In this document: piece after piece, positions 1 through 64,000 of the stretch
Position numbering within the stretch: the first letter of the stretch is position 1
How the letters are laid out: the number at the start of each line of letters is the position of its first letter
Origin: Variovorax boronicumulans
GTDB lineage: Bacteria; Pseudomonadota; Gammaproteobacteria; Burkholderiales; Burkholderiaceae_C
DNA length: 64,000 nucleotides
Reading direction: 5' to 3'
Assembly: GCF_030812215.1 (NCBI RefSeq)
Contig: NZ_JAUSSG010000002.1
Coordinates: forward strand, 62,001 to 126,000
Made by a program: the position numbers and the translations under genes
Notes under the pieces: generated by a model
The model's database searches: none
What the model saw: the letters and a program-made list of their open reading frames with translations, nothing else
Told to the model about the DNA's origin: nothing

Positions 1-165
1 CGTCGGCCAGTTCAGATCCGCTGGCTGGGCGCTCGGGGCACCCGCCGGGCCGGGACCGGAGCGATTCGTGCCTGGCGACTGCGCGCAGGCGATACCGATA
101 CAGGCGAATGCCCCGAAAAGACATAGCAGACGAGCGGCATGTGTTCGAAAAACCAAGAAGGACAT
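1..165 (-). CDS. Start of a secreted protein, cut by the window edge
   Basis: An open minus-strand frame of 55 codons starts at ATG 163-165 and runs off the left edge without a stop. The first ~28 residues look like a Sec signal peptide: a short basic stretch (residues 7-12), a hydrophobic core (LLCLFGAFACIGIA) and an Ala-Cys-Ala-Gln end that would suit signal peptidase I. After it comes a Ser/Pro/Gly/Ala-rich linker of about 25 residues. The ribosome binding site is weak (AGG about 9 nt upstream). The mature domain lies outside the window, so no function can be given. Confidence 0.6.
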   Translation of the reverse strand, partial: MSFLVFRTHAARLLCLFGAFACIGIACAQSPGTNRSGPGPAGAPSAQPADLNWPT

Positions 166-1009
166 GGCAAGACCTGATGAGAATTGAAAGGCAAGTCTTG
201 CTTCCACAACGCGCCGAATCAACTCCTGCCTGGTGCGCAAAAAGGTCCGCAGGGCATCGTGGCTGCTAAGACCCGCCTTGCCCACGAGCGGGGCGAAGCC
301 ACAGCTCGTCGCGCTTGCTTGTCATGCAAGATCGTTGTCGCGCATCAGCGGTGCGCTGCCGCGTCTTCGCGGCGACTGGAGGTGTCGTGCTGTGGATTCA
401 GTCGATCAGAACCCCCTCGGACGGCAGCCTCGACGCACCGACTCAGCGTAGTTGCCTCCATATCCGCAAGCCACGCCCCCCAATCGCCCCGAGCGCGCGC
501 CGACATTGACCACCAAACCCGGGAGCGTCCTCGGCAAAACCGATGAAGCGGGGCGGCTGCGCGAAGCCCGCATCGCTGGGCAGCCGGTCGGCATTCGGCA
601 CCACCAGCTTTGCAGGCACCGACTTGGCAGCGCTCGATGGTTCTATCTGGTCTGGTACTGCGAAACCAGCACCCCGCACCTTCGTTGCTTCTGGAACTGC
701 TGCAGCAAGCGATGAAAAATCATGAACCGAACCGAACTTTCTCCCGCAGCCGGAGAAGCAAGTAAGGATCGTTTTCTACGATCCGGTCCTCGTGCATTTC
801 GGGCTCCAGCCCGCGGTCGATCCCGCACAGGCGGCCCCGCGGATGTCCACTGGCAGCCCCCACGAGCGATGGCCGCAGTTCGCCATCGGAAGCCCCTTCG
901 ACGGCAAGCCATTTCCAGTTTGCAAGGGCTGCCTGGTGAGCTTTCTGCGTCGCCGCATGCCGTGGTGGACGTCGCGTGGCGAGCCAGCTACGACCTGATC
1001 GGACCTTAA
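166..1009. other. Gene-free stretch, no supported coding region
   Basis: About 840 bases between the start of the secreted-protein gene and the end of the acyl-CoA ligase gene. Short open frames exist in all directions (for example + 722-1009, - 443-679 and - 720-1124). None has a convincing ribosome binding site, recognisable domain or clear coding pattern. It may be decayed sequence; I see no RNA gene or clear terminator. Confidence 0.5.
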
Positions 1010-2689
1010 TCAGGTCAACTCTCGCAATGAGCTTCGCAGGATCTTTCCAACGGGCGACTTCGGCAATTGGTCGCGAAAGAGAATCTGCCTCGGCACCTTG
1101 TAGGCCGCCAATTGGGTGCGGCAATAGTTTTCGATATCCGCAGTGTTCAGATCCGTATTCCTGACGACAACGAAGGCGCGGACAGCCTCCCCTGTCGCAG
1201 AATCCGGCACTCCAACCACAGCGGCTTCCACAATGCCTGGATGGCCTGCAAGTACGTCTTCGATCTCATTCGGATAAACATTGAACCCGGAGACCAAGAT
1301 CATGTCCTTCTTGCGATCCACGATGCGAACGTAGCCATCGGACCCGACCAGGGCGATATCGCCTGTATGGAGCCAACCATCGACGAAAGCGTTGGCAGTC
1401 TCGCCGTCGGCGCGAAGATAGCCTGCACAGACTTGCGGTCCTCTGACCAGCAACTCTCCGCGCATCCCGGGGCCAAGGATCTTCCCGTCTGCGTCGACGA
1501 TGCGCACCTCGCAACCTGGCACGGGCAGTCCGACAGTCCCGATGTGCGGTGCTTGCGTCGGGGGATTGCAAGACACGATGCAGGTCGTCTCCGTCATGCC
1601 GTAGCCCTCCAGAATGGGGCAGACAGATGCTTGCCAGGCTTGTGCCGTAGACGGGCGCAAGGCCGTTCCTCCGGAAAATGCAAAACGAAGCTTTGGGGGC
1701 TTTGCCTTGAACCACGGTTCGGCAAGGAGCCCGGCGTAGAGCGTGTCGACGCCCGACATCCATTCGATCTGGAAGTTCTCGAACGTGCTCTGAAGGCAAG
1801 AGACCGGGCGGGGATTGGGCACCAGCAGATTCCTGGCGCCCGCAACGTAGAACACCAGGAAGTTCACCATGAAGGCGAAGATGTGATAGAGCGGCAAGAC
1901 CGTCAATATGGTCTCGCCGGAGCGAGGCCCATCGTAGGCATTGAGAAAGTCTCCTGTCATTCGCAGCGTCGCAAGAATGTTCTGATGCGTGATGACGGCC
2001 CCTTTGCTGCGGCCTGTCGTTCCACCTGTGTACTGATACAGGGCAATCGGATGATCTCGCCTCGAGACCTTGCCGAGTGCCAGTCCTCTGGAAAGCGCCT
2101 CGGACATGCGCGTGGAAGGCATGGCGGGTGTCGAGCCGGCCGGGGCTGCGGCGGCGAGCTTTTCGCGCACCATCGTGGCGACGGGCTCGTCAAAGAAATC
2201 CCACATGCTTGCGGTCAGCAAATTGATGCCCAGTGTCGCTGCCACGGGCCCCGCCGCTTGCAGGAACAGATCTGACGCCAGAAGCATCTGCGCACCAGAG
2301 TCCTTCAGTTGCAGATGCAGTTCTCGCTCGGTGTACATCGGATTGACGTTCGTCACGATCAGTCCGGCCTTCCAGGCACCGAACACGGCGATGGGGTAGT
2401 GCAGGCTGGTCGGCAACTGGATGGCAACAACCTGCCCTGGTGCGAGGCCGGCCTCATGAACCAGATATGCGGCGAAGGCGTCCGACAGCGCATCGACTTC
2501 CTTGAAGCTGCGTGCCACGCTGATCTCGCCGGGGAGGACGAAGCAGAACGCCGCACGATCCTGGTGTTGGCTGGCCGCTTGTGAGCTGAGCGCCGCCGCG
2601 TTGGTCGGCAGGCTCGAAAGGTCGACGCGATAGTTGCGCAGAACCGGTGGGTAGGCCTTGTCCCAGGCAACGGACGGGGCGTTGTTCAT
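1010..2689 (-). CDS. Long-chain-fatty-acid--CoA ligase (FadD-type, AMP-binding)
   Basis: A 559-residue ANL-superfamily acyl-CoA synthetase. It would activate a fatty or aryl-alkanoic acid with ATP and CoA before beta-oxidation. Visible motifs are the phosphate-binding loop YTGGTTGRSKGA near residue 215, EGYGMTETT, the GWLHTGDIA motif, the hinge DRKKDMILVSGFNVYPNEIE and the C-terminal PKSPVGKILR loop with the catalytic lysine. Length matches E. coli FadD (561 residues). The chosen ATG has GGAGA 9 nt upstream; an ATG 57 nt earlier lacks such a site. It is the last gene of a minus-strand set with the dienoyl-CoA reductase and the NTF2-like gene, 191 nt after the latter. Substrate chain length cannot be told from sequence. 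Confidence 0.9.
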   Translation of the reverse strand: MNNAPSVAWDKAYPPVLRNYRVDLSSLPTNAAALSSQAASQHQDRAAFCFVLPGEISVARSFKEVDALSDAFAAYLVHEAGLAPGQVVAIQLPTSLHYPIAVFGAWKAGLIVTNVNPMYTERELHLQLKDSGAQMLLASDLFLQAAGPVAATLGINLLTASMWDFFDEPVATMVREKLAAAAPAGSTPAMPSTRMSEALSRGLALGKVSRRDHPIALYQYTGGTTGRSKGAVITHQNILATLRMTGDFLNAYDGPRSGETILTVLPLYHIFAFMVNFLVFYVAGARNLLVPNPRPVSCLQSTFENFQIEWMSGVDTLYAGLLAEPWFKAKPPKLRFAFSGGTALRPSTAQAWQASVCPILEGYGMTETTCIVSCNPPTQAPHIGTVGLPVPGCEVRIVDADGKILGPGMRGELLVRGPQVCAGYLRADGETANAFVDGWLHTGDIALVGSDGYVRIVDRKKDMILVSGFNVYPNEIEDVLAGHPGIVEAAVVGVPDSATGEAVRAFVVVRNTDLNTADIENYCRTQLAAYKVPRQILFRDQLPKSPVGKILRSSLRELT

Positions 2690-2880
2690 TTGTCGTCTCC
2701 ACTTTTGTGTTTTGGGCTTTGCGGTTTTCGCAAAGCTTGTGCGCAAGAGCCTTGCGAAGGCGTGAGGCTGACGTCGTCACGCGATCGAATCGATCGGCCG
2801 CCACCGCCGACAGGGTTTGATGACTCGGACGCGCACGCAAAGAGCCAGCGATACGCTGCAAAGCGTCCGAAGTCTTCCTC

Positions 2881-3321
2881 TCAGGCTTTTTCCTTGAAAG
2901 CCGGCAACTTGTCGGCGAGGCGCTTGCCCATTTCGCCGCCCAGGGCCTGCAGGCCGCTCATCGGGCGAACCATCACCTCGAACTCCACGATCTGGCCCTG
3001 GTCGTCAAAGCGGATGAGGTCGATGCCTTTCAGTTTCTTGTCTCCAATGCGAGCGCTGAATTCCAGTACGACGTCCAGCCCGTCGTCGCTTGCCAATTGC
3101 CGGTGATATTCGAAATCTTCGAACACCTGGATGACTGTGGACAGCGCCAGGATCAGCGCGGGCGCCGAGGTGTACGCCGAGATGGCCATGGGCGAACGGA
3201 ACACCGCGTCCGGGTGGACGATGGTGTGGAGTTCACCAAGGTCGTTGTGGGCAATCATGCGATGCCAGAGATCCAGAGATCGAGCGACTGCAGGGTGGAC
3301 GTTTTTCGGGGGCTGTGACAT
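2881..3321 (-). CDS. NTF2-like / SnoaL-like small protein
   Basis: A 146-residue protein of the NTF2/SnoaL cone fold. An N-terminal helix (VARSLDLWHRMIAHND) is followed by the typical VHPDAVFRSP turn, and a C-terminal sheet carries IDLIRFDDQGQIVEFEVMVR. Members are either small enzymes (isomerases, cyclases) or ligand-binding proteins, so the family alone gives no reaction. It sits 54 nt downstream of the dienoyl-CoA reductase and upstream of the acyl-CoA ligase on the same strand. This suggests a helper role in the same acid-degradation pathway. No signal peptide, hence cytoplasmic. Confidence 0.75.
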   Translation of the reverse strand: MSQPPKNVHPAVARSLDLWHRMIAHNDLGELHTIVHPDAVFRSPMAISAYTSAPALILALSTVIQVFEDFEYHRQLASDDGLDVVLEFSARIGDKKLKGIDLIRFDDQGQIVEFEVMVRPMSGLQALGGEMGKRLADKLPAFKEKA

Positions 3322-3375
3322 GTGATGCTCCTTGCTGATAGTGAAACAAAAACGAGCCGTCGAGAGCGGCGCTCG

Positions 3376-6077
<2,702 letters not shown>

Positions 6078-6585
6078 GACCACTCAAATCTCAAAAGGTG
6101 CCACAGGGCTCGTGGGCCTTCGGCGGCCGCTGAGTTCAATGTAGAGCGTCTACTTCTGAACTGGCTCATCGTCCGCTTCGAGGCCTTATGCTGCCGCTGA
6201 CTTGGCTTGCCAGTTGTACGGAGCAGTTCGTCGACGCGACTGTTCAGATGCTTGGGCATCTGCTGACGAGATGCTCCGCAAACAGTTGATTGATCCGCTG
6301 CCGGATCTTTGGATCCGGTTCGTCGTCGATGGACAGGATCTTCTGCACGACGCGGTCGATGAACCGAGGTCGCCACCCGCTTAGACAAGCCAGGCGCCGA
6401 GCCAGTGGGCAGCAGCTCGGAGGCGCTCGCGGATCATGCGCACCGGGAACACGCACCAGGCCTCAGGTGGGCAAGACGCACAGCACTCGACCTTCGCAAT
6501 GACGGCTGCAGCGAATGACGTTGGCGATGCGCCCTCCTCGCCTCGCTCGTCCCTTGTCGCGGCTCCTCGGCCAGGGCCATGGAAT
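6078..6585. other. Gene-free stretch next to pseudogene fragments
   Basis: About 500 bases between padR and the Crp-type fragment. The best frames (minus 6244-6456 and minus 5924-6388) show no recognisable domain, though the string KILSIDDEPDPKIRQRINQL in the first looks protein-like. I read it as degraded sequence; no terminator or RNA gene is evident. Confidence 0.4.
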
Positions 6586-6925
6586 CTATACGAAATCAGT
6601 TGTCGCGAAATCGTTGGCGACATGGACACCGTCATCCTCGCGGCACACCAGCCCACGCAGTTCGAAGTCGCGCATGGTCTTGTTGACCACCTCGCGCGAC
6701 AACCCCGAGTACGAGGCAATCACCGACTGCGTGATTCGCTTGTCATAGCCTCCTTGGCCTGCAGGTGCGAGCCGCGTCAGTTGCTGCAGCACACGCAGTG
6801 CCAAGTCCTCCGCCGGAAGCACCGAGACGCGATGGAATTGGCCGCGCAAGGTGCTCATACGCTTCATCGCGAGCCCCAGCAGACCAAGTGCGACTACGTC
6901 AAAGCTGTCACGGCAGATTGACTGC
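6586..6925 (-). pseudogene. Crp/Fnr-family regulator, C-terminal fragment
   Basis: The open frame from ATG 6867 to 6586 (93 residues) encodes a Crp-type helix-turn-helix: KRITQSVIASYSGLSREVVN followed by KTMRDFELRGLVCREDDGVH. In-frame sequence upstream to about 6925 still reads like the long dimerisation helix (FDVVALGLLGLAMKRMSTLR). The whole cyclic-nucleotide-binding domain is missing, because upstream DNA belongs to another gene fragment. A full Crp/Fnr protein is about 220-250 residues. I therefore call it a 5'-truncated remnant rather than a working regulator. Confidence 0.65.
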
Positions 6926-6974
6926 CGTGAGGGAGTTCCATGATGCGAGTGGGTGTCGCGCGCCTAGGCGCAGT

Positions 6975-7558
6975 TCATGAATCGCGAGAATTCTCGATGC
7001 CCGAATCGGACTGCTCCACCCTGGCGACAGCGATGGTCTTGACGCGCTGGCCATCGACATCGAGTACTCGAAACTCGAAATCCCTGTGCAAAGCGCTTCA
7101 CCCGTGCGCGGCATGTGTCCGAGCCTGCTGAGCAGCAGACCTGCCAGGGATGTGTAGCTGCCGTCATCGCTCAGAAGGCCATCCGTCTCAAGGGTCTGCT
7201 CCAACTGGTGTAGGTCAGCGGTGCCGGCAACCGTCCAACGGCCCTCGCCTGAACTCTGGATCTCCAGTGTTTCGTCTTCGTCTGGAAATTCCCCAGCGAT
7301 GGCCTCCAACACGTCGATCGGCGTCACCACACCCTGCAGCACCCCGTATTCATCGTTGACCAGCGCGAGTTGACCGCGTGCATGTCTCAGGGTATCGATC
7401 AGATTGATAGCGCTCGTGGACGCCGGCACGTAGATGGGCGACCGCAGATCCCGCGTGTCGTCGATCGACCCGCAGTGCATCAGATTGCCAAGCAGATCTT
7501 TTGCGCGTGCAACACCGATCACGTTGTCGAGGGAGCCGCGGCAGACCGGGATCCGCAT
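6975..7558 (-). pseudogene. CBS/CorC-domain transporter-type protein, truncated and frameshifted
   Basis: The frame opens with RIPVCRGSLDNVIGVARAKD, which is the middle of a CBS domain of the TerC/UPF0053 (YoaE-like) family. It continues through the second CBS (LALVNDEYGVLQGVVTPIDV) and the CorC_HlyC domain (WTVAGTADLHQLEQTLETDG, LAGLLLSRLGHMPRTGEAL). The membrane half is absent. Near 7090-7097 the reading frame shifts: the expected HRDFEFRVLDVDGQRVKTI and natural C terminus continue in another minus frame to a stop at 6975-6977. Both a 5' deletion and a small indel make this a pseudogene. It lies just downstream of the RND operon. Confidence 0.75.
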
Positions 7559-7594
7559 CCCCTAGGGTCGGAGATTGGCGGAGCCCAACACTCT

Positions 7595-9058
7595 TCACCG
7601 CACCTCGGTCCTGCTCGGAAGATGGGCAAAGGCATCAGAGTCCTCCAGCAAGCCACCACCGAGCGCCTTGAAAAGCGCAACCGCGTTGCCGATCGCTTCT
7701 CGCCGAAGGTTGAGGAGAAGTTGACGCGCAGCATAGAGTTGCCGTTGCGAATCGAGCAGTTCAAGCCGCCCCTCCACGCCGGCGCGATAGCGTTCGCCAG
7801 AGTGCGCCAAACGAGACTCGGCGCTGGCAACGACGCGTTGCTGTGCATTGATTTGCCGGCCAAAGGTTGCGCTTCCAGTCAGTCCGTCCGCGACTTCTCG
7901 AAAGGCCGTTTGGATCGTCCGCTCGTACTCTGCCACCGCCATGGACTTGCGCACTTCCGCCAGGCGAAGCTCAGCTTTCAGACGTCCTCCTTGGAACAGC
8001 GGCTGGACGACCTGTGGAGCGAAGCGCCATGTCCGCTGACCGGCATCGAACAGGCCGCTCAAGGAAGAGCTTGCGTAGCCCAACGACGCCGTCAGGGAAA
8101 GCCGCGGGAAGAAGGCCGCGCGCGCAGCGCCGATGTCGGCGTTGGCGGACACCAGCGCCTGTTCGGCCTGAAGGATGTCGGGACGGCGCAGCAGGAGGTC
8201 CGAAGGCAACCCGGCGGGCAGTTGCATGAGTACGGTTTGATCGTCGAGCGCCGAGGGCGGCGGCAGATCAGCAGGAAGCTCGGTGCCGATCAACAAGATC
8301 AAGGCGTTGCGCGCGTGTGCCACTGCGCGATGGCGCGCTTCCAGATCGGCTTCGGCCGTGGCGACCTGCCCCTCGGCCTGCGCTACTTCCAGGCCGCTGG
8401 TCTGTTCAGCCTGCTTGAGGCGATAAGTCAATTCCAGTGATTGCCGCCAATCAGTCAGCGTGTACTTGGCCAACTCCAACTGGGCGTTCGCCAGCAACTC
8501 GGCACAGTAGGCGTCGGCCACGGCTCCGATCAGCGAGATGTGGGCAGCGAGCCGCCCTTGCTCGCTTGCCAGATACCGGGCAAATGCTGCATCCGATTGC
8601 GCCCGCGCTCGCCCAAAAAGGTCGATCTCGAAAGCGGTCATCCCAAGCCCTATGCTGTATTGATCTTGCACAATGGACGGCATGGTCCCTGCACCGTTCG
8701 TGGCGACGGATGTGCGTTCACGACTCGCACTGCCGCTCAGATCAGCGCTGGGAAAGCGTGTGGCGCGTTGGATATTGAATTGAGCTTGAACCGCGTCGAC
8801 GTTGAGCGTTGCCACGCGCAGATCGCGATTGTTGCGAAGTGCCAGCTCGATCAATTGCCGCAGCCGCGCATCGCCGTACATGGCGCGCCACCCAAGGTCG
8901 GCAGCGGTCCTCCCGATTCCAGGTGCAGCCAAGCCAGGCAGTTCGTTCGGAAACTTCGATGCCACCGGCAGGGGCGGTTTGACCAGGGGCGGAGTCAACG
9001 AGCATGCCGACAGGGCTGCGGCCAGTGCCAAGGGAAACATCAGCAATCGCATCTTCAT
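7595..9058 (-). CDS. RND efflux outer-membrane channel, NodT family
   Basis: A 487-residue outer-membrane factor, the TolC-like exit duct of the RND pump encoded just upstream. It begins with a lipoprotein signal (LLMFPLALAAALSACSLTPP, predicted lipidated Cys in LSAC). The two OEP repeats follow, with family motifs such as SIGLGMTAFEIDLFGRARAQ and LLRRPDILQAEQALVSANAD. Length is normal for OprM/NodT. Its ATG (9058) overlaps the pump stop codon by ATGA, so the two are translationally coupled. The gene ends 36 nt before the CBS-domain pseudogene. Confidence 0.9.
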   Translation of the reverse strand: MKMRLLMFPLALAAALSACSLTPPLVKPPLPVASKFPNELPGLAAPGIGRTAADLGWRAMYGDARLRQLIELALRNNRDLRVATLNVDAVQAQFNIQRATRFPSADLSGSASRERTSVATNGAGTMPSIVQDQYSIGLGMTAFEIDLFGRARAQSDAAFARYLASEQGRLAAHISLIGAVADAYCAELLANAQLELAKYTLTDWRQSLELTYRLKQAEQTSGLEVAQAEGQVATAEADLEARHRAVAHARNALILLIGTELPADLPPPSALDDQTVLMQLPAGLPSDLLLRRPDILQAEQALVSANADIGAARAAFFPRLSLTASLGYASSSLSGLFDAGQRTWRFAPQVVQPLFQGGRLKAELRLAEVRKSMAVAEYERTIQTAFREVADGLTGSATFGRQINAQQRVVASAESRLAHSGERYRAGVEGRLELLDSQRQLYAARQLLLNLRREAIGNAVALFKALGGGLLEDSDAFAHLPSRTEVR

Positions 9059-12000
9059 TCTTTCGAAGGGGCTTGTCTGGTCGCGCTGGGCCGATGGGCC
9101 TGGCGCCATTGCCCGATGCGTTCCTGCAGCCCCATCACGAAGACGAAAAAGGCGGGCACGAAGAACACGGCCAGCAAGGTCGCGCTGACCATTCCGCCGA
9201 AGACGCCCGTGCCGATGGCGTGCTGGGTCTCGGCGCTTGCCCCCGTAGCGATCATCAAGGGCACCACGCCCAGCGCGAAGGCCAACGAAGTCATCAAGAT
9301 CGGGCGCAAGCGCAAGCGTGCTGCGAGCACTGCAGACTCGATCAATCCCTTGCCTTGTTCTCGCAACTGTTTGGCGAACTCCACGATCAGGATCGCGTTC
9401 TTTGCCGACAGCCCGATGACGGTGATCAGGCCGACCTTGAAGAAGACGTCGTTGGGCAGACCGCGCAGCAGCACTGCAGCGACCGCACCGATCAGGCCGA
9501 GCGGGACCACCAGCATCACCGACAGCGGGATCGACCAGCTTTCGTAAAGTGCGCACAGCACCAGAAAGATTACGAGCATCGACAGGGCCATCAGCATAGG
9601 CGCCTGCGCCGCCGAATGACGCTCCTGCAGCGACTGGCCCGACCATTCCACGGCAAAGCCCTTGGGCAGTTGAGCGGCCAGGCGCTCCATCTCATTCATG
9701 GCCTCCCCGCTGGAGACCCCTGCTGCGGCGCTGCCCGAAATGCGTGCCGCGGGATAGCCCGAGTAGCGCACCATCTGGAGCGGCATTTCTTTCCATGCCG
9801 GCACGATCACCTCATGCAGCGGCACCATGCTCCCCGAAGAATTGCGCACGGAGAGCTTGAGCACATCGTTGATCTGCATGCGCGACGCCGCATCGGCCTG
9901 GATGATGACCTGTTGCATGCGCCCCTTATTGGGAAAGTCGTTCACATAGAGCGAGCCCAGGGCGGCCGTCAGCGTGCCGCTGATGTCGCCGAACGAAACC
10001 CCCATTGCCTGCGCCTTCTGGCGATCGATGTCCAAGCGGATGCTGCTGCCCGATGGAAGACCGTCCCGGTAGACGTCCTTGACCCGTTTGCTTTGCGATG
10101 CGAGGTCCAGAAGCTGGGTTTCGGCGGCCTGGAGCGCAGCTTCGCCAAGGCCTGCACGGTCCTGGAGGCGAAGGCTGAAGCCAGAGGAGGTGCCCAATTC
10201 TTCGATGGCGGGTGGAAGCATGCTCATGACGGTACCTTCCCGCGCCCCTGACATGGCGTGCTGAGCCCGCTGCATCTCGTCTTGCACCGTTGCGTCGCCA
10301 CGCTTGCCCCAATCCTTGAGGTTGGTAAAGGCCATTGCTGCGTTCGGTCCGGAGCCCGAGAAGCCGAAGCCCAGGAGCAAGGTGTTGCCAACGATGGCCG
10401 TCCTGGTCAGCAGATACTTTTCATAATCCTTGAGCACGTCCAGCGTCCGTTCTGCGGTCGCCTCGGACGGCAGTTGGAAGGAGGTGATGAAATAGCCTTG
10501 GTCCTCGTCCGGCAGGAACGAAGAGGGCAACTGTTTGAACGACAGCCCCAGCACCGCAAGCAGCGCCAGAAAAACCAGCATCACCGCACCCGCGGACCGG
10601 ACCAGCTTCGCGACCCTTCGCTCGTAGCCTTGCGTCATCTTTTCAAAGCGACGGTTGAACCAGCCAAAGAACCCACGCTTGTCGTGATGTCCAGGATCAA
10701 TAGGCTTGAGCAGCGTGGCGCACAGGGCCGGCGTCAGGCTCAACGCGAGAAAGGCGGAGAACAGGATGGACACTGCCATCGACAGGGCGAACTGCTGGTA
10801 GATCACCCCCACGGAGCCGCTGGTGAACGCCATCGGAATGAACACGGCCGTCAGCACAAGCGTGACGCCGATCACAGCACCGGTGATCTCCTTCATCGCC
10901 TTGGATGTGGCCTCTTTGGGGGAGAGGCCTTCGCTGGCCATGAGGCGCTCGACGTTCTCCACAACGACGATGGCATCATCGACGATGATGCCGATGGCCA
11001 GGACCATGCCGAACATGGTCAGCACGTTGACCGAGAAGCCGGCGACTGCCATCACGGCGAAAGTTCCCAGCAGCGCAATCGGCGCAACGATTGCCGGAAT
11101 CAGCGTGTAGCGGATGTTCTGCAGGAACAGGTACATCACCAGGAACACCAGCACCATGGCCTCGATCAAGGTGTGGATGACCTTTTCGATGGAGATCTTG
11201 ACGAAGGGCGCATTGTTGAACGGCACCGAGTACTGCATGCCGACCGGCAGCGAGTCGCTCAGTTGGGACAATCGGGCCTGCACGGCCTCGGCCGTCTTGA
11301 CCGCGTTCGCGCCCGGGGACAGTTGCACCGCTGCGCCGGCGGAGACGTGGCCGTCCTGGCGGACGGCGAAGCCATACGACTGGGCGCCCAGTTCCACGCG
11401 CGCCACATCCCCGATGACTACCTTGGAGCCATCCGGATTAGCGCGCAGCACGATCGCGGCGAATTGCTCGGGTGTCTCCAGTTGTCCTTGCACCGTCAGC
11501 GGAACGGTCACCCGTTGGCCCGGGACCGTCGGCGAATCGCCGACCCGGCCAGGCGCAATCTGGGCATTCTGCTGTGCGACTGCGGCAGACAGGTCATTCA
11601 TCGAGAGGCCGTATGAGACCAGCTTTGCGGGGTCGACCCACAGGCGCATCGCCTGTTCAGCGCCGAAGAGCTGCACGCGCCCAACCCCTTCGATCCGGCG
11701 CAATTCCTCGACCACGTGGCGCGCCATGTAGTCGCTCAACGAGAGTCCATCGTGGCGTCCGTCGGTGGAGTTCAGGCTCGCAATCAGCAGGAAACTTGAG
11801 GAAGCCGACTCGACCGTCAGGCCGTTCTGACGCACTGTCTGGGGCAGTCGTGGCTCTACCGCCTTGATCCGATTCTGGACATCGACTTGCGCCAGTTCCG
11901 GGTTCGTGCCCGGTTTGAAAGTGGCAGTGATGGCAGCCGAGCCAGTGGCGTCCACGGTCGATTCGAAGTACAGCAAGCTCTTGACGCTGGAAAGCTCGCG

Positions 12001-12198
12001 CTCGATGAGACTGATCACCGAGTCGTTCATCGTTTGGGGCGTAGCACCTGGATAGCTGGCAGAGATGCTGACGGTCGGCGGTGCAACCGACGGGTAACGG
12101 GCGATCGGCAGTTGTGGGATGGCGATCAGGCCCAGAAGCACGATAAATATGGCGACCACCCACGCGAGCACGGGGCGCTTGATGAAAAATTGTGGCAC
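9055..12198 (-). CDS. RND multidrug efflux pump, AcrB/MexB family
   Basis: A 1047-residue inner-membrane RND transporter of hydrophobe/amphiphile efflux type. The N terminus FFIKRPVLAWVVAIFIVLLG is diagnostic. TM4 carries the proton-relay Asp pair (GIIVDDAIVVVENVER), and the second half repeats the fold (VLRGLPNDVFFKVGLITVIG, SAKNAILIVEFAK). I chose GTG 12198, giving the standard start PQFFIKRP. The upstream in-frame extension overlaps the adaptor gene and is not family-like. The adaptor ends 20 nt upstream and the channel overlaps its stop, so this is a complete tripartite operon. Substrates cannot be predicted from sequence. Confidence 0.95.
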   Translation of the reverse strand: MPQFFIKRPVLAWVVAIFIVLLGLIAIPQLPIARYPSVAPPTVSISASYPGATPQTMNDSVISLIERELSSVKSLLYFESTVDATGSAAITATFKPGTNPELAQVDVQNRIKAVEPRLPQTVRQNGLTVESASSSFLLIASLNSTDGRHDGLSLSDYMARHVVEELRRIEGVGRVQLFGAEQAMRLWVDPAKLVSYGLSMNDLSAAVAQQNAQIAPGRVGDSPTVPGQRVTVPLTVQGQLETPEQFAAIVLRANPDGSKVVIGDVARVELGAQSYGFAVRQDGHVSAGAAVQLSPGANAVKTAEAVQARLSQLSDSLPVGMQYSVPFNNAPFVKISIEKVIHTLIEAMVLVFLVMYLFLQNIRYTLIPAIVAPIALLGTFAVMAVAGFSVNVLTMFGMVLAIGIIVDDAIVVVENVERLMASEGLSPKEATSKAMKEITGAVIGVTLVLTAVFIPMAFTSGSVGVIYQQFALSMAVSILFSAFLALSLTPALCATLLKPIDPGHHDKRGFFGWFNRRFEKMTQGYERRVAKLVRSAGAVMLVFLALLAVLGLSFKQLPSSFLPDEDQGYFITSFQLPSEATAERTLDVLKDYEKYLLTRTAIVGNTLLLGFGFSGSGPNAAMAFTNLKDWGKRGDATVQDEMQRAQHAMSGAREGTVMSMLPPAIEELGTSSGFSLRLQDRAGLGEAALQAAETQLLDLASQSKRVKDVYRDGLPSGSSIRLDIDRQKAQAMGVSFGDISGTLTAALGSLYVNDFPNKGRMQQVIIQADAASRMQINDVLKLSVRNSSGSMVPLHEVIVPAWKEMPLQMVRYSGYPAARISGSAAAGVSSGEAMNEMERLAAQLPKGFAVEWSGQSLQERHSAAQAPMLMALSMLVIFLVLCALYESWSIPLSVMLVVPLGLIGAVAAVLLRGLPNDVFFKVGLITVIGLSAKNAILIVEFAKQLREQGKGLIESAVLAARLRLRPILMTSLAFALGVVPLMIATGASAETQHAIGTGVFGGMVSATLLAVFFVPAFFVFVMGLQERIGQWRQAHRPSATRQAPSKE

Positions 12199-12218
12199 AA
12201 CGGAATTCTTTTGTTGAG

Positions 12219-13385
12219 TCAGCGCACGGCCAGGTTGGCCGATGCAGGGGGCGACCACGCGCGGATGGCAACGTCCGCGCCTTCGGCCAGGCGCTCGCGG
12301 CCTTCAACAACCACCCTTTGGCCCGCAGCCAGGCCGCGGCGGATGATGTACTGGCCCTGGAACAGTTCGCCGAGCTCGATGTGGACCGATCGGGCTTTGT
12401 TGTGCCCGTCGACGACCCAGACCTGCGCCTTCCCGTCCGCACGCGCCACGGCCTGCTGCGGTACCAAAAGCGCGTCGGAGTAGGTGACACGCGGAACTCT
12501 CGCGCGAACGAACATGCCAGGAAGCAACTGCCGCTGCGGGTTGTCCGCCAGGATGCGCACCAGCACCTCGCCGGTGCCGGCATCCACATTGATCCCGGAA
12601 AATAGGATGCGCCCGGTCATCGCGTAGGGCTCGCCGCTGGTGCGCAGCAGAGTCGCGGGCAGACCCTCCACGCCGCTCGCGCCGCTCTTCTTGGACGACA
12701 GCTCATCGCGCAGGCCATCGAGCGCCGAAGCCGATTGGCGTACATCGATGTAGACCCGGTCGATCTGCTGGATCCGGGCCATGGGACTGCTGTCGTTCGG
12801 CGTCACCAGCGCCCCCTCGGTGACTTGCGCCTGATCGATCCTGCCGGCGATGGGTGCGTCCACGGTGGCGAACTTCAGCTCGAGCCGACGACGAGAAAGC
12901 GTTGCGCGAGCCTGTGCCACCTCGGCAGCCGCCTGGTCGCGCTGTGACGCGGCATCGTCGAAGACCTGGCGGCTGATCGCTTCTGTTTCCAGTAGAGGTG
13001 CCAGCCGCGACGCATGCACCCGAGCTCGCGCGTGGGCCGCTTCGGCGCGCTGCAAAGCCGCTGCTGCCAAGTCGACGTCCGCTTGGAGCGGTGCCGTGTT
13101 GATCTGGAAGAGCGCCTGCCCCGCGCGAATTTCCGCGCCTTGTTCGAAAAGCCGTCTTTGGATGATGCCTCCGACCTGTGGCCGGATCTCCGCCGTGCGA
13201 ACGGCCGCGACCCGTCCTGGCAGATCGTCGGCAATCATCACAGCAGCGGGCCGCAGGGTTAGCACCGAGGCCTGGGCAGGCGGGGCCGCCGTCAACGGCA
13301 CCTGCTTGCTGCACGCCGCGAGCAGCACGGTCGCGGTGACCATCCCGGTGATACCGCAGATGCACCACAACTTCTTCGAATTCAT
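12219..13385 (-). CDS. RND efflux periplasmic adaptor (MFP), AcrA/MexA family
   Basis: A 388-residue membrane-fusion protein anchored by a lipoprotein signal (TGMVTATVLLAACSKQVPLT, Cys in LAAC). The lipoyl halves (RVAAVRTAEIRPQVGGIIQR and KFATVDAPIAGRIDQAQVTE) flank an alpha-hairpin rich in Ala/Arg/Gln. The beta-barrel and membrane-proximal domain follow (GEVLVRILADNPQRQLLPGM). I chose ATG 13385, because the 22 preceding residues do not look like a leader and the lipoprotein signal starts here. AGGG lies about 11 nt upstream. First gene of the adaptor-pump-channel operon. No TetR or MarR gene is adjacent, so its regulator is not visible in this window. Confidence 0.9.
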   Translation of the reverse strand: MNSKKLWCICGITGMVTATVLLAACSKQVPLTAAPPAQASVLTLRPAAVMIADDLPGRVAAVRTAEIRPQVGGIIQRRLFEQGAEIRAGQALFQINTAPLQADVDLAAAALQRAEAAHARARVHASRLAPLLETEAISRQVFDDAASQRDQAAAEVAQARATLSRRRLELKFATVDAPIAGRIDQAQVTEGALVTPNDSSPMARIQQIDRVYIDVRQSASALDGLRDELSSKKSGASGVEGLPATLLRTSGEPYAMTGRILFSGINVDAGTGEVLVRILADNPQRQLLPGMFVRARVPRVTYSDALLVPQQAVARADGKAQVWVVDGHNKARSVHIELGELFQGQYIIRRGLAAGQRVVVEGRERLAEGADVAIRAWSPPASANLAVR

Positions 13386-13922
13386 ACCGGCAAACCCTCG
13401 AGTGTTCTCAACGGGCAACGCGCCCATCGTCAAGGAGCGCAGTGTCGGCAAAGAGCATCCACATTCAGTCGCCGAGTTATCAAGTTTCGATCAAGATAAG
13501 CGGACGGTTCCCGAGGGCCCCTTCCCTTCCATGTGTCGGCACAGTCTTCCTGCCGCGGTGCGTGGGAGCGCCGCGAAGGTCGACGGCGACGTCGGCGATA
13601 CAGTGCCGCACCGCCAGACACCGTGACGAGCATTGGTATCTCGCGGGCGGCGGTGCAGTTCATTGCGCACCCATTTATCGGGAAACCATCCGTGCTCGGA
13701 CCATCGGCGTGGTGCGACATGCCGCGTCTCCATCGATTCCACACAGACGCTTGATGGCCAGTTGACGTTCGACGCGCAGACTGCCTGCAATCCGTTTCGA
13801 TGCGTCCTACCGGGATGCCGACTCCTTCCAGGGCAGTCGAGACGGTGACCGCCTTCGCGGCGCGACGACGGCCCTGACGGCCCGACCGCGACGCCTTTTC
13901 AAGATTGATGGAGTCTCTTCCA
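13386..13922. other. Divergent intergenic region without a supported gene
   Basis: About 540 bases separate the divergent starts of the RND adaptor and the class III aminotransferase. Several short frames overlap here on both strands, but none shows a domain or a good ribosome binding site. The region probably holds both promoters. I could not identify a confident -35/-10 pair or operator, and no regulator gene is present. Confidence 0.45.
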
Positions 13923-15290
13923 ATGAATTCACAGCTTCTCGCCGACGAGGCGAAATACTGTTCCTTCGGCGACACGGTTCACTACGTGAACCCGCCCAAG
14001 ATCTTCTCCGGCTGCGATGGCAGCTACATGTACGACGCCGAGGGCACGCCCTACCTCGATCTGCAGATGTGGTATTCGGCCGTGAACTTCGGCTACAAGA
14101 ACAAGCGCCTCGAAGAGGTCATGAAGCGCCAGCTCGAGACGCTGCCGCAGGTGGCCAGCCAGTACCTTCATCCCACCAAGATCGAACTGGCCAAGTGGAT
14201 CGCACAGGACGCCGAGAAGAAGTGGGGCCGCGCTGGCCGTGTGCACTTCAATGTAGGCGGCGCGCAGGCCATCGAGGACTCGCTCAAGGTGGTGCGCAAC
14301 GCCAGCGGCGGCAAGAGCCTGATGTTCGCCTTCGAAGGCGGCTATCACGGTCGCACGCTGGGTGCCTCGAGCATCACTTCGAGCTACCGTTATCGCCGCC
14401 GGTTCGGCCACTTCGGCGACCGCGCGCAGTTCATCCCCTTTCCATATCCGTTTCGCCGCCCCAAGGGCATGACGGCCGAGGAGTACTCGGATTCCATCGT
14501 GCGCGAGTTCGCACGCAAGTTCGAGAACGAATATCACGCGGTGTGGGATCCGAAAACCGGCCAATGCGAATATGCAGCCTTCTACGTCGAACCCATCCAG
14601 GGCACAGGCGGCTATGTCGTGCCGCCACCGAACTTCTACAAAGGCCTCAAGAAGGTGCTCGATGAGCACGGCATCTTGATGGTGGTCGACGAAATCCAGA
14701 TGGGTTTCTGGCGCACCGGCAAGCTATGGGCCATCGAGAACTTCGGCGTGCAGCCCGACGTGCTGGTGTTCGCCAAGGCGCTGACCAATGGCCTGAATGC
14801 CCTCAGTGGCCTGTGGGCCCGTGAGGAACTGATCAACCCGCAGGTGTTTCCACCGGGTTCGACGCACTCGACTTTCGCCGCCAACCCGCTGGGCACGGCA
14901 CTCGGCCTCGAGGTGCTGCGCATGACGGCGGAGATCGACTATGGCAAGCAGGTCTGCGACAGCGGCGCCTACTTCCTTGAGGGCCTGAAGGAACTGCAGA
15001 AGCGACACAAGGAGATTGGCGACGTGGACGGCATGGGCCTGGCGCTGCGCGCCGAGATATGCACCGAAGACGGCTTCACGCCCAACCGAGCGCTGCTCGA
15101 CAGGATGGTCGACATCGGCTTGGCGGGAGACCTTGAATACAACGGCCGCAAGATGGGCCTGGTGCTCGATGTGGGCGGCTACTACAAGAATGTGATCACC
15201 TTCGCGCCCTCGCTCGAGATCTCGCGCGCCGAGATCGATCAGGCCATGGTGCTGCTCGATCAACTGATCGCCCGGGCCAAGCGCAGCTGA
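13923..15290 (+). CDS. Class III (PLP) aminotransferase
   Basis: A 455-residue fold-type I omega-aminotransferase. Visible are the cofactor-site motifs VDEIQMGFWRTGKLWA (Asp that contacts the PLP ring nitrogen) and FAKALTNGLNALSG, whose Lys would form the internal aldimine. The phosphate cup lies around NVGGAQAIEDSLKVVRNA. Such enzymes move an amino group between an amine or amino acid (often terminal amines such as diamines) and a keto acid; the substrate here is unknown. ATG 13923 has GGAG 9 nt upstream. It heads a four-gene plus-strand operon with a FemAB-like transferase (9 nt downstream), a ureohydrolase-like protein and a CFA-type methyltransferase. That company argues against a housekeeping GABA or ornithine aminotransferase and for a biosynthetic role. 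Confidence 0.85.
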   Translation: MNSQLLADEAKYCSFGDTVHYVNPPKIFSGCDGSYMYDAEGTPYLDLQMWYSAVNFGYKNKRLEEVMKRQLETLPQVASQYLHPTKIELAKWIAQDAEKKWGRAGRVHFNVGGAQAIEDSLKVVRNASGGKSLMFAFEGGYHGRTLGASSITSSYRYRRRFGHFGDRAQFIPFPYPFRRPKGMTAEEYSDSIVREFARKFENEYHAVWDPKTGQCEYAAFYVEPIQGTGGYVVPPPNFYKGLKKVLDEHGILMVVDEIQMGFWRTGKLWAIENFGVQPDVLVFAKALTNGLNALSGLWAREELINPQVFPPGSTHSTFAANPLGTALGLEVLRMTAEIDYGKQVCDSGAYFLEGLKELQKRHKEIGDVDGMGLALRAEICTEDGFTPNRALLDRMVDIGLAGDLEYNGRKMGLVLDVGGYYKNVITFAPSLEISRAEIDQAMVLLDQLIARAKRS

Positions 15291-15299
15291 CATCTGGCG

Positions 15300-16388
15300 G
15301 TGTACTTTTTTCACCAGCTTGAGCCGGATGCGCTGGTCGACGCCTTCGTCGCCCATCCGCCCGAGGGATTCGCGTTGCTCGAGGGCGGACCGCGACCGAC
15401 CGCCGAAGCAAGGCGCGCCGCGCCTGTGTTCGCGGCGCCGTTCGACCTTCTGACCACGGCCGACGCCGCGCTGAGGCGGCGCACAGAATCGCTGCCGCTT
15501 TCTCGTTACTGGTTGCCCCATCTGCGCGTACGTACAGCATTTGTCGGCAGCACTGCGTCGGAATATCTGCTCGCGCCACGCGACAGGCTTCCCGCGGAGT
15601 GGGTCGCAGCGTTGCTGCAGCGCTGGGGCCGGCGGTTCCGACTGATGGTCTTCAAAGACCTTCCTTCCGAATCGCCGTTGCTCGATGCTGCGGGCAACGC
15701 CAGGGCCGCGGCTCTGATGCATGCCTGCCTGGAGGCCGATTGCGTGCTGGTCGAAGGTCAGGCCCTGGCCTACGTGCCCATCGATTTCCCCGATATCGCT
15801 AGCTACATGAAGCGTCTTTCGACGAGTCGAAGGAAGAACCTGCGGCGAAAGCTGCGCAGCCTTGCCCAACTCGAGGTTCGGCGGATTGCGACGGGCAGCG
15901 AGCACTTCGAGGCGCCAGCGACCGCGGACGCCTACTATGCGTTGTACGAAGCCGTCTATGCGCAGAGCGAACTGCATTTCGATCGCCTCACACCCTCCTT
16001 TCTCTCGCATCTCCTGCGCGATGCATCGGCCGGCGGCGTGGTGTTCGAGTACCGCCGCGCGGGACAGTTGATCGGCTGGAACCTGTGCTTCGAAGCCGGC
16101 AACAAGCTGGTGGACAAGTACATCGGGCTGAGCTATCCGCAAGCGCGTGAATGCAACCTGTATTTCGTGAGCTGGGTGCTGAATCTGGAATACGCGATTG
16201 AGCGGGGTCTCACGCACTACGTCGCGGGTTGGACGGATCCCGAAGTCAAGGCAGACCTGGGCGCGAGCTTTACCTTCACCCGGCACGCTGTTTACGTGCG
16301 CAATCCACTGCTGCGCCTGCTGGCGCGGCGCTTCGCTCGCCGCTTCGAGCGCGACCGCGCCTGGCGCCGATCGGAGTCTGCTGCATGA
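15300..16388 (+). CDS. FemAB-like / GNAT-fold acyl- or aminoacyl-transferase
   Basis: A 362-residue protein of the FemAB-like GNAT group (often annotated peptidogalycan biosynthesis/recognition or Acetyltransf_6). Evidence is a basic motif typical of this group (KRLSTSRRKNLRRKLRSLAQ, residues ~175-195) and a C-terminal GNAT core (GGVVFEYRRAGQLIGWNLCF, NKLVDKYIGLSYPQARECNL). It ends in an Arg-rich tail, possibly for membrane contact. FemAB proteins transfer amino acids from tRNA, and relatives transfer acyl groups; which applies cannot be read here. The start is GTG 15300, 9 nt after the aminotransferase stop, with a weak ribosome site. Its stop overlaps the next gene's start (ATGA), so the genes are coupled. 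Confidence 0.7.
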   Translation: MYFFHQLEPDALVDAFVAHPPEGFALLEGGPRPTAEARRAAPVFAAPFDLLTTADAALRRRTESLPLSRYWLPHLRVRTAFVGSTASEYLLAPRDRLPAEWVAALLQRWGRRFRLMVFKDLPSESPLLDAAGNARAAALMHACLEADCVLVEGQALAYVPIDFPDIASYMKRLSTSRRKNLRRKLRSLAQLEVRRIATGSEHFEAPATADAYYALYEAVYAQSELHFDRLTPSFLSHLLRDASAGGVVFEYRRAGQLIGWNLCFEAGNKLVDKYIGLSYPQARECNLYFVSWVLNLEYAIERGLTHYVAGWTDPEVKADLGASFTFTRHAVYVRNPLLRLLARRFARRFERDRAWRRSESAA

Positions 16389-17299
16389 GCGCTCTCCCCG
16401 TCGTCCTGGACCTGGACGGATCGGTTGGCTCGTTGGCGAGCGAGTACCGCTTCGCGATGAGAGACCAGCAGGAAGCGCTGCGCTTCGGCTGCAGCCTCGG
16501 GCGCATGCGCGCGCTGGAACGACAGCTCAATACCTGGTTGCCGCCTCCCGCGCTACATGGACCGGTGTTCATGGGCAGCGGAGACTTCCATCACCTGAGT
16601 TGGCTGCTGGTGGCGCGCTGCATCCGCGCGCAAGGATCGACCCGAGGCCGGCTGCGCGTGGTCGTGCTGGACAACCATCCCGACAACATGCGCTTTCCTT
16701 TCGGCGTGCATTGCGGCTCGTGGGTACGCCGTGTCGCACAGCTGCCGGAGGTCGAGCATGTGCTCGTGGCAGGCATCACCTCCGGCGACATTGGCTGGCG
16801 CCACAGCTGGGAGAACCAACTTTCGCCCCTGCGCGCAGGCAAGTTGAGCTACTGGAGCTTCGGTGTGGAAACCGGCTGGGCCCGTTGGCTTGGCGTGGCG
16901 TCGGCATTCCGAAATTTCCCGAGCGCGCAGGCGCTCGCGGACGCGCTGTCCGAGCACCTGCATCGGCAACGCAGACCCACCTACTTGTCGATCGACAAAG
17001 ACGTGTTCGCGCCCAGCGTAGTGCGCACCAATTGGGACCAGGGTCTCCTGCTGGAGACGCAGTCGACGCAGGTCATCGATGCCCTGCAAGGACAGCTCGT
17101 CGGCAGCGACGTCACCGGCGAGGTCTCCGCTTATCGGTACCGGAGCGCCTGGAAGCGATGGCTCAGCGCAGGTGACGGGCAGGACATGGACATCGCACGC
17201 GAACAACTGACACGCTGGCAGACCAAGCAGCACCTTCTCAACCTGCGCTTGCTGGCCCGCCTGGGGCGGGCGCGCTCGAATCACGACCTTACCCATTGA
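16385..17299 (+). CDS. Divergent ureohydrolase (arginase/agmatinase superfamily)
   Basis: A 304-residue member of the arginase-deacetylase fold. The three metal-binding regions are recognisable but altered. Motif 1 is GSGDFHHLSW in place of GGDHS. Motif 2 is LDNHPDN, keeping the D-x-H-x-D ligands. Motif 3 is SIDKDVFAP, keeping D-x-D but losing the usual DP...PG. A two-metal centre is therefore plausible, while substrate contacts differ from arginase and agmatinase. Likely reactions are hydrolysis of a guanidino or amide C-N bond; substrate unknown. ATG 16385 overlaps the FemAB-like stop, with GGAG 9 nt upstream. Its TGA shares a base with the next ATG (TGATG). Confidence 0.7.
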   Translation: MSALPVVLDLDGSVGSLASEYRFAMRDQQEALRFGCSLGRMRALERQLNTWLPPPALHGPVFMGSGDFHHLSWLLVARCIRAQGSTRGRLRVVVLDNHPDNMRFPFGVHCGSWVRRVAQLPEVEHVLVAGITSGDIGWRHSWENQLSPLRAGKLSYWSFGVETGWARWLGVASAFRNFPSAQALADALSEHLHRQRRPTYLSIDKDVFAPSVVRTNWDQGLLLETQSTQVIDALQGQLVGSDVTGEVSAYRYRSAWKRWLSAGDGQDMDIAREQLTRWQTKQHLLNLRLLARLGRARSNHDLTH

Positions 17300-18612
17300 T
17301 GAACGTTGAATCCAATTCCCGCCGCAACCTGCTCGACACACTCGTCGAAAAGCTGTTGCACCGAGCCCTCGAGCCACTGGTCTGGCGCGGCACCTTGACG
17401 GTGGTCCTGCCGGATGAAAAGAAGCTGACATTCGGCGATGACGGCCTGCCGCGCGCACAGATCCGCTTTACAGATCGTCGAGCACCGCTGTCGCTTCTGC
17501 TAGACCCCGATCTGCAGCTTGGCGAGTTGTTCGTGCAAGGACGGCTGCAGGTCGAACGGGGCACGATCTACGATGTGCTGGAGTTGCTGTTGCGGGACGC
17601 ACACGACCTGAAACCGCGCTGGTTCATCCGCGTGCTCGATCAATGGCGCATGTGCTTGCGTCCCCTGCTGGAGCGCAACCGGCACCGCCGGGCGCGCGCC
17701 AACGTGGCGCATCACTACGACTTGGACGACCGGCTCTACAGCCTGTTCCTGGGCGCGGATCGGCAGTACTCGTGCGCTTACTTTCAGACCGGCGGGGAAA
17801 GTCTGGAAGTCGCGCAACTCGCCAAGATGCGACATATCGCCGCCAAGCTGCTGGTGGGTCCGCAACACCGGGTCCTCGATATTGGATGCGGTTGGGGCGG
17901 CCTGACGCGCTACCTGGTCGAGGTCGGTGGCGCCCTGCACGTGACTGGCACCACGCTGTCGTGCGAGCAGTTGGCCGGAGCCAAGCGCCTGGCCGCCAAG
18001 TCACGCCGGGCAGGCGCACTGGCCTACCGGCTCGAGGACTATCGCGACACGGTCGGCACCTTTGATCGGATCGTCTCCGTGGGCATGTTCGAACACGTGG
18101 GTCGAAGCAACCATCACACATTCTTTCGCAAGTGCCACGAGTTGCTGGCGGAGGACGGCGTCATGCTCCTGCATTTCATCGGCAACTCGGATGTACCGGA
18201 CTTCAACAATCCGTGGATCGAGAAATACATCTTCCCGGGCGGCAGTCTGCCTTCGCTTTCGGAATGCATGCCGGCCATCGAACGCGCCGGTCTGGTGGTG
18301 ACCGATATCGAGGTCCTGCGGCTGCACTATGCCCAGACGCTTCGGTTCTGGCGCGAACGCTTCCTGGCTCGGCGTGACGAGGCGCGCGAACTGTATGACG
18401 AGCGTTTTTGCAGAATCTGGGAGTTCTACCTCTCGATGTCGGAGGCGGCATTCCATCATCAACAGATCGCTGTCTTCCAGATCCAGCTTGCGCGCCGTCA
18501 AGACGCGGTGCCGCTGACGCGCGACTACATCGATGCGCGCAAGGACCTGCTCTGGGCGCACGAGACCCAGTCGCTCGACTATGGCGACCTGGCCGCCGCA
18601 TCGGCGGCCTAG
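17299..18612 (+). CDS. Cyclopropane-fatty-acyl-phospholipid synthase family methyltransferase
   Basis: A 437-residue protein with full CFA-synthase architecture: an N-terminal lipid-binding domain (LTVVLPDEKKLTFGDDGLPR) and a C-terminal SAM domain (VLDIGCGWGGLTRYL). Residues important in E. coli CFA synthase appear conserved: the Cys in YSCAYF, the Glu in GMFEHVG, the His/Ile in LLHFIGNS and the Tyr in WEFYLSMSEAAF. The family signature EKYIFPGGSLPSLSE is also present. It should therefore be able to methylenate or methylate an unsaturated acyl chain, on phospholipid or on the cluster's own acyl product. Start ATG 17299 is coupled to the gene before. Its TAG stop overlaps the stop of the convergent DegT gene in a CTAG palindrome. 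Confidence 0.9.
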   Translation: MNVESNSRRNLLDTLVEKLLHRALEPLVWRGTLTVVLPDEKKLTFGDDGLPRAQIRFTDRRAPLSLLLDPDLQLGELFVQGRLQVERGTIYDVLELLLRDAHDLKPRWFIRVLDQWRMCLRPLLERNRHRRARANVAHHYDLDDRLYSLFLGADRQYSCAYFQTGGESLEVAQLAKMRHIAAKLLVGPQHRVLDIGCGWGGLTRYLVEVGGALHVTGTTLSCEQLAGAKRLAAKSRRAGALAYRLEDYRDTVGTFDRIVSVGMFEHVGRSNHHTFFRKCHELLAEDGVMLLHFIGNSDVPDFNNPWIEKYIFPGGSLPSLSECMPAIERAGLVVTDIEVLRLHYAQTLRFWRERFLARRDEARELYDERFCRIWEFYLSMSEAAFHHQQIAVFQIQLARRQDAVPLTRDYIDARKDLLWAHETQSLDYGDLAAASAA

Positions 18613-19874
18613 GCGGCCGATGCGCAGTACTCGGTCAGCGTGTCGCACAGCATTGCGAACCGTCTATCGTCAAGCCATGGACTGTTGCTGATGGACAGCA
18701 GACGAGCGGCCAGGTCGCGCGCGTGAGGCAAGGCGAGAGGCGGCAACGCGCTTGCAAGGCCCGGATAGTCAGGCAGCGCGCGCGCAAACGGCAGGCTCAG
18801 GCCGCAACCGTTCCCCCAGGCCGCGCGCAGCACGCCGTCGCGGTGCACTTGCGCAGGCAACCGAACCAGCAAGATCGGCCACACACCTTCCGCACCCGGG
18901 ACTGCATCGCTGTCCCCAAGCACTTGTACGCCCGGAATTCGAGAGAGTCGGTCGCAGCGCCAACGCGCTTGCTCCGTGCATTGCGCCAGGAACTCGGGTA
19001 GTCGTGCCAGTGCTCGAACAGCCACCGCCTGACGCCAGCGCCCCACTCGATGCAAGGGGATGGTGGGGCCATGAATGTCGCCTGCTGCGCCGAGCCAGTC
19101 GACACGACGCAAAGCCCGTCGAAGCGGTAGTCCATAGACCCAGCGCAGAGCCACCGGCCTGTAGCACAACGCATAGCCAAGCAGTTCCAGCGACCGCCGA
19201 AATTCCCAGCCAGCGCGACGCGGCACCCTGTCTGCGCTCGCCTGTGCGCAAGCGCGTCGCAGCGCAGGGTCCCGCACCACCAGGGCACCGCCTTCGAACA
19301 TGCTCAGCCCCTTGCCGACGGCCAGGCTGAAAAAACCGATATCGCCCCGGGTGCCGACGCTGCGACCTCCTGCCCGCGCACCGAGTGCCTGGGCAGCGTC
19401 CTCGATGGTCCACGCACCGACGCGGCGGGCGCAGTGCAGTGCGGTCGCCACGTCCGCGACCCGGCCGCCAAGGTGGGTCGGCAGCACGGCGAGAGTCTGT
19501 GCATTGCACAGGCGCTGCAGCGCTGCCGGATCCAGGTCAAGCGTGCCCGCCCTCACGTCGCAGACACGCAGCTTGAGACCGCAGTGCATGACCGCGAGCG
19601 CGACCAGCGGGCAGGTGTAGCCCGGCACCACCACCTCGTCGCGTTCGGGCGCAAGACGTTGCAGCGCTGTCAGCGCTACCACCAGCGCGGCGGTACCCGA
19701 GCATTCGATCTGCACGGCTTCCACATCCAGGAAGCGCGCGAGCGCTGCACCGAGATCCGCGTCGGCGTCCCCGACTGGCCAGCCCAGGTCCGCGCGGTGC
19801 AGCGGAAGTCCGGCGGTGGGCGGGACCTCCCCGAAGCGCTCAAGGTATCTGGGCATCGCAGCGCCGGCGCGCAT
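18609..19874 (-). CDS. DegT/DnrJ/EryC1/StrS-family PLP aminotransferase
   Basis: A 421-residue fold-type I enzyme of the sugar-aminotransferase family. Visible motifs are ECSGTAALVVALTAL (PLP phosphate site), VVVPGYTCPLVALAVMHCGL, IEDAAQALGARAGGRSVGT and FFSLAVGKGLSMFEGGAL with the likely Schiff-base Lys. Family members aminate keto-sugars on nucleotide carriers (ArnB, PseC), and some act on cyclitols or other ketones. Here the sugar substrate is not assured, because no nucleotide-sugar dehydratase or epimerase is nearby. Last gene of a nine-gene minus-strand operon. It overlaps the preceding small membrane gene by 35 nt with this start, or by 17 nt with the in-frame ATG at 19856; neither has a strong ribosome site. 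Confidence 0.8.
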   Translation of the reverse strand: MRAGAAMPRYLERFGEVPPTAGLPLHRADLGWPVGDADADLGAALARFLDVEAVQIECSGTAALVVALTALQRLAPERDEVVVPGYTCPLVALAVMHCGLKLRVCDVRAGTLDLDPAALQRLCNAQTLAVLPTHLGGRVADVATALHCARRVGAWTIEDAAQALGARAGGRSVGTRGDIGFFSLAVGKGLSMFEGGALVVRDPALRRACAQASADRVPRRAGWEFRRSLELLGYALCYRPVALRWVYGLPLRRALRRVDWLGAAGDIHGPTIPLHRVGRWRQAVAVRALARLPEFLAQCTEQARWRCDRLSRIPGVQVLGDSDAVPGAEGVWPILLVRLPAQVHRDGVLRAAWGNGCGLSLPFARALPDYPGLASALPPLALPHARDLAARLLSISNSPWLDDRRFAMLCDTLTEYCASAA

Positions 19875-20271
19875 CAGCCGCTACCGGCGCGCCATCCCCT
19901 TTCTCACCAAACGCCAGGCAAATGATCCCCGCAAGGATGATGAGGGCGCCCACGATCTGCGGCCAGCCGATGCGCTCGCCCAACAGCGCGTGTGACAGGA
20001 TCAGTACGGAGATCACTTCCAGGTGCGAGGCGGCGAATGCCGGCCCGATCGGTGCGTGCCGAAGCAAACGCATCCACGTGAAGAAGGCACCGACATAACC
20101 TGCAAAAGCGCCGTAAATCCACGGTTGGCCGAACACCCTTGTCAGCCATGCCGAATCGAACTCAAGCGGCAACGCCTGCTCGCCGGCCATCTTGAAGCTC
20201 AGCTGCGCCAGCGTATCGAAGGCCACGAGCATCAGGAAGCCCCCGGCATAGAAACGGCGGGTCCCGGTCAT
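19840..20271 (-). CDS. Small EamA/SMR-type membrane protein (flippase-like, second of pair)
   Basis: A 143-residue protein with four predicted membrane helices. They lie around FYAGGFLMLVAFDTL, WIYGAFAGYVGAFFTW, IGPAFAASHLEVISVLIL and IVGALIILAGIICLAFG. The PIGPAFAASHLEVISV and LLGERIGWPQIVGALI patterns are typical of the EamA/DMT superfamily in its half-size form. It is paired with another half-size protein upstream (ATGA overlap). Two different four-helix proteins encoded in tandem are the arrangement of ArnE/ArnF, which flip undecaprenyl-phosphate-aminoarabinose. Flipping of a lipid-linked intermediate is thus a reasonable guess; export of a small cation is the alternative. A hydrophilic tail of ~20 residues overlaps the DegT gene start. 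Confidence 0.75.
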   Translation of the reverse strand: MTGTRRFYAGGFLMLVAFDTLAQLSFKMAGEQALPLEFDSAWLTRVFGQPWIYGAFAGYVGAFFTWMRLLRHAPIGPAFAASHLEVISVLILSHALLGERIGWPQIVGALIILAGIICLAFGEKGDGAPVAADARRRCDAQIP

Positions 20272-20639
20272 CCTTGCAAACCCACCACGGCCACACCGAT
20301 GGAAATCAGGAGCATGCCGGCAACGCGCAGGGGCGAGAGCTTCTCTGCGAAGAAATACCGCCCGGCAAGCATGACCGCGACGATGTTGATCGACCCCAGC
20401 AGCACGCCTTGCGACAAGGGCACCAGGGAGATGAATGCCAGCCACAGCACGAACTCGGCCACGTAGCAGCCCAATCCGATCCAGAGCCAAGGACGGCGCG
20501 CCATCCAGATCCAGCGCGCCAGGCCATCGCAGTCATCCGGGCATCGTGCGGCGGCCTTGAAGGCCAGTTGGCCGCCGCTGTCCACGAGCACGTTCATTGT
20601 CCATAGCGAGAGGACCAGCGGCGTGACGGCCGCGTTCAT
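20268..20639 (-). CDS. Small EamA/SMR-type membrane protein (flippase-like, first of pair)
   Basis: A 123-residue protein with four predicted membrane helices. Helix 1 carries an ArnE/F-like polar pattern (NVLVDSGGQLAFKAAA). Helices 3-4 carry SQGVLLGSINIVAVMLAGRY and PLRVAGMLLISIGVAVVG. It is about half the length of a normal ten-helix EamA transporter, so it should act as a dimer, most simply with its 143-residue neighbour. The start ATG 20639 overlaps the hydrolase stop (ATGA), and its own stop overlaps the next start in the same way. No family member here has an assigned substrate. Confidence 0.75.
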   Translation of the reverse strand: MNAAVTPLVLSLWTMNVLVDSGGQLAFKAAARCPDDCDGLARWIWMARRPWLWIGLGCYVAEFVLWLAFISLVPLSQGVLLGSINIVAVMLAGRYFFAEKLSPLRVAGMLLISIGVAVVGLQG

Positions 20640-21586
20640 GCCGCGAGCGAGCCGGCACCGGCGCGGTTGGTCGCATCGCTCGGCCGTGCCGAGCAAGAAT
20701 TCACGCGATGCGCATTGGCCGCGATGCGCCTGGCGAAATCCACCGCGTGTGCCGTGACTGTCCGGCGTTCGCGATCGACGGTGATCATGTGATAGCAGTC
20801 GTGCAGCAACACCAGTTCGACGGGAGCGCGGACCTTGCGCAAGATCAGCCTGGCATTCGCCACGCTGGAGACATCGTCCTGGCTGGAATGCATCAGCAGG
20901 CAGGGCGCGCGCACGCGTCCCAACCGTCGCCGCACGTGTACCGACAGCGCCTTCATCTCGATGATGGCGTACCAGGGATTCCCCGGCAGGCCGGCAGCGG
21001 CGCTGTCGCCCTGCTGCATCTGTTCGACGATGCGCCTGCGCACCGCTTCATCCTTGATACCGTAGGGTGGTTGTTCCATGAACACCTGGCTGCGTCCGAT
21101 GCCGAGCGCCCGGAACGCCGGCAACAGGAACGAAAGCCGTGTGTAGCGCGGAATGCTCCAGCCGTCGTGCCAGAACATGGTGGACAAGGCCCCGATTCCA
21201 TCGATCAGCTCCGGTCGCGTGATGGCCAGTTCCAGCGCAAGCACTGCACCCATCGACAGTCCGACCACCACCACCCGATCCGTTCGACAGCGCAGCCGCT
21301 CCGCACCGGCGTGCACGCTCGCAGCCCAATCCTGCCAGCGCGTGCGCACCAGGTCTTCCTGCGTGCCGCAATGACCTGCCAACTGAACGCCGTAGACGGT
21401 GAAGCCCGCGCGGTGCAGGCCTTTGCCGAGCAAGCGCATCTCGTTGGGGGTTCCTGTGAGACCGTGCACCAGCAGGATGCCGGTGCGGGCATGCTCGCCG
21501 TGGCCTTCGTGCAGGAATTCATGCCGGGTCACACACACTGGCGAGGAACTCCAATGACCTTCCGGAACTTCCATTTCGTCGTTCAT
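20636..21586 (-). CDS. Alpha/beta hydrolase, carboxylesterase/monoacylglycerol-lipase type
   Basis: A 316-residue serine hydrolase. The oxyanion segment is ILLVHGLTGTPNEM and the nucleophile elbow is GLSMG. The acid lies in MHSSQDDVSS and the histidine in HDCYHMITVDRE, giving a complete Ser-Asp-His triad. The closest type is the small esterase/MGL group (Est30-like) rather than haloalkane dehalogenase or peptidase. In this operon it could release an acyl or ester intermediate, or act as a free-standing thioesterase-like step; the sequence does not decide. ATG 21586 is coupled to the phosphatase stop by ATGA. A polar tail of ~25 residues follows the catalytic domain. Confidence 0.8.
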   Translation of the reverse strand: MNDEMEVPEGHWSSSPVCVTRHEFLHEGHGEHARTGILLVHGLTGTPNEMRLLGKGLHRAGFTVYGVQLAGHCGTQEDLVRTRWQDWAASVHAGAERLRCRTDRVVVVGLSMGAVLALELAITRPELIDGIGALSTMFWHDGWSIPRYTRLSFLLPAFRALGIGRSQVFMEQPPYGIKDEAVRRRIVEQMQQGDSAAAGLPGNPWYAIIEMKALSVHVRRRLGRVRAPCLLMHSSQDDVSSVANARLILRKVRAPVELVLLHDCYHMITVDRERRTVTAHAVDFARRIAANAHRVNSCSARPSDATNRAGAGSLAA

Positions 21587-22308
21587 GCGAGGCAATCCTT
21601 GCGTGCCGTGATTTCCAGCATCAGATCCAGTGCGTCGCGAAAGTTGTCAAAGGCCGCGTGCGCGATGCGCCGGCTTCGGCAGTGCCCGATCAGCCGGTCC
21701 TTCGCCAGCACGAAGTCGGCCTTGCCCGAGACACAAAAATCGGAGCTGCCATCGCCGACGAAAAGGACCTTGCCATGCACTTTGCGCTGCGTGGCCAGGT
21801 TGGCGCATTTGCAATTGCCGCTGGCGCGCTCGCAGTTGGCTCTCGCGTGCGGTGTGTACAGCCGCCAGCCGCGTTCGGTGATTTGGATCAACTGATTCGC
21901 GACGACCGGCAGATCGCCCAGATCGTGTGCCTGGAGAATTCGCTTGATGGCGAGATCCAGGCCGTCGCTGACCACTTGCACGGTGATGCCTCTCAGTCGA
22001 GCTGCGGCGACAAAGGCCCTGAAATGACGGTCGATGGGCATCCGATCGAGGTGGGAGTCGAATTCGTGCGCACTCATGTCCAGTAGCGACACTTGCCCGC
22101 TCATGCATTCGCGCGAGCCGATCTGGCCGCTCTCCCATGCTTTTTCGAGCGCGTGCCAGCCACGACCGCCAAAGCGCTGCAGCAGGCTGTCCGTGACATC
22201 CTCGACGCTGATCGTGCCATCGAAATCGCATTGGATGGTCCACCCGCTTGGCGTCGGGGCATGGGTCGTCGCTGCGGGCGCCGCGATCGAAAAAAAAGAC
22301 TCACTCAT
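21583..22308 (-). CDS. HAD-IB phosphatase (MtnX/SerB-like)
   Basis: A 241-residue haloacid-dehalogenase hydrolase of subfamily IB. Motif I is CDFDGTIS with the Asp nucleophile and Asp acid, motif II is VVSDGLD, and motif III/IV is KVLFVGDGSSDFCVS. The layout is that of phosphoserine phosphatase and of MtnX, the methionine-salvage enol phosphatase. No other methionine-salvage gene is present. A more general role of removing phosphate from a phosphorylated biosynthetic intermediate fits the operon better. Its start overlaps the adaptor gene end by 8 nt and its stop overlaps the hydrolase start. Confidence 0.8.
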   Translation of the reverse strand: MSESFFSIAAPAATTHAPTPSGWTIQCDFDGTISVEDVTDSLLQRFGGRGWHALEKAWESGQIGSRECMSGQVSLLDMSAHEFDSHLDRMPIDRHFRAFVAAARLRGITVQVVSDGLDLAIKRILQAHDLGDLPVVANQLIQITERGWRLYTPHARANCERASGNCKCANLATQRKVHGKVLFVGDGSSDFCVSGKADFVLAKDRLIGHCRSRRIAHAAFDNFRDALDLMLEITARKDCLA

Positions 22309-23251
22309 AAAAGCTGACCCTCACGTTGCGACCGGGGCGCAGCCTCGAGGCGGCCTCCTGATCAAGTTCAAGAATGCAATCCACCACGCGCAGGCCCGTG
22401 CGCTGGGGCGTCTCGTCGTCGAGGCGACTCGGCCCGTAGGCGGCACTCAGGCGCAGCACGTGCGCGGCGAGCTGTGTTGGCTCGGAACTGCCATTGGCAT
22501 CCCGCTCGAGCTGGACGGTGGCGCGCATGCCGGGTTTGACGCTCGCGACGTAGCTCTCGTTGAGCTCCGCGCGCACGATCAACGCGCGCTGCGGCAGGAG
22601 CACCATCAGAGGGGGAGCGCCCTGTGCAGCGACACGGGCGCCGATCTGGACATTGAGCTTGAGCACGATGGCGTCGTCAGGTGCCGTCACCGTGTGGCGT
22701 TGAACGGCCAGGCGCGCGAGGTCGATCTTCTGGCGCGCGATGGCGCTTTCCGCCTCCAGCACTCGCATTGCGACCTCGATGTCCCGCTGGGCCTGGAGCG
22801 CTTCCTCGGCACGCCGCGGATCGAGTGCTTGCGCACGGGCTGCCTCTTGCGTGCGGCGAACCAACTGGCGCGCGGCGGGCAGGCGCTCGGCCTGGCCATG
22901 CAGGCGCGCCTGCACCAGTTTCAATTCGGCTTGAGCGAGGCCGGCTTCCATGCGCGCTTGTTCGGAGCCAAGCTTCAGCAGCACCTGGCCGCGTTGCACC
23001 AGATCGCCCTCGCCCACGTTCAAGGTTTCGATCTCTCCGTTCAAAGGTGACACGATGTCGAGCAAGCCACCACGTACCTCAACCTTGCCACGCGCCATCG
23101 CCAGCAGTCGGGGCGAATCGGCCTGCGCGCTTGGGGCCACAACAGGGAGCGACTTGGGAGCAGGCCTGGAGCAGCCGCTCATGGCGATGGCCAGCAGCAA
23201 GACGCACGACAAGCGCCTGTGCGGCCGCTCGCAACGGACGAGATTCATCAT
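22301..23251 (-). CDS. HlyD/MacA-type periplasmic adaptor of ABC exporter
   Basis: A 316-residue membrane-fusion protein with a lipoprotein signal (CVLLLAIAMSGCSRPAPK, Cys in SGC). The first lipoyl half is GGLLDIVSPLNGEIETLNVG. A Glu/Ala/Gln-rich coiled-coil hairpin spans residues ~100-185, and the second half is TVTAPDDAIVLKLNVQIGAR. It would link the inner-membrane ABC complex, encoded by the two genes before it, to the NodT channel at the operon start. Start ATG 23251 overlaps the ATPase stop; a second ATG lies directly after it. It resembles DevB-type adaptors, which work with separate ATPase and permease subunits. Confidence 0.85.
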   Translation of the reverse strand: MMNLVRCERPHRRLSCVLLLAIAMSGCSRPAPKSLPVVAPSAQADSPRLLAMARGKVEVRGGLLDIVSPLNGEIETLNVGEGDLVQRGQVLLKLGSEQARMEAGLAQAELKLVQARLHGQAERLPAARQLVRRTQEAARAQALDPRRAEEALQAQRDIEVAMRVLEAESAIARQKIDLARLAVQRHTVTAPDDAIVLKLNVQIGARVAAQGAPPLMVLLPQRALIVRAELNESYVASVKPGMRATVQLERDANGSSEPTQLAAHVLRLSAAYGPSRLDDETPQRTGLRVVDCILELDQEAASRLRPGRNVRVSFYE

Positions 23252-24006
23252 TGAACTTTCTTGGTGATGGGCCGACGCACCGCGGCCTCGGGCCTCGCGT
23301 CGCCGCGGATCTTCCCGTCCTCCATCGTCAACACGCGATCGGCGTGATGCACGAGGCGCGGGTCGTGACTGACACACAGGACCGTGGTGCCGTGGACATG
23401 GGAGATTTCGTGCAAAAGGTCGATGACCTTCTGACCGTTGTTCGCATCCAGCGCGCTGGTCGGCTCATCGGCGAACAGCAGCTTGGGCTCCTTGGCCAAT
23501 GCACGAGCAATCGCGACGCGCTGCTTTTCCCCGCCCGAAAGCTGCACCGGAAAGGCGTCGGCGCGGTGTGCCATGCCCACCTCCGACAGTGCCCGCATCG
23601 CACGTTCGGCTGATTGCCGGTCGCTGAGGCCCAGATAGCCAAGGGGCAGTTGCACCTGCTCGCGCGCAGTGAGTGCCGCGAAGAGATTGAATCCCTGGAA
23701 CACGAAGCCGGTGTGTCGAAGACGGAAGCGCTCGAGCGCGCGCTTGTCCATCTGGCTCAAATCATCGCCAAGGGCCAGAACGCGTCCCGAGTCGGGCGCT
23801 TGCAGTCCGCTCAACAGCGACAGCAGCGTGCTCTTGCCGCAGCCCGACGGACCGGAGATCAGTGTGAGTTCGCCTTGCCGGACCTGAATGGACAGGTCGC
23901 GCAATACGTCGACGCGCACCTTCCCCGACAGAAAGGACTTGCTGAGCTGGTGGCCCTGCAGACTCGCGGGCGAGGACGCCCGGATGGGAGACACTGCCAT
24001 GCTCAT
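23248..24006 (-). CDS. ABC transporter ATPase, MacB/LolD/DevA type
   Basis: A 252-residue nucleotide-binding subunit. Walker A is GPSGCGKST, the Q-loop is [10 protein letters not shown], the signature is [16 protein letters not shown], Walker B is [12 protein letters not shown] and the H-loop is VSHD. The sequence class (LSKSF start, [15 protein letters not shown]) is that of ATPases driving FtsX-fold mechanotransmission permeases. The permease is the gene just upstream (ATGA overlap), and the adaptor follows with the same overlap. The stand-alone ATPase and permease make this a DevBCA-like exporter rather than the fused MacB form found at 29155-31116. Confidence 0.9.
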
Positions 24007-25136
24007 CTCAGCAACATCGCGGGATCGGCGCGCACCAAGCCGCGCACGGCGATCAAGCCGGATATCAACGCGAGGCCGAGAACCAGCGCCGCGCAGGCCA
24101 GTGCCATCGCTGCATCCATGCCCACCGGCACGCCGTAGCGAGCCGCCAGCCAGAGAAGAAGACTGCAGAACAAGCCACTGACCGCCAGGCCGATGCAGCC
24201 CACCCAGCAGGCCTGCTCGACCACGATGCGGCGCAGAGCTCCCACGCTGGCTCCCAAGGCGTTGAGCATGGCGTACTCACGCGCGGATGCCGCCACGACC
24301 GCCATCAACGACTGGCTGGTCACCACCGCACCGACCAGGCAAACGATGCCGGCCATGAACAGCACAGCAATGCCCGCACCGGTGTCGAACATCCAGTACA
24401 ACTGCGATCGGCGCGCGAATTCCGCCGCCGTCCAGACCTCGAAGGCGCCGAAAGTCGTGCTGCCGGCCAGTCTGGACTTGATGAGGTCGGCCTGATCGGC
24501 GCGCGAAATCCGCGCTACGAAGTACGTCACTCCTGCGGAGGACTCGCCGGCTCGCAACTCCCGCGCCGTCGCCATCGACGCCAGTACATTGACGCCGCCC
24601 AGGGCGCGCAGGCCGTCCAGCGCGGCCACGATCTGCACACGATGGCCGTTCACCCAGGCCTGGCCGCCCACCGGCGTGCTGAGCTGATCCAGATCCGACC
24701 GGTCAACGATCACTGCGCCAGGTTGACGCATCAGTCGACGCACCGCCGGCGGCAGTATGCGAGAGAACATCAAGGCATCCGCGTCCGTGCCGATGCCCGA
24801 GACATAGACCGAAACCCCACCGCCGGATCGCGCGTCGTTGCGCCAGTCGCCTTCCACCCACAGGTAGGGCTCGACATCGGCGACGCCAGGATCCATGCGA
24901 AGTCGCATCTCCACGGCGGGATCGATATCGCGGCCGAAATTGACGCTTTGCGTACCCGGGTAGCCTGCCCACAGATCGCCCGAGGAAGCCGTCACGTAGA
25001 CGGCCGCGCTGCCGAAGATGCCCAGCATGAGTGCCGCTTGCACGGTCAGCAGGAGTCCTGCGAACCCCACGGCCAGAACAGCCGGCACAAAGCGGCGCCA
25101 TTCATGGACGATGGTCTTGCGCGCCAACGCGATCAT
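24003..25136 (-). CDS. ABC transporter permease, FtsX/MacB type (DevC-like)
   Basis: A 377-residue four-helix FtsX-type permease. TM1 is around residues 17-40 (AVLAVGFAGLLLTVQAALML). A large periplasmic domain of ~200 residues follows. TM2-4 make up the C-terminal third (GIAVLFMAGIVCLVGAVVTS, CIGLAVSGLFCSLLLWLAAR, ALACAALVLGLALISGLIAV). The cytoplasmic ASAREYAMLNALGASVGALR loop is the conserved FtsX coupling segment. I chose ATG 25136, since it overlaps the NodT stop as ATGA and gives the family start IALARKTIVHEW. Such permeases pump periplasmic substrates through an adaptor and TolC-type channel without moving them across the inner membrane themselves. Confidence 0.85.
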   Translation of the reverse strand: MIALARKTIVHEWRRFVPAVLAVGFAGLLLTVQAALMLGIFGSAAVYVTASSGDLWAGYPGTQSVNFGRDIDPAVEMRLRMDPGVADVEPYLWVEGDWRNDARSGGGVSVYVSGIGTDADALMFSRILPPAVRRLMRQPGAVIVDRSDLDQLSTPVGGQAWVNGHRVQIVAALDGLRALGGVNVLASMATARELRAGESSAGVTYFVARISRADQADLIKSRLAGSTTFGAFEVWTAAEFARRSQLYWMFDTGAGIAVLFMAGIVCLVGAVVTSQSLMAVVAASAREYAMLNALGASVGALRRIVVEQACWVGCIGLAVSGLFCSLLLWLAARYGVPVGMDAAMALACAALVLGLALISGLIAVRGLVRADPAMLLR

Positions 25137-26641
25137 GAGGATGCCCCACCGATGCCGGATGGGGCTGGCCAGTCCCGCGCGGCCTCGCCAGCGGGCCACG
25201 GCGCGCCGCCCAGCGACTTGTACAGCGCCACGAACGCAAGCGTGTGGCTGGTGCGGGCTGCGGCAAGGGCGATGGACTGTTGCAGTTCCTCGCGCTGTGC
25301 TGCCAGGAGATCGAGTCCGCTCGCCAGGCCCAGATTTGCCAGAAGGGTCTGGTCTTGCGTGCGGCGCTTACTGGCGTCGAGGGCGGTCTGCAACTGCTGG
25401 CAACGTTCCTGCGCTTCCCGCAATCGGCTCAGCGCCGACTCGGTTTCCGCGACGCCCTCCACGACCGTCTGTCGGTATGCCATCAGCGAAGCCTCGAGGG
25501 CTTCCTTCTGCGCCTCCGCGAAGTTCCGCCTGCGGGCCCAGTCGAACAGGGGGATGTCGATCGCCGGGCCGATTGCCGGAATGTTGTCCGAGGTGCGACG
25601 ACTGTGCCTTGTCAGGTTGTGTGCGTACAGCATCGATACCCCGAGCGTGATTCGGGGATAGAGCTCCGAGCGGGCGATGCCCAGTTCAGCGGCGGCCTTC
25701 AGAACCTCGGCCTCGGCGCTGCGAATTTCAGGGCGGTATCGCAGCATGTCGGCCGGCACCTGCTGCAAAGCGAAATTCTTCGTGCCCGGCAATGGCGCCG
25801 GCGGCCAAGTTGCAGCGGGGGTCCAGGCCTCATCCGGAGCGGTCTGCCCCAGGAGTACGGCGAGTGCTTGCGAGGCCCGCTCGGCCGTCTCGCGCGCTTC
25901 GCTCGATTGGGCGCGCGTCTGCGCCAGACGTTCGACAATTTGCAGACGCTCATCGGGCGGTCCCAGCTGCAGGCGATTTCGCAAGTCAAGCAGCGCCAGC
26001 GCATGATTGTCCAGCGCTGCCTGGCGTCGCAGCAGTGACTCGCGATACAACGCGCCGCGCAGCTCTGCATACGTGCGCACCACTTCGGCGATGCCAGACA
26101 CGCGCGCGCCATGAGCGACCGCGATCGCCGCGTCCACGCGCGCATTGCCATGGCGCTGCGCCGATTCGCGCGCACCGAAGAGGCCCAGCTCCCATATGGC
26201 ATCGAGACTGGCCTGGAAGTAGTTGTCCGTGGCCGAGATGTCCTGCAAGGTGCGGGCGCTCCCGGAAACCACCGGCAGATGCTGGGCGTGGTCGCGTCGG
26301 GCGAGCAATCTCGCCTGGCGCAGGCGGCTGCGCGCCTGTGCCATTGTCAGGTTCTGGGCCATGGCCCGATCCACCAGGGCATCGAGTCGTGTGTCGCTCA
26401 ATACCTTCCACCATGCCTGCAGATCGGGCTGGATCGCATCGGAGGGAGGGGAGCCAGCCTTGCGCCAATGCGCCGGAAGTTCGTTCGGCAGTGTCGGAAG
26501 GTCTACTGTGGTGCATGCCGACAGGGCGCATGCGAGAAGCAGAGCGCACAGCGAGGCAAGGTGCGAAGCGGGGAGTCGTGCGCGAAACAAGGATGAGCAG
26601 CCTGCAAGAGGAGTAAGCCCATCATTGGATTGCTTCAGCAT
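25133..26641 (-). CDS. Outer-membrane efflux channel, NodT family
   Basis: A 502-residue TolC-type channel, probably a lipoprotein (SLCALLLACALSACTTVDL). Both OEP halves are present (NYFQASLDAIWELGLFGARE, MLRYRPEIRSAEAEVLKAAA, PAIDIPLFDWARRRNFAEAQ). It is the first gene of the nine-gene operon, coupled by ATGA to the DevC-like permease. It should be the exit duct of that ABC exporter. The start is uncertain: ATG 26641 leaves ~35 residues before the signal core, and an in-frame ATG 66 nt upstream also lacks a strong ribosome site. Confidence 0.85.
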   Translation of the reverse strand: MLKQSNDGLTPLAGCSSLFRARLPASHLASLCALLLACALSACTTVDLPTLPNELPAHWRKAGSPPSDAIQPDLQAWWKVLSDTRLDALVDRAMAQNLTMAQARSRLRQARLLARRDHAQHLPVVSGSARTLQDISATDNYFQASLDAIWELGLFGARESAQRHGNARVDAAIAVAHGARVSGIAEVVRTYAELRGALYRESLLRRQAALDNHALALLDLRNRLQLGPPDERLQIVERLAQTRAQSSEARETAERASQALAVLLGQTAPDEAWTPAATWPPAPLPGTKNFALQQVPADMLRYRPEIRSAEAEVLKAAAELGIARSELYPRITLGVSMLYAHNLTRHSRRTSDNIPAIGPAIDIPLFDWARRRNFAEAQKEALEASLMAYRQTVVEGVAETESALSRLREAQERCQQLQTALDASKRRTQDQTLLANLGLASGLDLLAAQREELQQSIALAAARTSHTLAFVALYKSLGGAPWPAGEAARDWPAPSGIGGASS

Positions 26642-27719
26642 TGACGAACATTGCGCATTCGGTGGAGATTGGATGAAGTCCTTCTCGGACGTCGGCTCCG
26701 ACTGCACCCTGTGGATCAGGCAGTGCGGGCGCCATCTCCTGACGTGACTACCCGCGAACTTGCTTGTTCGCTTCGTCCGCAGCGCTGTATGGCCCGCAGC
26801 CTTCCAGAGGTCTCTGGCAATTCACGAGGCCAAAAGCAGCGAATGCGCGAGATTCAACGAATCTTGACAATCCCTGCGCGCAATGTGGCTCGACGCATCG
26901 CAGCATTGGAGACTTTGACGAAGTGCGCGCCAGATGATTTCACCTCGCCCCCGTTGGAGGCTCCCGTCCAGCTCGAAACACTACGCTGGGATCATTGTGG
27001 CTATTGCAGCCTTGGCCTTGATGATTTCGACGCAGGTCTTTGCGGTTGCAGGAACGATGGGTGTCGCCGCGTGGCCGCCCAGACACTGGAATGCGAATTC
27101 CCTGGTTACTTCACTGGCCGTATTGAAGACCAGGATCCGATATGGCGGGTATCAGGCCTCCCCCCTGAAAAATCGCTGAAGCACCATTCGAGCTCGCCCT
27201 TTCTGAAGGAGTTCGAAGCGCTTGCGCATCTCGACGGACGGGGCCCTCGGACCTTGGCAATCAGTGGGACTGCTCCCTCAACGTCAGGCCCTCTCGTCGC
27301 CACATCAGTGCCGTTCTAAAAGCAATCGCCGCGCCACGCAGACGGATCGCTCGCGCCTCCGCCGCAACCAGCGCGCGGGCCGCACGCTCGAAGTGCGTAG
27401 CGCTGTCTGCCGTCTTCATGCTGCTCGGCGACGTTCCTATCTTTTTCATCGTTTCAACAAATGGCTAGGGCACCCGGCGCAAGGACGCGCCGATGTGGTT
27501 TGGGCAACAGCGATGTGCATTCGCTCGGCAGAGATTCTTTCCGGAGAATGTGGGAAATCTGGTGGCAAGCAGTCCAGATTCCATTGAGGCACCTGCAACC
27601 ATCGGCAAGATGGCGCCCCCCCAGACTTTCCGGCCGGCCTTCAACGAGACAGCGCGACGCCCAGGCTTTTTTCTCTTCATCTGCACAGGCCACCGAACGT
27701 CGAAGCGTTCAGTCGCTGA
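26642..27719. other. 1.1-kb region without a supported gene
   Basis: Between the two NodT-containing exporter operons. The best candidate is a plus-strand frame 26934-27179 (81 residues) with one hydrophobic segment (IIVAIAALALMISTQVFAVA) that could span the membrane. It has no good ribosome site and no recognisable family. Other frames on both strands look random. The stretch must contain the promoter of the nine-gene operon; I could not pick out a confident one. It may be remnant DNA from the insertion of one of the operons. Confidence 0.45.
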
Positions 27720-29153
27720 TCAAGGCGTCATCCCGGGATCGTTCTCGACCCAGCCACCACCCAATACCTGACGGAGCTGCACATGGTTCTGCAGTTGGGC
27801 CAGTCGTATCGAAGCATGGGCGACCTCTGCCGTGCGCAGGCGTTCCTGCGCATCGAGCCAGCTTCTCAGAGGCAGCAACCCGACCCGGAAGCGGGCCTCG
27901 TAGACCCGTGCCACTTCCTCCGCCTGGCGTTGCGCCTGGCGCAACGCGCCTTCCTGCTCGGCGAGTCGGATGCGGGCGGAGAGAGCTTGGTCCACTTCGC
28001 CGAGCGCGGTGTACAGCGCTTTGCGAAACCCCATTGCGGCTTCTTCGTATCTGGTGCGGGCGATGTCGGTCTCGATTCCCAACGTGCGCGCCTGCAGAAA
28101 GGGCAGCGTCATGCCGACACCCAATGTCGCGACCGGATTGGCAAGTACGTCGAGGAGGGCTCTGCTGGAACTGCCCAGCGCACCGGTGAGTGAGATACCA
28201 GGGTAGTAGCTGGCCACCGCTGCGTCGGTGCGCGCACCCGCGGCCTGAAGCCGCCACTGGGCAGCGCGCAGGTCAGGCCTGCGCCCGAGCAGATCGGCCG
28301 GAAGGCCTGGATGTACCGGCGGCAAGGCGATCTCGGGCAGCGTCCGGGGCTCGGGCTCCGGTACGGAAGCGCCATCCAGCAGCACGCGCGCGCGCTCGCG
28401 CAGTACCGTGGCTGCCTGACGCTGGGCCGCCAGATCGGCGGCACGCTCCTCGCGCACTTGCAGCGCCTCGTGCAGCGCCAGCCGACCTTCCGCTCCCGCC
28501 TCGAAGCGGGCCTGAACCAAGGCCACGATGCGCCGGGCATCGCTTTCGCTGGCTTCGGCCATCGCCACGCGATCGTTGGCGTAGGCGAGCTGGAAGTACA
28601 GGTCGATGACGCTGGCGACCAGCACCAGCCGCACGGCCTGCCTGTCCCGCTTGCTCGCCTGCGCCTCGGAGCTGGCGGCAGCCTGCAGCGCGTCGAGACG
28701 CCCGAAGAGGTCGAGTTCCCAGCTCACTGCGATCTGCCCGTTGCTGCCTGAGCTCGTGTCCGGTTGTCCACTGCCCAGCCCTCGCGCGCTGCGGGTGTTC
28801 CATGCGCCGGACACCGTGGGTGTCAACTGGGCGCCTGCGAGCCGGGCCTCCAGCATCGCGCGGCGCAGCCGGATGCCCGCCACGGCAAGGTCTGCGTTGC
28901 GTGCGAGGGCGGTTTTCACCCAGGCGTCCAGCACTGGCAGCTCGCCCGCGCGCCACCAGGTCAACCTCCTGTTGCCAGCTCGAGCTGCCGGTGCAGCCTC
29001 GGCATGGGTATACGCAGGTGGCAGCACCGGCATCGGCTTGGGGGGCTCGGGCGTGGTGCATCCCACCCCTGCACAGGCCAGCAGAGTGGCGAACATGGCT
29101 CGGGGCAAGGACGCTCGCAGGCGAAGAAGAGAGAAAGGTATGGATCGCGTCAT
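27720..29153 (-). CDS. Outer-membrane efflux channel, NodT family (second exporter)
   Basis: A 477-residue TolC-type lipoprotein channel (signal ATLLACAGVGCTTPEPPKP with Cys in VGC). Family motifs are GQIAVSWELDLFGRLDALQ, LLGRRPDLRAAQWRLQAAGA and LGVGMTLPFLQARTLGIETD. It starts 1 nt after the MacB stop and belongs to the MacA-MacB-channel operon. It is clearly a different paralogue from the channel at 25133-26641; only the common family motifs are shared. The gene closes this operon. The next gene on the strand begins about 1.1 kb further on. Confidence 0.88.
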   Translation of the reverse strand: MTRSIPFSLLRLRASLPRAMFATLLACAGVGCTTPEPPKPMPVLPPAYTHAEAAPAARAGNRRLTWWRAGELPVLDAWVKTALARNADLAVAGIRLRRAMLEARLAGAQLTPTVSGAWNTRSARGLGSGQPDTSSGSNGQIAVSWELDLFGRLDALQAAASSEAQASKRDRQAVRLVLVASVIDLYFQLAYANDRVAMAEASESDARRIVALVQARFEAGAEGRLALHEALQVREERAADLAAQRQAATVLRERARVLLDGASVPEPEPRTLPEIALPPVHPGLPADLLGRRPDLRAAQWRLQAAGARTDAAVASYYPGISLTGALGSSSRALLDVLANPVATLGVGMTLPFLQARTLGIETDIARTRYEEAAMGFRKALYTALGEVDQALSARIRLAEQEGALRQAQRQAEEVARVYEARFRVGLLPLRSWLDAQERLRTAEVAHASIRLAQLQNHVQLRQVLGGGWVENDPGMTP

Positions 29154-29154
29154 G

Positions 29155-31116
29155 TCAATCTCGCGCGAGGGCCTGCACCGGCTCGAGCCGTGCGGCGTTC
29201 CTGGCAGGCAGGTAACCGAAAGCCACGCCGACCAGGCAGGAGCTGACCACAGCCAGCACCACCGAGAGCGCAGAAAAAGACATCGGCAGTTGCGGCATCA
29301 GCAAGGCGATGAGCGCACCCAGGCCGAAGGCCAGCAACACGCCGGCCGCGCCGCCGATCAGGCAGATCAGCACGGCCTCCATGAGGAACTGCGCAACGAT
29401 GTCGGTGCGCCGCGCGCCCACGGCCATTCGCACGCCGATTTCTCGCGTGCGCTCGGTCACCGACACCAGCATGATGTTCATCACGCCGATTCCCCCCACC
29501 ATCAGCGACAGGGTCGCCACGCCGGAGATCAGCAGTGCCAGGGTGCGACTGGTGCGCGTGGCGGCCTGCCGAACCTGGTCTGAATTCATGATGAAGAAGT
29601 CCTGGCTGCCGTGACGGTCGCGCAGCACCGAAGTGACGGCGCCTTGCGCCGCACGGCTGGAGATTTCGTCCTTGATGCGCAATGTGATGCTTTCCAGGTA
29701 TTGCCTTCCCGCGAGGCGTGTCGCCACCGTCGTGTAGGGAACGAAGAAGCCCGGCGTGCTCGACGCGAAACTGCTCTGCATCGGGCGCAGCACACCAACG
29801 ACCTGTACCGGCATCTCGCCGAGAAGCACGGTCTGCCCCAGCGGCGATGCGCTGCCGAAGAGCGCCGTGGCTGCGCGTTGATCGATCACGGCCACCTGTG
29901 CGCGCGCTTCCTGCTCGAGGGCGTCGAAGAATCGGCCCGAGGCCAATGAAAGGCCGCGCACGCGAAACAGCCCCGCCCCCACGCCATTGACCTGGGCCGA
30001 TGCCGCCGCGGAGTCGCGCAGTGCCGCCACCGACACCGATATGTTGGGCGAGGCACTGTCCACGTAGAACTGCTGCGCCAGCGCCTCGGCGTCGGCCACC
30101 GACAGGTTCTCTATCGCGCTCGCTCTCAGGTCGCCGAAGTCCCGGCCGGGAAATATCTCCAGCGTGTTGGTGCCCAGCTCTCGGATCTGGGCCATGACCT
30201 GATCCTGCGCACCGCGCCCCAGCGCGACCACGCACACCAGGGCTGCAATACCGATGACGATGCCCAGCATCGTCAGCAGCGCGCGCAGCCGGTGGGCATG
30301 CAGGGCGAAAAGCGCCATGCGCAGCGTCTGCGCCAGGCGAGCAGACATGGCTGTACCTTCGCGCCCGCTCTCGCCTTCCGGCGGCGCTGGCAACGCAGTC
30401 GCGCCCGGCACCGTCGCGGCTTCGCTGCGTCGATCGGAAACGATGCGGCCGTCGCTGATTTCGATCACGCGCGACGCACGGCGGGCCACCTGGGCATCGT
30501 GCGTGACGATGATCACCGTGTGCCCCTGCGCATTCAGTTCGGCGAGCAGACGAAGCACTTCCTCGCCGCTGGATGTGTCCAGGGCACCCGTCGGCTCGTC
30601 GGCCAATATCACGCTGCCGCCGTTCATCAGCGCACGCGCGATCGAGACGCGCTGCTGCTGTCCGCCCGAGAGCTGATTGGGCCGATGGTCCGCGCGCGCT
30701 CCCAATCCCAGACGCTCCAGCAGCAACCGCGCACGAGCCTGGCGTTGCGGCGCGCCGCAACCGGCGTAGATGGCGGGCAGTGCCACGTTGTCCAGCGCGG
30801 TCAATTCACCGAGCAGCTGATAGCGCTGGAAGACGAAGCCGAAGTGCTCGCGTCGCAACCTGGCCAGGCCATCCGCGTCCAGATCCGCAACCTCCTGGCC
30901 GGCCACGCGGTAGCTGCCCGCGGTCGGACGATCCAGCGCGCCGAGGATGTTCATGAGCGTCGATTTGCCGGAGCCCGAAGCACCCACGATGGCCACCATC
31001 TCGCCCGCGTCGATCCGCAGATCGATGCCGTCCAGCACCGTGAGGGTGCCCTCCCCTGCCACGAACTCACGGCGCAGGCCGCGCGTCTCCAGCAATGCCC
31101 GGGACGGGCCTACCAT
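29155..31116 (-). CDS. macB: MacB-type ABC transporter, fused ATPase-permease
   Basis: A 653-residue MacB homologue. The N-terminal ATPase (residues 1-~235) has Walker A GASGSGKST, Q-loop GFVFQRYQLL, signature LSGGQQQRVSIARALM and Walker B VILADEPTGALD. The permease has TM1 at LLTMLGIVIGIAALVCVVAL, then a periplasmic MacB_PCD domain (~residues 295-500). It ends with three helices that include SLMVGGIGVMNIMLVSVTER and the REIGVRMAVGA coupling loop. MacB uses ATP to drive periplasmic cargo (macrolides, lipopeptides, toxins) through an adaptor and channel. Its ATG overlaps the stop of the upstream adaptor frame, which carries a frameshift. If that adaptor is dead, this pump would need a partner from elsewhere. 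Confidence 0.9.
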   Translation of the reverse strand: MVGPSRALLETRGLRREFVAGEGTLTVLDGIDLRIDAGEMVAIVGASGSGKSTLMNILGALDRPTAGSYRVAGQEVADLDADGLARLRREHFGFVFQRYQLLGELTALDNVALPAIYAGCGAPQRQARARLLLERLGLGARADHRPNQLSGGQQQRVSIARALMNGGSVILADEPTGALDTSSGEEVLRLLAELNAQGHTVIIVTHDAQVARRASRVIEISDGRIVSDRRSEAATVPGATALPAPPEGESGREGTAMSARLAQTLRMALFALHAHRLRALLTMLGIVIGIAALVCVVALGRGAQDQVMAQIRELGTNTLEIFPGRDFGDLRASAIENLSVADAEALAQQFYVDSASPNISVSVAALRDSAAASAQVNGVGAGLFRVRGLSLASGRFFDALEQEARAQVAVIDQRAATALFGSASPLGQTVLLGEMPVQVVGVLRPMQSSFASSTPGFFVPYTTVATRLAGRQYLESITLRIKDEISSRAAQGAVTSVLRDRHGSQDFFIMNSDQVRQAATRTSRTLALLISGVATLSLMVGGIGVMNIMLVSVTERTREIGVRMAVGARRTDIVAQFLMEAVLICLIGGAAGVLLAFGLGALIALLMPQLPMSFSALSVVLAVVSSCLVGVAFGYLPARNAARLEPVQALARD

Positions 31117-32323
31117 AGCGCCGGCCCTTGAGGTACTACGGCATCGGCCGCGACCGGTTCACCGACCACTACGCGCTCCCCGACGGTCAGACCGCCGAGT
31201 ACCTGCACCTGCAGGGGTGTGCGCAGACCGGTCAGCACCTGGCGCTCGACCACGTCCCCATCCGGTTGCAGCACGCGCACCGTCCCGTGCCCGGCCTTCG
31301 CACCTGGCCGCAGCGCCACGGCGGGAACGAGCAAGGTGTCCTCGACCTTCTTCACATGCACAGAGACCTGGACCGTCATGGAGGGCCGCAGCATGCCGTG
31401 GTCGTTGGGCACATCGAACAGGGCGTTGTAGTAGACAGCCTTGGTCGCAGAGGCTGCAGCCGAGGCGCTTCCGGCCGTCACCGCCTCGTTGGTGATGGAA
31501 TCGGGAGCCGGCTCGATCAGGGCGATGGCGCCTGATAGCGTTCGGTGCGGCTGCCCGGCACGACGAAGCTCGCCGCCATGCCCGGCGCCACCAGGTTCAC
31601 GTCGGCCTCGGAGATCTCGGCACGCACGGTCATCACGTCCAGCTTGGCCAGCATGACGATGGTGGGGGTGCTCTGAAAGGCGTTGAGCGTCTGACCCTGC
31701 CTCGTGACCACCGCCACCACGACGCCGTCCATCGGCGCCACGATGCGGGTGTAGTCGAGTTGCGTGCGCGCCGTATCGACCTGCGTGCGCGCCTGCGCGA
31801 CCTGGGCCTGCAACGAGTCGATCTCGGCTCGCAGCGTATCCACCGCCGCCTGGGCCGCTTCCAAGTCGGCCTGCGCGGTCGCCTCGGCCACGACCAGCGT
31901 CTGCTGCCGGCGCAGCAGCACTCGGGCCTGGGCCATTGCAACGCGCCGCGCGTTCAACTGCGCGCGCAGCGCGTCGACCGCCGCCTCGGCACTGCGCAGC
32001 GCGATCTGCTGCGGCTGCGCATCCACCTCGGCGATCAGCTGTCCCTTGCCTACACGCTGTCCCAGGCTCACGTGCAGGCGCTCCACCCGACCCGACACCT
32101 GTGCGCCGACGGCGACCAGCTCCTTGGGACGAACTCGGCCCACCGCCTGTACTTCCTGGGCCAGTGTGCCGCGCTCGACCACCGCGGTGGCCAGATCGGA
32201 TGGCGGACCTGCATTCATTTCCACGAGCGCGAACGTGCCGGCAGTGGCAAGGGCGACAGTGCCGGCCGCGAGCGCCCATTTCCGAGCTGTCTTCAATGCA
32301 TCGCTTTCAAGGTTGGGGTTCAT
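31110..32323 (-). pseudogene. macA: MacA-type adaptor with a frameshift near 31530
   Basis: Two overlapping minus frames together make one full MacA. The first starts at ATG 32323 with an N-terminal anchor (ARKWALAAGTVALATAGTFA). It carries the lipoyl half (AVGAQVSGRVERLHVSLGQR), coiled coil and beta-barrel as far as SFVVPGSRTERYQ, then stops at 31517 after 268 residues. The family sequence resumes in another frame as GAIALIEPAPDSITNEAVT. It runs through TVQVSVHVKKVEDTLLVPAV to a stop at 31110 that overlaps the macB start. Restoring one nucleotide at about 31527-31534 (GCGCC context) joins them. Either the strain carries an inactivating 1-nt deletion or this is a sequencing error; everything else is intact. 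Confidence 0.8.
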
Positions 32324-32600
32324 GGCCCTGCGCCGGGCAGCCAGGGGCGGCCATCTGTGCGGCGACGAGGGATCCGTCCCATCGAAGGGACTGGGAGGAA
32401 TTGTTGTGAACGCGCGTCGAGAAAGAAACGGCGCACGATCCAGATCTGATCGAGAGATGCAGCGCCCGGGCGCGCGTTCAAGGCCGCTCCATGTGCGAAT
32501 TGACCGAACGTTGATGAAACCCCCAGTGCTTCTGCATCGAGCGAAGAGAACATTTCGTCACAGCCAATCCTGAAGCCCGCCCGGGCTCGCACGCCTTCGA

Positions 32601-34226
32601 ATGCACTCTCCGCTTGCAGATTCCAATCCCGGTCCGTCTTTGTCGGCAGTGGTCGACTCCGCCAAGGTCGTGCTCAGCGGCCCCGTACCGCGGCCCGATC
32701 GCGCCAGGGCGGCATCGCGGTCCGCAGGGCTGGGCGGTGCCTCGCCGCCCCGGCCCAGCGGAGCCTGGGTCGTCGCGCTGCTCGCCGTCTTTGCCGCCAT
32801 CTGGTTGCCGCAACTCGCGCAATCGAGCCTCGTGCCGCCCACGGACAACATCGAGCAGCTCACCTGGGTGCGCAGCCTTGAATTGGGCTACTACAAGCAT
32901 CCTCCGCTGCCCACGTGGGTACTTTGGCTTCCAGTGCAGTTGATGGGTTTGTCGGGGCCCGTCACCTATGTGCTGGGCGCAACCTTCGTGCTGGCGGCGA
33001 TGGGGCTGCTCTGGCGATTTCTCGCAGCCCTTCGCGGTTCCGTGTACGCAACGGTGGCGCTTCTCGCGGCCCTGTGCATCACCTACTACAACGGACGTCT
33101 CTACTACTACAACCACGAAATGGTGCTGGTCCCGTTCGCAGTGGCAAGCGCTGTTTTCACCTGGAAGGCATTTGTCTCGAGACAGCGCCGCTGGTGGCTG
33201 GGGCTCGGAGTCTGCCTCGGCGTCGGAGGGCTCGCCAAATATCACATCGTCGTGATGGCCCTGGCCGTGGCGGTGTTCTGGACGTGGCAAAGAGGCTGGC
33301 GGGATGCGGGCCATCGACGAGGCCTTGTGCTGGCCGCGGCCGTTTCCCTGGCTGTCATGGCGCCGCATCTGCACTGGCTCTGGACGCACGACCTCGGACC
33401 GATCCGCTATGCGATGGAGTCGTCACTCGGCATTGATCACCATGGGATGCGGCGGCTGGGCGTCTGCCTGCGCTGGTTGTTCGATCAGCTCCTGAACCGG
33501 GCACTGCCCGCGTGGATCCTGCTTCTGTCGGTGCTTTGGCTTGCGGGCCGCGGACGTGCGGACGGCCCCGTGCCGTCGCGTGCGCCGCTACCCGACGACG
33601 CAGCAACGAGTCGAAGGCTCCTGTTGTGCTTCGGCCTCACGCCGCTGGTCTTCACTTTTGCACTGGGCCTGGCAGCCGGCGCGGACCTGCAGTTGCATTG
33701 GGGGGCTCCGTTCCTCCTGCTTGCCGTGCCGGCCTTCATGGAACTGGGGCCGTGGAAGGAAGCCTGGCACCGGATCTCGTTGAAATCGGCACTCAAGAGC
33801 TTCTGTCTCATTCAACTGCTGTTGCTTGCCTGGGGCCAGATGATTTCTGCCACCGGAGAGTTTCGGCTGCAGCGTCATCACTGGCGCAATTTCGATGCGA
33901 AAGCCCTGGCCGATTCAGTGGCGCCGGCGGCGCGCGCTCAACTGGGAGGACCGGTCCGCGTGATTGCAGGGCCTCCCGCCGAGGCAGGCGCACTGGCGTT
34001 GCAGCTCGGTGAGCGCCCTCTTGTCCTGATCGATGGCCGCTTCGACATCAGTCCTTGGGTGAACAAGGAGTTGGTCGATGAATGCGGCGTGCTGGAACTG
34101 AGCAGAGACGCATCGCCTCCGGGCTATCGGCCGGTAGGCGACAAATTCCCCGGCTTGCATTGGCGAACGGTCGTCCCTCGCTCGCCGTCCATCTACTGCA
34201 CCTGGAGGGCGCATGCAGCAAATTGA
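32601..34226 (+). CDS. GT39 (ArnT/PMT-type) membrane glycosyltransferase
   Basis: A 541-residue polytopic GT-C enzyme. The catalytic-loop signature is PPTDNIEQLTWVRSLELGYY followed by KHPPLPTWVLW, with the acidic D-N-x-E pair in the first periplasmic loop. About ten hydrophobic helices fill residues ~57-430. A soluble periplasmic tail ends the protein (ALADSVAPAARAQLGGPVRV). ArnT-type enzymes move a sugar from an undecaprenyl-phosphate donor to an acceptor such as lipid A. The next two genes (ArnC-like GT2 and a ChbG/YdjC deacetylase) supply exactly what such a donor needs. This matches the FlmK/LgmB role in galactosamine or glucosamine modification of lipid A. The ~55-residue N-terminal extension before TM1 could mean a later true start. 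Confidence 0.82.
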   Translation: MHSPLADSNPGPSLSAVVDSAKVVLSGPVPRPDRARAASRSAGLGGASPPRPSGAWVVALLAVFAAIWLPQLAQSSLVPPTDNIEQLTWVRSLELGYYKHPPLPTWVLWLPVQLMGLSGPVTYVLGATFVLAAMGLLWRFLAALRGSVYATVALLAALCITYYNGRLYYYNHEMVLVPFAVASAVFTWKAFVSRQRRWWLGLGVCLGVGGLAKYHIVVMALAVAVFWTWQRGWRDAGHRRGLVLAAAVSLAVMAPHLHWLWTHDLGPIRYAMESSLGIDHHGMRRLGVCLRWLFDQLLNRALPAWILLLSVLWLAGRGRADGPVPSRAPLPDDAATSRRLLLCFGLTPLVFTFALGLAAGADLQLHWGAPFLLLAVPAFMELGPWKEAWHRISLKSALKSFCLIQLLLLAWGQMISATGEFRLQRHHWRNFDAKALADSVAPAARAQLGGPVRVIAGPPAEAGALALQLGERPLVLIDGRFDISPWVNKELVDECGVLELSRDASPPGYRPVGDKFPGLHWRTVVPRSPSIYCTWRAHAAN

Positions 34227-35337
34227 CTCGCAGACCCGCAAGGCCCTGCTCGACGCCCACATGCGCTTGCACCTCGATGACTTCGCGTCGACCGAGCGAC
34301 TGTTGAACGATGCACCTTTGGCGTCCGCGCAAATGAGACAACCCGCGCAACGAGGCCACGACGGCTCCATCAGTTGCGTCATTCCCTGTCGAAACGAGGC
34401 CAGGAACCTCGAGTTGCTGCTGCCGCGGCTGATCGCTGTGCTGGGCACGCTGTCGCGGGATTGGGAAGTCATCGTCGTCGACGACGGCAGTACCGACACC
34501 ACCTGCGAGTCGGCGCTGCGCTGGCAAGACAAGGGCGTGCGGCTACTGGAGCTTTCGCGCAACTTCGGCAAGGAAGCCGCGCTGAGTGCGGGCCTGGATG
34601 CGGCGCGCGGCGGCCTCGTGTTGTTGATGGACGGAGACGGCCAGCATCCGCCTGAACTGATTCCCGAGATGATCGTCCGCTGGACCCGGGGTGCGGACAT
34701 GATCTGCGCGAGGCGCTCGAATCGCGACGCCGAGGGCTGGGTCAAGCGCATCGGGACGCGGATCTTCTACCGGCTTCTCGACTGCGACCGACGCTATCGG
34801 GTCCCCGCCGATGCGGGCGACTTCCGGTTGCTCGATCGCACGGTGGTCGAAGCGCTGCGTGCCCTTCCCGAGCGCAGCCGCTTCATGAAGGGCTTGTTCG
34901 CGTGGGTCGGTTTCCGCGTGGAGCAGATCGCCTACGTGCCTCCTGCGCGACCTCACGGCAGGAGCCACTACAGCTTGCAGGCGCTGTGCAACTTGTCGCT
35001 GACCGGGATCACCATGTTCACCAGTTGGCCTCTGCGCGCGGCCAGCGTGCTTGGAGGACTGCTCGCCATTGCCGCGTTCGGCTACGGCGGCACACGGGTC
35101 CTGTCGTACATGCTCTGGGGCAATGAGGTGTCGGGCTGGACCACGATCGTCGTCGCCACGTTCCTGCTGGCGGGGGTACAGCTGATGTCGCTCGGCGTGA
35201 TCGGAGAGTATCTGGCGCGGGTCTTCGATGAAGTGAAGGGACGCCCGCTGTATCTGGTTCGTAGATCCCTGGGAGCCGGTCTGAAGGGCCGCGGTCCCGA
35301 AGGCGGTGCTGACCCGCGGGAAGCCGATGAAAAATAA
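34213..35337 (+). CDS. GT2 polyprenyl-phosphate glycosyltransferase (ArnC/FlmF2-like)
   Basis: A 374-residue family 2 enzyme with a GT-A domain: SCVIPCRNEARNLELLLPRL, the VVDDGSTDTT nucleotide site and the metal-binding MDGDGQHPPEL. Two C-terminal membrane helices follow (ASVLGGLLAIAAFGYGG and ATFLLAGVQLMSLGVIGEYL). This is the DPM1/ArnC/GtrB architecture. The enzyme puts a sugar from a nucleotide donor onto undecaprenyl phosphate on the cytoplasmic side. The ~45-residue N-terminal extension is unusual. The start overlaps the GT39 gene by 14 nt, and the end overlaps the deacetylase start by 11 nt. By analogy to Francisella FlmF2 the sugar would be N-acetylated, to be deacetylated by the next gene product. 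Confidence 0.85.
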   Translation: MQQIDSQTRKALLDAHMRLHLDDFASTERLLNDAPLASAQMRQPAQRGHDGSISCVIPCRNEARNLELLLPRLIAVLGTLSRDWEVIVVDDGSTDTTCESALRWQDKGVRLLELSRNFGKEAALSAGLDAARGGLVLLMDGDGQHPPELIPEMIVRWTRGADMICARRSNRDAEGWVKRIGTRIFYRLLDCDRRYRVPADAGDFRLLDRTVVEALRALPERSRFMKGLFAWVGFRVEQIAYVPPARPHGRSHYSLQALCNLSLTGITMFTSWPLRAASVLGGLLAIAAFGYGGTRVLSYMLWGNEVSGWTTIVVATFLLAGVQLMSLGVIGEYLARVFDEVKGRPLYLVRRSLGAGLKGRGPEGGADPREADEK

Positions 35338-36241
35338 GCAACCCGCGTGCTTCGACCTGGAGGCTTGCCGCGCCTCGCCGGACGATGGCCTGTCCGCGCG
35401 CTCAGCGCGCGCCATCGCTGTGTGCGTAGACGATTTCGGCCTGAATACCAGCATCAATGCGGCCGCGCTGCATTTGGCGGAGATGCGGCGCGTGAGTGCG
35501 TTGAGCGCAATGACCCAGGCACCGGAGTGGGAAGACGGCGCAGCGCGTGCGCGATGCATGGACAGTCGGCGGATCGATGTCGGGCTCCACTTCAACCTCA
35601 CGCAGTCATTCGGCGGAGCCCCTGCTTTGGGCTCTGTGCAGACCTTGGTCGCGGCGACGCATCTTCGCCTGCTGCCAAAGCGCCTGGTGCGTGAAGCCCT
35701 GCTGCGCCAACTCGACGCGTTCGAGGAACAGATGTTCAGTGTCCCTGCCCATGTGGACAGCCACGAACATGTGCATCACCTGCCCGTGATACGGGACGTC
35801 GTGCTGGACGTGCTGCTCAGGCGATATGGCAGCGCGCTGCCGTGGGTGCGCGTGAGCGCCGCGCCGGCGTCCTCGCTGGCGGGGTCTTTTCGAAGTGCCG
35901 ATGAACGCAAGGCATGGCTCATCGATCATCTGGTAGGGGCCGAGCCTTTCCGCCGTCGCGCTCGCTCGCTGGGCTTCGTTGCCAATCGCCGCCTCCTGGG
36001 CGTCTACGGTTTCGATGCCACCGAAAGCGGGTACGGCTTCCTTTTGCGGAAATGGCTGAGGCAGGCTCGCAGCGGAGATCTGCTGATGTGCCACCCAGCA
36101 AGTTCAGCGGTGGGCGACGTCATCAGCCGCGGACGCCGTGTCGAGTTCGCGGTATGGTCCGACCCTCACCTCCCCCACCTTCTGCGAGAGCTGGGGGTTC
36201 GCATCGCACCTATGTCGACTCTGCGGGCGGCGACGGCGTGA
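35327..36241 (+). CDS. ChbG/YdjC-family carbohydrate deacetylase (NaxD/LgmC-like)
   Basis: A 304-residue YdjC/ChbG deacetylase. Metal and catalytic motifs are visible: VCVDDFGLN (Asp pair), VGLHFNLTQ and HVDSHEHVHHLPVIRD (His ligands). In Francisella, NaxD of this family deacetylates undecaprenyl-phosphate-N-acetylgalactosamine so the amino sugar can be placed on lipid A. The same GT2/deacetylase/GT39 trio is present here. ATG 35327 has GGGAAG 4 nt upstream. The 25-residue N-terminal extension before the catalytic start is not typical. The paralogue HpnK, for hopanoids, is the alternative, but no hopanoid gene is nearby. Confidence 0.85.
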   Translation: MKNKQPACFDLEACRASPDDGLSARSARAIAVCVDDFGLNTSINAAALHLAEMRRVSALSAMTQAPEWEDGAARARCMDSRRIDVGLHFNLTQSFGGAPALGSVQTLVAATHLRLLPKRLVREALLRQLDAFEEQMFSVPAHVDSHEHVHHLPVIRDVVLDVLLRRYGSALPWVRVSAAPASSLAGSFRSADERKAWLIDHLVGAEPFRRRARSLGFVANRRLLGVYGFDATESGYGFLLRKWLRQARSGDLLMCHPASSAVGDVISRGRRVEFAVWSDPHLPHLLRELGVRIAPMSTLRAATA

Positions 36242-36358
36242 ATGTTGCAGACCCAGGCCCAGCCTTCGGGGCGAGCTTCATCTGCTCGCTGGATGCAGAG
36301 CCCGGCGGCTTCGAGCTTGGTGTACTGCCGGCGGCCCCTGCACGAAGTGCGCAGCGGC

Positions 36359-36562
36359 TCACGGGCCGAACCAATAGAACAACCACGATGCCACGGCGCC
36401 GAGCGCGGCCACCAGGAGCAACTTGTCGGCCCTCGCACAGACCCATGCTACGAGGGTTGAGCCGCGCGTCGACCTTGTTGTGAGCCTGACCAGATCTCCT
36501 GGCTCGACGGGCAGTTGCCGGTGCACGGCGCCAGAAGATACTTGCTCGAACTGAAATTCCAT
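36359..36562 (-). CDS. Possible small membrane protein, unknown
   Basis: A 67-residue frame with a soluble N-terminal part (FEQVSSGAVHRQLPVEPGDL) and one C-terminal hydrophobic helix (LLLVAALGAVASWLFYWFG) ending in GP. ATG 36562 has AAGAG about 8 nt upstream. No family recognised. It lies alone between the deacetylase and the response regulator, on the opposite strand. A helix at the very end and a polar head would fit a tail-anchored protein, but coding status is only moderately supported. Confidence 0.45.
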   Translation of the reverse strand: MEFQFEQVSSGAVHRQLPVEPGDLVRLTTRSTRGSTLVAWVCARADKLLLVAALGAVASWLFYWFGP

Positions 36563-37021
36563 GGCTTGCTCTTGATGACGATGCAAGCCGATGCTCTCGT
36601 AAGCGGATGAAGTTGCGATTGAGTGCTCATGGGGTTTCGCTCAAGAAGCTTTTCCCTCCGTGATTTCGGATGTGACTCGCTTCGGCCCAGCCTCTGCACC
36701 GCGGGCGACCCGCCGATTGCGGGCCTTGATCAGATCTTGATAAATGGTGGTTCGACGGTTGACAGAGGGGTCTGACAATTGCGCGAGACCCTGTTCGTCC
36801 CGCGCGGTGCCCGTGTTGCCGTCGCACACACGCGCATTTCGGACCCAGGAGCCCGCCAAATGCGCCGCTCCACACTTTCAAGAGTGCATCAGATAATGCC
36901 GAACTTGTTCGCGAAAGCGTGATGCCGCGCGTGCTCCCAGCGAAAGGTTTTGCCATTGCGCATGTGCAACGCCATCGCAAAAACAATCTCATGCCCGCTT
37001 CAAAAAAAAAACACGATCCTC
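36563..37021. other. Region upstream of the two-component system
   Basis: About 460 bases. A minus-strand frame 36641-36859 contains a plausible helical stretch (DPSVNRRTTIYQDLIKARNR) but lacks a good start. A run of ten A residues lies just before the response regulator gene. I see no clear operator or terminator. The promoter of the two-component genes should be here. Confidence 0.4.
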
Positions 37022-37717
37022 ATGGCTAACGAACGCATCCTCATTGTCGAAGACGATTCCCAGATCGCCGAGGTGCTGTCTGCCTATCTGCAGCGCGATG
37101 GCTATCTCACATCGATCTGCCGTGATGGCGGCGAGGCCATGCAGATGTTCCGGCAATGGCAGCCGGACCTGGTGCTCCTCGACTACATGCTGCCGCAGGT
37201 CAATGGGAACGAGATTCTGGGAGCCATTCGCAGGGCCGGCGATGTCCCCGTCATCATGGTCACGGCTGTCGACGGCGAAGTGGAGAAACTGGGCGCGCTT
37301 CGCTACGGCGCGGACGACTATGTCGTGAAGCCCTTCAACCCCAAGGAGGTGGTCGCGCGCGTGCAGGTCATCCTCAAGCGCGTCCGCAACGCCCCTCAAC
37401 AGAGCAACCAGTCTCACCTCGCGTGGGGGCCGCTGGAGCTTGATCTCGACGCCGTAATGGCACGCACCGCGGACAAGTCCGAGCCTCTCGACCTGACCAT
37501 CACCGAGTTCAAGCTTCTGGCGACCTTGATGCGCAGTCCGCGCAAGGCCTTCAGCCGCCTTGAATTGCTGGAGGCGTGCCTGCCCGAGAGCGATGCGCTC
37601 GAGCGGGTGGTCGACACGCATGTCCACAACCTGCGACGGAAGCTGGAAGAGCAAGGCGTCAACGGAATTCCAACGGCCGTGCGGGGCGTTGGCTATCGTC
37701 TCGGCGATTCCAGATGA
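37022..37717 (+). CDS. OmpR/PhoB-family response regulator
   Basis: A 231-residue regulator. The receiver domain (1-~120) has the acidic pocket VEDD, the phospho-acceptor Asp in LVLLDYMLPQVNG, Thr in IMVTA and Lys in VVKPFNPKE. The C-terminal winged helix has LTITEFKLLATLMRSPRKAF and the recognition helix VVDTHVHNLRRKLEE with the wing AVRGVGYRL. Overall it resembles BaeR. It is coupled to its kinase by an ATGA overlap. Its position directly after the lipid A-type sugar genes suggests control of envelope modification, as PmrAB does for arn genes; this is inference. Confidence 0.92.
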   Translation: MANERILIVEDDSQIAEVLSAYLQRDGYLTSICRDGGEAMQMFRQWQPDLVLLDYMLPQVNGNEILGAIRRAGDVPVIMVTAVDGEVEKLGALRYGADDYVVKPFNPKEVVARVQVILKRVRNAPQQSNQSHLAWGPLELDLDAVMARTADKSEPLDLTITEFKLLATLMRSPRKAFSRLELLEACLPESDALERVVDTHVHNLRRKLEEQGVNGIPTAVRGVGYRLGDSR

Positions 37718-38907
37718 AGCCATCGCGCCGGTCGCTGTGGGCGTGGCTCACGTGGCGGATGATCGCGCTGGCGATTGCCGCCACGGCGGGCGTGCAGGCG
37801 GGCATGTGGGTCCGCTACAGCTACTGGGAATCGAAAATCGATGCCCAACTGCCGGCCGGCATCGTCGAAGAACTCAGGCGGCTCGAGAGCGCTCCCAAGA
37901 GCGAGGAAACCTCGAAGCGCTTGAGCGAGATCTACACCCAATACGGGGACCGCTTCGTGTTCCCGTCGGATTCGGATGACCTGCTTATCCAGACGCTGCT
38001 GAGCCTTTCCATCATTCCCTTCGTGGCGGTGTTCGGACTGCTCATGGCGCGCCGCATCGTCGAGCCCGTCTCGGATGTCGCGACCGCGGCGGAATCGGTG
38101 TCCATGGGGCGCTTTTCCGCCCGCGCGCCGGTGCTCGATTCGGCTCCGGCCGAACTTCAGCGCCTGGCCAACCACTTCAACGCAATGGCCGAGCGCCTGG
38201 AGGCCTACGATCGCGAATTGCAGGACTCCAGCGCCGCGATCGCCCACGAGCTTCGAACCCCGCTCACTGCCGCAATGGGGCGATTGCAGGGCATCGTCGA
38301 CGAGGTTTTCCCGCTCGATGAAAAACAGATCCGGACCGTGCTGGATCAACTGGGACAGATACACCGCATCATTGGCGACTTGCAGGTTCTGTCGTTGGCT
38401 CAAGGTGGCCGCTTGCAGCTGGAAACGACGACGTTCGACCTGCACGGCTTCGTCGATGAGCGCGTCTCATGGGCTCTTCCTTCCCTGCAGGAACGAGGCA
38501 TGACGGCGATCAACCATGTGAGCGCAAAAGAGACAGTGCGCGCCGACAGGGGCAGACTGGGCCAAGTTCTTTCGGCGTTGATCGACAACGCAGTGCGCTA
38601 TGCGAGTGACGGTGGCTTGGTGGAGATCGACTGCTGCGCAGATGCATCCACCCTCGAACTGATCGTGCGCGATCGAGGCAAGAGCGCTTCGGTGGAAGAC
38701 GTGTCGCGCTTCTTCGAGCGCTTCTGGCGCAGCGAACAGTCGCGCTCCCGGTACGCGGGGGGGACCGGCCTGGGCCTGTCCGTCGTGCAGGCAATCTGCC
38801 AGGCACATGGCGGCGAGGCAAAAGCCGCTGCGCGCACTGGAGGCGGGCTGGAGATTCGGATCTGTCTGCCCCGCAATCCAGGCTTGCGTAGATCGATCGA
38901 CGAGTAA
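37714..38907 (+). CDS. Membrane sensor histidine kinase (BaeS-like)
   Basis: A 397-residue kinase. TM1 (WRMIALAIAATAGVQAGMWV) and TM2 (LLSLSIIPFVAVFGLLMARR) flank a short periplasmic sensor of ~70 residues that is rich in Glu/Lys/Ser. A HAMP domain follows (VEPVSDVATAAESVSMGRFS). The H-box is AAIAHELRTPLTAAMGRLQ with the phospho-His. The ATPase has an N-box (LSALIDNAVRYA) and a G2 box (GGTGLGLSVVQAICQAHGG). The G1 Asp lies in IVRDRGKSAS, which lacks the usual second Gly. The sensor is too small for a known ligand fold. Start ATG 37714 overlaps the regulator stop. Confidence 0.9.
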   Translation: MKPSRRSLWAWLTWRMIALAIAATAGVQAGMWVRYSYWESKIDAQLPAGIVEELRRLESAPKSEETSKRLSEIYTQYGDRFVFPSDSDDLLIQTLLSLSIIPFVAVFGLLMARRIVEPVSDVATAAESVSMGRFSARAPVLDSAPAELQRLANHFNAMAERLEAYDRELQDSSAAIAHELRTPLTAAMGRLQGIVDEVFPLDEKQIRTVLDQLGQIHRIIGDLQVLSLAQGGRLQLETTTFDLHGFVDERVSWALPSLQERGMTAINHVSAKETVRADRGRLGQVLSALIDNAVRYASDGGLVEIDCCADASTLELIVRDRGKSASVEDVSRFFERFWRSEQSRSRYAGGTGLGLSVVQAICQAHGGEAKAAARTGGGLEIRICLPRNPGLRRSIDE

Positions 38908-39157
38908 GCGCTCTTTCCGGGGAGGAAGGAAGGTCTGGTTCGCTTGCTCGGTGAGCCACAACGCACTGCATGGCTTTCGAAAAGGGCGCCGCTTGACCGA
39001 TCCTTGATGCTGTACCCACCGATCTTCAATGAAGCATCGGCAACATGACGGCATGAATCATTTCCAGGGCCTGGGGAACCGCACGCCGCTGCCGCTCCCG
39101 GAAGCGAAGGCCGAACTCTCCTGCAACACCTCAAAGACTTCAATGCAAGGATCTTTC

Positions 39158-39484
39158 ATGAAGAACCCGCAACGCAAAAGACTATGTTTATCCGCAATGA
39201 CTGTACTCATGCTGCTGGCTGCGGGGTCCGCGACCGCCGGCGTGAGTTGGTCCATCGGCATCAGTTCCCCGAATGTGGTCGTGGCGCCTCGACCGCCGGC
39301 TGTGGTCTACGAGGCCGCGCCGGCCTACGTGATCCCGGCACCGGTTTATCCGGTCGCGCCACGAGTCGTCGTCGCACCGCCGGTGGTCTACCAACCGCCG
39401 TCTGTTGCCCTGCGAATCGATCATGAGCACGACCCTTACCCGTACTACCACCACAGACACGACGACGACTGCGATGACGACTGA
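39158..39484 (+). CDS. Small exported His/Asp-rich protein
   Basis: A 108-residue protein with a clear Sec signal (KRLCLSAMTVLMLLAAGSAT, cleavage likely at ATA-GVS). The mature part is low-complexity: repeated Val/Pro/Ala/Tyr segments (PRPPAVVYEAAPAYVIPAPV) ending in a His/Asp/Tyr-rich tail (YYHHRHDDDCDDD). The tail could bind divalent metal. ATG 39158 has AAGGA 8 nt upstream. Similar small proteins of unknown role are common in Burkholderiales. It follows the two-component system by 250 nt and precedes an ABC exporter on the same strand. A stress-regulated periplasmic metal chaperone or envelope protein is possible. Confidence 0.7.
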   Translation: MKNPQRKRLCLSAMTVLMLLAAGSATAGVSWSIGISSPNVVVAPRPPAVVYEAAPAYVIPAPVYPVAPRVVVAPPVVYQPPSVALRIDHEHDPYPYYHHRHDDDCDDD

Positions 39485-39627
39485 AGCTCGCCAATGTGCC
39501 GCACGGAGCGGGATGCCGCCCCAGAACTGACCTGCCCGCAAGTCCCTGTCCAGAGACAGGGGCGTCGCTCGCCTGCCGCTGCCCCTCACGTCTGTTGCAT
39601 CCGCGGCAGCACAACTCCATTGCTCCG

Positions 39628-41325
39628 ATGAACGCTTTGTCTCCGGGCCTTTCCCCTTTTGCCACCGACATGTGGCGTCTCTTGAAACCCTTCGCCGGTG
39701 TCGTTGCGATCGCGACGCTCATCGGCAGCGTGGGCGGCTTGGCCACGGCCGCGCTGCTGGAGCAGATCAATTCGGCCTTGCACGGTACAGCGGTCCTGTC
39801 CACTTCCGCGATAGCCGGGCTCGCCGTCCTGGCCGTGTTCGCCGTCGGGGGACACACGGTGGCAGGCATCCTCAACAGCGTCACCGGCCAGCGTGTGGTC
39901 GCCGCCCTTCGCAAGGACGTCTCCCTGCGGATCCTAGGCGCACCAATCGCCGCCGTCGAGCGCATGAAGAGCTATCGGCTGCAGGCGATCCTCAACGAGG
40001 ATATCGACACCATCAGCGATTTCACGGCGGAGTTCGCCGGCCACGCCTCGGCCTTCGCGGTCACCGCGGGCTGCGCGATCTACCTGTTCAGACTCTCGCC
40101 CGTTCTTTTCCTCGTCAGCGCGCTCGCGCTGGTTGTCGGTATCGGGATCAATTTCGCCGCGGCAACGGCCTGGAGTCGTGACTTCGAGAAGGCCCGAACT
40201 GGCGAGGACGAATTGCAGAAGCACTACCGCAGCGTCGTGGAAGGTGCCAAGGAACTCCGGCTCAACCGGAAGCGCCGTGCCCAGGTGCACGGCGTCCGCC
40301 TGTCGGCTGCCGCCGATCTCGTCGCGCGGCTCAAGGCTCGGGCGCTCGGCTTGTTCTGGATCGCCGAAGGTACGAATTCGGCGCTCTTCTTCCTGGTCGT
40401 CGTGTGGATCCTGGTGGCGCGTCCGTCGTTGGGAATCGACGCCCAGGTCGTCAGCGGCTTCATCATCGTGCTGCTCTTCATCAAGGGCCCCATCGAGGAG
40501 CTGGCCGCGCTGCTGCCTTTCTTGAGCCAGGCCCAGGTGGCCCTCCGCCGGATCGCGCACCTGTCGGCGGAATTCAGGAAGGAGCCGCACGCCGTTGGCT
40601 CCGCCCAGCCTGCATTTCTCGCGAGCCGCATCGAGTTGCGGCAGGCTCGCTACCGTTTCGACGCTGCGCAGGAGGGCACGCAGCCCTTCGAAGTGGGTCC
40701 GATCGACCTCAGGCTGCGACGCGGCGAGACGCTGTTCATCGTCGGCGGCAACGGGAGCGGGAAGACGACGCTCATCAAGCTGCTCCTTGGCCTTTATCAA
40801 CCCAGCGAAGGGCAGCTTCTGCTCGACGGCGCGCCCGTGGACGACCGCGGCCACGAAGCCTACCGCGGGCTCTTCTCCGCCATCTTCTCTGACTACCATC
40901 TGTTCGATGAGCTGGTCGCGCAGGATGCCGGGCACACTCGGGCCGCCAAAGAACTGATGGACCGGCTGGGTGTCGCGGACAAGGTCCAGCTTGTCGACGG
41001 CATGTTTTCCACGACGGACGTTTCGACGGGCCAGCGCAAGCGCCTCGCGCTCGTCCACGCCTGGCTGGAAGACCGCCCGGTGGTCATGTTCGACGAATGG
41101 GCCGCGGACCAGGACCCCGAGTTCCGCAGCGTCTTCTATCGTGAGCTGTTGCCGGAACTCAAGCGCGAGGGCAAGACCCTGATCGTGGTCTCGCATGACG
41201 ACCGCTACTTCGACGTCGCGGACCGCGTGATTCGAATGAGCGCGGGTCGGATCGTCGAGGAGTTCATTCCACCTGGAAAGCCGAAGTCATCCAGGTCATG
41301 CGAGGCAGATTTCAGACAAGCCTGA
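39628..41325 (+). CDS. Cyclic-peptide-export-type ABC transporter (PvdE/SyrD family)
   Basis: A 565-residue half-size ABC exporter with a six-helix membrane domain (residues 1-~320) and an ATPase. The ATPase has Walker A VGGNGSGKTTLIKLLLG, the atypical signature VSTGQRKRLALVHAWLEDRP and Walker B VVMFDEWAADQDPEFR. The STGQRKR signature and DEWAADQDP are hallmarks of the PvdE/SyrD group. These move siderophore or lipopeptide precursors across the inner membrane. No NRPS or siderophore gene is in the window, so this is an orphan exporter; a role for the product of the neighbouring clusters cannot be excluded. I chose ATG 39628, since the 44 residues before it are Cys/Pro/Arg-rich and not family-like. 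Confidence 0.85.
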   Translation: MNALSPGLSPFATDMWRLLKPFAGVVAIATLIGSVGGLATAALLEQINSALHGTAVLSTSAIAGLAVLAVFAVGGHTVAGILNSVTGQRVVAALRKDVSLRILGAPIAAVERMKSYRLQAILNEDIDTISDFTAEFAGHASAFAVTAGCAIYLFRLSPVLFLVSALALVVGIGINFAAATAWSRDFEKARTGEDELQKHYRSVVEGAKELRLNRKRRAQVHGVRLSAAADLVARLKARALGLFWIAEGTNSALFFLVVVWILVARPSLGIDAQVVSGFIIVLLFIKGPIEELAALLPFLSQAQVALRRIAHLSAEFRKEPHAVGSAQPAFLASRIELRQARYRFDAAQEGTQPFEVGPIDLRLRRGETLFIVGGNGSGKTTLIKLLLGLYQPSEGQLLLDGAPVDDRGHEAYRGLFSAIFSDYHLFDELVAQDAGHTRAAKELMDRLGVADKVQLVDGMFSTTDVSTGQRKRLALVHAWLEDRPVVMFDEWAADQDPEFRSVFYRELLPELKREGKTLIVVSHDDRYFDVADRVIRMSAGRIVEEFIPPGKPKSSRSCEADFRQA

Positions 41326-41336
41326 TCGCGGCTGCA

Positions 41337-41819
41337 TTACTGCAGCCGGACCAGCGACGACAGCTGCGCGAACCGTTGCGGGGATCGGAAACGCAGATGG
41401 AACGCATAGATCGATGCCAGGAATCCGGCTGCCAACACACTGAAGGCCAGCGCGTAGCTCGGTCCGGCGGGTAGCCCGGACAAGAGCTGGACATGGGTGA
41501 TCATCTGCCACAGGAAGAATGTCAGCACGGCCGCGCTGATCACCGGTGCAAACAGCGATCGCCATCGCGAAACCTTCATTGGATGCTTCCGGAAAAACAC
41601 AATGACGGCCATCGCAGCAAGAACCTGGCAGGTCAACACACCGACCGCGGAAGGAACGCTCGCCCAGGGCAGAACCTGGAGCATCGGATCCAGACCCGCC
41701 ACCGCACACAGCAGAACCAGCATCGCCGATATGCACAGCGTTACCGCGGACGCCACGTGCGGGGATCTGTGCCTGTGGTGCATTCCATCTCGACGGCGCA
41801 GTGATGCCGAGCTTCGCAA
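41337..41819 (-). pseudogene. Amino-acid permease (APC family), C-terminal fragment
   Basis: The frame reads RHRSPHVASAVTLC and then four hydrophobic segments (ISAMLVLLCAVAGLDP, VPSAVGVLTCQVLAAMAVIV, LFAPVISAAVLTFFLWQMIT, YALAFSVLAAGFLASIYAFH). The pattern and the VIVFFRKHP loop are those of the last ~150 residues of APC amino-acid transporters. Eight or so N-terminal helices are missing, and upstream lies an AroQ fragment. There is no promoter or start of its own that I can defend, so I call it a remnant. Confidence 0.65.
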
Positions 41820-41836
41820 GCGGCACGGATATCTCG

Positions 41837-42013
41837 CTAGACGGCACCTCCCACTGTCGACACGGCGGCACGCAAGCCGGGCAGATAGCTGTCCAGGCCG
41901 AAGCCGCAGATCTGGCCCTTCACGATGTCCGCGAACACCGAGTGATGCCGGAATTCCTCACGCGCATGGATGTTGGACATGTGCAGTTCGACCACCGGTA
42001 CCGTGAGGATCCG
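41837..42013 (-). pseudogene. Type II 3-dehydroquinate dehydratase (AroQ), C-terminal fragment
   Basis: The translated segment [20 protein letters not shown] followed by [20 protein letters not shown] matches the conserved C-terminal third of AroQ, including the His-rich [15 protein letters not shown] motif. Sequence upstream in the same frame (Ala/Gly/Pro-rich) has no AroQ character, and the N-terminal active-site Tyr/Arg region is absent. It ends 17 nt before the permease fragment. Together they mark a scar from deletion. A functional aroQ must be elsewhere in the genome. Confidence 0.65.
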
Positions 42014-42971
42014 CTGAGCACCGCGCGCTGGATGTGCACCTGCACCACCTCCCGAGGCTGCTGCTGCGGCAGCCAGTACTCGCGGACTCGTGCGGATATG
42101 CGACTGAATACTCTCCGCTGCAGGCGCGCGAATGCCCGTGCTCAGGTGGACGTGTGCGTGACTTGCGAGGAAATCCGGATCGAGCCCATCATCTCGATGA
42201 ACTTCGCGGGCGGCTGTCTCGATGGCTTCATCGAGATCGTTTGTGTGCACGTGTTCCGCCCGCATGGGTAGAGGGGGTGATCCACGGCAATCAATGCGAC
42301 GCGATGGACATTGGTCGACGCTGCTCGGAGACCACCATCGACCACATGATCGCCGATGCGCAGTACCGCTACTTTGCAGGCGCCGTGCTCAAGCAAAAAA
42401 GGCCTTGCGCGGCCCATTCCCGATGACTACATGCACGCAAAGCGGGAGGCGCGGACTTATGCGGCCAGATCATTTCGTGGAACGTGCCAGCCATCATGGT
42501 GGCTTCGAAGCGCTCGCCGTCGCGGGCGGCCAGCGCGCAAGGGCGCCCGATGCGGTCAACGTCGAAGAGCCCGCCACCGGCAGCGCCGACATGCAGCGTC
42601 TGAAGAGCCGTATGAAGAAAGCCGCCGGCCGCAACACCGCCGCGCCCGATGCCGACTGCCAAGAACGATTGGAGCGCAGCGCTGCGCGAGAACGATGTGG
42701 GCGCCTGAGCCCGCCCCATCCTTTTCCAATCTGCAAGACCCGCCATAACAGACCGAGGCCAGTGCGTAGCCGCCCTTTTCCACGCCAGCCCACAACCGCC
42801 GGCCTCAAGAAGTCCTCCAATCAACATTCCCAGAACCTCGTTTGTGGAAAATCAGCCACATCGTCAAGGCAGATGAGTTTGCCGGTATTTCTGTCGGTAT
42901 TTCCGAGGACCGAGCGCGAAAAACCAAGTTTTCATGCGCCTTCCGACAGAAGATTCGATCCCCTCCGGGGG
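42014..42971. other. Decayed DNA without a supported gene
   Basis: Nearly 1 kb in which frames on both strands show short protein-like strings (for example [20 protein letters not shown] on minus, or [19 protein letters not shown] on plus) but no continuous domain. It adjoins the AroQ and permease fragments, so I read it as old, eroded genes. Towards the right end base composition drops in GC, just before a terminator-like hairpin. Confidence 0.5.
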
Positions 42972-43002
42972 CCAACTAAGTTTTTGATTTAGTTGGATTT
43001 TT
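42972..43002 (+). terminator. Rho-independent terminator-like hairpin
   Basis: CCAACTAA (42972-42979) pairs with TTAGTTGG (42989-42996) across a 9-nt loop and is followed by ATTTTT. The T-run makes it act in the plus direction only. No intact plus-strand gene lies upstream, so it may be a leftover of the eroded region. Confidence 0.55.
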
Positions 43003-43189
43003 CCCAAATCCCTCGAAATTCCAAGCCCCTTACAGCGGCACAAAGCGGCCTCTCGCCATCCCAAAAGGTAGCGGTGCTACCCGGGTTTCTCCTATTCTTC
43101 TGAGCCATGGCACAGAACATCCAAGAGTGCACAAGACCTTCACAACGAGCACTTGGCCGCTTCTCTTGAAGATCCGCGCACTGCGAAGC

Positions 43190-43783
43190 TCACACGCCTC
43201 CTGAGCTACCTAAAGAAGTTTTGAGTATGTTGAACTGCCGCTGAATCGCGAGCACATGCTTTCGAACGTTTTCAGCTGCAACTTCATCGTACTGGTCGCG
43301 AGTGCCTGGCTCGACGACGCTAGAGTCGTGACGATGGGTCTCCCATCGTTCGATCGAGCCCTCGAGAAAAGAAAGCTGATCGCGGAGGTTGAGCAACGCC
43401 GCGACTCCCGCGGCGGAACCCAGCTCATGGACGGGAATTCCACTCAAGGCCGTAGCGAGGCTGCGGACAATCGATTTGTCGTACTCCCTGAAGAATCGGG
43501 CGAGATCGATTTTCTGCTCATCAAAGATCGCGCCGATTTCCGAGGCTCTCGATTGAGCCGCTGCAGCAATGGCAACGATAGCCTTCCGACGCTCACTCTC
43601 GGTCCGTTCAGCGAGAAGGTGTTGCTGCCTGAGGGCAGCTCCTGATTGGCGCTCCCCAACCCAATACGCACCGGCAATCGCGAGGACTGATCCGAAAGCC
43701 TGAATCCAACCCGACCACTCGGCCTTCGTCATGCACAGGGGCCACCAGTCGATAGCGAGCAGGCAGTACTCGGGTGTTGGCAT
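43190..43783 (-). CDS. Hypothetical single-pass membrane protein
   Basis: A 197-residue protein with one predicted membrane helix near the N terminus (residues ~24-42, GWIQAFGSVLAIAGAYWVGE). A long helical, probably coiled-coil cytoplasmic part follows (AALRQQHLLAERTESERRKA and a segment rich in Ala/Glu/Arg). ATG 43783 has AGGAG 8 nt upstream, a strong site. Family not recognised beyond resemblance to generic phage- or island-borne hypotheticals. It stands at the end of a minus-strand run of three small genes in a region flanked by eroded DNA. Confidence 0.65.
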   Translation of the reverse strand: MPTPEYCLLAIDWWPLCMTKAEWSGWIQAFGSVLAIAGAYWVGERQSGAALRQQHLLAERTESERRKAIVAIAAAAQSRASEIGAIFDEQKIDLARFFREYDKSIVRSLATALSGIPVHELGSAAGVAALLNLRDQLSFLEGSIERWETHRHDSSVVEPGTRDQYDEVAAENVRKHVLAIQRQFNILKTSLGSSGGV

Positions 43784-43837
43784 TCAGGTTCTCCTCGTTG
43801 GGCGCGCATCGTAGCGCGCGGCGAGCCTGATGCCAGT

Positions 43838-44077
43838 TCAGTCCTCTAGGTCGAACTGCATCTGCAGCGTCCGAATGATCTGCGCGATGTCGGCGCGGTG
43901 CGTGCCGCGGTCGCTCACGACGCGCACGGTCCAGTTGGGGCCGTCATCTTCAGACGGCATGCCGACCACACCTCCGCGGTGCACATCCGTTTGCTGGCCT
44001 CGAAGGCCGGGCAGGGCTTCAATGCGCTGGATCAGCATCTGCTGCAGCTGCTTGGCGGTGCGGGTGGGCTTGGGCAT
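43838..44077 (-). CDS. Hypothetical protein, 79 residues
   Basis: A small soluble protein with an N-terminal helical half (TAKQLQQMLIQRIEALPGLR) and a C-terminal segment (GPNWTVRVVSDRGTHRADIA) ending in acidic LED. AGG lies about 11 nt upstream of ATG 44077. No family recognised. The gene is 9 nt downstream of the next small gene on the strand, so the two are likely co-transcribed. It lies 54 nt upstream of the membrane-protein gene. Confidence 0.6.
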   Translation of the reverse strand: MPKPTRTAKQLQQMLIQRIEALPGLRGQQTDVHRGGVVGMPSEDDGPNWTVRVVSDRGTHRADIAQIIRTLQMQFDLED

Positions 44078-44086
44078 TTGTTTGAC

Positions 44087-44302
44087 CTACTTCTTCAGCG
44101 AGTCTTTCCACTGCCACCAGGCTTGGTTGTGCGCCTCTGTGATGCTGCGATACGTCTCACCGTCACCCGGAAGGGATTCGAGACTGGGACGTTCGATCGA
44201 GTGAATCGTGACCGCCTCTCCGTCCTGATGCATCACCACACAGGCGCGATGCCCGTCCCACTGCATTTCAAGTCGGACCACGTTCGGCTCGGACTTCTCC
44301 AT
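44087..44302 (-). CDS. Hypothetical protein, 71 residues
   Basis: A small soluble protein starting EKSEPNVVRLEMQWDGHRAC and ending in NQAWWQWKDSLKK. I chose ATG 44302 because a strong site (GGGGGAAG) lies 4 nt upstream. The frame is open to 44638, and a 183-residue version is possible, but the extra part is Ala/Arg-rich and has no recognisable start signal. The family is unknown. It heads a run of three hypothetical genes. Confidence 0.55.
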   Translation of the reverse strand: MEKSEPNVVRLEMQWDGHRACVVMHQDGEAVTIHSIERPSLESLPGDGETYRSITEAHNQAWWQWKDSLKK

Positions 44303-44668
44303 CTCGCTTCCCCCAAAATAGTTAGGAGAGGCATTTTGAATCTCCTCGACACCTCTCCTGACCTTGAGCGCGCCAAGAAAATCCCTTATCCGCAGCGGGG
44401 CCGGCACGGGCAATTTGCTTCCCTCGGGGCAGATCACATTCGGCTTCGCCGCCCTTCGTAGCGCGCCCGCATGTCCGCGCGCCACTTCGACGGCAAGAGC
44501 ATCCAATGCGGGGGAACGGACGAGGGAACATTTCGAACGCCAACGAAGGGAACCGAGTGCTGCCGCGGCCTGCAACTCGACCTTCACCGCCCCTCCTCCG
44601 GCCATCTCAAGAAACCATGACGCTCCACGAGCCGTCATGGGAAGCCCGGATCCCGGGCCAGCACCTCA
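44303..44668. other. Gap downstream of the prp operon, with a hairpin
   Basis: About 365 bases. An inverted repeat GCCCGG/CCGGGC (44644-44649 and 44653-44658, 3-nt loop) lies 11 nt past the end of the last prp gene. It could help end transcription, though no T-run follows on the minus strand. The rest is covered by the open upstream part of the 71-residue gene's frame, with no other signal. Confidence 0.4.
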
Positions 44669-45529
44669 TCACGTATAGCGCTTCTCCAGCGCATCCCACT
44701 CCGGCTTGCCAACCAGCCGCTGGCGTTCCGCAAAGGTCGTGACCAGCCCGCTCGATTCCAGCACCTGCTTCTCATCGCGCAGCACGGTCAAAGCCTTCTG
44801 CATGCCGGCAACTGCCCCTTGCAGCGCCGCATTCGCATAAAGCACGATCCCATACCCCAGCTCCCCCAGATCCGTCGCATTGAAGATCGGCGTCTTCCCG
44901 CCGATCACCATGTTCATCAGTTGCGGCTTGGCAAGACGCTGAGGCAGCGCGCGAATTTCTTCCGCAGTGGTGACCGCTTCGACAAACAGGATGTCCGCGC
45001 CCGCCTCGGCGAACTTCTGCGCGCGCTCGACCGCAGCCTCGAAGCCGTGCACGGCAGCCGCATCAGTGCGGGCCATGATCAAAAGATCCTGGTCCTGCCG
45101 CGCATCGACGGCTGCCTTGATCTTGTTCACCGCTTCCTCCGTCGAGATCACTTCCTTGCCCGAGAAATGCCCGCAGCGCTTGGGCGCCACCTGGTCCTCG
45201 AACTGGATGCAGTCGGCACCCGCGCGCTCGAGCGTGCGCACCGTATGGCGCACGTTCAACGCATTGCCGAAACCCGTGTCGGCATCGACGATCAGCGGCA
45301 CCGACACCGCGTCGCGAATGCGCGCCGTGTGGTCGGCAATTTCGGCGAGGCCCATGAAGCCCTGGTCGGGCATGCCGAACCACATGTTGGTAACGCCGGC
45401 GCCAGTGATGTAGATCGCCTTGAAGCCCAGGTCTTCGACGACCTTCGCCGACAGCGCATTGAACGCGCCCGGAACGATCAGGCCGCGGCGGGCTTCGGCG
45501 AGGGATTTGAGTTGCTTGCGGGTGGACAT
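44669..45529 (-). CDS. prpB: Isocitrate lyase/PEP-mutase superfamily enzyme, likely methylisocitrate lyase
   Basis: A 286-residue (beta/alpha)8 enzyme. The active-site loop is APKRCGHFSGK with the catalytic Cys. Metal-site acids lie in VPLIVDADTGFGNALNVRHT and IQFEDQ, and the substrate region includes IMARTDAAAVHG. In this operon it would split 2-methylisocitrate into pyruvate and succinate, the last step of the methylcitrate cycle. However, the sequence is closer to the dimethylmalate-lyase/carboxyphosphonoenolpyruvate-mutase branch than to E. coli PrpB (which has KRCGHRPNK and is ~10 residues longer). The role thus rests partly on context. ATG 45529 gives the family start STRKQLKSL. It is 22 nt after prpF and the last gene of the operon. 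Confidence 0.8.
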   Translation of the reverse strand: MSTRKQLKSLAEARRGLIVPGAFNALSAKVVEDLGFKAIYITGAGVTNMWFGMPDQGFMGLAEIADHTARIRDAVSVPLIVDADTGFGNALNVRHTVRTLERAGADCIQFEDQVAPKRCGHFSGKEVISTEEAVNKIKAAVDARQDQDLLIMARTDAAAVHGFEAAVERAQKFAEAGADILFVEAVTTAEEIRALPQRLAKPQLMNMVIGGKTPIFNATDLGELGYGIVLYANAALQGAVAGMQKALTVLRDEKQVLESSGLVTTFAERQRLVGKPEWDALEKRYT

Positions 45530-45551
45530 TCGAAAAATTCCAATCAATCAA

Positions 45552-46748
45552 TCAGAAACTGTCGCCGGGAACGCGGACCCAGCCTTCCATCAATACGCGG
45601 GCACTTCGGCTCATCAGGGCCTTGGTCACCACCCATTCGCCATCGTCGCCTTTGCGGGCCTCGGCACCAACGCGCAGCGTGCCCGACGGATGGCCGAAGC
45701 GCACCGCCTCGCGTTCGCCCCCACCGGTCGCCAGGTTCACCAGCGTGCCGGGAATCGCCGCGGCAGTACCGATGGCGACGGCGGCCGTGCCCATCATGGC
45801 GTGGTGCAGCTTGCCCATCGACAACGCACGCACCAGCAGGTCGACATCCGCCGCCTGCACTGCTTTGCCGCTGGAGGCGGTGTAGTCCTTCGGCGGCGCG
45901 ACGAACGCGACCTTGGGCGTGTGCTGGCGCTTGGCGGCTTCGGCGATGTCCTTGATCAAGCCCATCTTCACGGCGCCATGCGCGCGGATGGTCTCGAACA
46001 TCGCCAGCGCCTTCGCATCGCCGTTGATCGCGTCCTGCAACTCGGTGCCGGTGTAGCCGATCTCGGCGGCGTTGACGAAGATGGTGGGAATGCCCGCATT
46101 GATCAGCGTGGCCTTAAGCGTGCCGACGCCGGGCACCTCGAGGTCTTCGACGACCTTGCCGGTCGGGAACATCGCGCCGCCGCCTTCGCCGTCGCCCTCG
46201 TCGGCCGGATCGATGAATTCCAACGGCACTTCGGCCGCCGGAAACGTCACACCATCGAGTTCGAAGTCGCCCGTCTCCTGCACCTCGCCCTCCACGATCG
46301 GTACGTGGGCGACGATGGTCTTGCCGATGTTGGCTTGCCAGATGCGCACGGTGCAGGTGCCGTTCTGCGGCACGCGCGCCCGGTCGATCAGCCCCTGCGC
46401 AATCGCGAACGGCCCGACCGCTGCCGACAGGTTGCCGCAGTTGCCCGACCAGTCGACAAAGGCGCTGTCGATGGAGACCTGGCCGAAGAGGTAGTCGACG
46501 TCGTGGTCCGGCCGCGCCGAGCGCGACAGGATCACGGTCTTGGAGGTGGACGAGGTCGCCGCGCCCATTCCGTCGATCTGCTTGGCGTAGGGGTCGGGGC
46601 TGCCGATCACGCGCAAGAGGAGCGCATCGCGCGCCGGGCCCGGTTGCTGTGCCGGCTCGGGCAGGTCCTGCAGGCGAAAAAACACGCCCTTGCTGGTGCC
46701 GCCGCGCATGTAGACGGCAGGAATCTTGATCTGGGGAGCGGATGCCAT
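45552..46748 (-). CDS. prpF: 2-methylaconitate cis-trans isomerase PrpF
   Basis: A 398-residue PrpF-family isomerase with the diaminopimelate-epimerase fold. The N-terminal signature is PAVYMRGGTSKGVFF and the second motif is VDWSGNCGNLSAAVGPFAI. The second half holds GKLHHAMMGTAAVAIGTAAA. It interconverts the 2-methylaconitate isomers made and used by AcnD, and is needed whenever AcnD replaces PrpD. ATG 46748 gives the usual length (about 397); the upstream extension has no family match. It lies 34 nt after acnD and 22 nt before the lyase gene. Confidence 0.92.
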   Translation of the reverse strand: MASAPQIKIPAVYMRGGTSKGVFFRLQDLPEPAQQPGPARDALLLRVIGSPDPYAKQIDGMGAATSSTSKTVILSRSARPDHDVDYLFGQVSIDSAFVDWSGNCGNLSAAVGPFAIAQGLIDRARVPQNGTCTVRIWQANIGKTIVAHVPIVEGEVQETGDFELDGVTFPAAEVPLEFIDPADEGDGEGGGAMFPTGKVVEDLEVPGVGTLKATLINAGIPTIFVNAAEIGYTGTELQDAINGDAKALAMFETIRAHGAVKMGLIKDIAEAAKRQHTPKVAFVAPPKDYTASSGKAVQAADVDLLVRALSMGKLHHAMMGTAAVAIGTAAAIPGTLVNLATGGGEREAVRFGHPSGTLRVGAEARKGDDGEWVVTKALMSRSARVLMEGWVRVPGDSF

Positions 46749-46782
46749 GGCGTTGGGGATGGTGACGGTAACGGTGGTTGTC

Positions 46783-49407
<2,625 letters not shown>

Positions 49408-49507
49408 CGTGGCGAATCGGTCGGGGACGGTGGCGCCACGGCTCGCGCCGCTGGCTTCCCGAGGCCCCAGTCATTGGACATGCGAAATCCCGTGCAGCAA
49501 CAGCAGT

Positions 49508-50695
49508 TCAGACGCGGGCTTCGATCGGCACGAACCGGAGATCCTCCGGTCCGGTGTAGTTCGCGCTCGGCCTAATGATCTTGTTGTCCACGCGCTGCTC
49601 GATCACATGCGCGGCCCAGCCGCTGGTGCGCGCGATGACGAAGAGCGGCGTGAACATCGCCGTGGGCACGCCCATCATGTGGTAACTCACCGCGCTGAAC
49701 CAGTCCAGGTTGGGGAACATCTTCTTGACCTCCCACATCACGGTCTCCAGGCGCTCCGCGATGTCGAACATCTTGGTGGAGCCGGCCTCTTCGGACAGCG
49801 ATTTCGCCACGCCCTTGATCACCACGTTGCGCGGATCGCTCACCGTGTACACCGGGTGCCCGAAGCCGATGACGACCTCCCTGGCCTCCACGCGGCGGCG
49901 GATGTCGGCCTCGGCTTCGTCGGGCGCGTCGTAGCGCTTCTGGATCTCGAAGGCGACCTCGTTGGCGCCGCCGTGCTTGGGGCCGCGCAGCGCGCCAATG
50001 GCGCCGGCGATGGCCGAGTGCATGTCGCTGCCGGTGCCGGCGATCACGCGCGCGGTGAAAGTGCTGGCGTTGAATTCGTGCTCGGCGTACAGGTTCAGCG
50101 AGGTGTGCATCGCGCGCACCCAGGCCTCGGTGGGCTTCTGGCCGTGCAGCAGGTGCAGGAAGTGGCCGCCGATCGAATCGTCGTCGGTCTCCACCTCGAT
50201 GCGCTTGCCCTGGCTGCTCCAGTGGTACCAGTACAGCAGCATCGAGCCGAGCGAGGCCATCAGGCGGTCGGCGATGTCGCGTGCGCCAGGCAGGTTGTGG
50301 TCGTCCTTCTCGGGCAGCACGCAGCCCAGCGCCGAGACGCCGGTGCGCATCACATCCATCGGATGCGCACCGGCGGGCAGGCTCTCCAGCGCGGCCTTCA
50401 CGTTGGCCGGCAGGCCGCGCATCGCCTTGAGCCGCGTCTTGTAGGCCCTGAGTTCGGCGCGCGTGGGCAGCTTGCCATGCACCAGCAGGTGGGCGATTTC
50501 CTCGAACTCGCAGACCTCGGCGATGTCCAGGATGTCGTAGCCGCGGTAGTGCAGGTCGTTGCCGGTTCGGCCCACGGTGCACAGCGCGGTGTTGCCCGCG
50601 GTCACGCCCGAGAGGGCAACGGATTTCTTGGGCTTGAAACCTGCGGCTGCGGCGGCTGCGGCGGGTGCCGCGATTTGGGTCGTAGTGGTGGTCAT
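49508..50695 (-). CDS. prpC: 2-methylcitrate synthase PrpC
   Basis: A 395-residue citrate-synthase-family enzyme of the short type, joining propionyl-CoA and oxaloacetate. Visible are [31 protein letters not shown], the active-site regions [18 protein letters not shown] and [13 protein letters not shown], and the C-terminal [16 protein letters not shown]. An Ala-rich N-terminal stretch (~residues 8-18) is unusual but harmless. ATG 50695 overlaps the thioesterase stop as ATGA. First core gene of the methylcitrate operon, transcribed towards acnD, prpF and the lyase. Confidence 0.93.
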
Positions 50696-51087
50696 GCGGT
50701 TTCCTTGTTCAGATAGGAGCGATCGAGGCCGGTGGGACGGCCGGCGGCGTCGACCGCCACCATCTCGAACACACCCTTGAGGACTTCTTCGGCGGGAACG
50801 CCCGGCAGGTCGGCGATGCCGGTCACGCACACGGTCATCGAGCAGCGGCCGATGCGGCTCACCCAGCCGCGCAGGATGAGCTGGTAGCCCGCCGGCACGG
50901 GAGCGAGAAAGGCGACGCTGGTCACGCCGGCCATCACCACCTCGCGCTGCGCCAGGCCGCGTGCGGCCAGGAAGGCAGCCTTGCTCATCAATTGCAGGCC
51001 CTGGCCGGCGAAGAGCGTGCCGCGGTGATTGGCATGCGCCGGCAGCACCAGCTCGCGGAGTTCGGTTGTTCCAACGGGTGTCGTCAT
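50692..51087 (-). CDS. Acyl-CoA thioesterase, hotdog fold (YciA/BACH type)
   Basis: A 131-residue single hotdog domain. The family start is [20 protein letters not shown], with the His-Asn-His pattern and the Gly-rich turn before the long helix ([12 protein letters not shown]). It ends [13 protein letters not shown]-type strands and [15 protein letters not shown]. Enzymes of this type hydrolyse acyl-CoA and keep CoA free. At the head of a propionate operon, translationally coupled to prpC, it could drain propionyl-CoA when the cycle is overloaded. Specificity is not readable from sequence. A normal prp operon does not include such a gene. Confidence 0.8.
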
Positions 51088-51141
51088 GGTTCGCAATCTA
51101 CGCAGATTGCGCCCTTCGCATAAGGACTGAAAGGGCGAAGT

Positions 51142-51193
51142 CTTGCGAAGGCGATCGCAAGCTATTGCGAATCCTGCGAATCCTGCGAATTCC
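51142..51193. promoter_or_regulatory. Dyad and tandem repeats upstream of the prp operon
   Basis: CTTGCGA-N6-TCGCAAG (51142-51161) is a perfect 7-bp dyad. Right after it come three direct repeats of 9 bp: TGCGAATCC, TGCGAATCC, TGCGAATTCC (51166-51193). The TTGCGA half-site of the dyad reappears at the start of the repeats. The block is 55-106 nt upstream of the thioesterase start, a normal place for a regulator site. No regulator gene is adjacent, so the protein that binds is unknown. Confidence 0.55.
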
Positions 51194-51275
51194 TGGGGCG
51201 ACCCACCCCGGGCGCCGCCGGGCTACCTAGGTTCGACCGGCGCGCCGGGCCGGGTCTTCGCCGAGACGCGACGCG

Positions 51276-51542
51276 TCAGTCGGTGTCTCCCACGTCGTCC
51301 ATTGCCATCAGGCTCGCATCGTCGCCCTCTTCCCGAGGCCCTACGCCCAGGTCTTCCGACAGCCCCTTGAGCACGACGTAGCCCGCCTGCAGCGCATCGC
51401 CGTAGGTGGCAAAGCCCGTGGCGGCCTCCATCAGCGGTTCGAACTCCATCGAGTTGTCGAAGGATTCGAGGAGCACCCAGAAATAATCCCCGGCGTCGTG
51501 TTGGTCGACGGTCAGGGCGATGGAGATGAGTTGGCCAGCCAT
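51276..51542 (-). CDS. Conserved-looking hypothetical protein, 88 residues
   Basis: A small acidic protein beginning AGQLISIALTVDQHDAGDYF. An aromatic/acidic core follows (WVLLESFDNSMEFEPLMEAA), then a helix (TYGDALQAGYVVLKGLSED) and a Asp/Glu-rich tail. No signal peptide or membrane helix. I do not recognise the family. It is on the minus strand upstream of the prp operon, 188 nt from the thioesterase start, and may be transcribed towards it. Confidence 0.6.
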   Translation of the reverse strand: MAGQLISIALTVDQHDAGDYFWVLLESFDNSMEFEPLMEAATGFATYGDALQAGYVVLKGLSEDLGVGPREEGDDASLMAMDDVGDTD

Positions 51543-51726
51543 GGGCGCATGGTGGCGCGGTCAGGTGACAGTCGCGCGAAACGGCTGTGAAGGTTCTGCT
51601 GCGCGCAGCGCGGCCCCGCGATCGTGATTTGGTTGGCAGGCCCGCCCGCGAACCGTCGCCAAAACACTACGTTCCTGCGCGTATCCAGCCTTCACGACCG
51701 TCACTGCAATCGGCGATGCTCGGGTC

Positions 51727-52059
51727 ATGTCCACGGCACGCTCGCAACCGACTTTTCGCCCCGCCTGGCGCATCGCGGCGTCGATCTACACGGTCGCCGG
51801 CGTGGTGTGCGTGCTGGGGACAGCGGCCGTGCCGGAAAGCGACGCGGGCATGCTGGTCGCCATCGCGGGCGGCCTGCCATGGTCGTTGGGCCTGCTCACG
51901 CTCGACCTCTCGCCCGGCGTGGCGAACACCGCGCTGCTGCTGCTCGCGGGCAGCTGGGCGGTCAATGCGGGCCTGCTGTGGTGGCTGGCGCTGCGTCGCA
52001 CCGGGTCGCCCCGACACGACGCGAGCCTGTCGAGCCACGCGGCAAAGCGGCCCAGGTAG
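51727..52059 (+). CDS. Small membrane protein, unknown
   Basis: A 110-residue protein with three hydrophobic segments (IYTVAGVVCVLGTAAV, LVAIAGGLPWSLGLLTLDL, TALLLLAGSWAVNAGLLWWL) between a basic N terminus and a basic, Ser-rich tail. The layout suggests a small integral inner-membrane protein, with both ends possibly on different sides. No family recognised. It stands alone between the 88-residue gene and the PLP enzyme, with no sign of an operon. Confidence 0.6.
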   Translation: MSTARSQPTFRPAWRIAASIYTVAGVVCVLGTAAVPESDAGMLVAIAGGLPWSLGLLTLDLSPGVANTALLLLAGSWAVNAGLLWWLALRRTGSPRHDASLSSHAAKRPR

Positions 52060-52201
52060 CACCTGCGCCCGCGTGCAGCGAAAGAAGCTGCCCCGCCGAC
52101 TGCGCATTCCGGATGTTTCGATGCGATCATTTCGCGGCGCATGCATCCCTGCGTCACGAGACCCCGATTGCCCGAATCCGAGAACAAAGGAAGACAAAAC
52201 G

Positions 52202-53344
52202 ATGCCCAGACCCCTGCACGCCAATTCGCCGCTGATCGGCGTTCCCGGCGGCCGCCACCTGCTCGACACCCCCGCCCTGCTGATCGATTTGCCCGCGATG
52301 ACCCGCAACATCGAACGCATGGCCGCCTTTGCCAAGGCACGCGGCATTGGCCTCAGGCCCCACGTGAAGACCCACAAGTCGATCGAGATCGCGCGGCGCC
52401 AGGTGGCCGCCGGTGCCATCGGCGTGAGCTGCGTCACCATGGGCGAGGCGGAAATCATGGTCGACGGCGGCATCCGCAGCGTGCTGATCACCTCGCCCGC
52501 CGTCACGCCGAGCAAGATCGCGCGCCTCGTCAAGCTGGCGGAGCGCGCGGCGCCCGGCGGCGTGATGGTGGTGGCCGACAACCTGGCCAATGTGGCCGAC
52601 CTGGCCCGGGCCGCGAGCGGGCTGCTGCATCCGCTCCCGGTGCTGGTCGACTATGGCGCAGGCTACAACCGCACCGGCGCCGCGAACGAGGCGCAGGTGC
52701 TCGCCCTGGCGGCCGCCATCGCCGCCGAGCCGAGCCTGCGGCTGCGCGGCCTTCAGGCCTATGCGGGCAACCTGCAGCACATCGTGGCGCGCGAAGAGCG
52801 CAGCGCGGCGGCCGCAGCGCTGCGCGAAACCGTGGCGGGCATCGTCGCGGCGGCGCGGCGCAAGGGGTTCAACTTCGAGATCGTCACCGGTGCCGGCACC
52901 GGCACCCACGACCTCGATTCGGAACAGAACGCCTTCACCGAACTGCAGGCCGGCTCCTATGTCTTCATGGACGCGGAATACACGCAGGTGCTGGCCGCCG
53001 GCACCGAGCCCTCGCCGTTCGAGGTGGCCCTCTTCGTGCAGACGGCCGTGGTCAGCACCAATGCGGCGGACTGGGTCACGGTGGACGGAGGCACCAAGTG
53101 CTTCGCCACCGACGGCGGCGTGCCGCTGGTCGCGCGCGGCACCGATGCCGCGAGCCGCTACGCCTTCTTCGGCGACGAGCACGGCAAGCTGATGCCCGCG
53201 GGGCCGCGCCCTGCACTCGGCACGCGCATCGAATTCGTGACGCCGCACTGCGATCCGACGGTGAACCTGCACGACGTCTATCACGTGGTCGAAGGCGGGG
53301 CGCTGGTGGCGATCTGGCCGGTGGACGCGCGCGGGAAGCGATAG
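52202..53344 (+). CDS. DSD1-family PLP enzyme (D-threonine aldolase/D-serine dehydratase-like)
   Basis: A 380-residue fold-type III enzyme: an N-terminal alanine-racemase-like barrel and a C-terminal beta domain. The PLP Lys lies in LRPHVKTHKS, and LVDYGAGYNRTGA and TGAGTGTHDLD follow the barrel. The C-terminal HCDPTVNLHD supplies His/Cys-type metal ligands, as in chicken D-serine dehydratase and D-threonine aldolase. Likely substrates are D-beta-hydroxy amino acids; which one is not decided. ATG 52202 has GGAAG about 8 nt upstream. The downstream monooxygenase begins 84 nt later on the same strand and could share a transcript. Confidence 0.82.
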   Translation: MPRPLHANSPLIGVPGGRHLLDTPALLIDLPAMTRNIERMAAFAKARGIGLRPHVKTHKSIEIARRQVAAGAIGVSCVTMGEAEIMVDGGIRSVLITSPAVTPSKIARLVKLAERAAPGGVMVVADNLANVADLARAASGLLHPLPVLVDYGAGYNRTGAANEAQVLALAAAIAAEPSLRLRGLQAYAGNLQHIVAREERSAAAAALRETVAGIVAAARRKGFNFEIVTGAGTGTHDLDSEQNAFTELQAGSYVFMDAEYTQVLAAGTEPSPFEVALFVQTAVVSTNAADWVTVDGGTKCFATDGGVPLVARGTDAASRYAFFGDEHGKLMPAGPRPALGTRIEFVTPHCDPTVNLHDVYHVVEGGALVAIWPVDARGKR

Positions 53345-53428
53345 CCACGTACAGCCGCGCGCACGGCATAAGGAAACTCGGAAAGCGTATTTCCAAGGCG
53401 AGCGGTGCCGGGGCACAGTCCTGCCCCA

Positions 53429-54688
53429 ATGGCCATCACTCAAGACACACCGCGCACGGCGCGCGCCAATGCGGCGCCGGCCGCGCCCTCTTCCCGACAA
53501 CTCCTCGCGCGCTTTCGCCCCATCTTCAACCGCATCGCCGTGCATGCGGCTCAGCGCGAAAACGATCGCGAACTGGCCCATGAGCCGGTCGCCTGGCTAA
53601 ACGCCGAGCGCTTCGGCGCCCTGCGCGTGCCCGCCGAATACGGCGGCATCGGGGCGTCGGTCGAGCAGCTGTACGACCTGCTCATCGAACTCGGCGAAGC
53701 CGACTCCAACCTGCCGCAGATCCTGCGCGCGCACTTCGGCTTCATCGAACGGCTGTTCGCGGAGATCGATCCGTCGCTCCACGGCCCGTGGATGCGGCTG
53801 GCGGCCGAAGGCGTGATCTTCGGCAATGCCACCACTGAACTCGGCGAAGGCGCACTCGGCGTGCTGCAGACCACGCTGTCGCGCGACGGCGATGCGTGGC
53901 GTCTGGACGGCGACAAGTACTACAGCACCGGCACGCTCTACGCCGACTGGATCTCGGTCTCGGCCCAGCGCCTGAACGCCGACGGCAGCAGCGACCGCGT
54001 GATCGCGCTCGTGCCCTCGGAGGCCGAAGGCGTGGAGCGCGTGGACGACTGGCGCGGCTTCGGCCAGCGGCTGAGCGCATCGGGCACCACGCGCTTTCGC
54101 AACGTACGGGTGAAGCCCGAGAACGTGCTGCTCTACGTGCGCGACCAGCCGACGCCGCTCACGGCACATTTCCAGCTCACGCATCTCGCCACGCTGGCGG
54201 GCATCGCACGCGCCATCGTGCGCGACGCGGTCGCCTTCGTGCAGCCGCGCAAGCGCGTCTACAGCCACGGCAGCGGCGACACGCCGCGCGAAGATCCGCT
54301 GGTGCAGCAGGTCATCGGCCAGTTGGCGAGCACCGCGTTCATCGCGGCCTCCACCGTCCAGGCCGTGGCGCGCGGGCTCGGCGAAGTCGACCGCTTCCGC
54401 CAGCGCGGCGAGCCCGTTCCCGAGAGCCTGCCCTTCGAGGTGGAACTCGACACCGCGAAGGCGCAGGCCGGCATCGTCGACGCGGTGCTGCAGGCGGGCA
54501 CACGGCTCTTCGACATCGGCGGCGCCTCTGCGCTGCAGGAAGACCGCCGGCTCGACCGCCACTGGCGCAACGCGCGCACGCTGGCATCGCACAACCCGAC
54601 GATCTACAAGGGGCGCGTGGTCGGCGATCACCTGCTCAACGGAGCAAGGCCGACGTTCTACTGGGCGGTGGGAGCGATTGCGGCCTGA
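53429..54688 (+). CDS. DszC/SfnB-type flavin monooxygenase (acyl-CoA-dehydrogenase fold)
   Basis: A 419-residue flavoprotein with acyl-CoA-dehydrogenase layout: an N-terminal helical domain (LNAERFGALRVPAEYGGIGA), a middle beta domain (TTELGEGALGVLQTTLSRDG) and a C-terminal helical domain. The C-terminal LDRHWRNARTLASHNPTIYK and RVVGDHLLNG are typical of the FMNH2-dependent DszC/SfnB group, which oxidises organosulfur compounds. They are not typical of true acyl-CoA dehydrogenases, and the catalytic Glu of the latter is not evident. No flavin reductase or sulfonate transporter lies nearby. The true substrate is unknown. ATG 53429 avoids an upstream frame without a ribosome site. Confidence 0.8.
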   Translation: MAITQDTPRTARANAAPAAPSSRQLLARFRPIFNRIAVHAAQRENDRELAHEPVAWLNAERFGALRVPAEYGGIGASVEQLYDLLIELGEADSNLPQILRAHFGFIERLFAEIDPSLHGPWMRLAAEGVIFGNATTELGEGALGVLQTTLSRDGDAWRLDGDKYYSTGTLYADWISVSAQRLNADGSSDRVIALVPSEAEGVERVDDWRGFGQRLSASGTTRFRNVRVKPENVLLYVRDQPTPLTAHFQLTHLATLAGIARAIVRDAVAFVQPRKRVYSHGSGDTPREDPLVQQVIGQLASTAFIAASTVQAVARGLGEVDRFRQRGEPVPESLPFEVELDTAKAQAGIVDAVLQAGTRLFDIGGASALQEDRRLDRHWRNARTLASHNPTIYKGRVVGDHLLNGARPTFYWAVGAIAA

Positions 54689-54718
54689 CGGCGCAAGAAA
54701 GAGACAGGAACGAAAGCC

Positions 54719-55033
54719 TCAGACGCGAGGCAGCGCGGCAAGGAAAGTGGAGACAACGATCGCGGCAGCGCGATCCAGTTGCAGGATGTCGGCCACATCG
54801 AAGGCATGCGGCGCGGTGCGTCCGCTCGCGCCGAGCGGCTTGCGGATCTCGACAAGCACTTCGGCCGCGAGTTCGCGATCGCTGCGCGGTCCGCCGTCGG
54901 GATGCATCACCCACTCATCGACTTGATCGAACGGAATGCTGCGGAAAACCCCGACGATGGGGATGTACTTGTAGCGATCCTCGCCCACCAGGATGGGCAC
55001 GCTGAGGTTACAAAAAAACGTGGTCGTCGACAT
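54719..55033 (-). CDS. Conserved-looking hypothetical protein, 104 residues
   Basis: A small soluble protein with a patterned N terminus (FFCNLSVPILVGEDRYKYIP), a middle VDEWVMHPDGGPRSDRELAA and a C-terminal helical part (AFDVADILQLDRAAAIVVST). No family recognised. It faces the monooxygenase gene tail to tail (30 nt gap). The start at ATG 55033 has no strong ribosome site. Confidence 0.55.
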   Translation of the reverse strand: MSTTTFFCNLSVPILVGEDRYKYIPIVGVFRSIPFDQVDEWVMHPDGGPRSDRELAAEVLVEIRKPLGASGRTAPHAFDVADILQLDRAAAIVVSTFLAALPRV

Positions 55034-55321
55034 GCGGGGCCGCCGTCGCTAGGCAAAGCTGTCGATTGTTAAGGAGTGCGCGTTCAGGAGCCATCCTTCC
55101 AAGGGACTACTCCCTGACAAGACGTGATCTTCTGCACACAAAGTGATTCCATTTCCTTCCACCTCCCCCATAAAACAACTACTTAATTCTTACACACAGA
55201 TACCCGATGTGTGTTAAATGCCGACTTATTCGGCACCCAGAATGCGTAAATCGTTCGGAAAAGGGGGCGCCACGCTTCCTTTTCGGAGCGCGGACGGTGC
55301 AACGCAGCGGTGGCTTGCCGG
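55034..55321. other. AT-rich gap with a hairpin
   Basis: About 290 bases with clearly lower GC than the flanks (for example around 55140-55220). A 7-bp inverted repeat ACACACA/TGTGTGT lies at 55192-55198 and 55208-55214 around a 9-nt loop. There is no T-run after it, so an operator is as likely as a terminator. No coding region supported. Confidence 0.4.
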
Positions 55322-56149
55322 TCAGGCGGGTGGATCGAAACGCGGGGCGCGGCGCTCGATGTTGGCCTTCACGGCTTCGGCCTGGTTCGCGCTGCCGATC
55401 AGCGCCTTCTGCTCGACCGATTCGGCCATCAGCAGCTCCGCGGCGCTCTGCGACATGGCCGCATTGAGCAGGCGCTTGCCCGCACGAATCGCATCGGGAC
55501 TCTTGCCCGCGACCTCGTGCGCCATCTGCAGCGCATCGGCCAGCGGATCGGCCGACAGGCGCGTGGCGAAGCCGATCTGCAGCGCCTCTTCGCCCGAGAA
55601 GATGCGCCCGGTGAAGGTGAGCTCGCGCACCACGTCACTGCGCGCCAGTTCCCGCATCAACACCATGCCGGCCATGTCGGGCACGAGGCCCCATTTGATT
55701 TCCATCACCGACAGCTTCGTGTCGGGCGCGACGATGCGGATGTCCGCTCCCAGCGCCACCTGAAGGCCGCCGCCGAAGGCCACGCCGTGCACCGCGGCGA
55801 TGACCGGCACCGGCACCTCGCGCCAGACCATGGCGACGTGCTGCGCGGCGTTGGAAATGCCGTGGGTGCGCTTCACCAGATCGGCAGCCGCCGCGCCCTC
55901 CCCCAGCACGCCCTCGCCCGCGCCCTGCTGCATGCGCTCGAACGAAGCCATGTCGAGCCCTGCGCAGAACGCCTTGCCGCGGCCGGAAATCACCACGGCG
56001 CGCACCGCCGTGTCGCCGCGCAGGGCTTCGCCGGCTTCGATCAGCGCGTCGAACATCGCGGGATCGAGTGCGTTCATCTTGTCGGCGCGGGCCAGCTGCA
56101 GTTCCACCACGCCGTCGGGGTGGCGGGTCCATTCGATGCGATCGCTCAT
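55322..56149 (-). CDS. Enoyl-CoA hydratase/isomerase (crotonase) family protein
   Basis: A 275-residue crotonase. The oxyanion-hole segments are GRGKAFCAGLDMASF and AAVHGVAFGGGLQVALGADI, followed by KLSVMEIKWGLVPDMAGMVL and a C-terminal helix region with KSPDAIRAGKRLLNAAM. The glutamate expected in the first helix after GGG of true hydratases (Glu144 type) is replaced in this stretch. Isomerase or other crotonase chemistry is therefore possible. The gene is single; its nearest upstream neighbour is divergent (PhoX-like). Confidence 0.85.
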   Translation of the reverse strand: MSDRIEWTRHPDGVVELQLARADKMNALDPAMFDALIEAGEALRGDTAVRAVVISGRGKAFCAGLDMASFERMQQGAGEGVLGEGAAAADLVKRTHGISNAAQHVAMVWREVPVPVIAAVHGVAFGGGLQVALGADIRIVAPDTKLSVMEIKWGLVPDMAGMVLMRELARSDVVRELTFTGRIFSGEEALQIGFATRLSADPLADALQMAHEVAGKSPDAIRAGKRLLNAAMSQSAAELLMAESVEQKALIGSANQAEAVKANIERRAPRFDPPA

Positions 56150-56248
56150 GCGTGTCTCCTTGTGGGGTTCGTTGTGGGTTTTGGCCAGTATCGCCCGGCA
56201 TGGCGGCTGGGCGATGATGGCGGCTGTCGCCTACCCAACACCTCTGCC

Positions 56249-58114
56249 ATGCCGCTGGACCGTCGCCACTTCCTTCTTCAATCGGGCTCGGCCGCCGCCG
56301 TGGTGGCGCTGTTCGGCCAGGGTTGTGCATTGCCTTCTGCGGCCCGCAGCGGCAATACGCTCGGGTTCACCGGCGTGCCCGTGTCCCTGCGCGATGCCGT
56401 CGTCGTGCCGCCCGAATACGAATGGCAGCTGCTCTACCCCTGGGGTACGCCCACCGGCATCGCGGGCCAGATGCCGGCCTTCGCACCGGACGGCTCCAAC
56501 AGCGCCGCCGATCAGGCCGTGCAGGCCGGCATGCACCACGACGGCATGCACTTCTTCGCACTCGATTCGCGCGGCGAGCGTGGCCTGCTCGTGATGAACC
56601 ACGAGTACACCGACGAGCAACTGCTGCACACCGACGGCGTCAAGGCATGGACCGCGGACAAGGTGCGCAAGTCGCTCCACGCGATGGGCGTCTCGGTGAT
56701 CGAGATTCGCCGCACGCCCACCGGCTGGCAGCAGGTGCAGCCCTCGCCCTTCGCGCGCCGCATCCATGGCAACACGCCGATGCGCATCGCCGGCCCGGCG
56801 GCAGGCACGGCCTTGATGCGCACCGCCGCCAACCCGGCCGGCGACCAGGTCTTCGGCACCTTCGCCAACTGCGCGATGGGGGTCACGCCCTGGGGCACGT
56901 ATCTCACCTGCGAGGAGAACTTCCACGGCTACTTCGGCGGACCGAAGGAAGCGGCAAAGGACCTGACGGATGCACAGCGCCGCTACGGCACGGTCCCGGG
57001 CACGCAGTGGGTCGAGTACTGGCGCTTCGACGAACGCTTCGACCTTGGCCGCCACCCGAACGAGCCGCATCGCTTCGGCTGGGTGGTGGAGATCGATCCG
57101 TTCGATCCAGCATCCACGCCCGTCAAGCGCACCGCGCTCGGCCGCAAGCGCCAGGAGAGCGCCACCTGCACGACATCGAAGGACGGCCGCGTGGTGGTCT
57201 ACATGGGCGACGACGCGCGCTTCGAATACATCTACAAGTTCGTGAGCCGCGAGAAGGTGCGCCCCGGCACCGACGCTGGAGCGCGCGCCGCCAACCGCCA
57301 CCTGCTCGACGACGGCACGCTCTACGTCGCGCGCTACGACGCAGGCGGACGCGGCCGGTGGCTCGAACTCACGCACGGCCGCAACGGCCTGGATGCCGCC
57401 AACGGCTTCGCCGACGCGGCCGAGGTGCTGATCCACGCCCGCCTCGCGGGCGACATCGTCGGCGGCACGAAGATGGACCGCCCCGAGTGGATCGCCGTGC
57501 ATCCCACGAGCGGCGAGGTGTACGTCACCCTCACCAACAACAGCCAGCGCGGCGACCCCGGCAAGCCCGCGCCCGATGCCGCCAACCCGCGCGCCGACAA
57601 CCTCTTCGGCGGCATCCTGCGCTGGAGGGAGGACGGCGGCGACGCGGCGAGCACCGGCTTTGCCTGGGACCACTTCACGCTCGCCGGCGACCCCGCGCAG
57701 CCGGGGAGCGGCGCACGCTATCCCTCGGCCGACGCCGACATGTTCGGCAGCCCCGACGGTCTGCATTTCGACAGCGGCGGCCTGCTCTGGATCCAGACCG
57801 ACATGAGCGGCCAGGTGATCGGCAAGCCCGCCTACGCGTCGCTCGGCAACAACCAGATGCTGTGCGCCGACCCTGCCACCGGCCGGATCAAGCGCTTCCT
57901 GACCGGACCGAACGGCAGCGAGATCACCGGCTGCGTGGTCACGCCGGACCGCCGCACGCTGTTCGTGAACATCCAGCATCCGGGCGAGGCACGCGACGAC
58001 GGCAGCGCGACGCACAACAGCGCCTGGCCCGACGGCACCGCGCCGGGCTCCGCGCGGCCGCGTTCGGCGACCCTTGCGATCCGTCGCCGCGACGGCGGTA
58101 TCGTCGGCACCTGA
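56249..58114 (+). CDS. PhoX-like / DUF839 exported protein
   Basis: A 621-residue protein of the PhoX (DUF839) beta-propeller family. It starts with a twin-arginine-type leader (DRRHFLLQSGSAAAVVALFG), and the following GQGCA could also be a lipobox. Family motifs are LVMNHEYTDEQLL, GTYLTCEENFHGYFG and DRPEWIAVHPTSGEVYVTLT, with GGTKMDRPEW and SPDGLHFDSGGLLWI near the metal site. PhoX phosphatases use Ca and Fe and release phosphate from organic esters. The residues needed for catalysis seem partly conserved, but I cannot verify all. ATG 56249 is the family start. A DUF488 gene follows after 20 nt. Confidence 0.82.
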   Translation: MPLDRRHFLLQSGSAAAVVALFGQGCALPSAARSGNTLGFTGVPVSLRDAVVVPPEYEWQLLYPWGTPTGIAGQMPAFAPDGSNSAADQAVQAGMHHDGMHFFALDSRGERGLLVMNHEYTDEQLLHTDGVKAWTADKVRKSLHAMGVSVIEIRRTPTGWQQVQPSPFARRIHGNTPMRIAGPAAGTALMRTAANPAGDQVFGTFANCAMGVTPWGTYLTCEENFHGYFGGPKEAAKDLTDAQRRYGTVPGTQWVEYWRFDERFDLGRHPNEPHRFGWVVEIDPFDPASTPVKRTALGRKRQESATCTTSKDGRVVVYMGDDARFEYIYKFVSREKVRPGTDAGARAANRHLLDDGTLYVARYDAGGRGRWLELTHGRNGLDAANGFADAAEVLIHARLAGDIVGGTKMDRPEWIAVHPTSGEVYVTLTNNSQRGDPGKPAPDAANPRADNLFGGILRWREDGGDAASTGFAWDHFTLAGDPAQPGSGARYPSADADMFGSPDGLHFDSGGLLWIQTDMSGQVIGKPAYASLGNNQMLCADPATGRIKRFLTGPNGSEITGCVVTPDRRTLFVNIQHPGEARDDGSATHNSAWPDGTAPGSARPRSATLAIRRRDGGIVGT

Positions 58115-58134
58115 CGAGAAGAAGGAGACCCTCC

Positions 58135-58533
58135 ATGAGCATCCGCATCGTTCGCCTGGGCACGCCGCGCGCACCCGGCGAGGGCCTGCGCATCGGCACC
58201 GTGCGCCGTCCGCCGCGCGGCGTTCCGAAGACCGAATTCGCCGCGCAGGACTGGTACGACGTGTGGTACCCCAACCTCGCGCCGTCCGCCGACACGATGA
58301 AGCTGGGCCAGGAGGCGCAGGCAACGCAGGAGCCCGCGCAATGGAACGCCTTCGCGCGAAAGTACAAGTCCGAAATGGCCGAGGCCGACGCGAGCCGCAG
58401 CCTCGACCTGCTCGCAGCGCTTTCGCACAGCGCTGCGCTTGCGGTCGGCTGTTATTGCGAGGACGAGTCGCGCTGCCACCGCTCGCTGCTGCGCGGCCTG
58501 CTGGCCGAGCGCGGCGCGGACATCGCGGACTGA
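58135..58533 (+). CDS. DUF488 family protein
   Basis: A 132-residue DUF488 domain. It begins IRIVRLGTPRAPGEGLRIGT, has the usual RPPRGVPK and DWYDVWYPNLAPS segments, and ends with the conserved Cys-rich CYCEDESRCHRSLL. The last segment suggests a metal or redox role. Function in this family is unknown. GGAG lies 8 nt before ATG 58135. It is 20 nt after the PhoX-like gene and probably in the same transcript. It converges with the GST gene, whose stop is 1 nt away. Confidence 0.82.
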   Translation: MSIRIVRLGTPRAPGEGLRIGTVRRPPRGVPKTEFAAQDWYDVWYPNLAPSADTMKLGQEAQATQEPAQWNAFARKYKSEMAEADASRSLDLLAALSHSAALAVGCYCEDESRCHRSLLRGLLAERGADIAD

Positions 58534-58534
58534 G

Positions 58535-59143
58535 TCACACCTGGGGCAAGGCCAGGAACGCCGGCAGGTTTTCCGCGCGTGCGGCATATGCCGCCAACAT
58601 CGGGAAACCGGCCGGCGCGATCGACTCAGGCGCCATCAGCTGCGTGAAAGACCAGGCCACGGCCGCTGACACGCCGGCCTGCGTCATCGTCTTCTCGTCG
58701 GCAGGCGGCGGCATCTCGGCCGCCTCCTGCTCGAGGGCCGCGTACGCCGCAACGAGCTGCCCCTGCACCCGGTCGAGCCACGGCTGGTGCAGCTTCTCGG
58801 CGGGACGCAGGTTGTGCTCGTAGACGATCTGCACCGTCTTCTCGCAAGCGGCCAGCGCGAGCCCGGTGATGCGCAGCGCGCGCTGCCGCTGCATCAGGTC
58901 GGCGGGCATCAGGCTGCGCCCGGCCAGCACTTCCGCGTAATCGATGATCAGCGTCGAATCCATCAGCACCGTGCCGTCCTCGCACACCAGCGTGGGCGCC
59001 TTGACCACCGGGTTGATCGCGCGGAACTGATCGAAGGTGCTGAAGACCGAGACCGGGCGGTGCTCGAACGCAAGGCCGAGAAGCCGCAGCGAGATGGCGG
59101 CGCGGCGCACATAGGGTGAATCGAGCATGCCGACGAGTTGCAT
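58535..59143 (-). CDS. Glutathione S-transferase family protein
   Basis: A 202-residue protein with a thioredoxin-fold N-terminal domain: LVGMLDSPYVRRAAISLRLL, cis-Pro region VVKAPTLVCEDG and DSTLIIDYAE for the glutathione gamma-Glu. An all-helical C-terminal domain begins at residue ~85. The Ser in SPYVRR is the likely glutathione-activating residue, as in beta/theta-like bacterial GSTs. Electrophile detoxification is likely, substrate unknown. It is divergent from an Lrp regulator, with 103 nt between starts, and may be controlled by it. Confidence 0.85.
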   Translation of the reverse strand: MQLVGMLDSPYVRRAAISLRLLGLAFEHRPVSVFSTFDQFRAINPVVKAPTLVCEDGTVLMDSTLIIDYAEVLAGRSLMPADLMQRQRALRITGLALAACEKTVQIVYEHNLRPAEKLHQPWLDRVQGQLVAAYAALEQEAAEMPPPADEKTMTQAGVSAAVAWSFTQLMAPESIAPAGFPMLAAYAARAENLPAFLALPQV

Positions 59144-59246
59144 TGTTTGTTTCTCCTGAAGGTGTGCGCCACGATATCGGCCGTCGCGCCTGCGCCGAAT
59201 GGCAACCCATCGAAAATCGGGGCCGTAAACCGATCACCCATCGGTC

Positions 59247-59717
59247 ATGAAACACACCATGAACATCGACAAGAAGGACCGCCTGATCCTCGAAGCCCTG
59301 CAGACCGATGCGCGCCAGAGCCTGGCCGCGCTGGGCAAGCGCATCGGTCTCTCGCAGCCCGCGATGAGCGAGCGCGTGCGCAAGCTGGAAGATGCGGGCG
59401 TGATCGAGGGCTACGGCGCCCGCGTCAACCTGCGGGCACTGGGCGTGGGGTTGCAGGCCATCATCCGCATCGACACCACGCATGCAGGCATCGCCAAGTA
59501 CCTGAAGCTCTTCGACGACATGCCCGAGGTGCTGAGCGCCGACCGCGTGACCGGCGAGGACTGCTTCTTCGTGCGCTGCGCCATCGCCGAGCCGGCCGAC
59601 CTGCAGCGCGTGGTCGATGCGCTGGCGGTGGACGGCGCGGTGACCACCTCGCTGGTGCTGTCGAGCCCCGTGCAGAAGCACGTCACCGTGCACGCGGCGA
59701 AGGCGCCGCGCAAGTAG
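59247..59717 (+). CDS. Lrp/AsnC-family transcriptional regulator
   Basis: A 156-residue regulator. The N-terminal helix-turn-helix includes KDRLILEALQTDARQSLAAL and IGLSQPAMSERVRKLEDAG, followed by the linker strand YGARVNL. The C-terminal RAM effector domain includes VLSADRVTGEDCFFVRCAIA and a final antiparallel strand (TTSLVLSS). Members sense amino acids or related small molecules and bind as octamers. The start may be the first ATG (59247) or the second, four codons later. Divergent from the GST gene, and convergent with the SDR gene with a 3-nt gap. Confidence 0.9.
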   Translation: MKHTMNIDKKDRLILEALQTDARQSLAALGKRIGLSQPAMSERVRKLEDAGVIEGYGARVNLRALGVGLQAIIRIDTTHAGIAKYLKLFDDMPEVLSADRVTGEDCFFVRCAIAEPADLQRVVDALAVDGAVTTSLVLSSPVQKHVTVHAAKAPRK

Positions 59718-59720
59718 CCG

Positions 59721-60623
59721 TCAGCGCTGCGCCTTGTCCTTCTGGTTCTGCGCCTCGATGCGTTCGCGCGCGTCCTTCCAGTCGGTGTCGCTCCACTGGC
59801 GTAGCTCGTAGAAGTTGCCGCCATTGGCCAGCGCGTTGCCGCCGTCCATCATGATGCTCTGGCCCGTGAGCCAGTCGCACTGGCCCGGCGCCATCAGGAA
59901 GGCCGCGATGTTCTGCAGCTCACTCATCCGGCCAGTGCGGCCCATCGGGCTCATCTCCCTGGTGCGTGCGCCCGGCTCCTCACCGGGGTTGAGGCGCTTG
60001 CTCATGCCTTCGGTGGGGATCTCGCCGGGCCCCACGGCGTTCAGGCGGATGCCGTGCCGCGCCCATTCCACCGCGAGCGACTTGGTCATCACCTCGATGC
60101 CGGCCTTGCTCATCGCCGAGGGCACGACGTAGGGGCTGCCGTTGTCGACCCAGGTGACGATGATGCTCATCACGCTGCGGAAGGGGTCGCCCTGCTTCCA
60201 CTTGCCCGACTTGGCCTCGGCCACCCAGCGCTTGCCCACCGCCTGCGTCACGTAGAAGCTGCCGTGGAAGACGATGTTCGCGATCGCGTCGAAGGCGCGC
60301 GGCGAGAGGCTCTCGGTCGGCGCGACGAAGTTGCCCGCCGCGTTGTTGATGAGGCCGGTGAGGCCACCGCTCTGAAAAAGGCTCTCGACCATCTCGTCCA
60401 CGCTCTGCGCGATGCGGATGTCGACGCCGAAGGTGTCGATGCGCCGGCCGGGGAACTGCTGGCGCCATTCGGCCGCCGTTTCTTCGCAGACCGACTGGCG
60501 CCGGCCGCAGATGGCAATGTCGGCGCCCAGGCCGAGAAAGCGCTCGGCCATCGCGCGGCCGAGGCCGGTGCCGCCGCCGGTCACGAGGATGCGCTGGCCG
60601 CTCATCAGGGAAGGTTGGAACAT
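59721..60623 (-). CDS. SDR oxidoreductase, 2,4-dienoyl-CoA reductase-like
   Basis: A 300-residue short-chain dehydrogenase with the NADP site ILVTGGGTGLGRAMAERF and the GLINNAAGNFV motif. Where classical SDRs have YxxxK, it reads SPYVVPSAMSKAGIEVMTKS, with the C-terminal GPGEIPTEGMSKR. That is the layout of the mitochondrial/peroxisomal DECR group, in which the catalytic pair is placed differently. It may be a second dienoyl-CoA reductase type beside the FMN enzyme at 3376-5397. ATG 60623 has AAGGAG 7 nt upstream. Confidence 0.82.
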   Translation of the reverse strand: MFQPSLMSGQRILVTGGGTGLGRAMAERFLGLGADIAICGRRQSVCEETAAEWRQQFPGRRIDTFGVDIRIAQSVDEMVESLFQSGGLTGLINNAAGNFVAPTESLSPRAFDAIANIVFHGSFYVTQAVGKRWVAEAKSGKWKQGDPFRSVMSIIVTWVDNGSPYVVPSAMSKAGIEVMTKSLAVEWARHGIRLNAVGPGEIPTEGMSKRLNPGEEPGARTREMSPMGRTGRMSELQNIAAFLMAPGQCDWLTGQSIMMDGGNALANGGNFYELRQWSDTDWKDARERIEAQNQKDKAQR

Positions 60624-60771
60624 GGGGGTCTCCTTGGCGTTGCGGCAGCGGCAAGGACGAGCGCTGCCATGGCGCATGCTACGCGCGGCGCCGGCGCGGC
60701 GGCTTGCGGAATCTGGCTTCGGCGCGGGCCGGGTGAGAATGTCTTTTGACCTGTTCTCCGGATCGACACCC

Positions 60772-61647
60772 ATGTCCAGCCTCACCTCCTTCCTGCCGCT
60801 AGACGGCGTGCGCGTCCTGAGCCTTGCGCTCAACCTGCCCGGTCCCGCCGCGCTGCTGCGCTGCCGCCAGATGGGCGCCAGCTGCCTGAAGCTGGAGCCA
60901 CCGGCCGGCGACCCGATGGCGCTCTACAACCAACCGGCGTATGCCGCGCTGCACGAAGGCATCGGCATCGAAACCGCGGACCTGAAGACGGAGGCGGGAC
61001 AGCAGCAGTTGCACGCCGCGCTCGCGAAGACCGACGTGCTGCTCACCTCGTTCCGCCCTTCCGCGCTGCGCAAGCTCGGCCTCGACTGGCCCGCGCTGCA
61101 GGCGCGCCATCCGTCGCTGTCGCAGGTGGCCATCGTCGGCGCGCCGGGCGAGCGGGCCGAGGAGCCGGGCCACGACCTCACCTACGTCGCCGAAAGCGGC
61201 CTCGTCACCGGCACCGAGCTGCCGCCCACGCTCTACGCCGACATGGGCGGCGCCCTTCTCGCCAGCGAGGCTGTGCTTGCGGCCATGCTGCATCGCGCCC
61301 GCAGCGGCGACAAGGCAAGCGGCATCTATCTGGAAGTCGCCCTGAACGCCTCGGCCGACTGGCTGGCCCTGCCGCGCACCTGGGGGCTGACGCAGCCCAC
61401 GGGCGCGGTCGGCGGCGCGCATGCGGGCTACCGCGTCTACCCGTGTGCCGATGGCCGCGTGGCGGTGGCGGCGCTGGAGCCGCATTTCGCGAACCGCTTG
61501 TGCGAAGCGGCCGGCGTGAGGCCGCCCGACATGATGGCCACGGCCACGCACGAGGCGCTGGCGGCCTGGCTCGCGACCCGCACGCGCGCCGAGCTCGATG
61601 CGATGAGCCGGGAGCGCGACGTGCCGCTGCTCACGCTGGCCGATTGA
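60772..61647 (+). CDS. CaiB/BaiF-type CoA-transferase, short form
   Basis: A 291-residue member of the class III CoA-transferase/racemase family. The family start is LPLDGVRVLSLALNLPGPAA, and LLTSFRPSALRKLGLDWPAL follows. The GHDLTYVAESGLVTG segment carries the Asp used in CoA-thioester chemistry. The protein is some 70-100 residues shorter than typical CaiB, Frc or AMACR proteins, missing part of the C-terminal half-domain. Function could be reduced to racemase or lost. The family reading is firm, the substrate unknown. An in-frame ATG at 60739 is an alternative start. Confidence 0.75.
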   Translation: MSSLTSFLPLDGVRVLSLALNLPGPAALLRCRQMGASCLKLEPPAGDPMALYNQPAYAALHEGIGIETADLKTEAGQQQLHAALAKTDVLLTSFRPSALRKLGLDWPALQARHPSLSQVAIVGAPGERAEEPGHDLTYVAESGLVTGTELPPTLYADMGGALLASEAVLAAMLHRARSGDKASGIYLEVALNASADWLALPRTWGLTQPTGAVGGAHAGYRVYPCADGRVAVAALEPHFANRLCEAAGVRPPDMMATATHEALAAWLATRTRAELDAMSRERDVPLLTLAD

Positions 61648-61659
61648 AGGCTTGGGTTT

Positions 61660-62562
61660 TCAGCGCCCGGCGTCGCGCTGCCGGTCTTCGCGCTTGAGGG
61701 CGAGGTAGGTGTCCAGGTCCACCTCATGCAGCTGCCGCGGGTACTGCTCGGCCGCCATGAACCAGTGGCGCTGACGGCGCTCGTCGGCATCCTTGGCATC
61801 GGTCGAGAGATACGCATCGAGCGTGAGGAAGTAGCGCATCGCATTGCGCTCCACCAGCCCCCGCAGGCCCCGGATGTATTCGGGCTTGCCGTCGGGCGCC
61901 TTGCCCATCACCGTGAAGCCGACCTTGTCGCGGCCGAAGGTGGCGAGATAGGCCTGGGTGGCGAGGCGCACCATCAGGTTGTGGTCGTAGCCGTAGCTGA
62001 AATGCACGAAGCTCTTCTGTGCGTCGAGCGCAATCGCCTCGAGCGTGACGCGGTAGTTGCTCGTGCCGAACGGTCCGCTCGCGGCCGAGAGCTCGACCGA
62101 CAGGTGCTCGGGCGTCGCGTTGGCCACGCGATAGACGAAGGGCAGCTCGAAAGCCTGGTCGATCGGCTTGTCGTATCGCCGCACGACGTAGAGCGTGAGC
62201 GTTTCGCGCCCCTGCGCCGTGCCGGTCTTGCAGCGCCGGTTGTTGATGTGCAGCGTGAGCAACTCGCACCAGTGCGCCGACCCCTTGAACGCGGCCGTGA
62301 CCTCCGACAGCGGATGGTCGATCACCGCGTAGACGTCGCCCTCGAGCCCGCCGGGCGTTTCGCTCGAATCCAGCTGCACCGGGCGGCCGAAGCTGCTGTG
62401 GCCGAGCTTGTCGCTCAGGCGCTGGTGGGTGTCGCGCAGCGCCTGGACCGGCGCGGCGGACTCGGCGGGCGCTGCGACACAGGGCTGCAACGAAGCCGCG
62501 AACAGGACGGCGCCGCACAGGGTGCGTGTCCACGATGCCGGCAGATGGGGCGAACTGCTCAT
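61660..62562 (-). CDS. Conserved-looking exported hypothetical protein, 300 residues
   Basis: A 300-residue protein with an N-terminal Sec signal (LCGAVLFAASLQPCVAAPAE, likely cut after VAA). The mature part is predicted mostly beta-strand with a START/lipocalin-like alternation (GGLEGDVYAVIDHPLSEVTA, VYRVANATPEHLSVELSAAS), then FSYGYDHNLMVRLATQAYLA. It ends in a basic helical tail. No named family recognised. ATG 62562 gives a clean leader. The gene converges with the CaiB-type gene and is followed upstream by the DMT exporter on the same strand. Confidence 0.72.
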   Translation of the reverse strand: MSSSPHLPASWTRTLCGAVLFAASLQPCVAAPAESAAPVQALRDTHQRLSDKLGHSSFGRPVQLDSSETPGGLEGDVYAVIDHPLSEVTAAFKGSAHWCELLTLHINNRRCKTGTAQGRETLTLYVVRRYDKPIDQAFELPFVYRVANATPEHLSVELSAASGPFGTSNYRVTLEAIALDAQKSFVHFSYGYDHNLMVRLATQAYLATFGRDKVGFTVMGKAPDGKPEYIRGLRGLVERNAMRYFLTLDAYLSTDAKDADERRQRHWFMAAEQYPRQLHEVDLDTYLALKREDRQRDAGR

Positions 62563-62599
62563 GGGGCCACACCATACAACGGAGTGACCACTATTGGTT

Positions 62600-63538
62600 T
62601 CAGTCGGTGTCAGTTTCGGGTGCCGCCTTCGCACCGCGCCGCATGAGCAGCAGCATGGCCACCGCGAGCAGCACGGCGCCCAGCCACTGCCGGGGCGCCA
62701 TCGGCTGGGCGAACAGCAGCGCCGCCAGCAACGCAGCCACGAGCGGCTCGATCAGCGTGCCAACCACCGCCGCCGTCGGCGACAGGCGCCGCGCGCCCCA
62801 CGCAAAGGCCAGGTAGGCCACTGAGGTCGTGACCACGCCGGTGTAGCTCGCGCCCAGCCACTGGGCCGTGCCGCCGGGCCAGGTGATGCCGCTCGGCCAT
62901 GCGACCGCGAGCATGCACAGCGCCGCCACGCTCATGCCCCAGGCCGATGCGGTGACGGCCGGCACGCGCACCGGCATGCGCGCGTTGCCGAGCACCACCA
63001 GCGCGTAGCAGATGGCCGAGCCGAACGACCAGGCCAGACCGGCGGCATGTCCGGCTGGCAGCGGACCCCAGCCCTGGACCGGCACCACCAGCAGCGCGAC
63101 GCCCGCAAGCGCCAGCACGAGACCGCCGAACAGGCGCAGGCCGAAGCGCTCGTAGCCGCGGGCGACCGACACCAAGGCGACGATCACCGGCGCGCAGCAG
63201 ATCGAGATCACCGTCGGCAATGCGACGCCCAGGTGCGCGATGCCCGCGAACCAGCAGCTCACGTTGAGCGCCATCGCGGCGCCGGTGCCGACGACCTGGA
63301 ACTGCTCGCGCCGGGTCAGGTCGCGCCAGCGTGCGTTGGCGGACTGCGCCCTGCGCTGCGTCCTCCGATGCAGCCACCACAACAGCGGCACCCCGAGCGC
63401 GAAGCGCGCCAAAGACAAGCTCTGCGGCGCGATGCCGCCATCGATGAGGAATTGCGCCACCAGCGCGCCGCCGCCCCACAACGCGCCGGCCAGCAACACG
63501 CCGCCCCAGGCCAGGGCGGCAGACATTCTTCTGTTCAT
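62600..63538 (-). CDS. EamA (DMT) family exporter, full length
   Basis: A 312-residue protein with ten predicted membrane helices in two EamA repeats. Repeat 1 starts GVLLAGALWGGGALVAQFLI and repeat 2 starts GLAWSFGSAICYALVVLGNA. SLARFALGVPLLWWLHRRT and PTAAVVGTLIEPLVAALLAA are characteristic. Such proteins export amino acids or metabolites. It is a normal full-size protein, unlike the half-size pair at 19840-20639. A 37-nt gap precedes the exported hypothetical gene on the same strand. Confidence 0.85.
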   Translation of the reverse strand: MNRRMSAALAWGGVLLAGALWGGGALVAQFLIDGGIAPQSLSLARFALGVPLLWWLHRRTQRRAQSANARWRDLTRREQFQVVGTGAAMALNVSCWFAGIAHLGVALPTVISICCAPVIVALVSVARGYERFGLRLFGGLVLALAGVALLVVPVQGWGPLPAGHAAGLAWSFGSAICYALVVLGNARMPVRVPAVTASAWGMSVAALCMLAVAWPSGITWPGGTAQWLGASYTGVVTTSVAYLAFAWGARRLSPTAAVVGTLIEPLVAALLAALLFAQPMAPRQWLGAVLLAVAMLLLMRRGAKAAPETDTD

Positions 63539-63796
63539 TGTTGAAATCTCTCCATGACGCCCGCCGCTCGGCTTCTGTAGAGGGCGGGCATGACCATCCG
63601 GCCGTCACCCGACCTCAGAGGAGGCGGACGACGGCGACCACTTGCGGGTCTGAGCGCGGCGCGAGGCGCGCGTCAGATGCAGGCGATGGCGGGGGGAGAG
63701 TGGTGCAGGTGCATGAGCGGGCGATGATAGAAGCCGGGTCCGGCGAGGGCAAGAGAGAATCGCGGCCATGTGCCCTCTTCCCGCTCGTCACGCCGC

Positions 63797-64000
63797 ATGA
63801 AACGCCAAGGCCGACTCGTCCGTTGGGAGGCCGACCGCGGCTTCGGTTTCATCCGCAGCCCCGAGGTATCGGCCGATGTGTTTGTCCACCTGCGCGACTT
63901 CAGCGACCGGCAAGTGAAGCCGCAGGTGGGCATGGAACTGAGCTTCGAAGAAATCCATGTCGGCGGCAAAGGGCCGCGCGCGGTGGCGGTGCAGGCGGCA
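63797..64000 (+). CDS. Cold-shock-domain protein, start only (window edge)
   Basis: The 68 codons present encode a cold-shock OB fold. RNP1 is DRGFGFIRS, RNP2 is VFVHLRDFS, and the sequence starts with KRQGRLVRWEA. It ends at the window edge without a stop (GGKGPRAVAVQAA). In this group the domain is commonly fused to a C-terminal DUF1294 membrane part, which would lie beyond the window; that is inference. The 258 nt before it contain no other gene. Confidence 0.85.
   Translation, partial: MKRQGRLVRWEADRGFGFIRSPEVSADVFVHLRDFSDRQVKPQVGMELSFEEIHVGGKGPRAVAVQAA

Follow-up and report, generated by a model that had tools for sequence, protein, structure and literature searches.

What do three overlapping envelope-type genes in Variovorax boronicumulans make, and what switches them on? 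The initial annotation had likened them to the lgm and naxD loci that place amino sugars on lipid A. We analyzed them in a 64-kb stretch of the genome, referred to here as the window. Our best explanation, to which we give a probability of about 0.55, is that the trio builds an amino sugar on polyprenyl phosphate and passes the sugar to an envelope acceptor, under an AdeRS-like switch and within a shared regulon. Two kinds of Variovorax locus are distinguished throughout: type A loci, named for the transferase found in the window, and orthodox loci (GT2, ArnT-like transferase, YdjC), which we take to be of the lgm kind.

Features of the cluster

Table 1. Genes and candidate regulatory boxes discussed in the text (window coordinates).
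Feature	Position	Strand	Support
NodT-type outer membrane channel	27720..29153	-	TIGR01845 228 bits, cut-off 210
macB	29155..31116	-	family matches
macA, frameshifted in window sequence	31110..32323	-	two frames
Type A GT-C transferase (PMT_2), unlike ArnT	32601..34226	+	PF13231 5.3e-20
Polyprenyl-phosphate GT2, GtrB/ArnC-like	34213..35337	+	PF00535 5.9e-30
NaxD-type YdjC deacetylase	35306..36241	+	PF04794 8.2e-42
67-aa protein, C-terminal membrane segment	36359..36562	-	present with type A loci
OmpR-type response regulator, nearest AdeR	37022..37717	+	AdeR model 232 bits, cut-off 340
Histidine kinase, nearest AdeS	37714..38907	+	AdeS model 216 bits, cut-off 500
Small protein, no Pfam match; N terminus resembles a signal peptide (inferred start)	39158..39484	+	ORF call
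ABC transporter of the cyclic-peptide export type (inferred start)	39628..41325	+	TIGR01194 540.6 bits, cut-off 286.2
Box before RND pump operon (9055-13451, -)	13479..13495	-	motif match
Box before aminotransferase operon (from 13905)	13750..13766	+	motif match
Box before trio and divergent macA	32499..32515	+	motif match
Box between 67-aa gene and response regulator	36725..36741	+	motif match
Box before small secreted-type gene and ABC exporter	38992..39008	+	motif match

ORF calls place the trio in three forward-strand frames that overlap by 14 and 32 bp (32601-36241; Table 1), and a Pfam search identified them, in order, as a PMT_2 GT-C enzyme, a Glycos_transf_2 GT2 and a YdjC deacetylase, confirming the overlapping trio as first described. 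The GT2 is homologous to GtrB/ArnC over its full length (residues 52-351 against PDB 5ekp, 6.9e-80; residues 52-353 against ArnC 9hwj, 1.3e-41), and a GT2 gene also lies beside YdjC in the Acinetobacter baumannii NaxD locus and in many Burkholderiales loci.

The deacetylase combines the YdjC domain with the active-site residues, 13 columns being invariant among 13 sequences (including D42, D43, H95, H153, H155, H157, and H263). In a tree of 59 rows it shares one 49-row clade with A. baumannii NaxD (support 100/100); two HpnK proteins, E. coli ChbG and seven other rows fall outside. A closer grouping with HpnK or chitooligosaccharide enzymes had been named beforehand as a refutation of the lgm/naxD reading, and it is excluded by the tree, since HpnK and ChbG lie outside the NaxD clade. 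We therefore reject a hopanoid (HpnK) or chitooligosaccharide (ChbG) function with incidental neighbors as very improbable: the deacetylase does match the corresponding NCBIfam models weakly (50 bits for HpnK, 48 bits for the ChbG type), but the cut-offs are far higher (232.6 and 227), the tree places it elsewhere, and a GT2 gene is its neighbor in the Variovorax loci that were read (five of type A, sixteen orthodox). Judged by its sequence, the enzyme is of the NaxD type and is predicted to deacetylate polyprenyl-phosphate-HexNAc.

The terminal transferase

The window transferase carries the PMT_2 domain with the acidic and KHPP motifs of GT-C enzymes, and D82, E85, K99, H100, P101, and P102 (K99-H-P-P) are invariant in 9/9 GT-C relatives. 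It scored 531 bits with the type A HMM versus 25 bits with the type B (ArnT-type) HMM. A PDB search with this enzyme gave no relevant match; with the orthodox Variovorax transferase as query, the search gave ArnT (5EZM) at 3.1e-45. Neither PDB nor HMM comparison thus gives family-level homology to the ArnT/LgmB type; kinship between type A and the ArnT types is remote (hhalign probability 96.5). An AlphaFold model of the enzyme, built from four sequences, had a mean pLDDT of 39, too low to be of use. The implied likeness of the transferase to the ArnT ortholog of lgm is therefore lost, the enzyme belonging to another GT-C branch, and the comparison with lgm and naxD loci stands for the GT2 and NaxD-type deacetylase front end (structures, tree, residues) and falls for the transferase. 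That the window simply carries a duplicate of the orthodox locus is likewise rejected, because the orthodox transferase is ArnT-like and the window's is type A.

YdjC was absent from the stretch examined around 17 of the 31 members of the transferase's family in the tree, and given also a transferase that is not ArnT-like, both the donor and the acceptor could be different ones. Along the deacetylase tree, the GT-C enzyme switches type at least four times, a count made without a shuffled control. This suggests that pathways for lipid-linked hexosamine keep their GT2-deacetylase front end but repeatedly exchange the terminal transferase for one of another type.

Distribution and gene neighborhood

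Type A loci were found in 3/61 Variovorax genomes; V. gossypii and a megaplasmid also carry type A. V. gossypii retains the module in a different order over a span of about 17.5 kb. Both locus kinds are carried by two of the Variovorax genomes (G009 and G051) and by V. gossypii, and the orthodox site is empty in the window's genome. That genome has a second YdjC gene (G000:C1), considered as a decayed orthodox locus and rejected because the tree pairs it with L030, a divergent type A arrangement. As related strains hold the orthodox locus, both, or only type A, acceptor choice and regulation are experimentally tractable.

The 780 bp between the trio and the response regulator gene hold the reverse-strand gene for the 67-aa membrane protein and a conserved direct repeat. 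The small gene is present in 5/5 type A loci, strong matches among the 61 genomes searched are confined to the 3 with type A, and its product had no Pfam match. No flippase gene was found in the cluster, nor a GtrA gene with a profile made from matched segments, though GtrA is usual beside non-Variovorax relatives; its absence makes flipping of the lipid-linked sugar a concrete question. Upstream, macA is split into two frames in the window sequence and is a single frame in L012, L013, L086, and L005. Searching the window for Rfam families (gathering threshold) and for tRNA genes gave no matches, and a consensus promoter and terminator scan did no better than chance level.

Regulation and the direct repeat

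A two-component system does follow the trio, beyond the gap, in agreement with the initial annotation, but its proposed resemblance to PmrAB did not hold. The response regulator scored 116 bits with the PmrA model (cut-off 330), half of its AdeR score, both being below cut-off, and the PmrA-type box HTTAAD-N5-HTTAAD has 0 matches in the window; on these grounds PmrAB identity is rejected. AdeR and AdeS are the best NCBIfam models for the pair, with scores too low for assignment to the AdeRS family, and the AdeR 10-bp direct repeat has 0 matches in the window at up to three mismatches.

The direct repeat TTGAT-N6-TTGAT lies upstream of the operon in 5/5 type A loci at a near-constant distance from the GT-C start, 85 bp in every strain except V. 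gossypii, where it is 86. The window contains five boxes with at most one mismatch versus 1.3 expected, and two exact ones versus 0.05 expected, counts that are partly circular as the motif was drawn from two sites and its degenerate form from all five. Genome-wide, the degenerate box has nine matches, five of them inside the window, versus eight for the reversed-pattern control. Changing the gap to 5 gave five matches (three intergenic) and to 7 gave six (none intergenic). A repeat finder run on the two intergenic regions returned nothing. In the other strains, the flanking sequence that was read contained neither the RND nor the aminotransferase operon.

Whether this repeat is the site of the AdeRS-like regulator can be argued both ways. 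The motif was picked after alignment, the AdeR repeat is unlike it, four of the five strains are close kin, and V. gossypii has an exact-class box solely before the trio, with a two-mismatch form in the regulator/ABC gap; all of this favors another regulator's site, or chance conservation among close strains. Against it, the spacing is shared across five loci, TTGAT ranks first among 20 permuted units by intergenic matches (five, next best two), and three of the five window sites took no part in drawing the motif, all of them sitting before operons. We consider that alternative unlikely, though with real weight. The common conserved box supports a predicted regulatory tie between the trio and the neighboring two-component system, and trio, regulator, ABC exporter, and RND pump, all of which bear it, likely form an envelope-defense regulon.

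A second alternative concerns the acceptor: the same lipid-linked hexosamine might go to an envelope glycan (LPS core/O-chain, capsule, surface protein) or to another lipid A position, in which case type A would complement the orthodox lgm-like locus instead of duplicating it. The placement of the transferase on a branch other than that of ArnT, the type switches along the deacetylase tree (with the same caveat on their control), and the coexistence of both locus kinds in three genomes favor this. The link to defense-like pumps and a two-component system, however, suits a change in lipid A charge, and since the orthodox locus is missing from the window's genome, type A may simply substitute for it. 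On balance we find a different acceptor rather improbable. Equally tentative is the fuller proposal that Variovorax remade its hexosamine decoration by exchanging the last transferase, so that a non-ArnT GT-C enzyme would take an unchanged lipid-linked amino sugar to a new site, either elsewhere on lipid A or on another envelope glycan, with the 67-aa membrane protein and without GtrA, and packaged with pumps as an accessory TTGAT-N6-TTGAT regulon.

A model for the cluster

Our preferred reading, in which the trio's likely function is a putative transfer of hexosamine to a lipid A phosphate, builds on the observed families, clade, conserved residues, gene linkage, and conserved boxes; from these we infer both sugar and acceptor. 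The GT2 would put N-acetylhexosamine on undecaprenyl phosphate, and the NaxD-type YdjC enzyme would then take off the acetyl group. A protein encoded outside the cluster would flip the lipid-linked sugar, and the GT-C enzyme would hand the positively charged hexosamine to its acceptor, most likely a lipid A phosphate. The AdeRS-like system is predicted to turn on the operon by binding the direct repeat, and the peptide-type ABC exporter, the RND pump and perhaps MacAB-NodT would be switched with it. The presumed phenotype of this set is that of an accessory envelope-defense regulon against cationic membrane-active agents.

The accessory cluster thus probably adds an amino sugar to the Variovorax outer envelope for protection against membrane-attacking compounds, and a single predicted regulatory box links this operon of a soil genus to efflux pumps. 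A literature search of titles and abstract openings found no paper on Variovorax lipid A or lipopolysaccharide structure, and none of the publications found related naxD to GtrA.

Comparison with known systems

The cluster probably operates like known lipid A systems, with an unfamiliar last sugar-transfer enzyme. In Bordetella, lgmA-D place GlcN on lipid A phosphates, deletion of the locus abolishes the +161 Da GlcN species, and the transferase, LgmB, is an ArnT ortholog; at the level of published descriptions, the window differs in its non-ArnT-like enzyme. The Francisella FlmF2/FlmK/NaxD set, which places GalN on lipid A, has the same three roles, a likeness at the level of described functions. 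In A. baumannii, the PmrA-regulated NaxD locus places GalN on lipid A and, like the window, has a NaxD-clade deacetylase beside a GT2 and a GT-C enzyme. However, its transferase is ArnT-type (54 bits type A, 471 bits type B), it includes a GtrA gene, and its PmrA box (TTTAAG-N5-TTTAAG) was not found in the window. With regard to regulation, the published AdeR and DzrR repeats differ from TTGAT-N6-TTGAT, and AdeRS models fit the window pair best, yet below cut-off. AdeRS and DzrR regulate RND pumps in response to envelope stress, and the RND operon of the window likewise bears the box.

Trio and Deacetylase

In the window (G000:C2:62001-126000, from a Variovorax genome of 6.75 Mb), the overlapping GT39/GT2/YdjC-type trio claimed by the initial annotation at 32601-36241 was found as three overlapping frames, each with a Pfam match.

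Coordinates and domains of the trio and neighboring features of the window
Feature	Position	Strand	Match or character
Aminotransferase operon	13905-19874
macA	31110-32323	-
GT-C transferase	32601-34226	+	PF13231
GT2	34213-35337	+	PF00535
YdjC deacetylase	35306-36241	+	PF04794
67-aa protein gene	36362-36562	-	C-terminal membrane segment

The deacetylase matched the NCBIfam models for HpnK (50 bits, cut-off 232.6) and ChbG-type proteins (48 bits, cut-off 227) weakly. Its grouping with HpnK or chitooligosaccharide enzymes had been named as evidence against a lipid A role; in a 59-row tree, whose chosen outgroup was not split off by a single branch and which includes several long-branched rows, it falls instead within a 49-row clade (support 100/100). 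That clade also includes A. baumannii NaxD and the deacetylases read from type A loci (transferase of the window's kind) and orthodox loci (GT2, ArnT-like transferase, YdjC). The clade excludes two HpnK proteins, E. coli ChbG and seven other rows. Thirteen columns, including D42, D43, H95, H153, H155, H157 and H263, are invariant among 13 aligned members, HpnK and ChbG among them.

Among solved structures, the GT2 matches those of GtrB-type sll0501 (6.9e-80) and ArnC (1.3e-41). A quick tree with SH-aLRT support only and flagged long branches places it in a 25-row group (support 99) that also contains the GT2s from the 16 orthodox Variovorax loci, from L030 (described below) and from three other Burkholderiales loci. 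Of 25 non-Variovorax loci, 24 have a GtrA protein next to GT2 and YdjC, four of these matches scoring just 38-68 bits; none of the 23 Variovorax loci read has one. The loci tallied are not a random sample and omit L060-L065 (HpnK-like deacetylases), L035 (without GT2) and a remnant, L011. The window's genome has one GtrA-domain protein, on contig C18. On a Comamonas odontotermitis plasmid (L088 4539-6816), GT2, GtrA and a NaxD-clade deacetylase occur with no GT-C gene annotated alongside.

An Unusual Transferase

The trio had been likened to the Bordetella lgm genes, among others; for the transferase, likeness to the ArnT-type lgm enzyme was not supported: no relevant match was found among solved structures, and the protein scored 531 bits with HMM A and 25 with HMM B, models of the two kinds that were built in this analysis and tell them apart. 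E. coli ArnT scored 24 and 476 bits, respectively, and the A. baumannii NaxD-locus transferase 54 and 471; the orthodox-locus transferase of the relative G009 matches ArnT 5EZM at 3.1e-45. Profile comparison indicates that types A and B are remotely akin (probability 96.5, 208 columns in the first half). Because D82, E85 and K99-H-P-P are invariant in nine relatives, the window protein is suggested to be an active enzyme. At order level 11 of 200 genomes match it at ≤1e-10, the best match beyond its own genome having 35% identity, and at phylum level the type A profile was matched in 49 of 398 genomes at ≤1e-25. Transferase type switches at least four times along the deacetylase tree, a count made without comparison to shuffled labels.

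Distribution and Neighborhood

YdjC matches occur in 25 of 61 genus genomes, and the window type in three (G000, G009 and G051; 86-100% identity, the remaining matches having 35-40%). Twenty of these places were fetched, comprising two further type A loci (L012, L013) and 18 others, 15 of which have the order GT2, ArnT-like, YdjC; in L021 and L030 a type A family transferase is divergent from GT2-YdjC, and the last of the 18 is the remnant L011. V. gossypii carries one type A and one orthodox locus, and Variovorax sp. PDNC026 has a type A locus on a 1.24-Mb plasmid record. In G000 the orthodox site is empty (L090 8126-8140, G000:C9), its flanks lying 13 bp apart versus 5.47 kb in G009. The only other YdjC match of this genome is the remnant L011 (about 7900-9057; G000:C1, about 618 kb), sister to L030 in the deacetylase tree, where YdjC adjoins a GT2 frame without most of the catalytic core and no transferase was found.

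The window's gene order, from NodT-MacB-MacA through the trio, a response regulator (RR) and histidine kinase (HK) and a small secreted-type protein to a cyclic-peptide-type ABC exporter, is shared by G051 and G009; in PDNC026 everything except the ABC exporter was matched. Gene order is altered in V. gossypii, with trio, MacAB-NodT, RR-HK (76 and 74% identity) and ABC (70%) all inside about 17.5 kb; a 300-aa protein without a Pfam match (L005 1798-2700, minus strand) is divergent from its trio. In the window macA is split over two reading frames, reflecting either a broken efflux gene or sequence error; L012, L013, L086 and L005 each have it in one frame. Third-position GC is mostly 0.65-0.84 before about 44600 and mostly >0.8 beyond, a shift of the sort seen where acquired DNA begins or ends.

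The 67-aa protein gene is present in 5/5 type A loci; it runs against the trio in four of them and shares the trio's strand in V. gossypii. A search of the 61 genus genomes gave E <1e-11 in exactly the three type A genomes and weak matches (0.002-0.0097) in three others. When its last 30 codons were compared among four loci, synonymous changes made up 37 of 75 changed codons in frame and 12/75 and 14/67 in the two shifted frames, the pairs compared not being independent.

Regulator and Direct-Repeat Box

A PmrAB type for the two-component system, which had been likened to PmrAB in position, was not supported: the best models for RR and HK are AdeR and AdeS, both below cut-off, and the window has neither a PmrA-type box nor the AdeR repeat. 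Aligning intergenic DNA from four type A loci revealed a candidate box, TTGAT-N6-TTGAT, with an 11-bp period. The window holds five sites at ≤1 mismatch (1.3 expected; five reached in 1 of 100 shuffles) and two exact sites (0.05 expected), counts that are partly circular because two of these sites served to define the motif and all five its degenerate form. All five are intergenic per the gene list (intergenic share 19.7%): two precede the RND and aminotransferase operons, and the other three stand ahead of the trio, of the regulator gene and of the ABC region. The aminotransferase operon combines a class III aminotransferase with a FemAB-like acetyltransferase, a weak arginase match, a CMAS methyltransferase and a DegT-type aminotransferase. 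TTGAT tops 20 permuted units by intergenic matches (five, next two); other spacings gave 0-6 matches, including five at gap 5 (three intergenic) and six at gap 7 (none intergenic).

Genome-wide, the degenerate box has nine matches, five inside the window, and a reversed-pattern control has eight, so any enrichment is local. Two of the four outside sites lie within likely genes, a third in the gap after putative two-component-like genes, and the fourth some 10 bp beyond the genome's other YdjC gene (L011). The most independent support for the candidate box is its conservation in V. gossypii, where the trio box stands 86 bp from the start (85 bp in four strains) and the regulator/ABC gap holds a form with two mismatches. 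Three boxes are conserved in G051, G009 and PDNC026; neither the RND nor the aminotransferase operon turned up in the flanking sequence read from the other strains. The box was absent from L014, L015 and L093, the three of 16 orthodox loci scanned.

Function and Known Systems

By analogy with Bordetella lgm, Francisella flm and A. baumannii naxD, the likely product of the trio is hexosamine on a lipid A phosphate (PMC11895810, PMC4688374, PMC10927774, PMC11401268). With its unusual, non-ArnT kind, the transferase may, less probably, serve an acceptor other than lipid A phosphate. In a tree with 31 proteins of the type A family, 17 have no YdjC within the stretch fetched, and the family as a whole is therefore not tied to hexosamine. 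For the window trio, lipid A phosphate is the likely acceptor. DzrR and other AdeR-type regulators govern RND pumps on exposure to membrane-active agents (PMC10052836), which fits the window's neighbor set. The A. baumannii naxD locus (L087 884-9799) adjoins TolC, HlyD and two ABC-2 permease genes, and it resembles the window in pairing an exporter with hexosamine genes, which are putative in the window.
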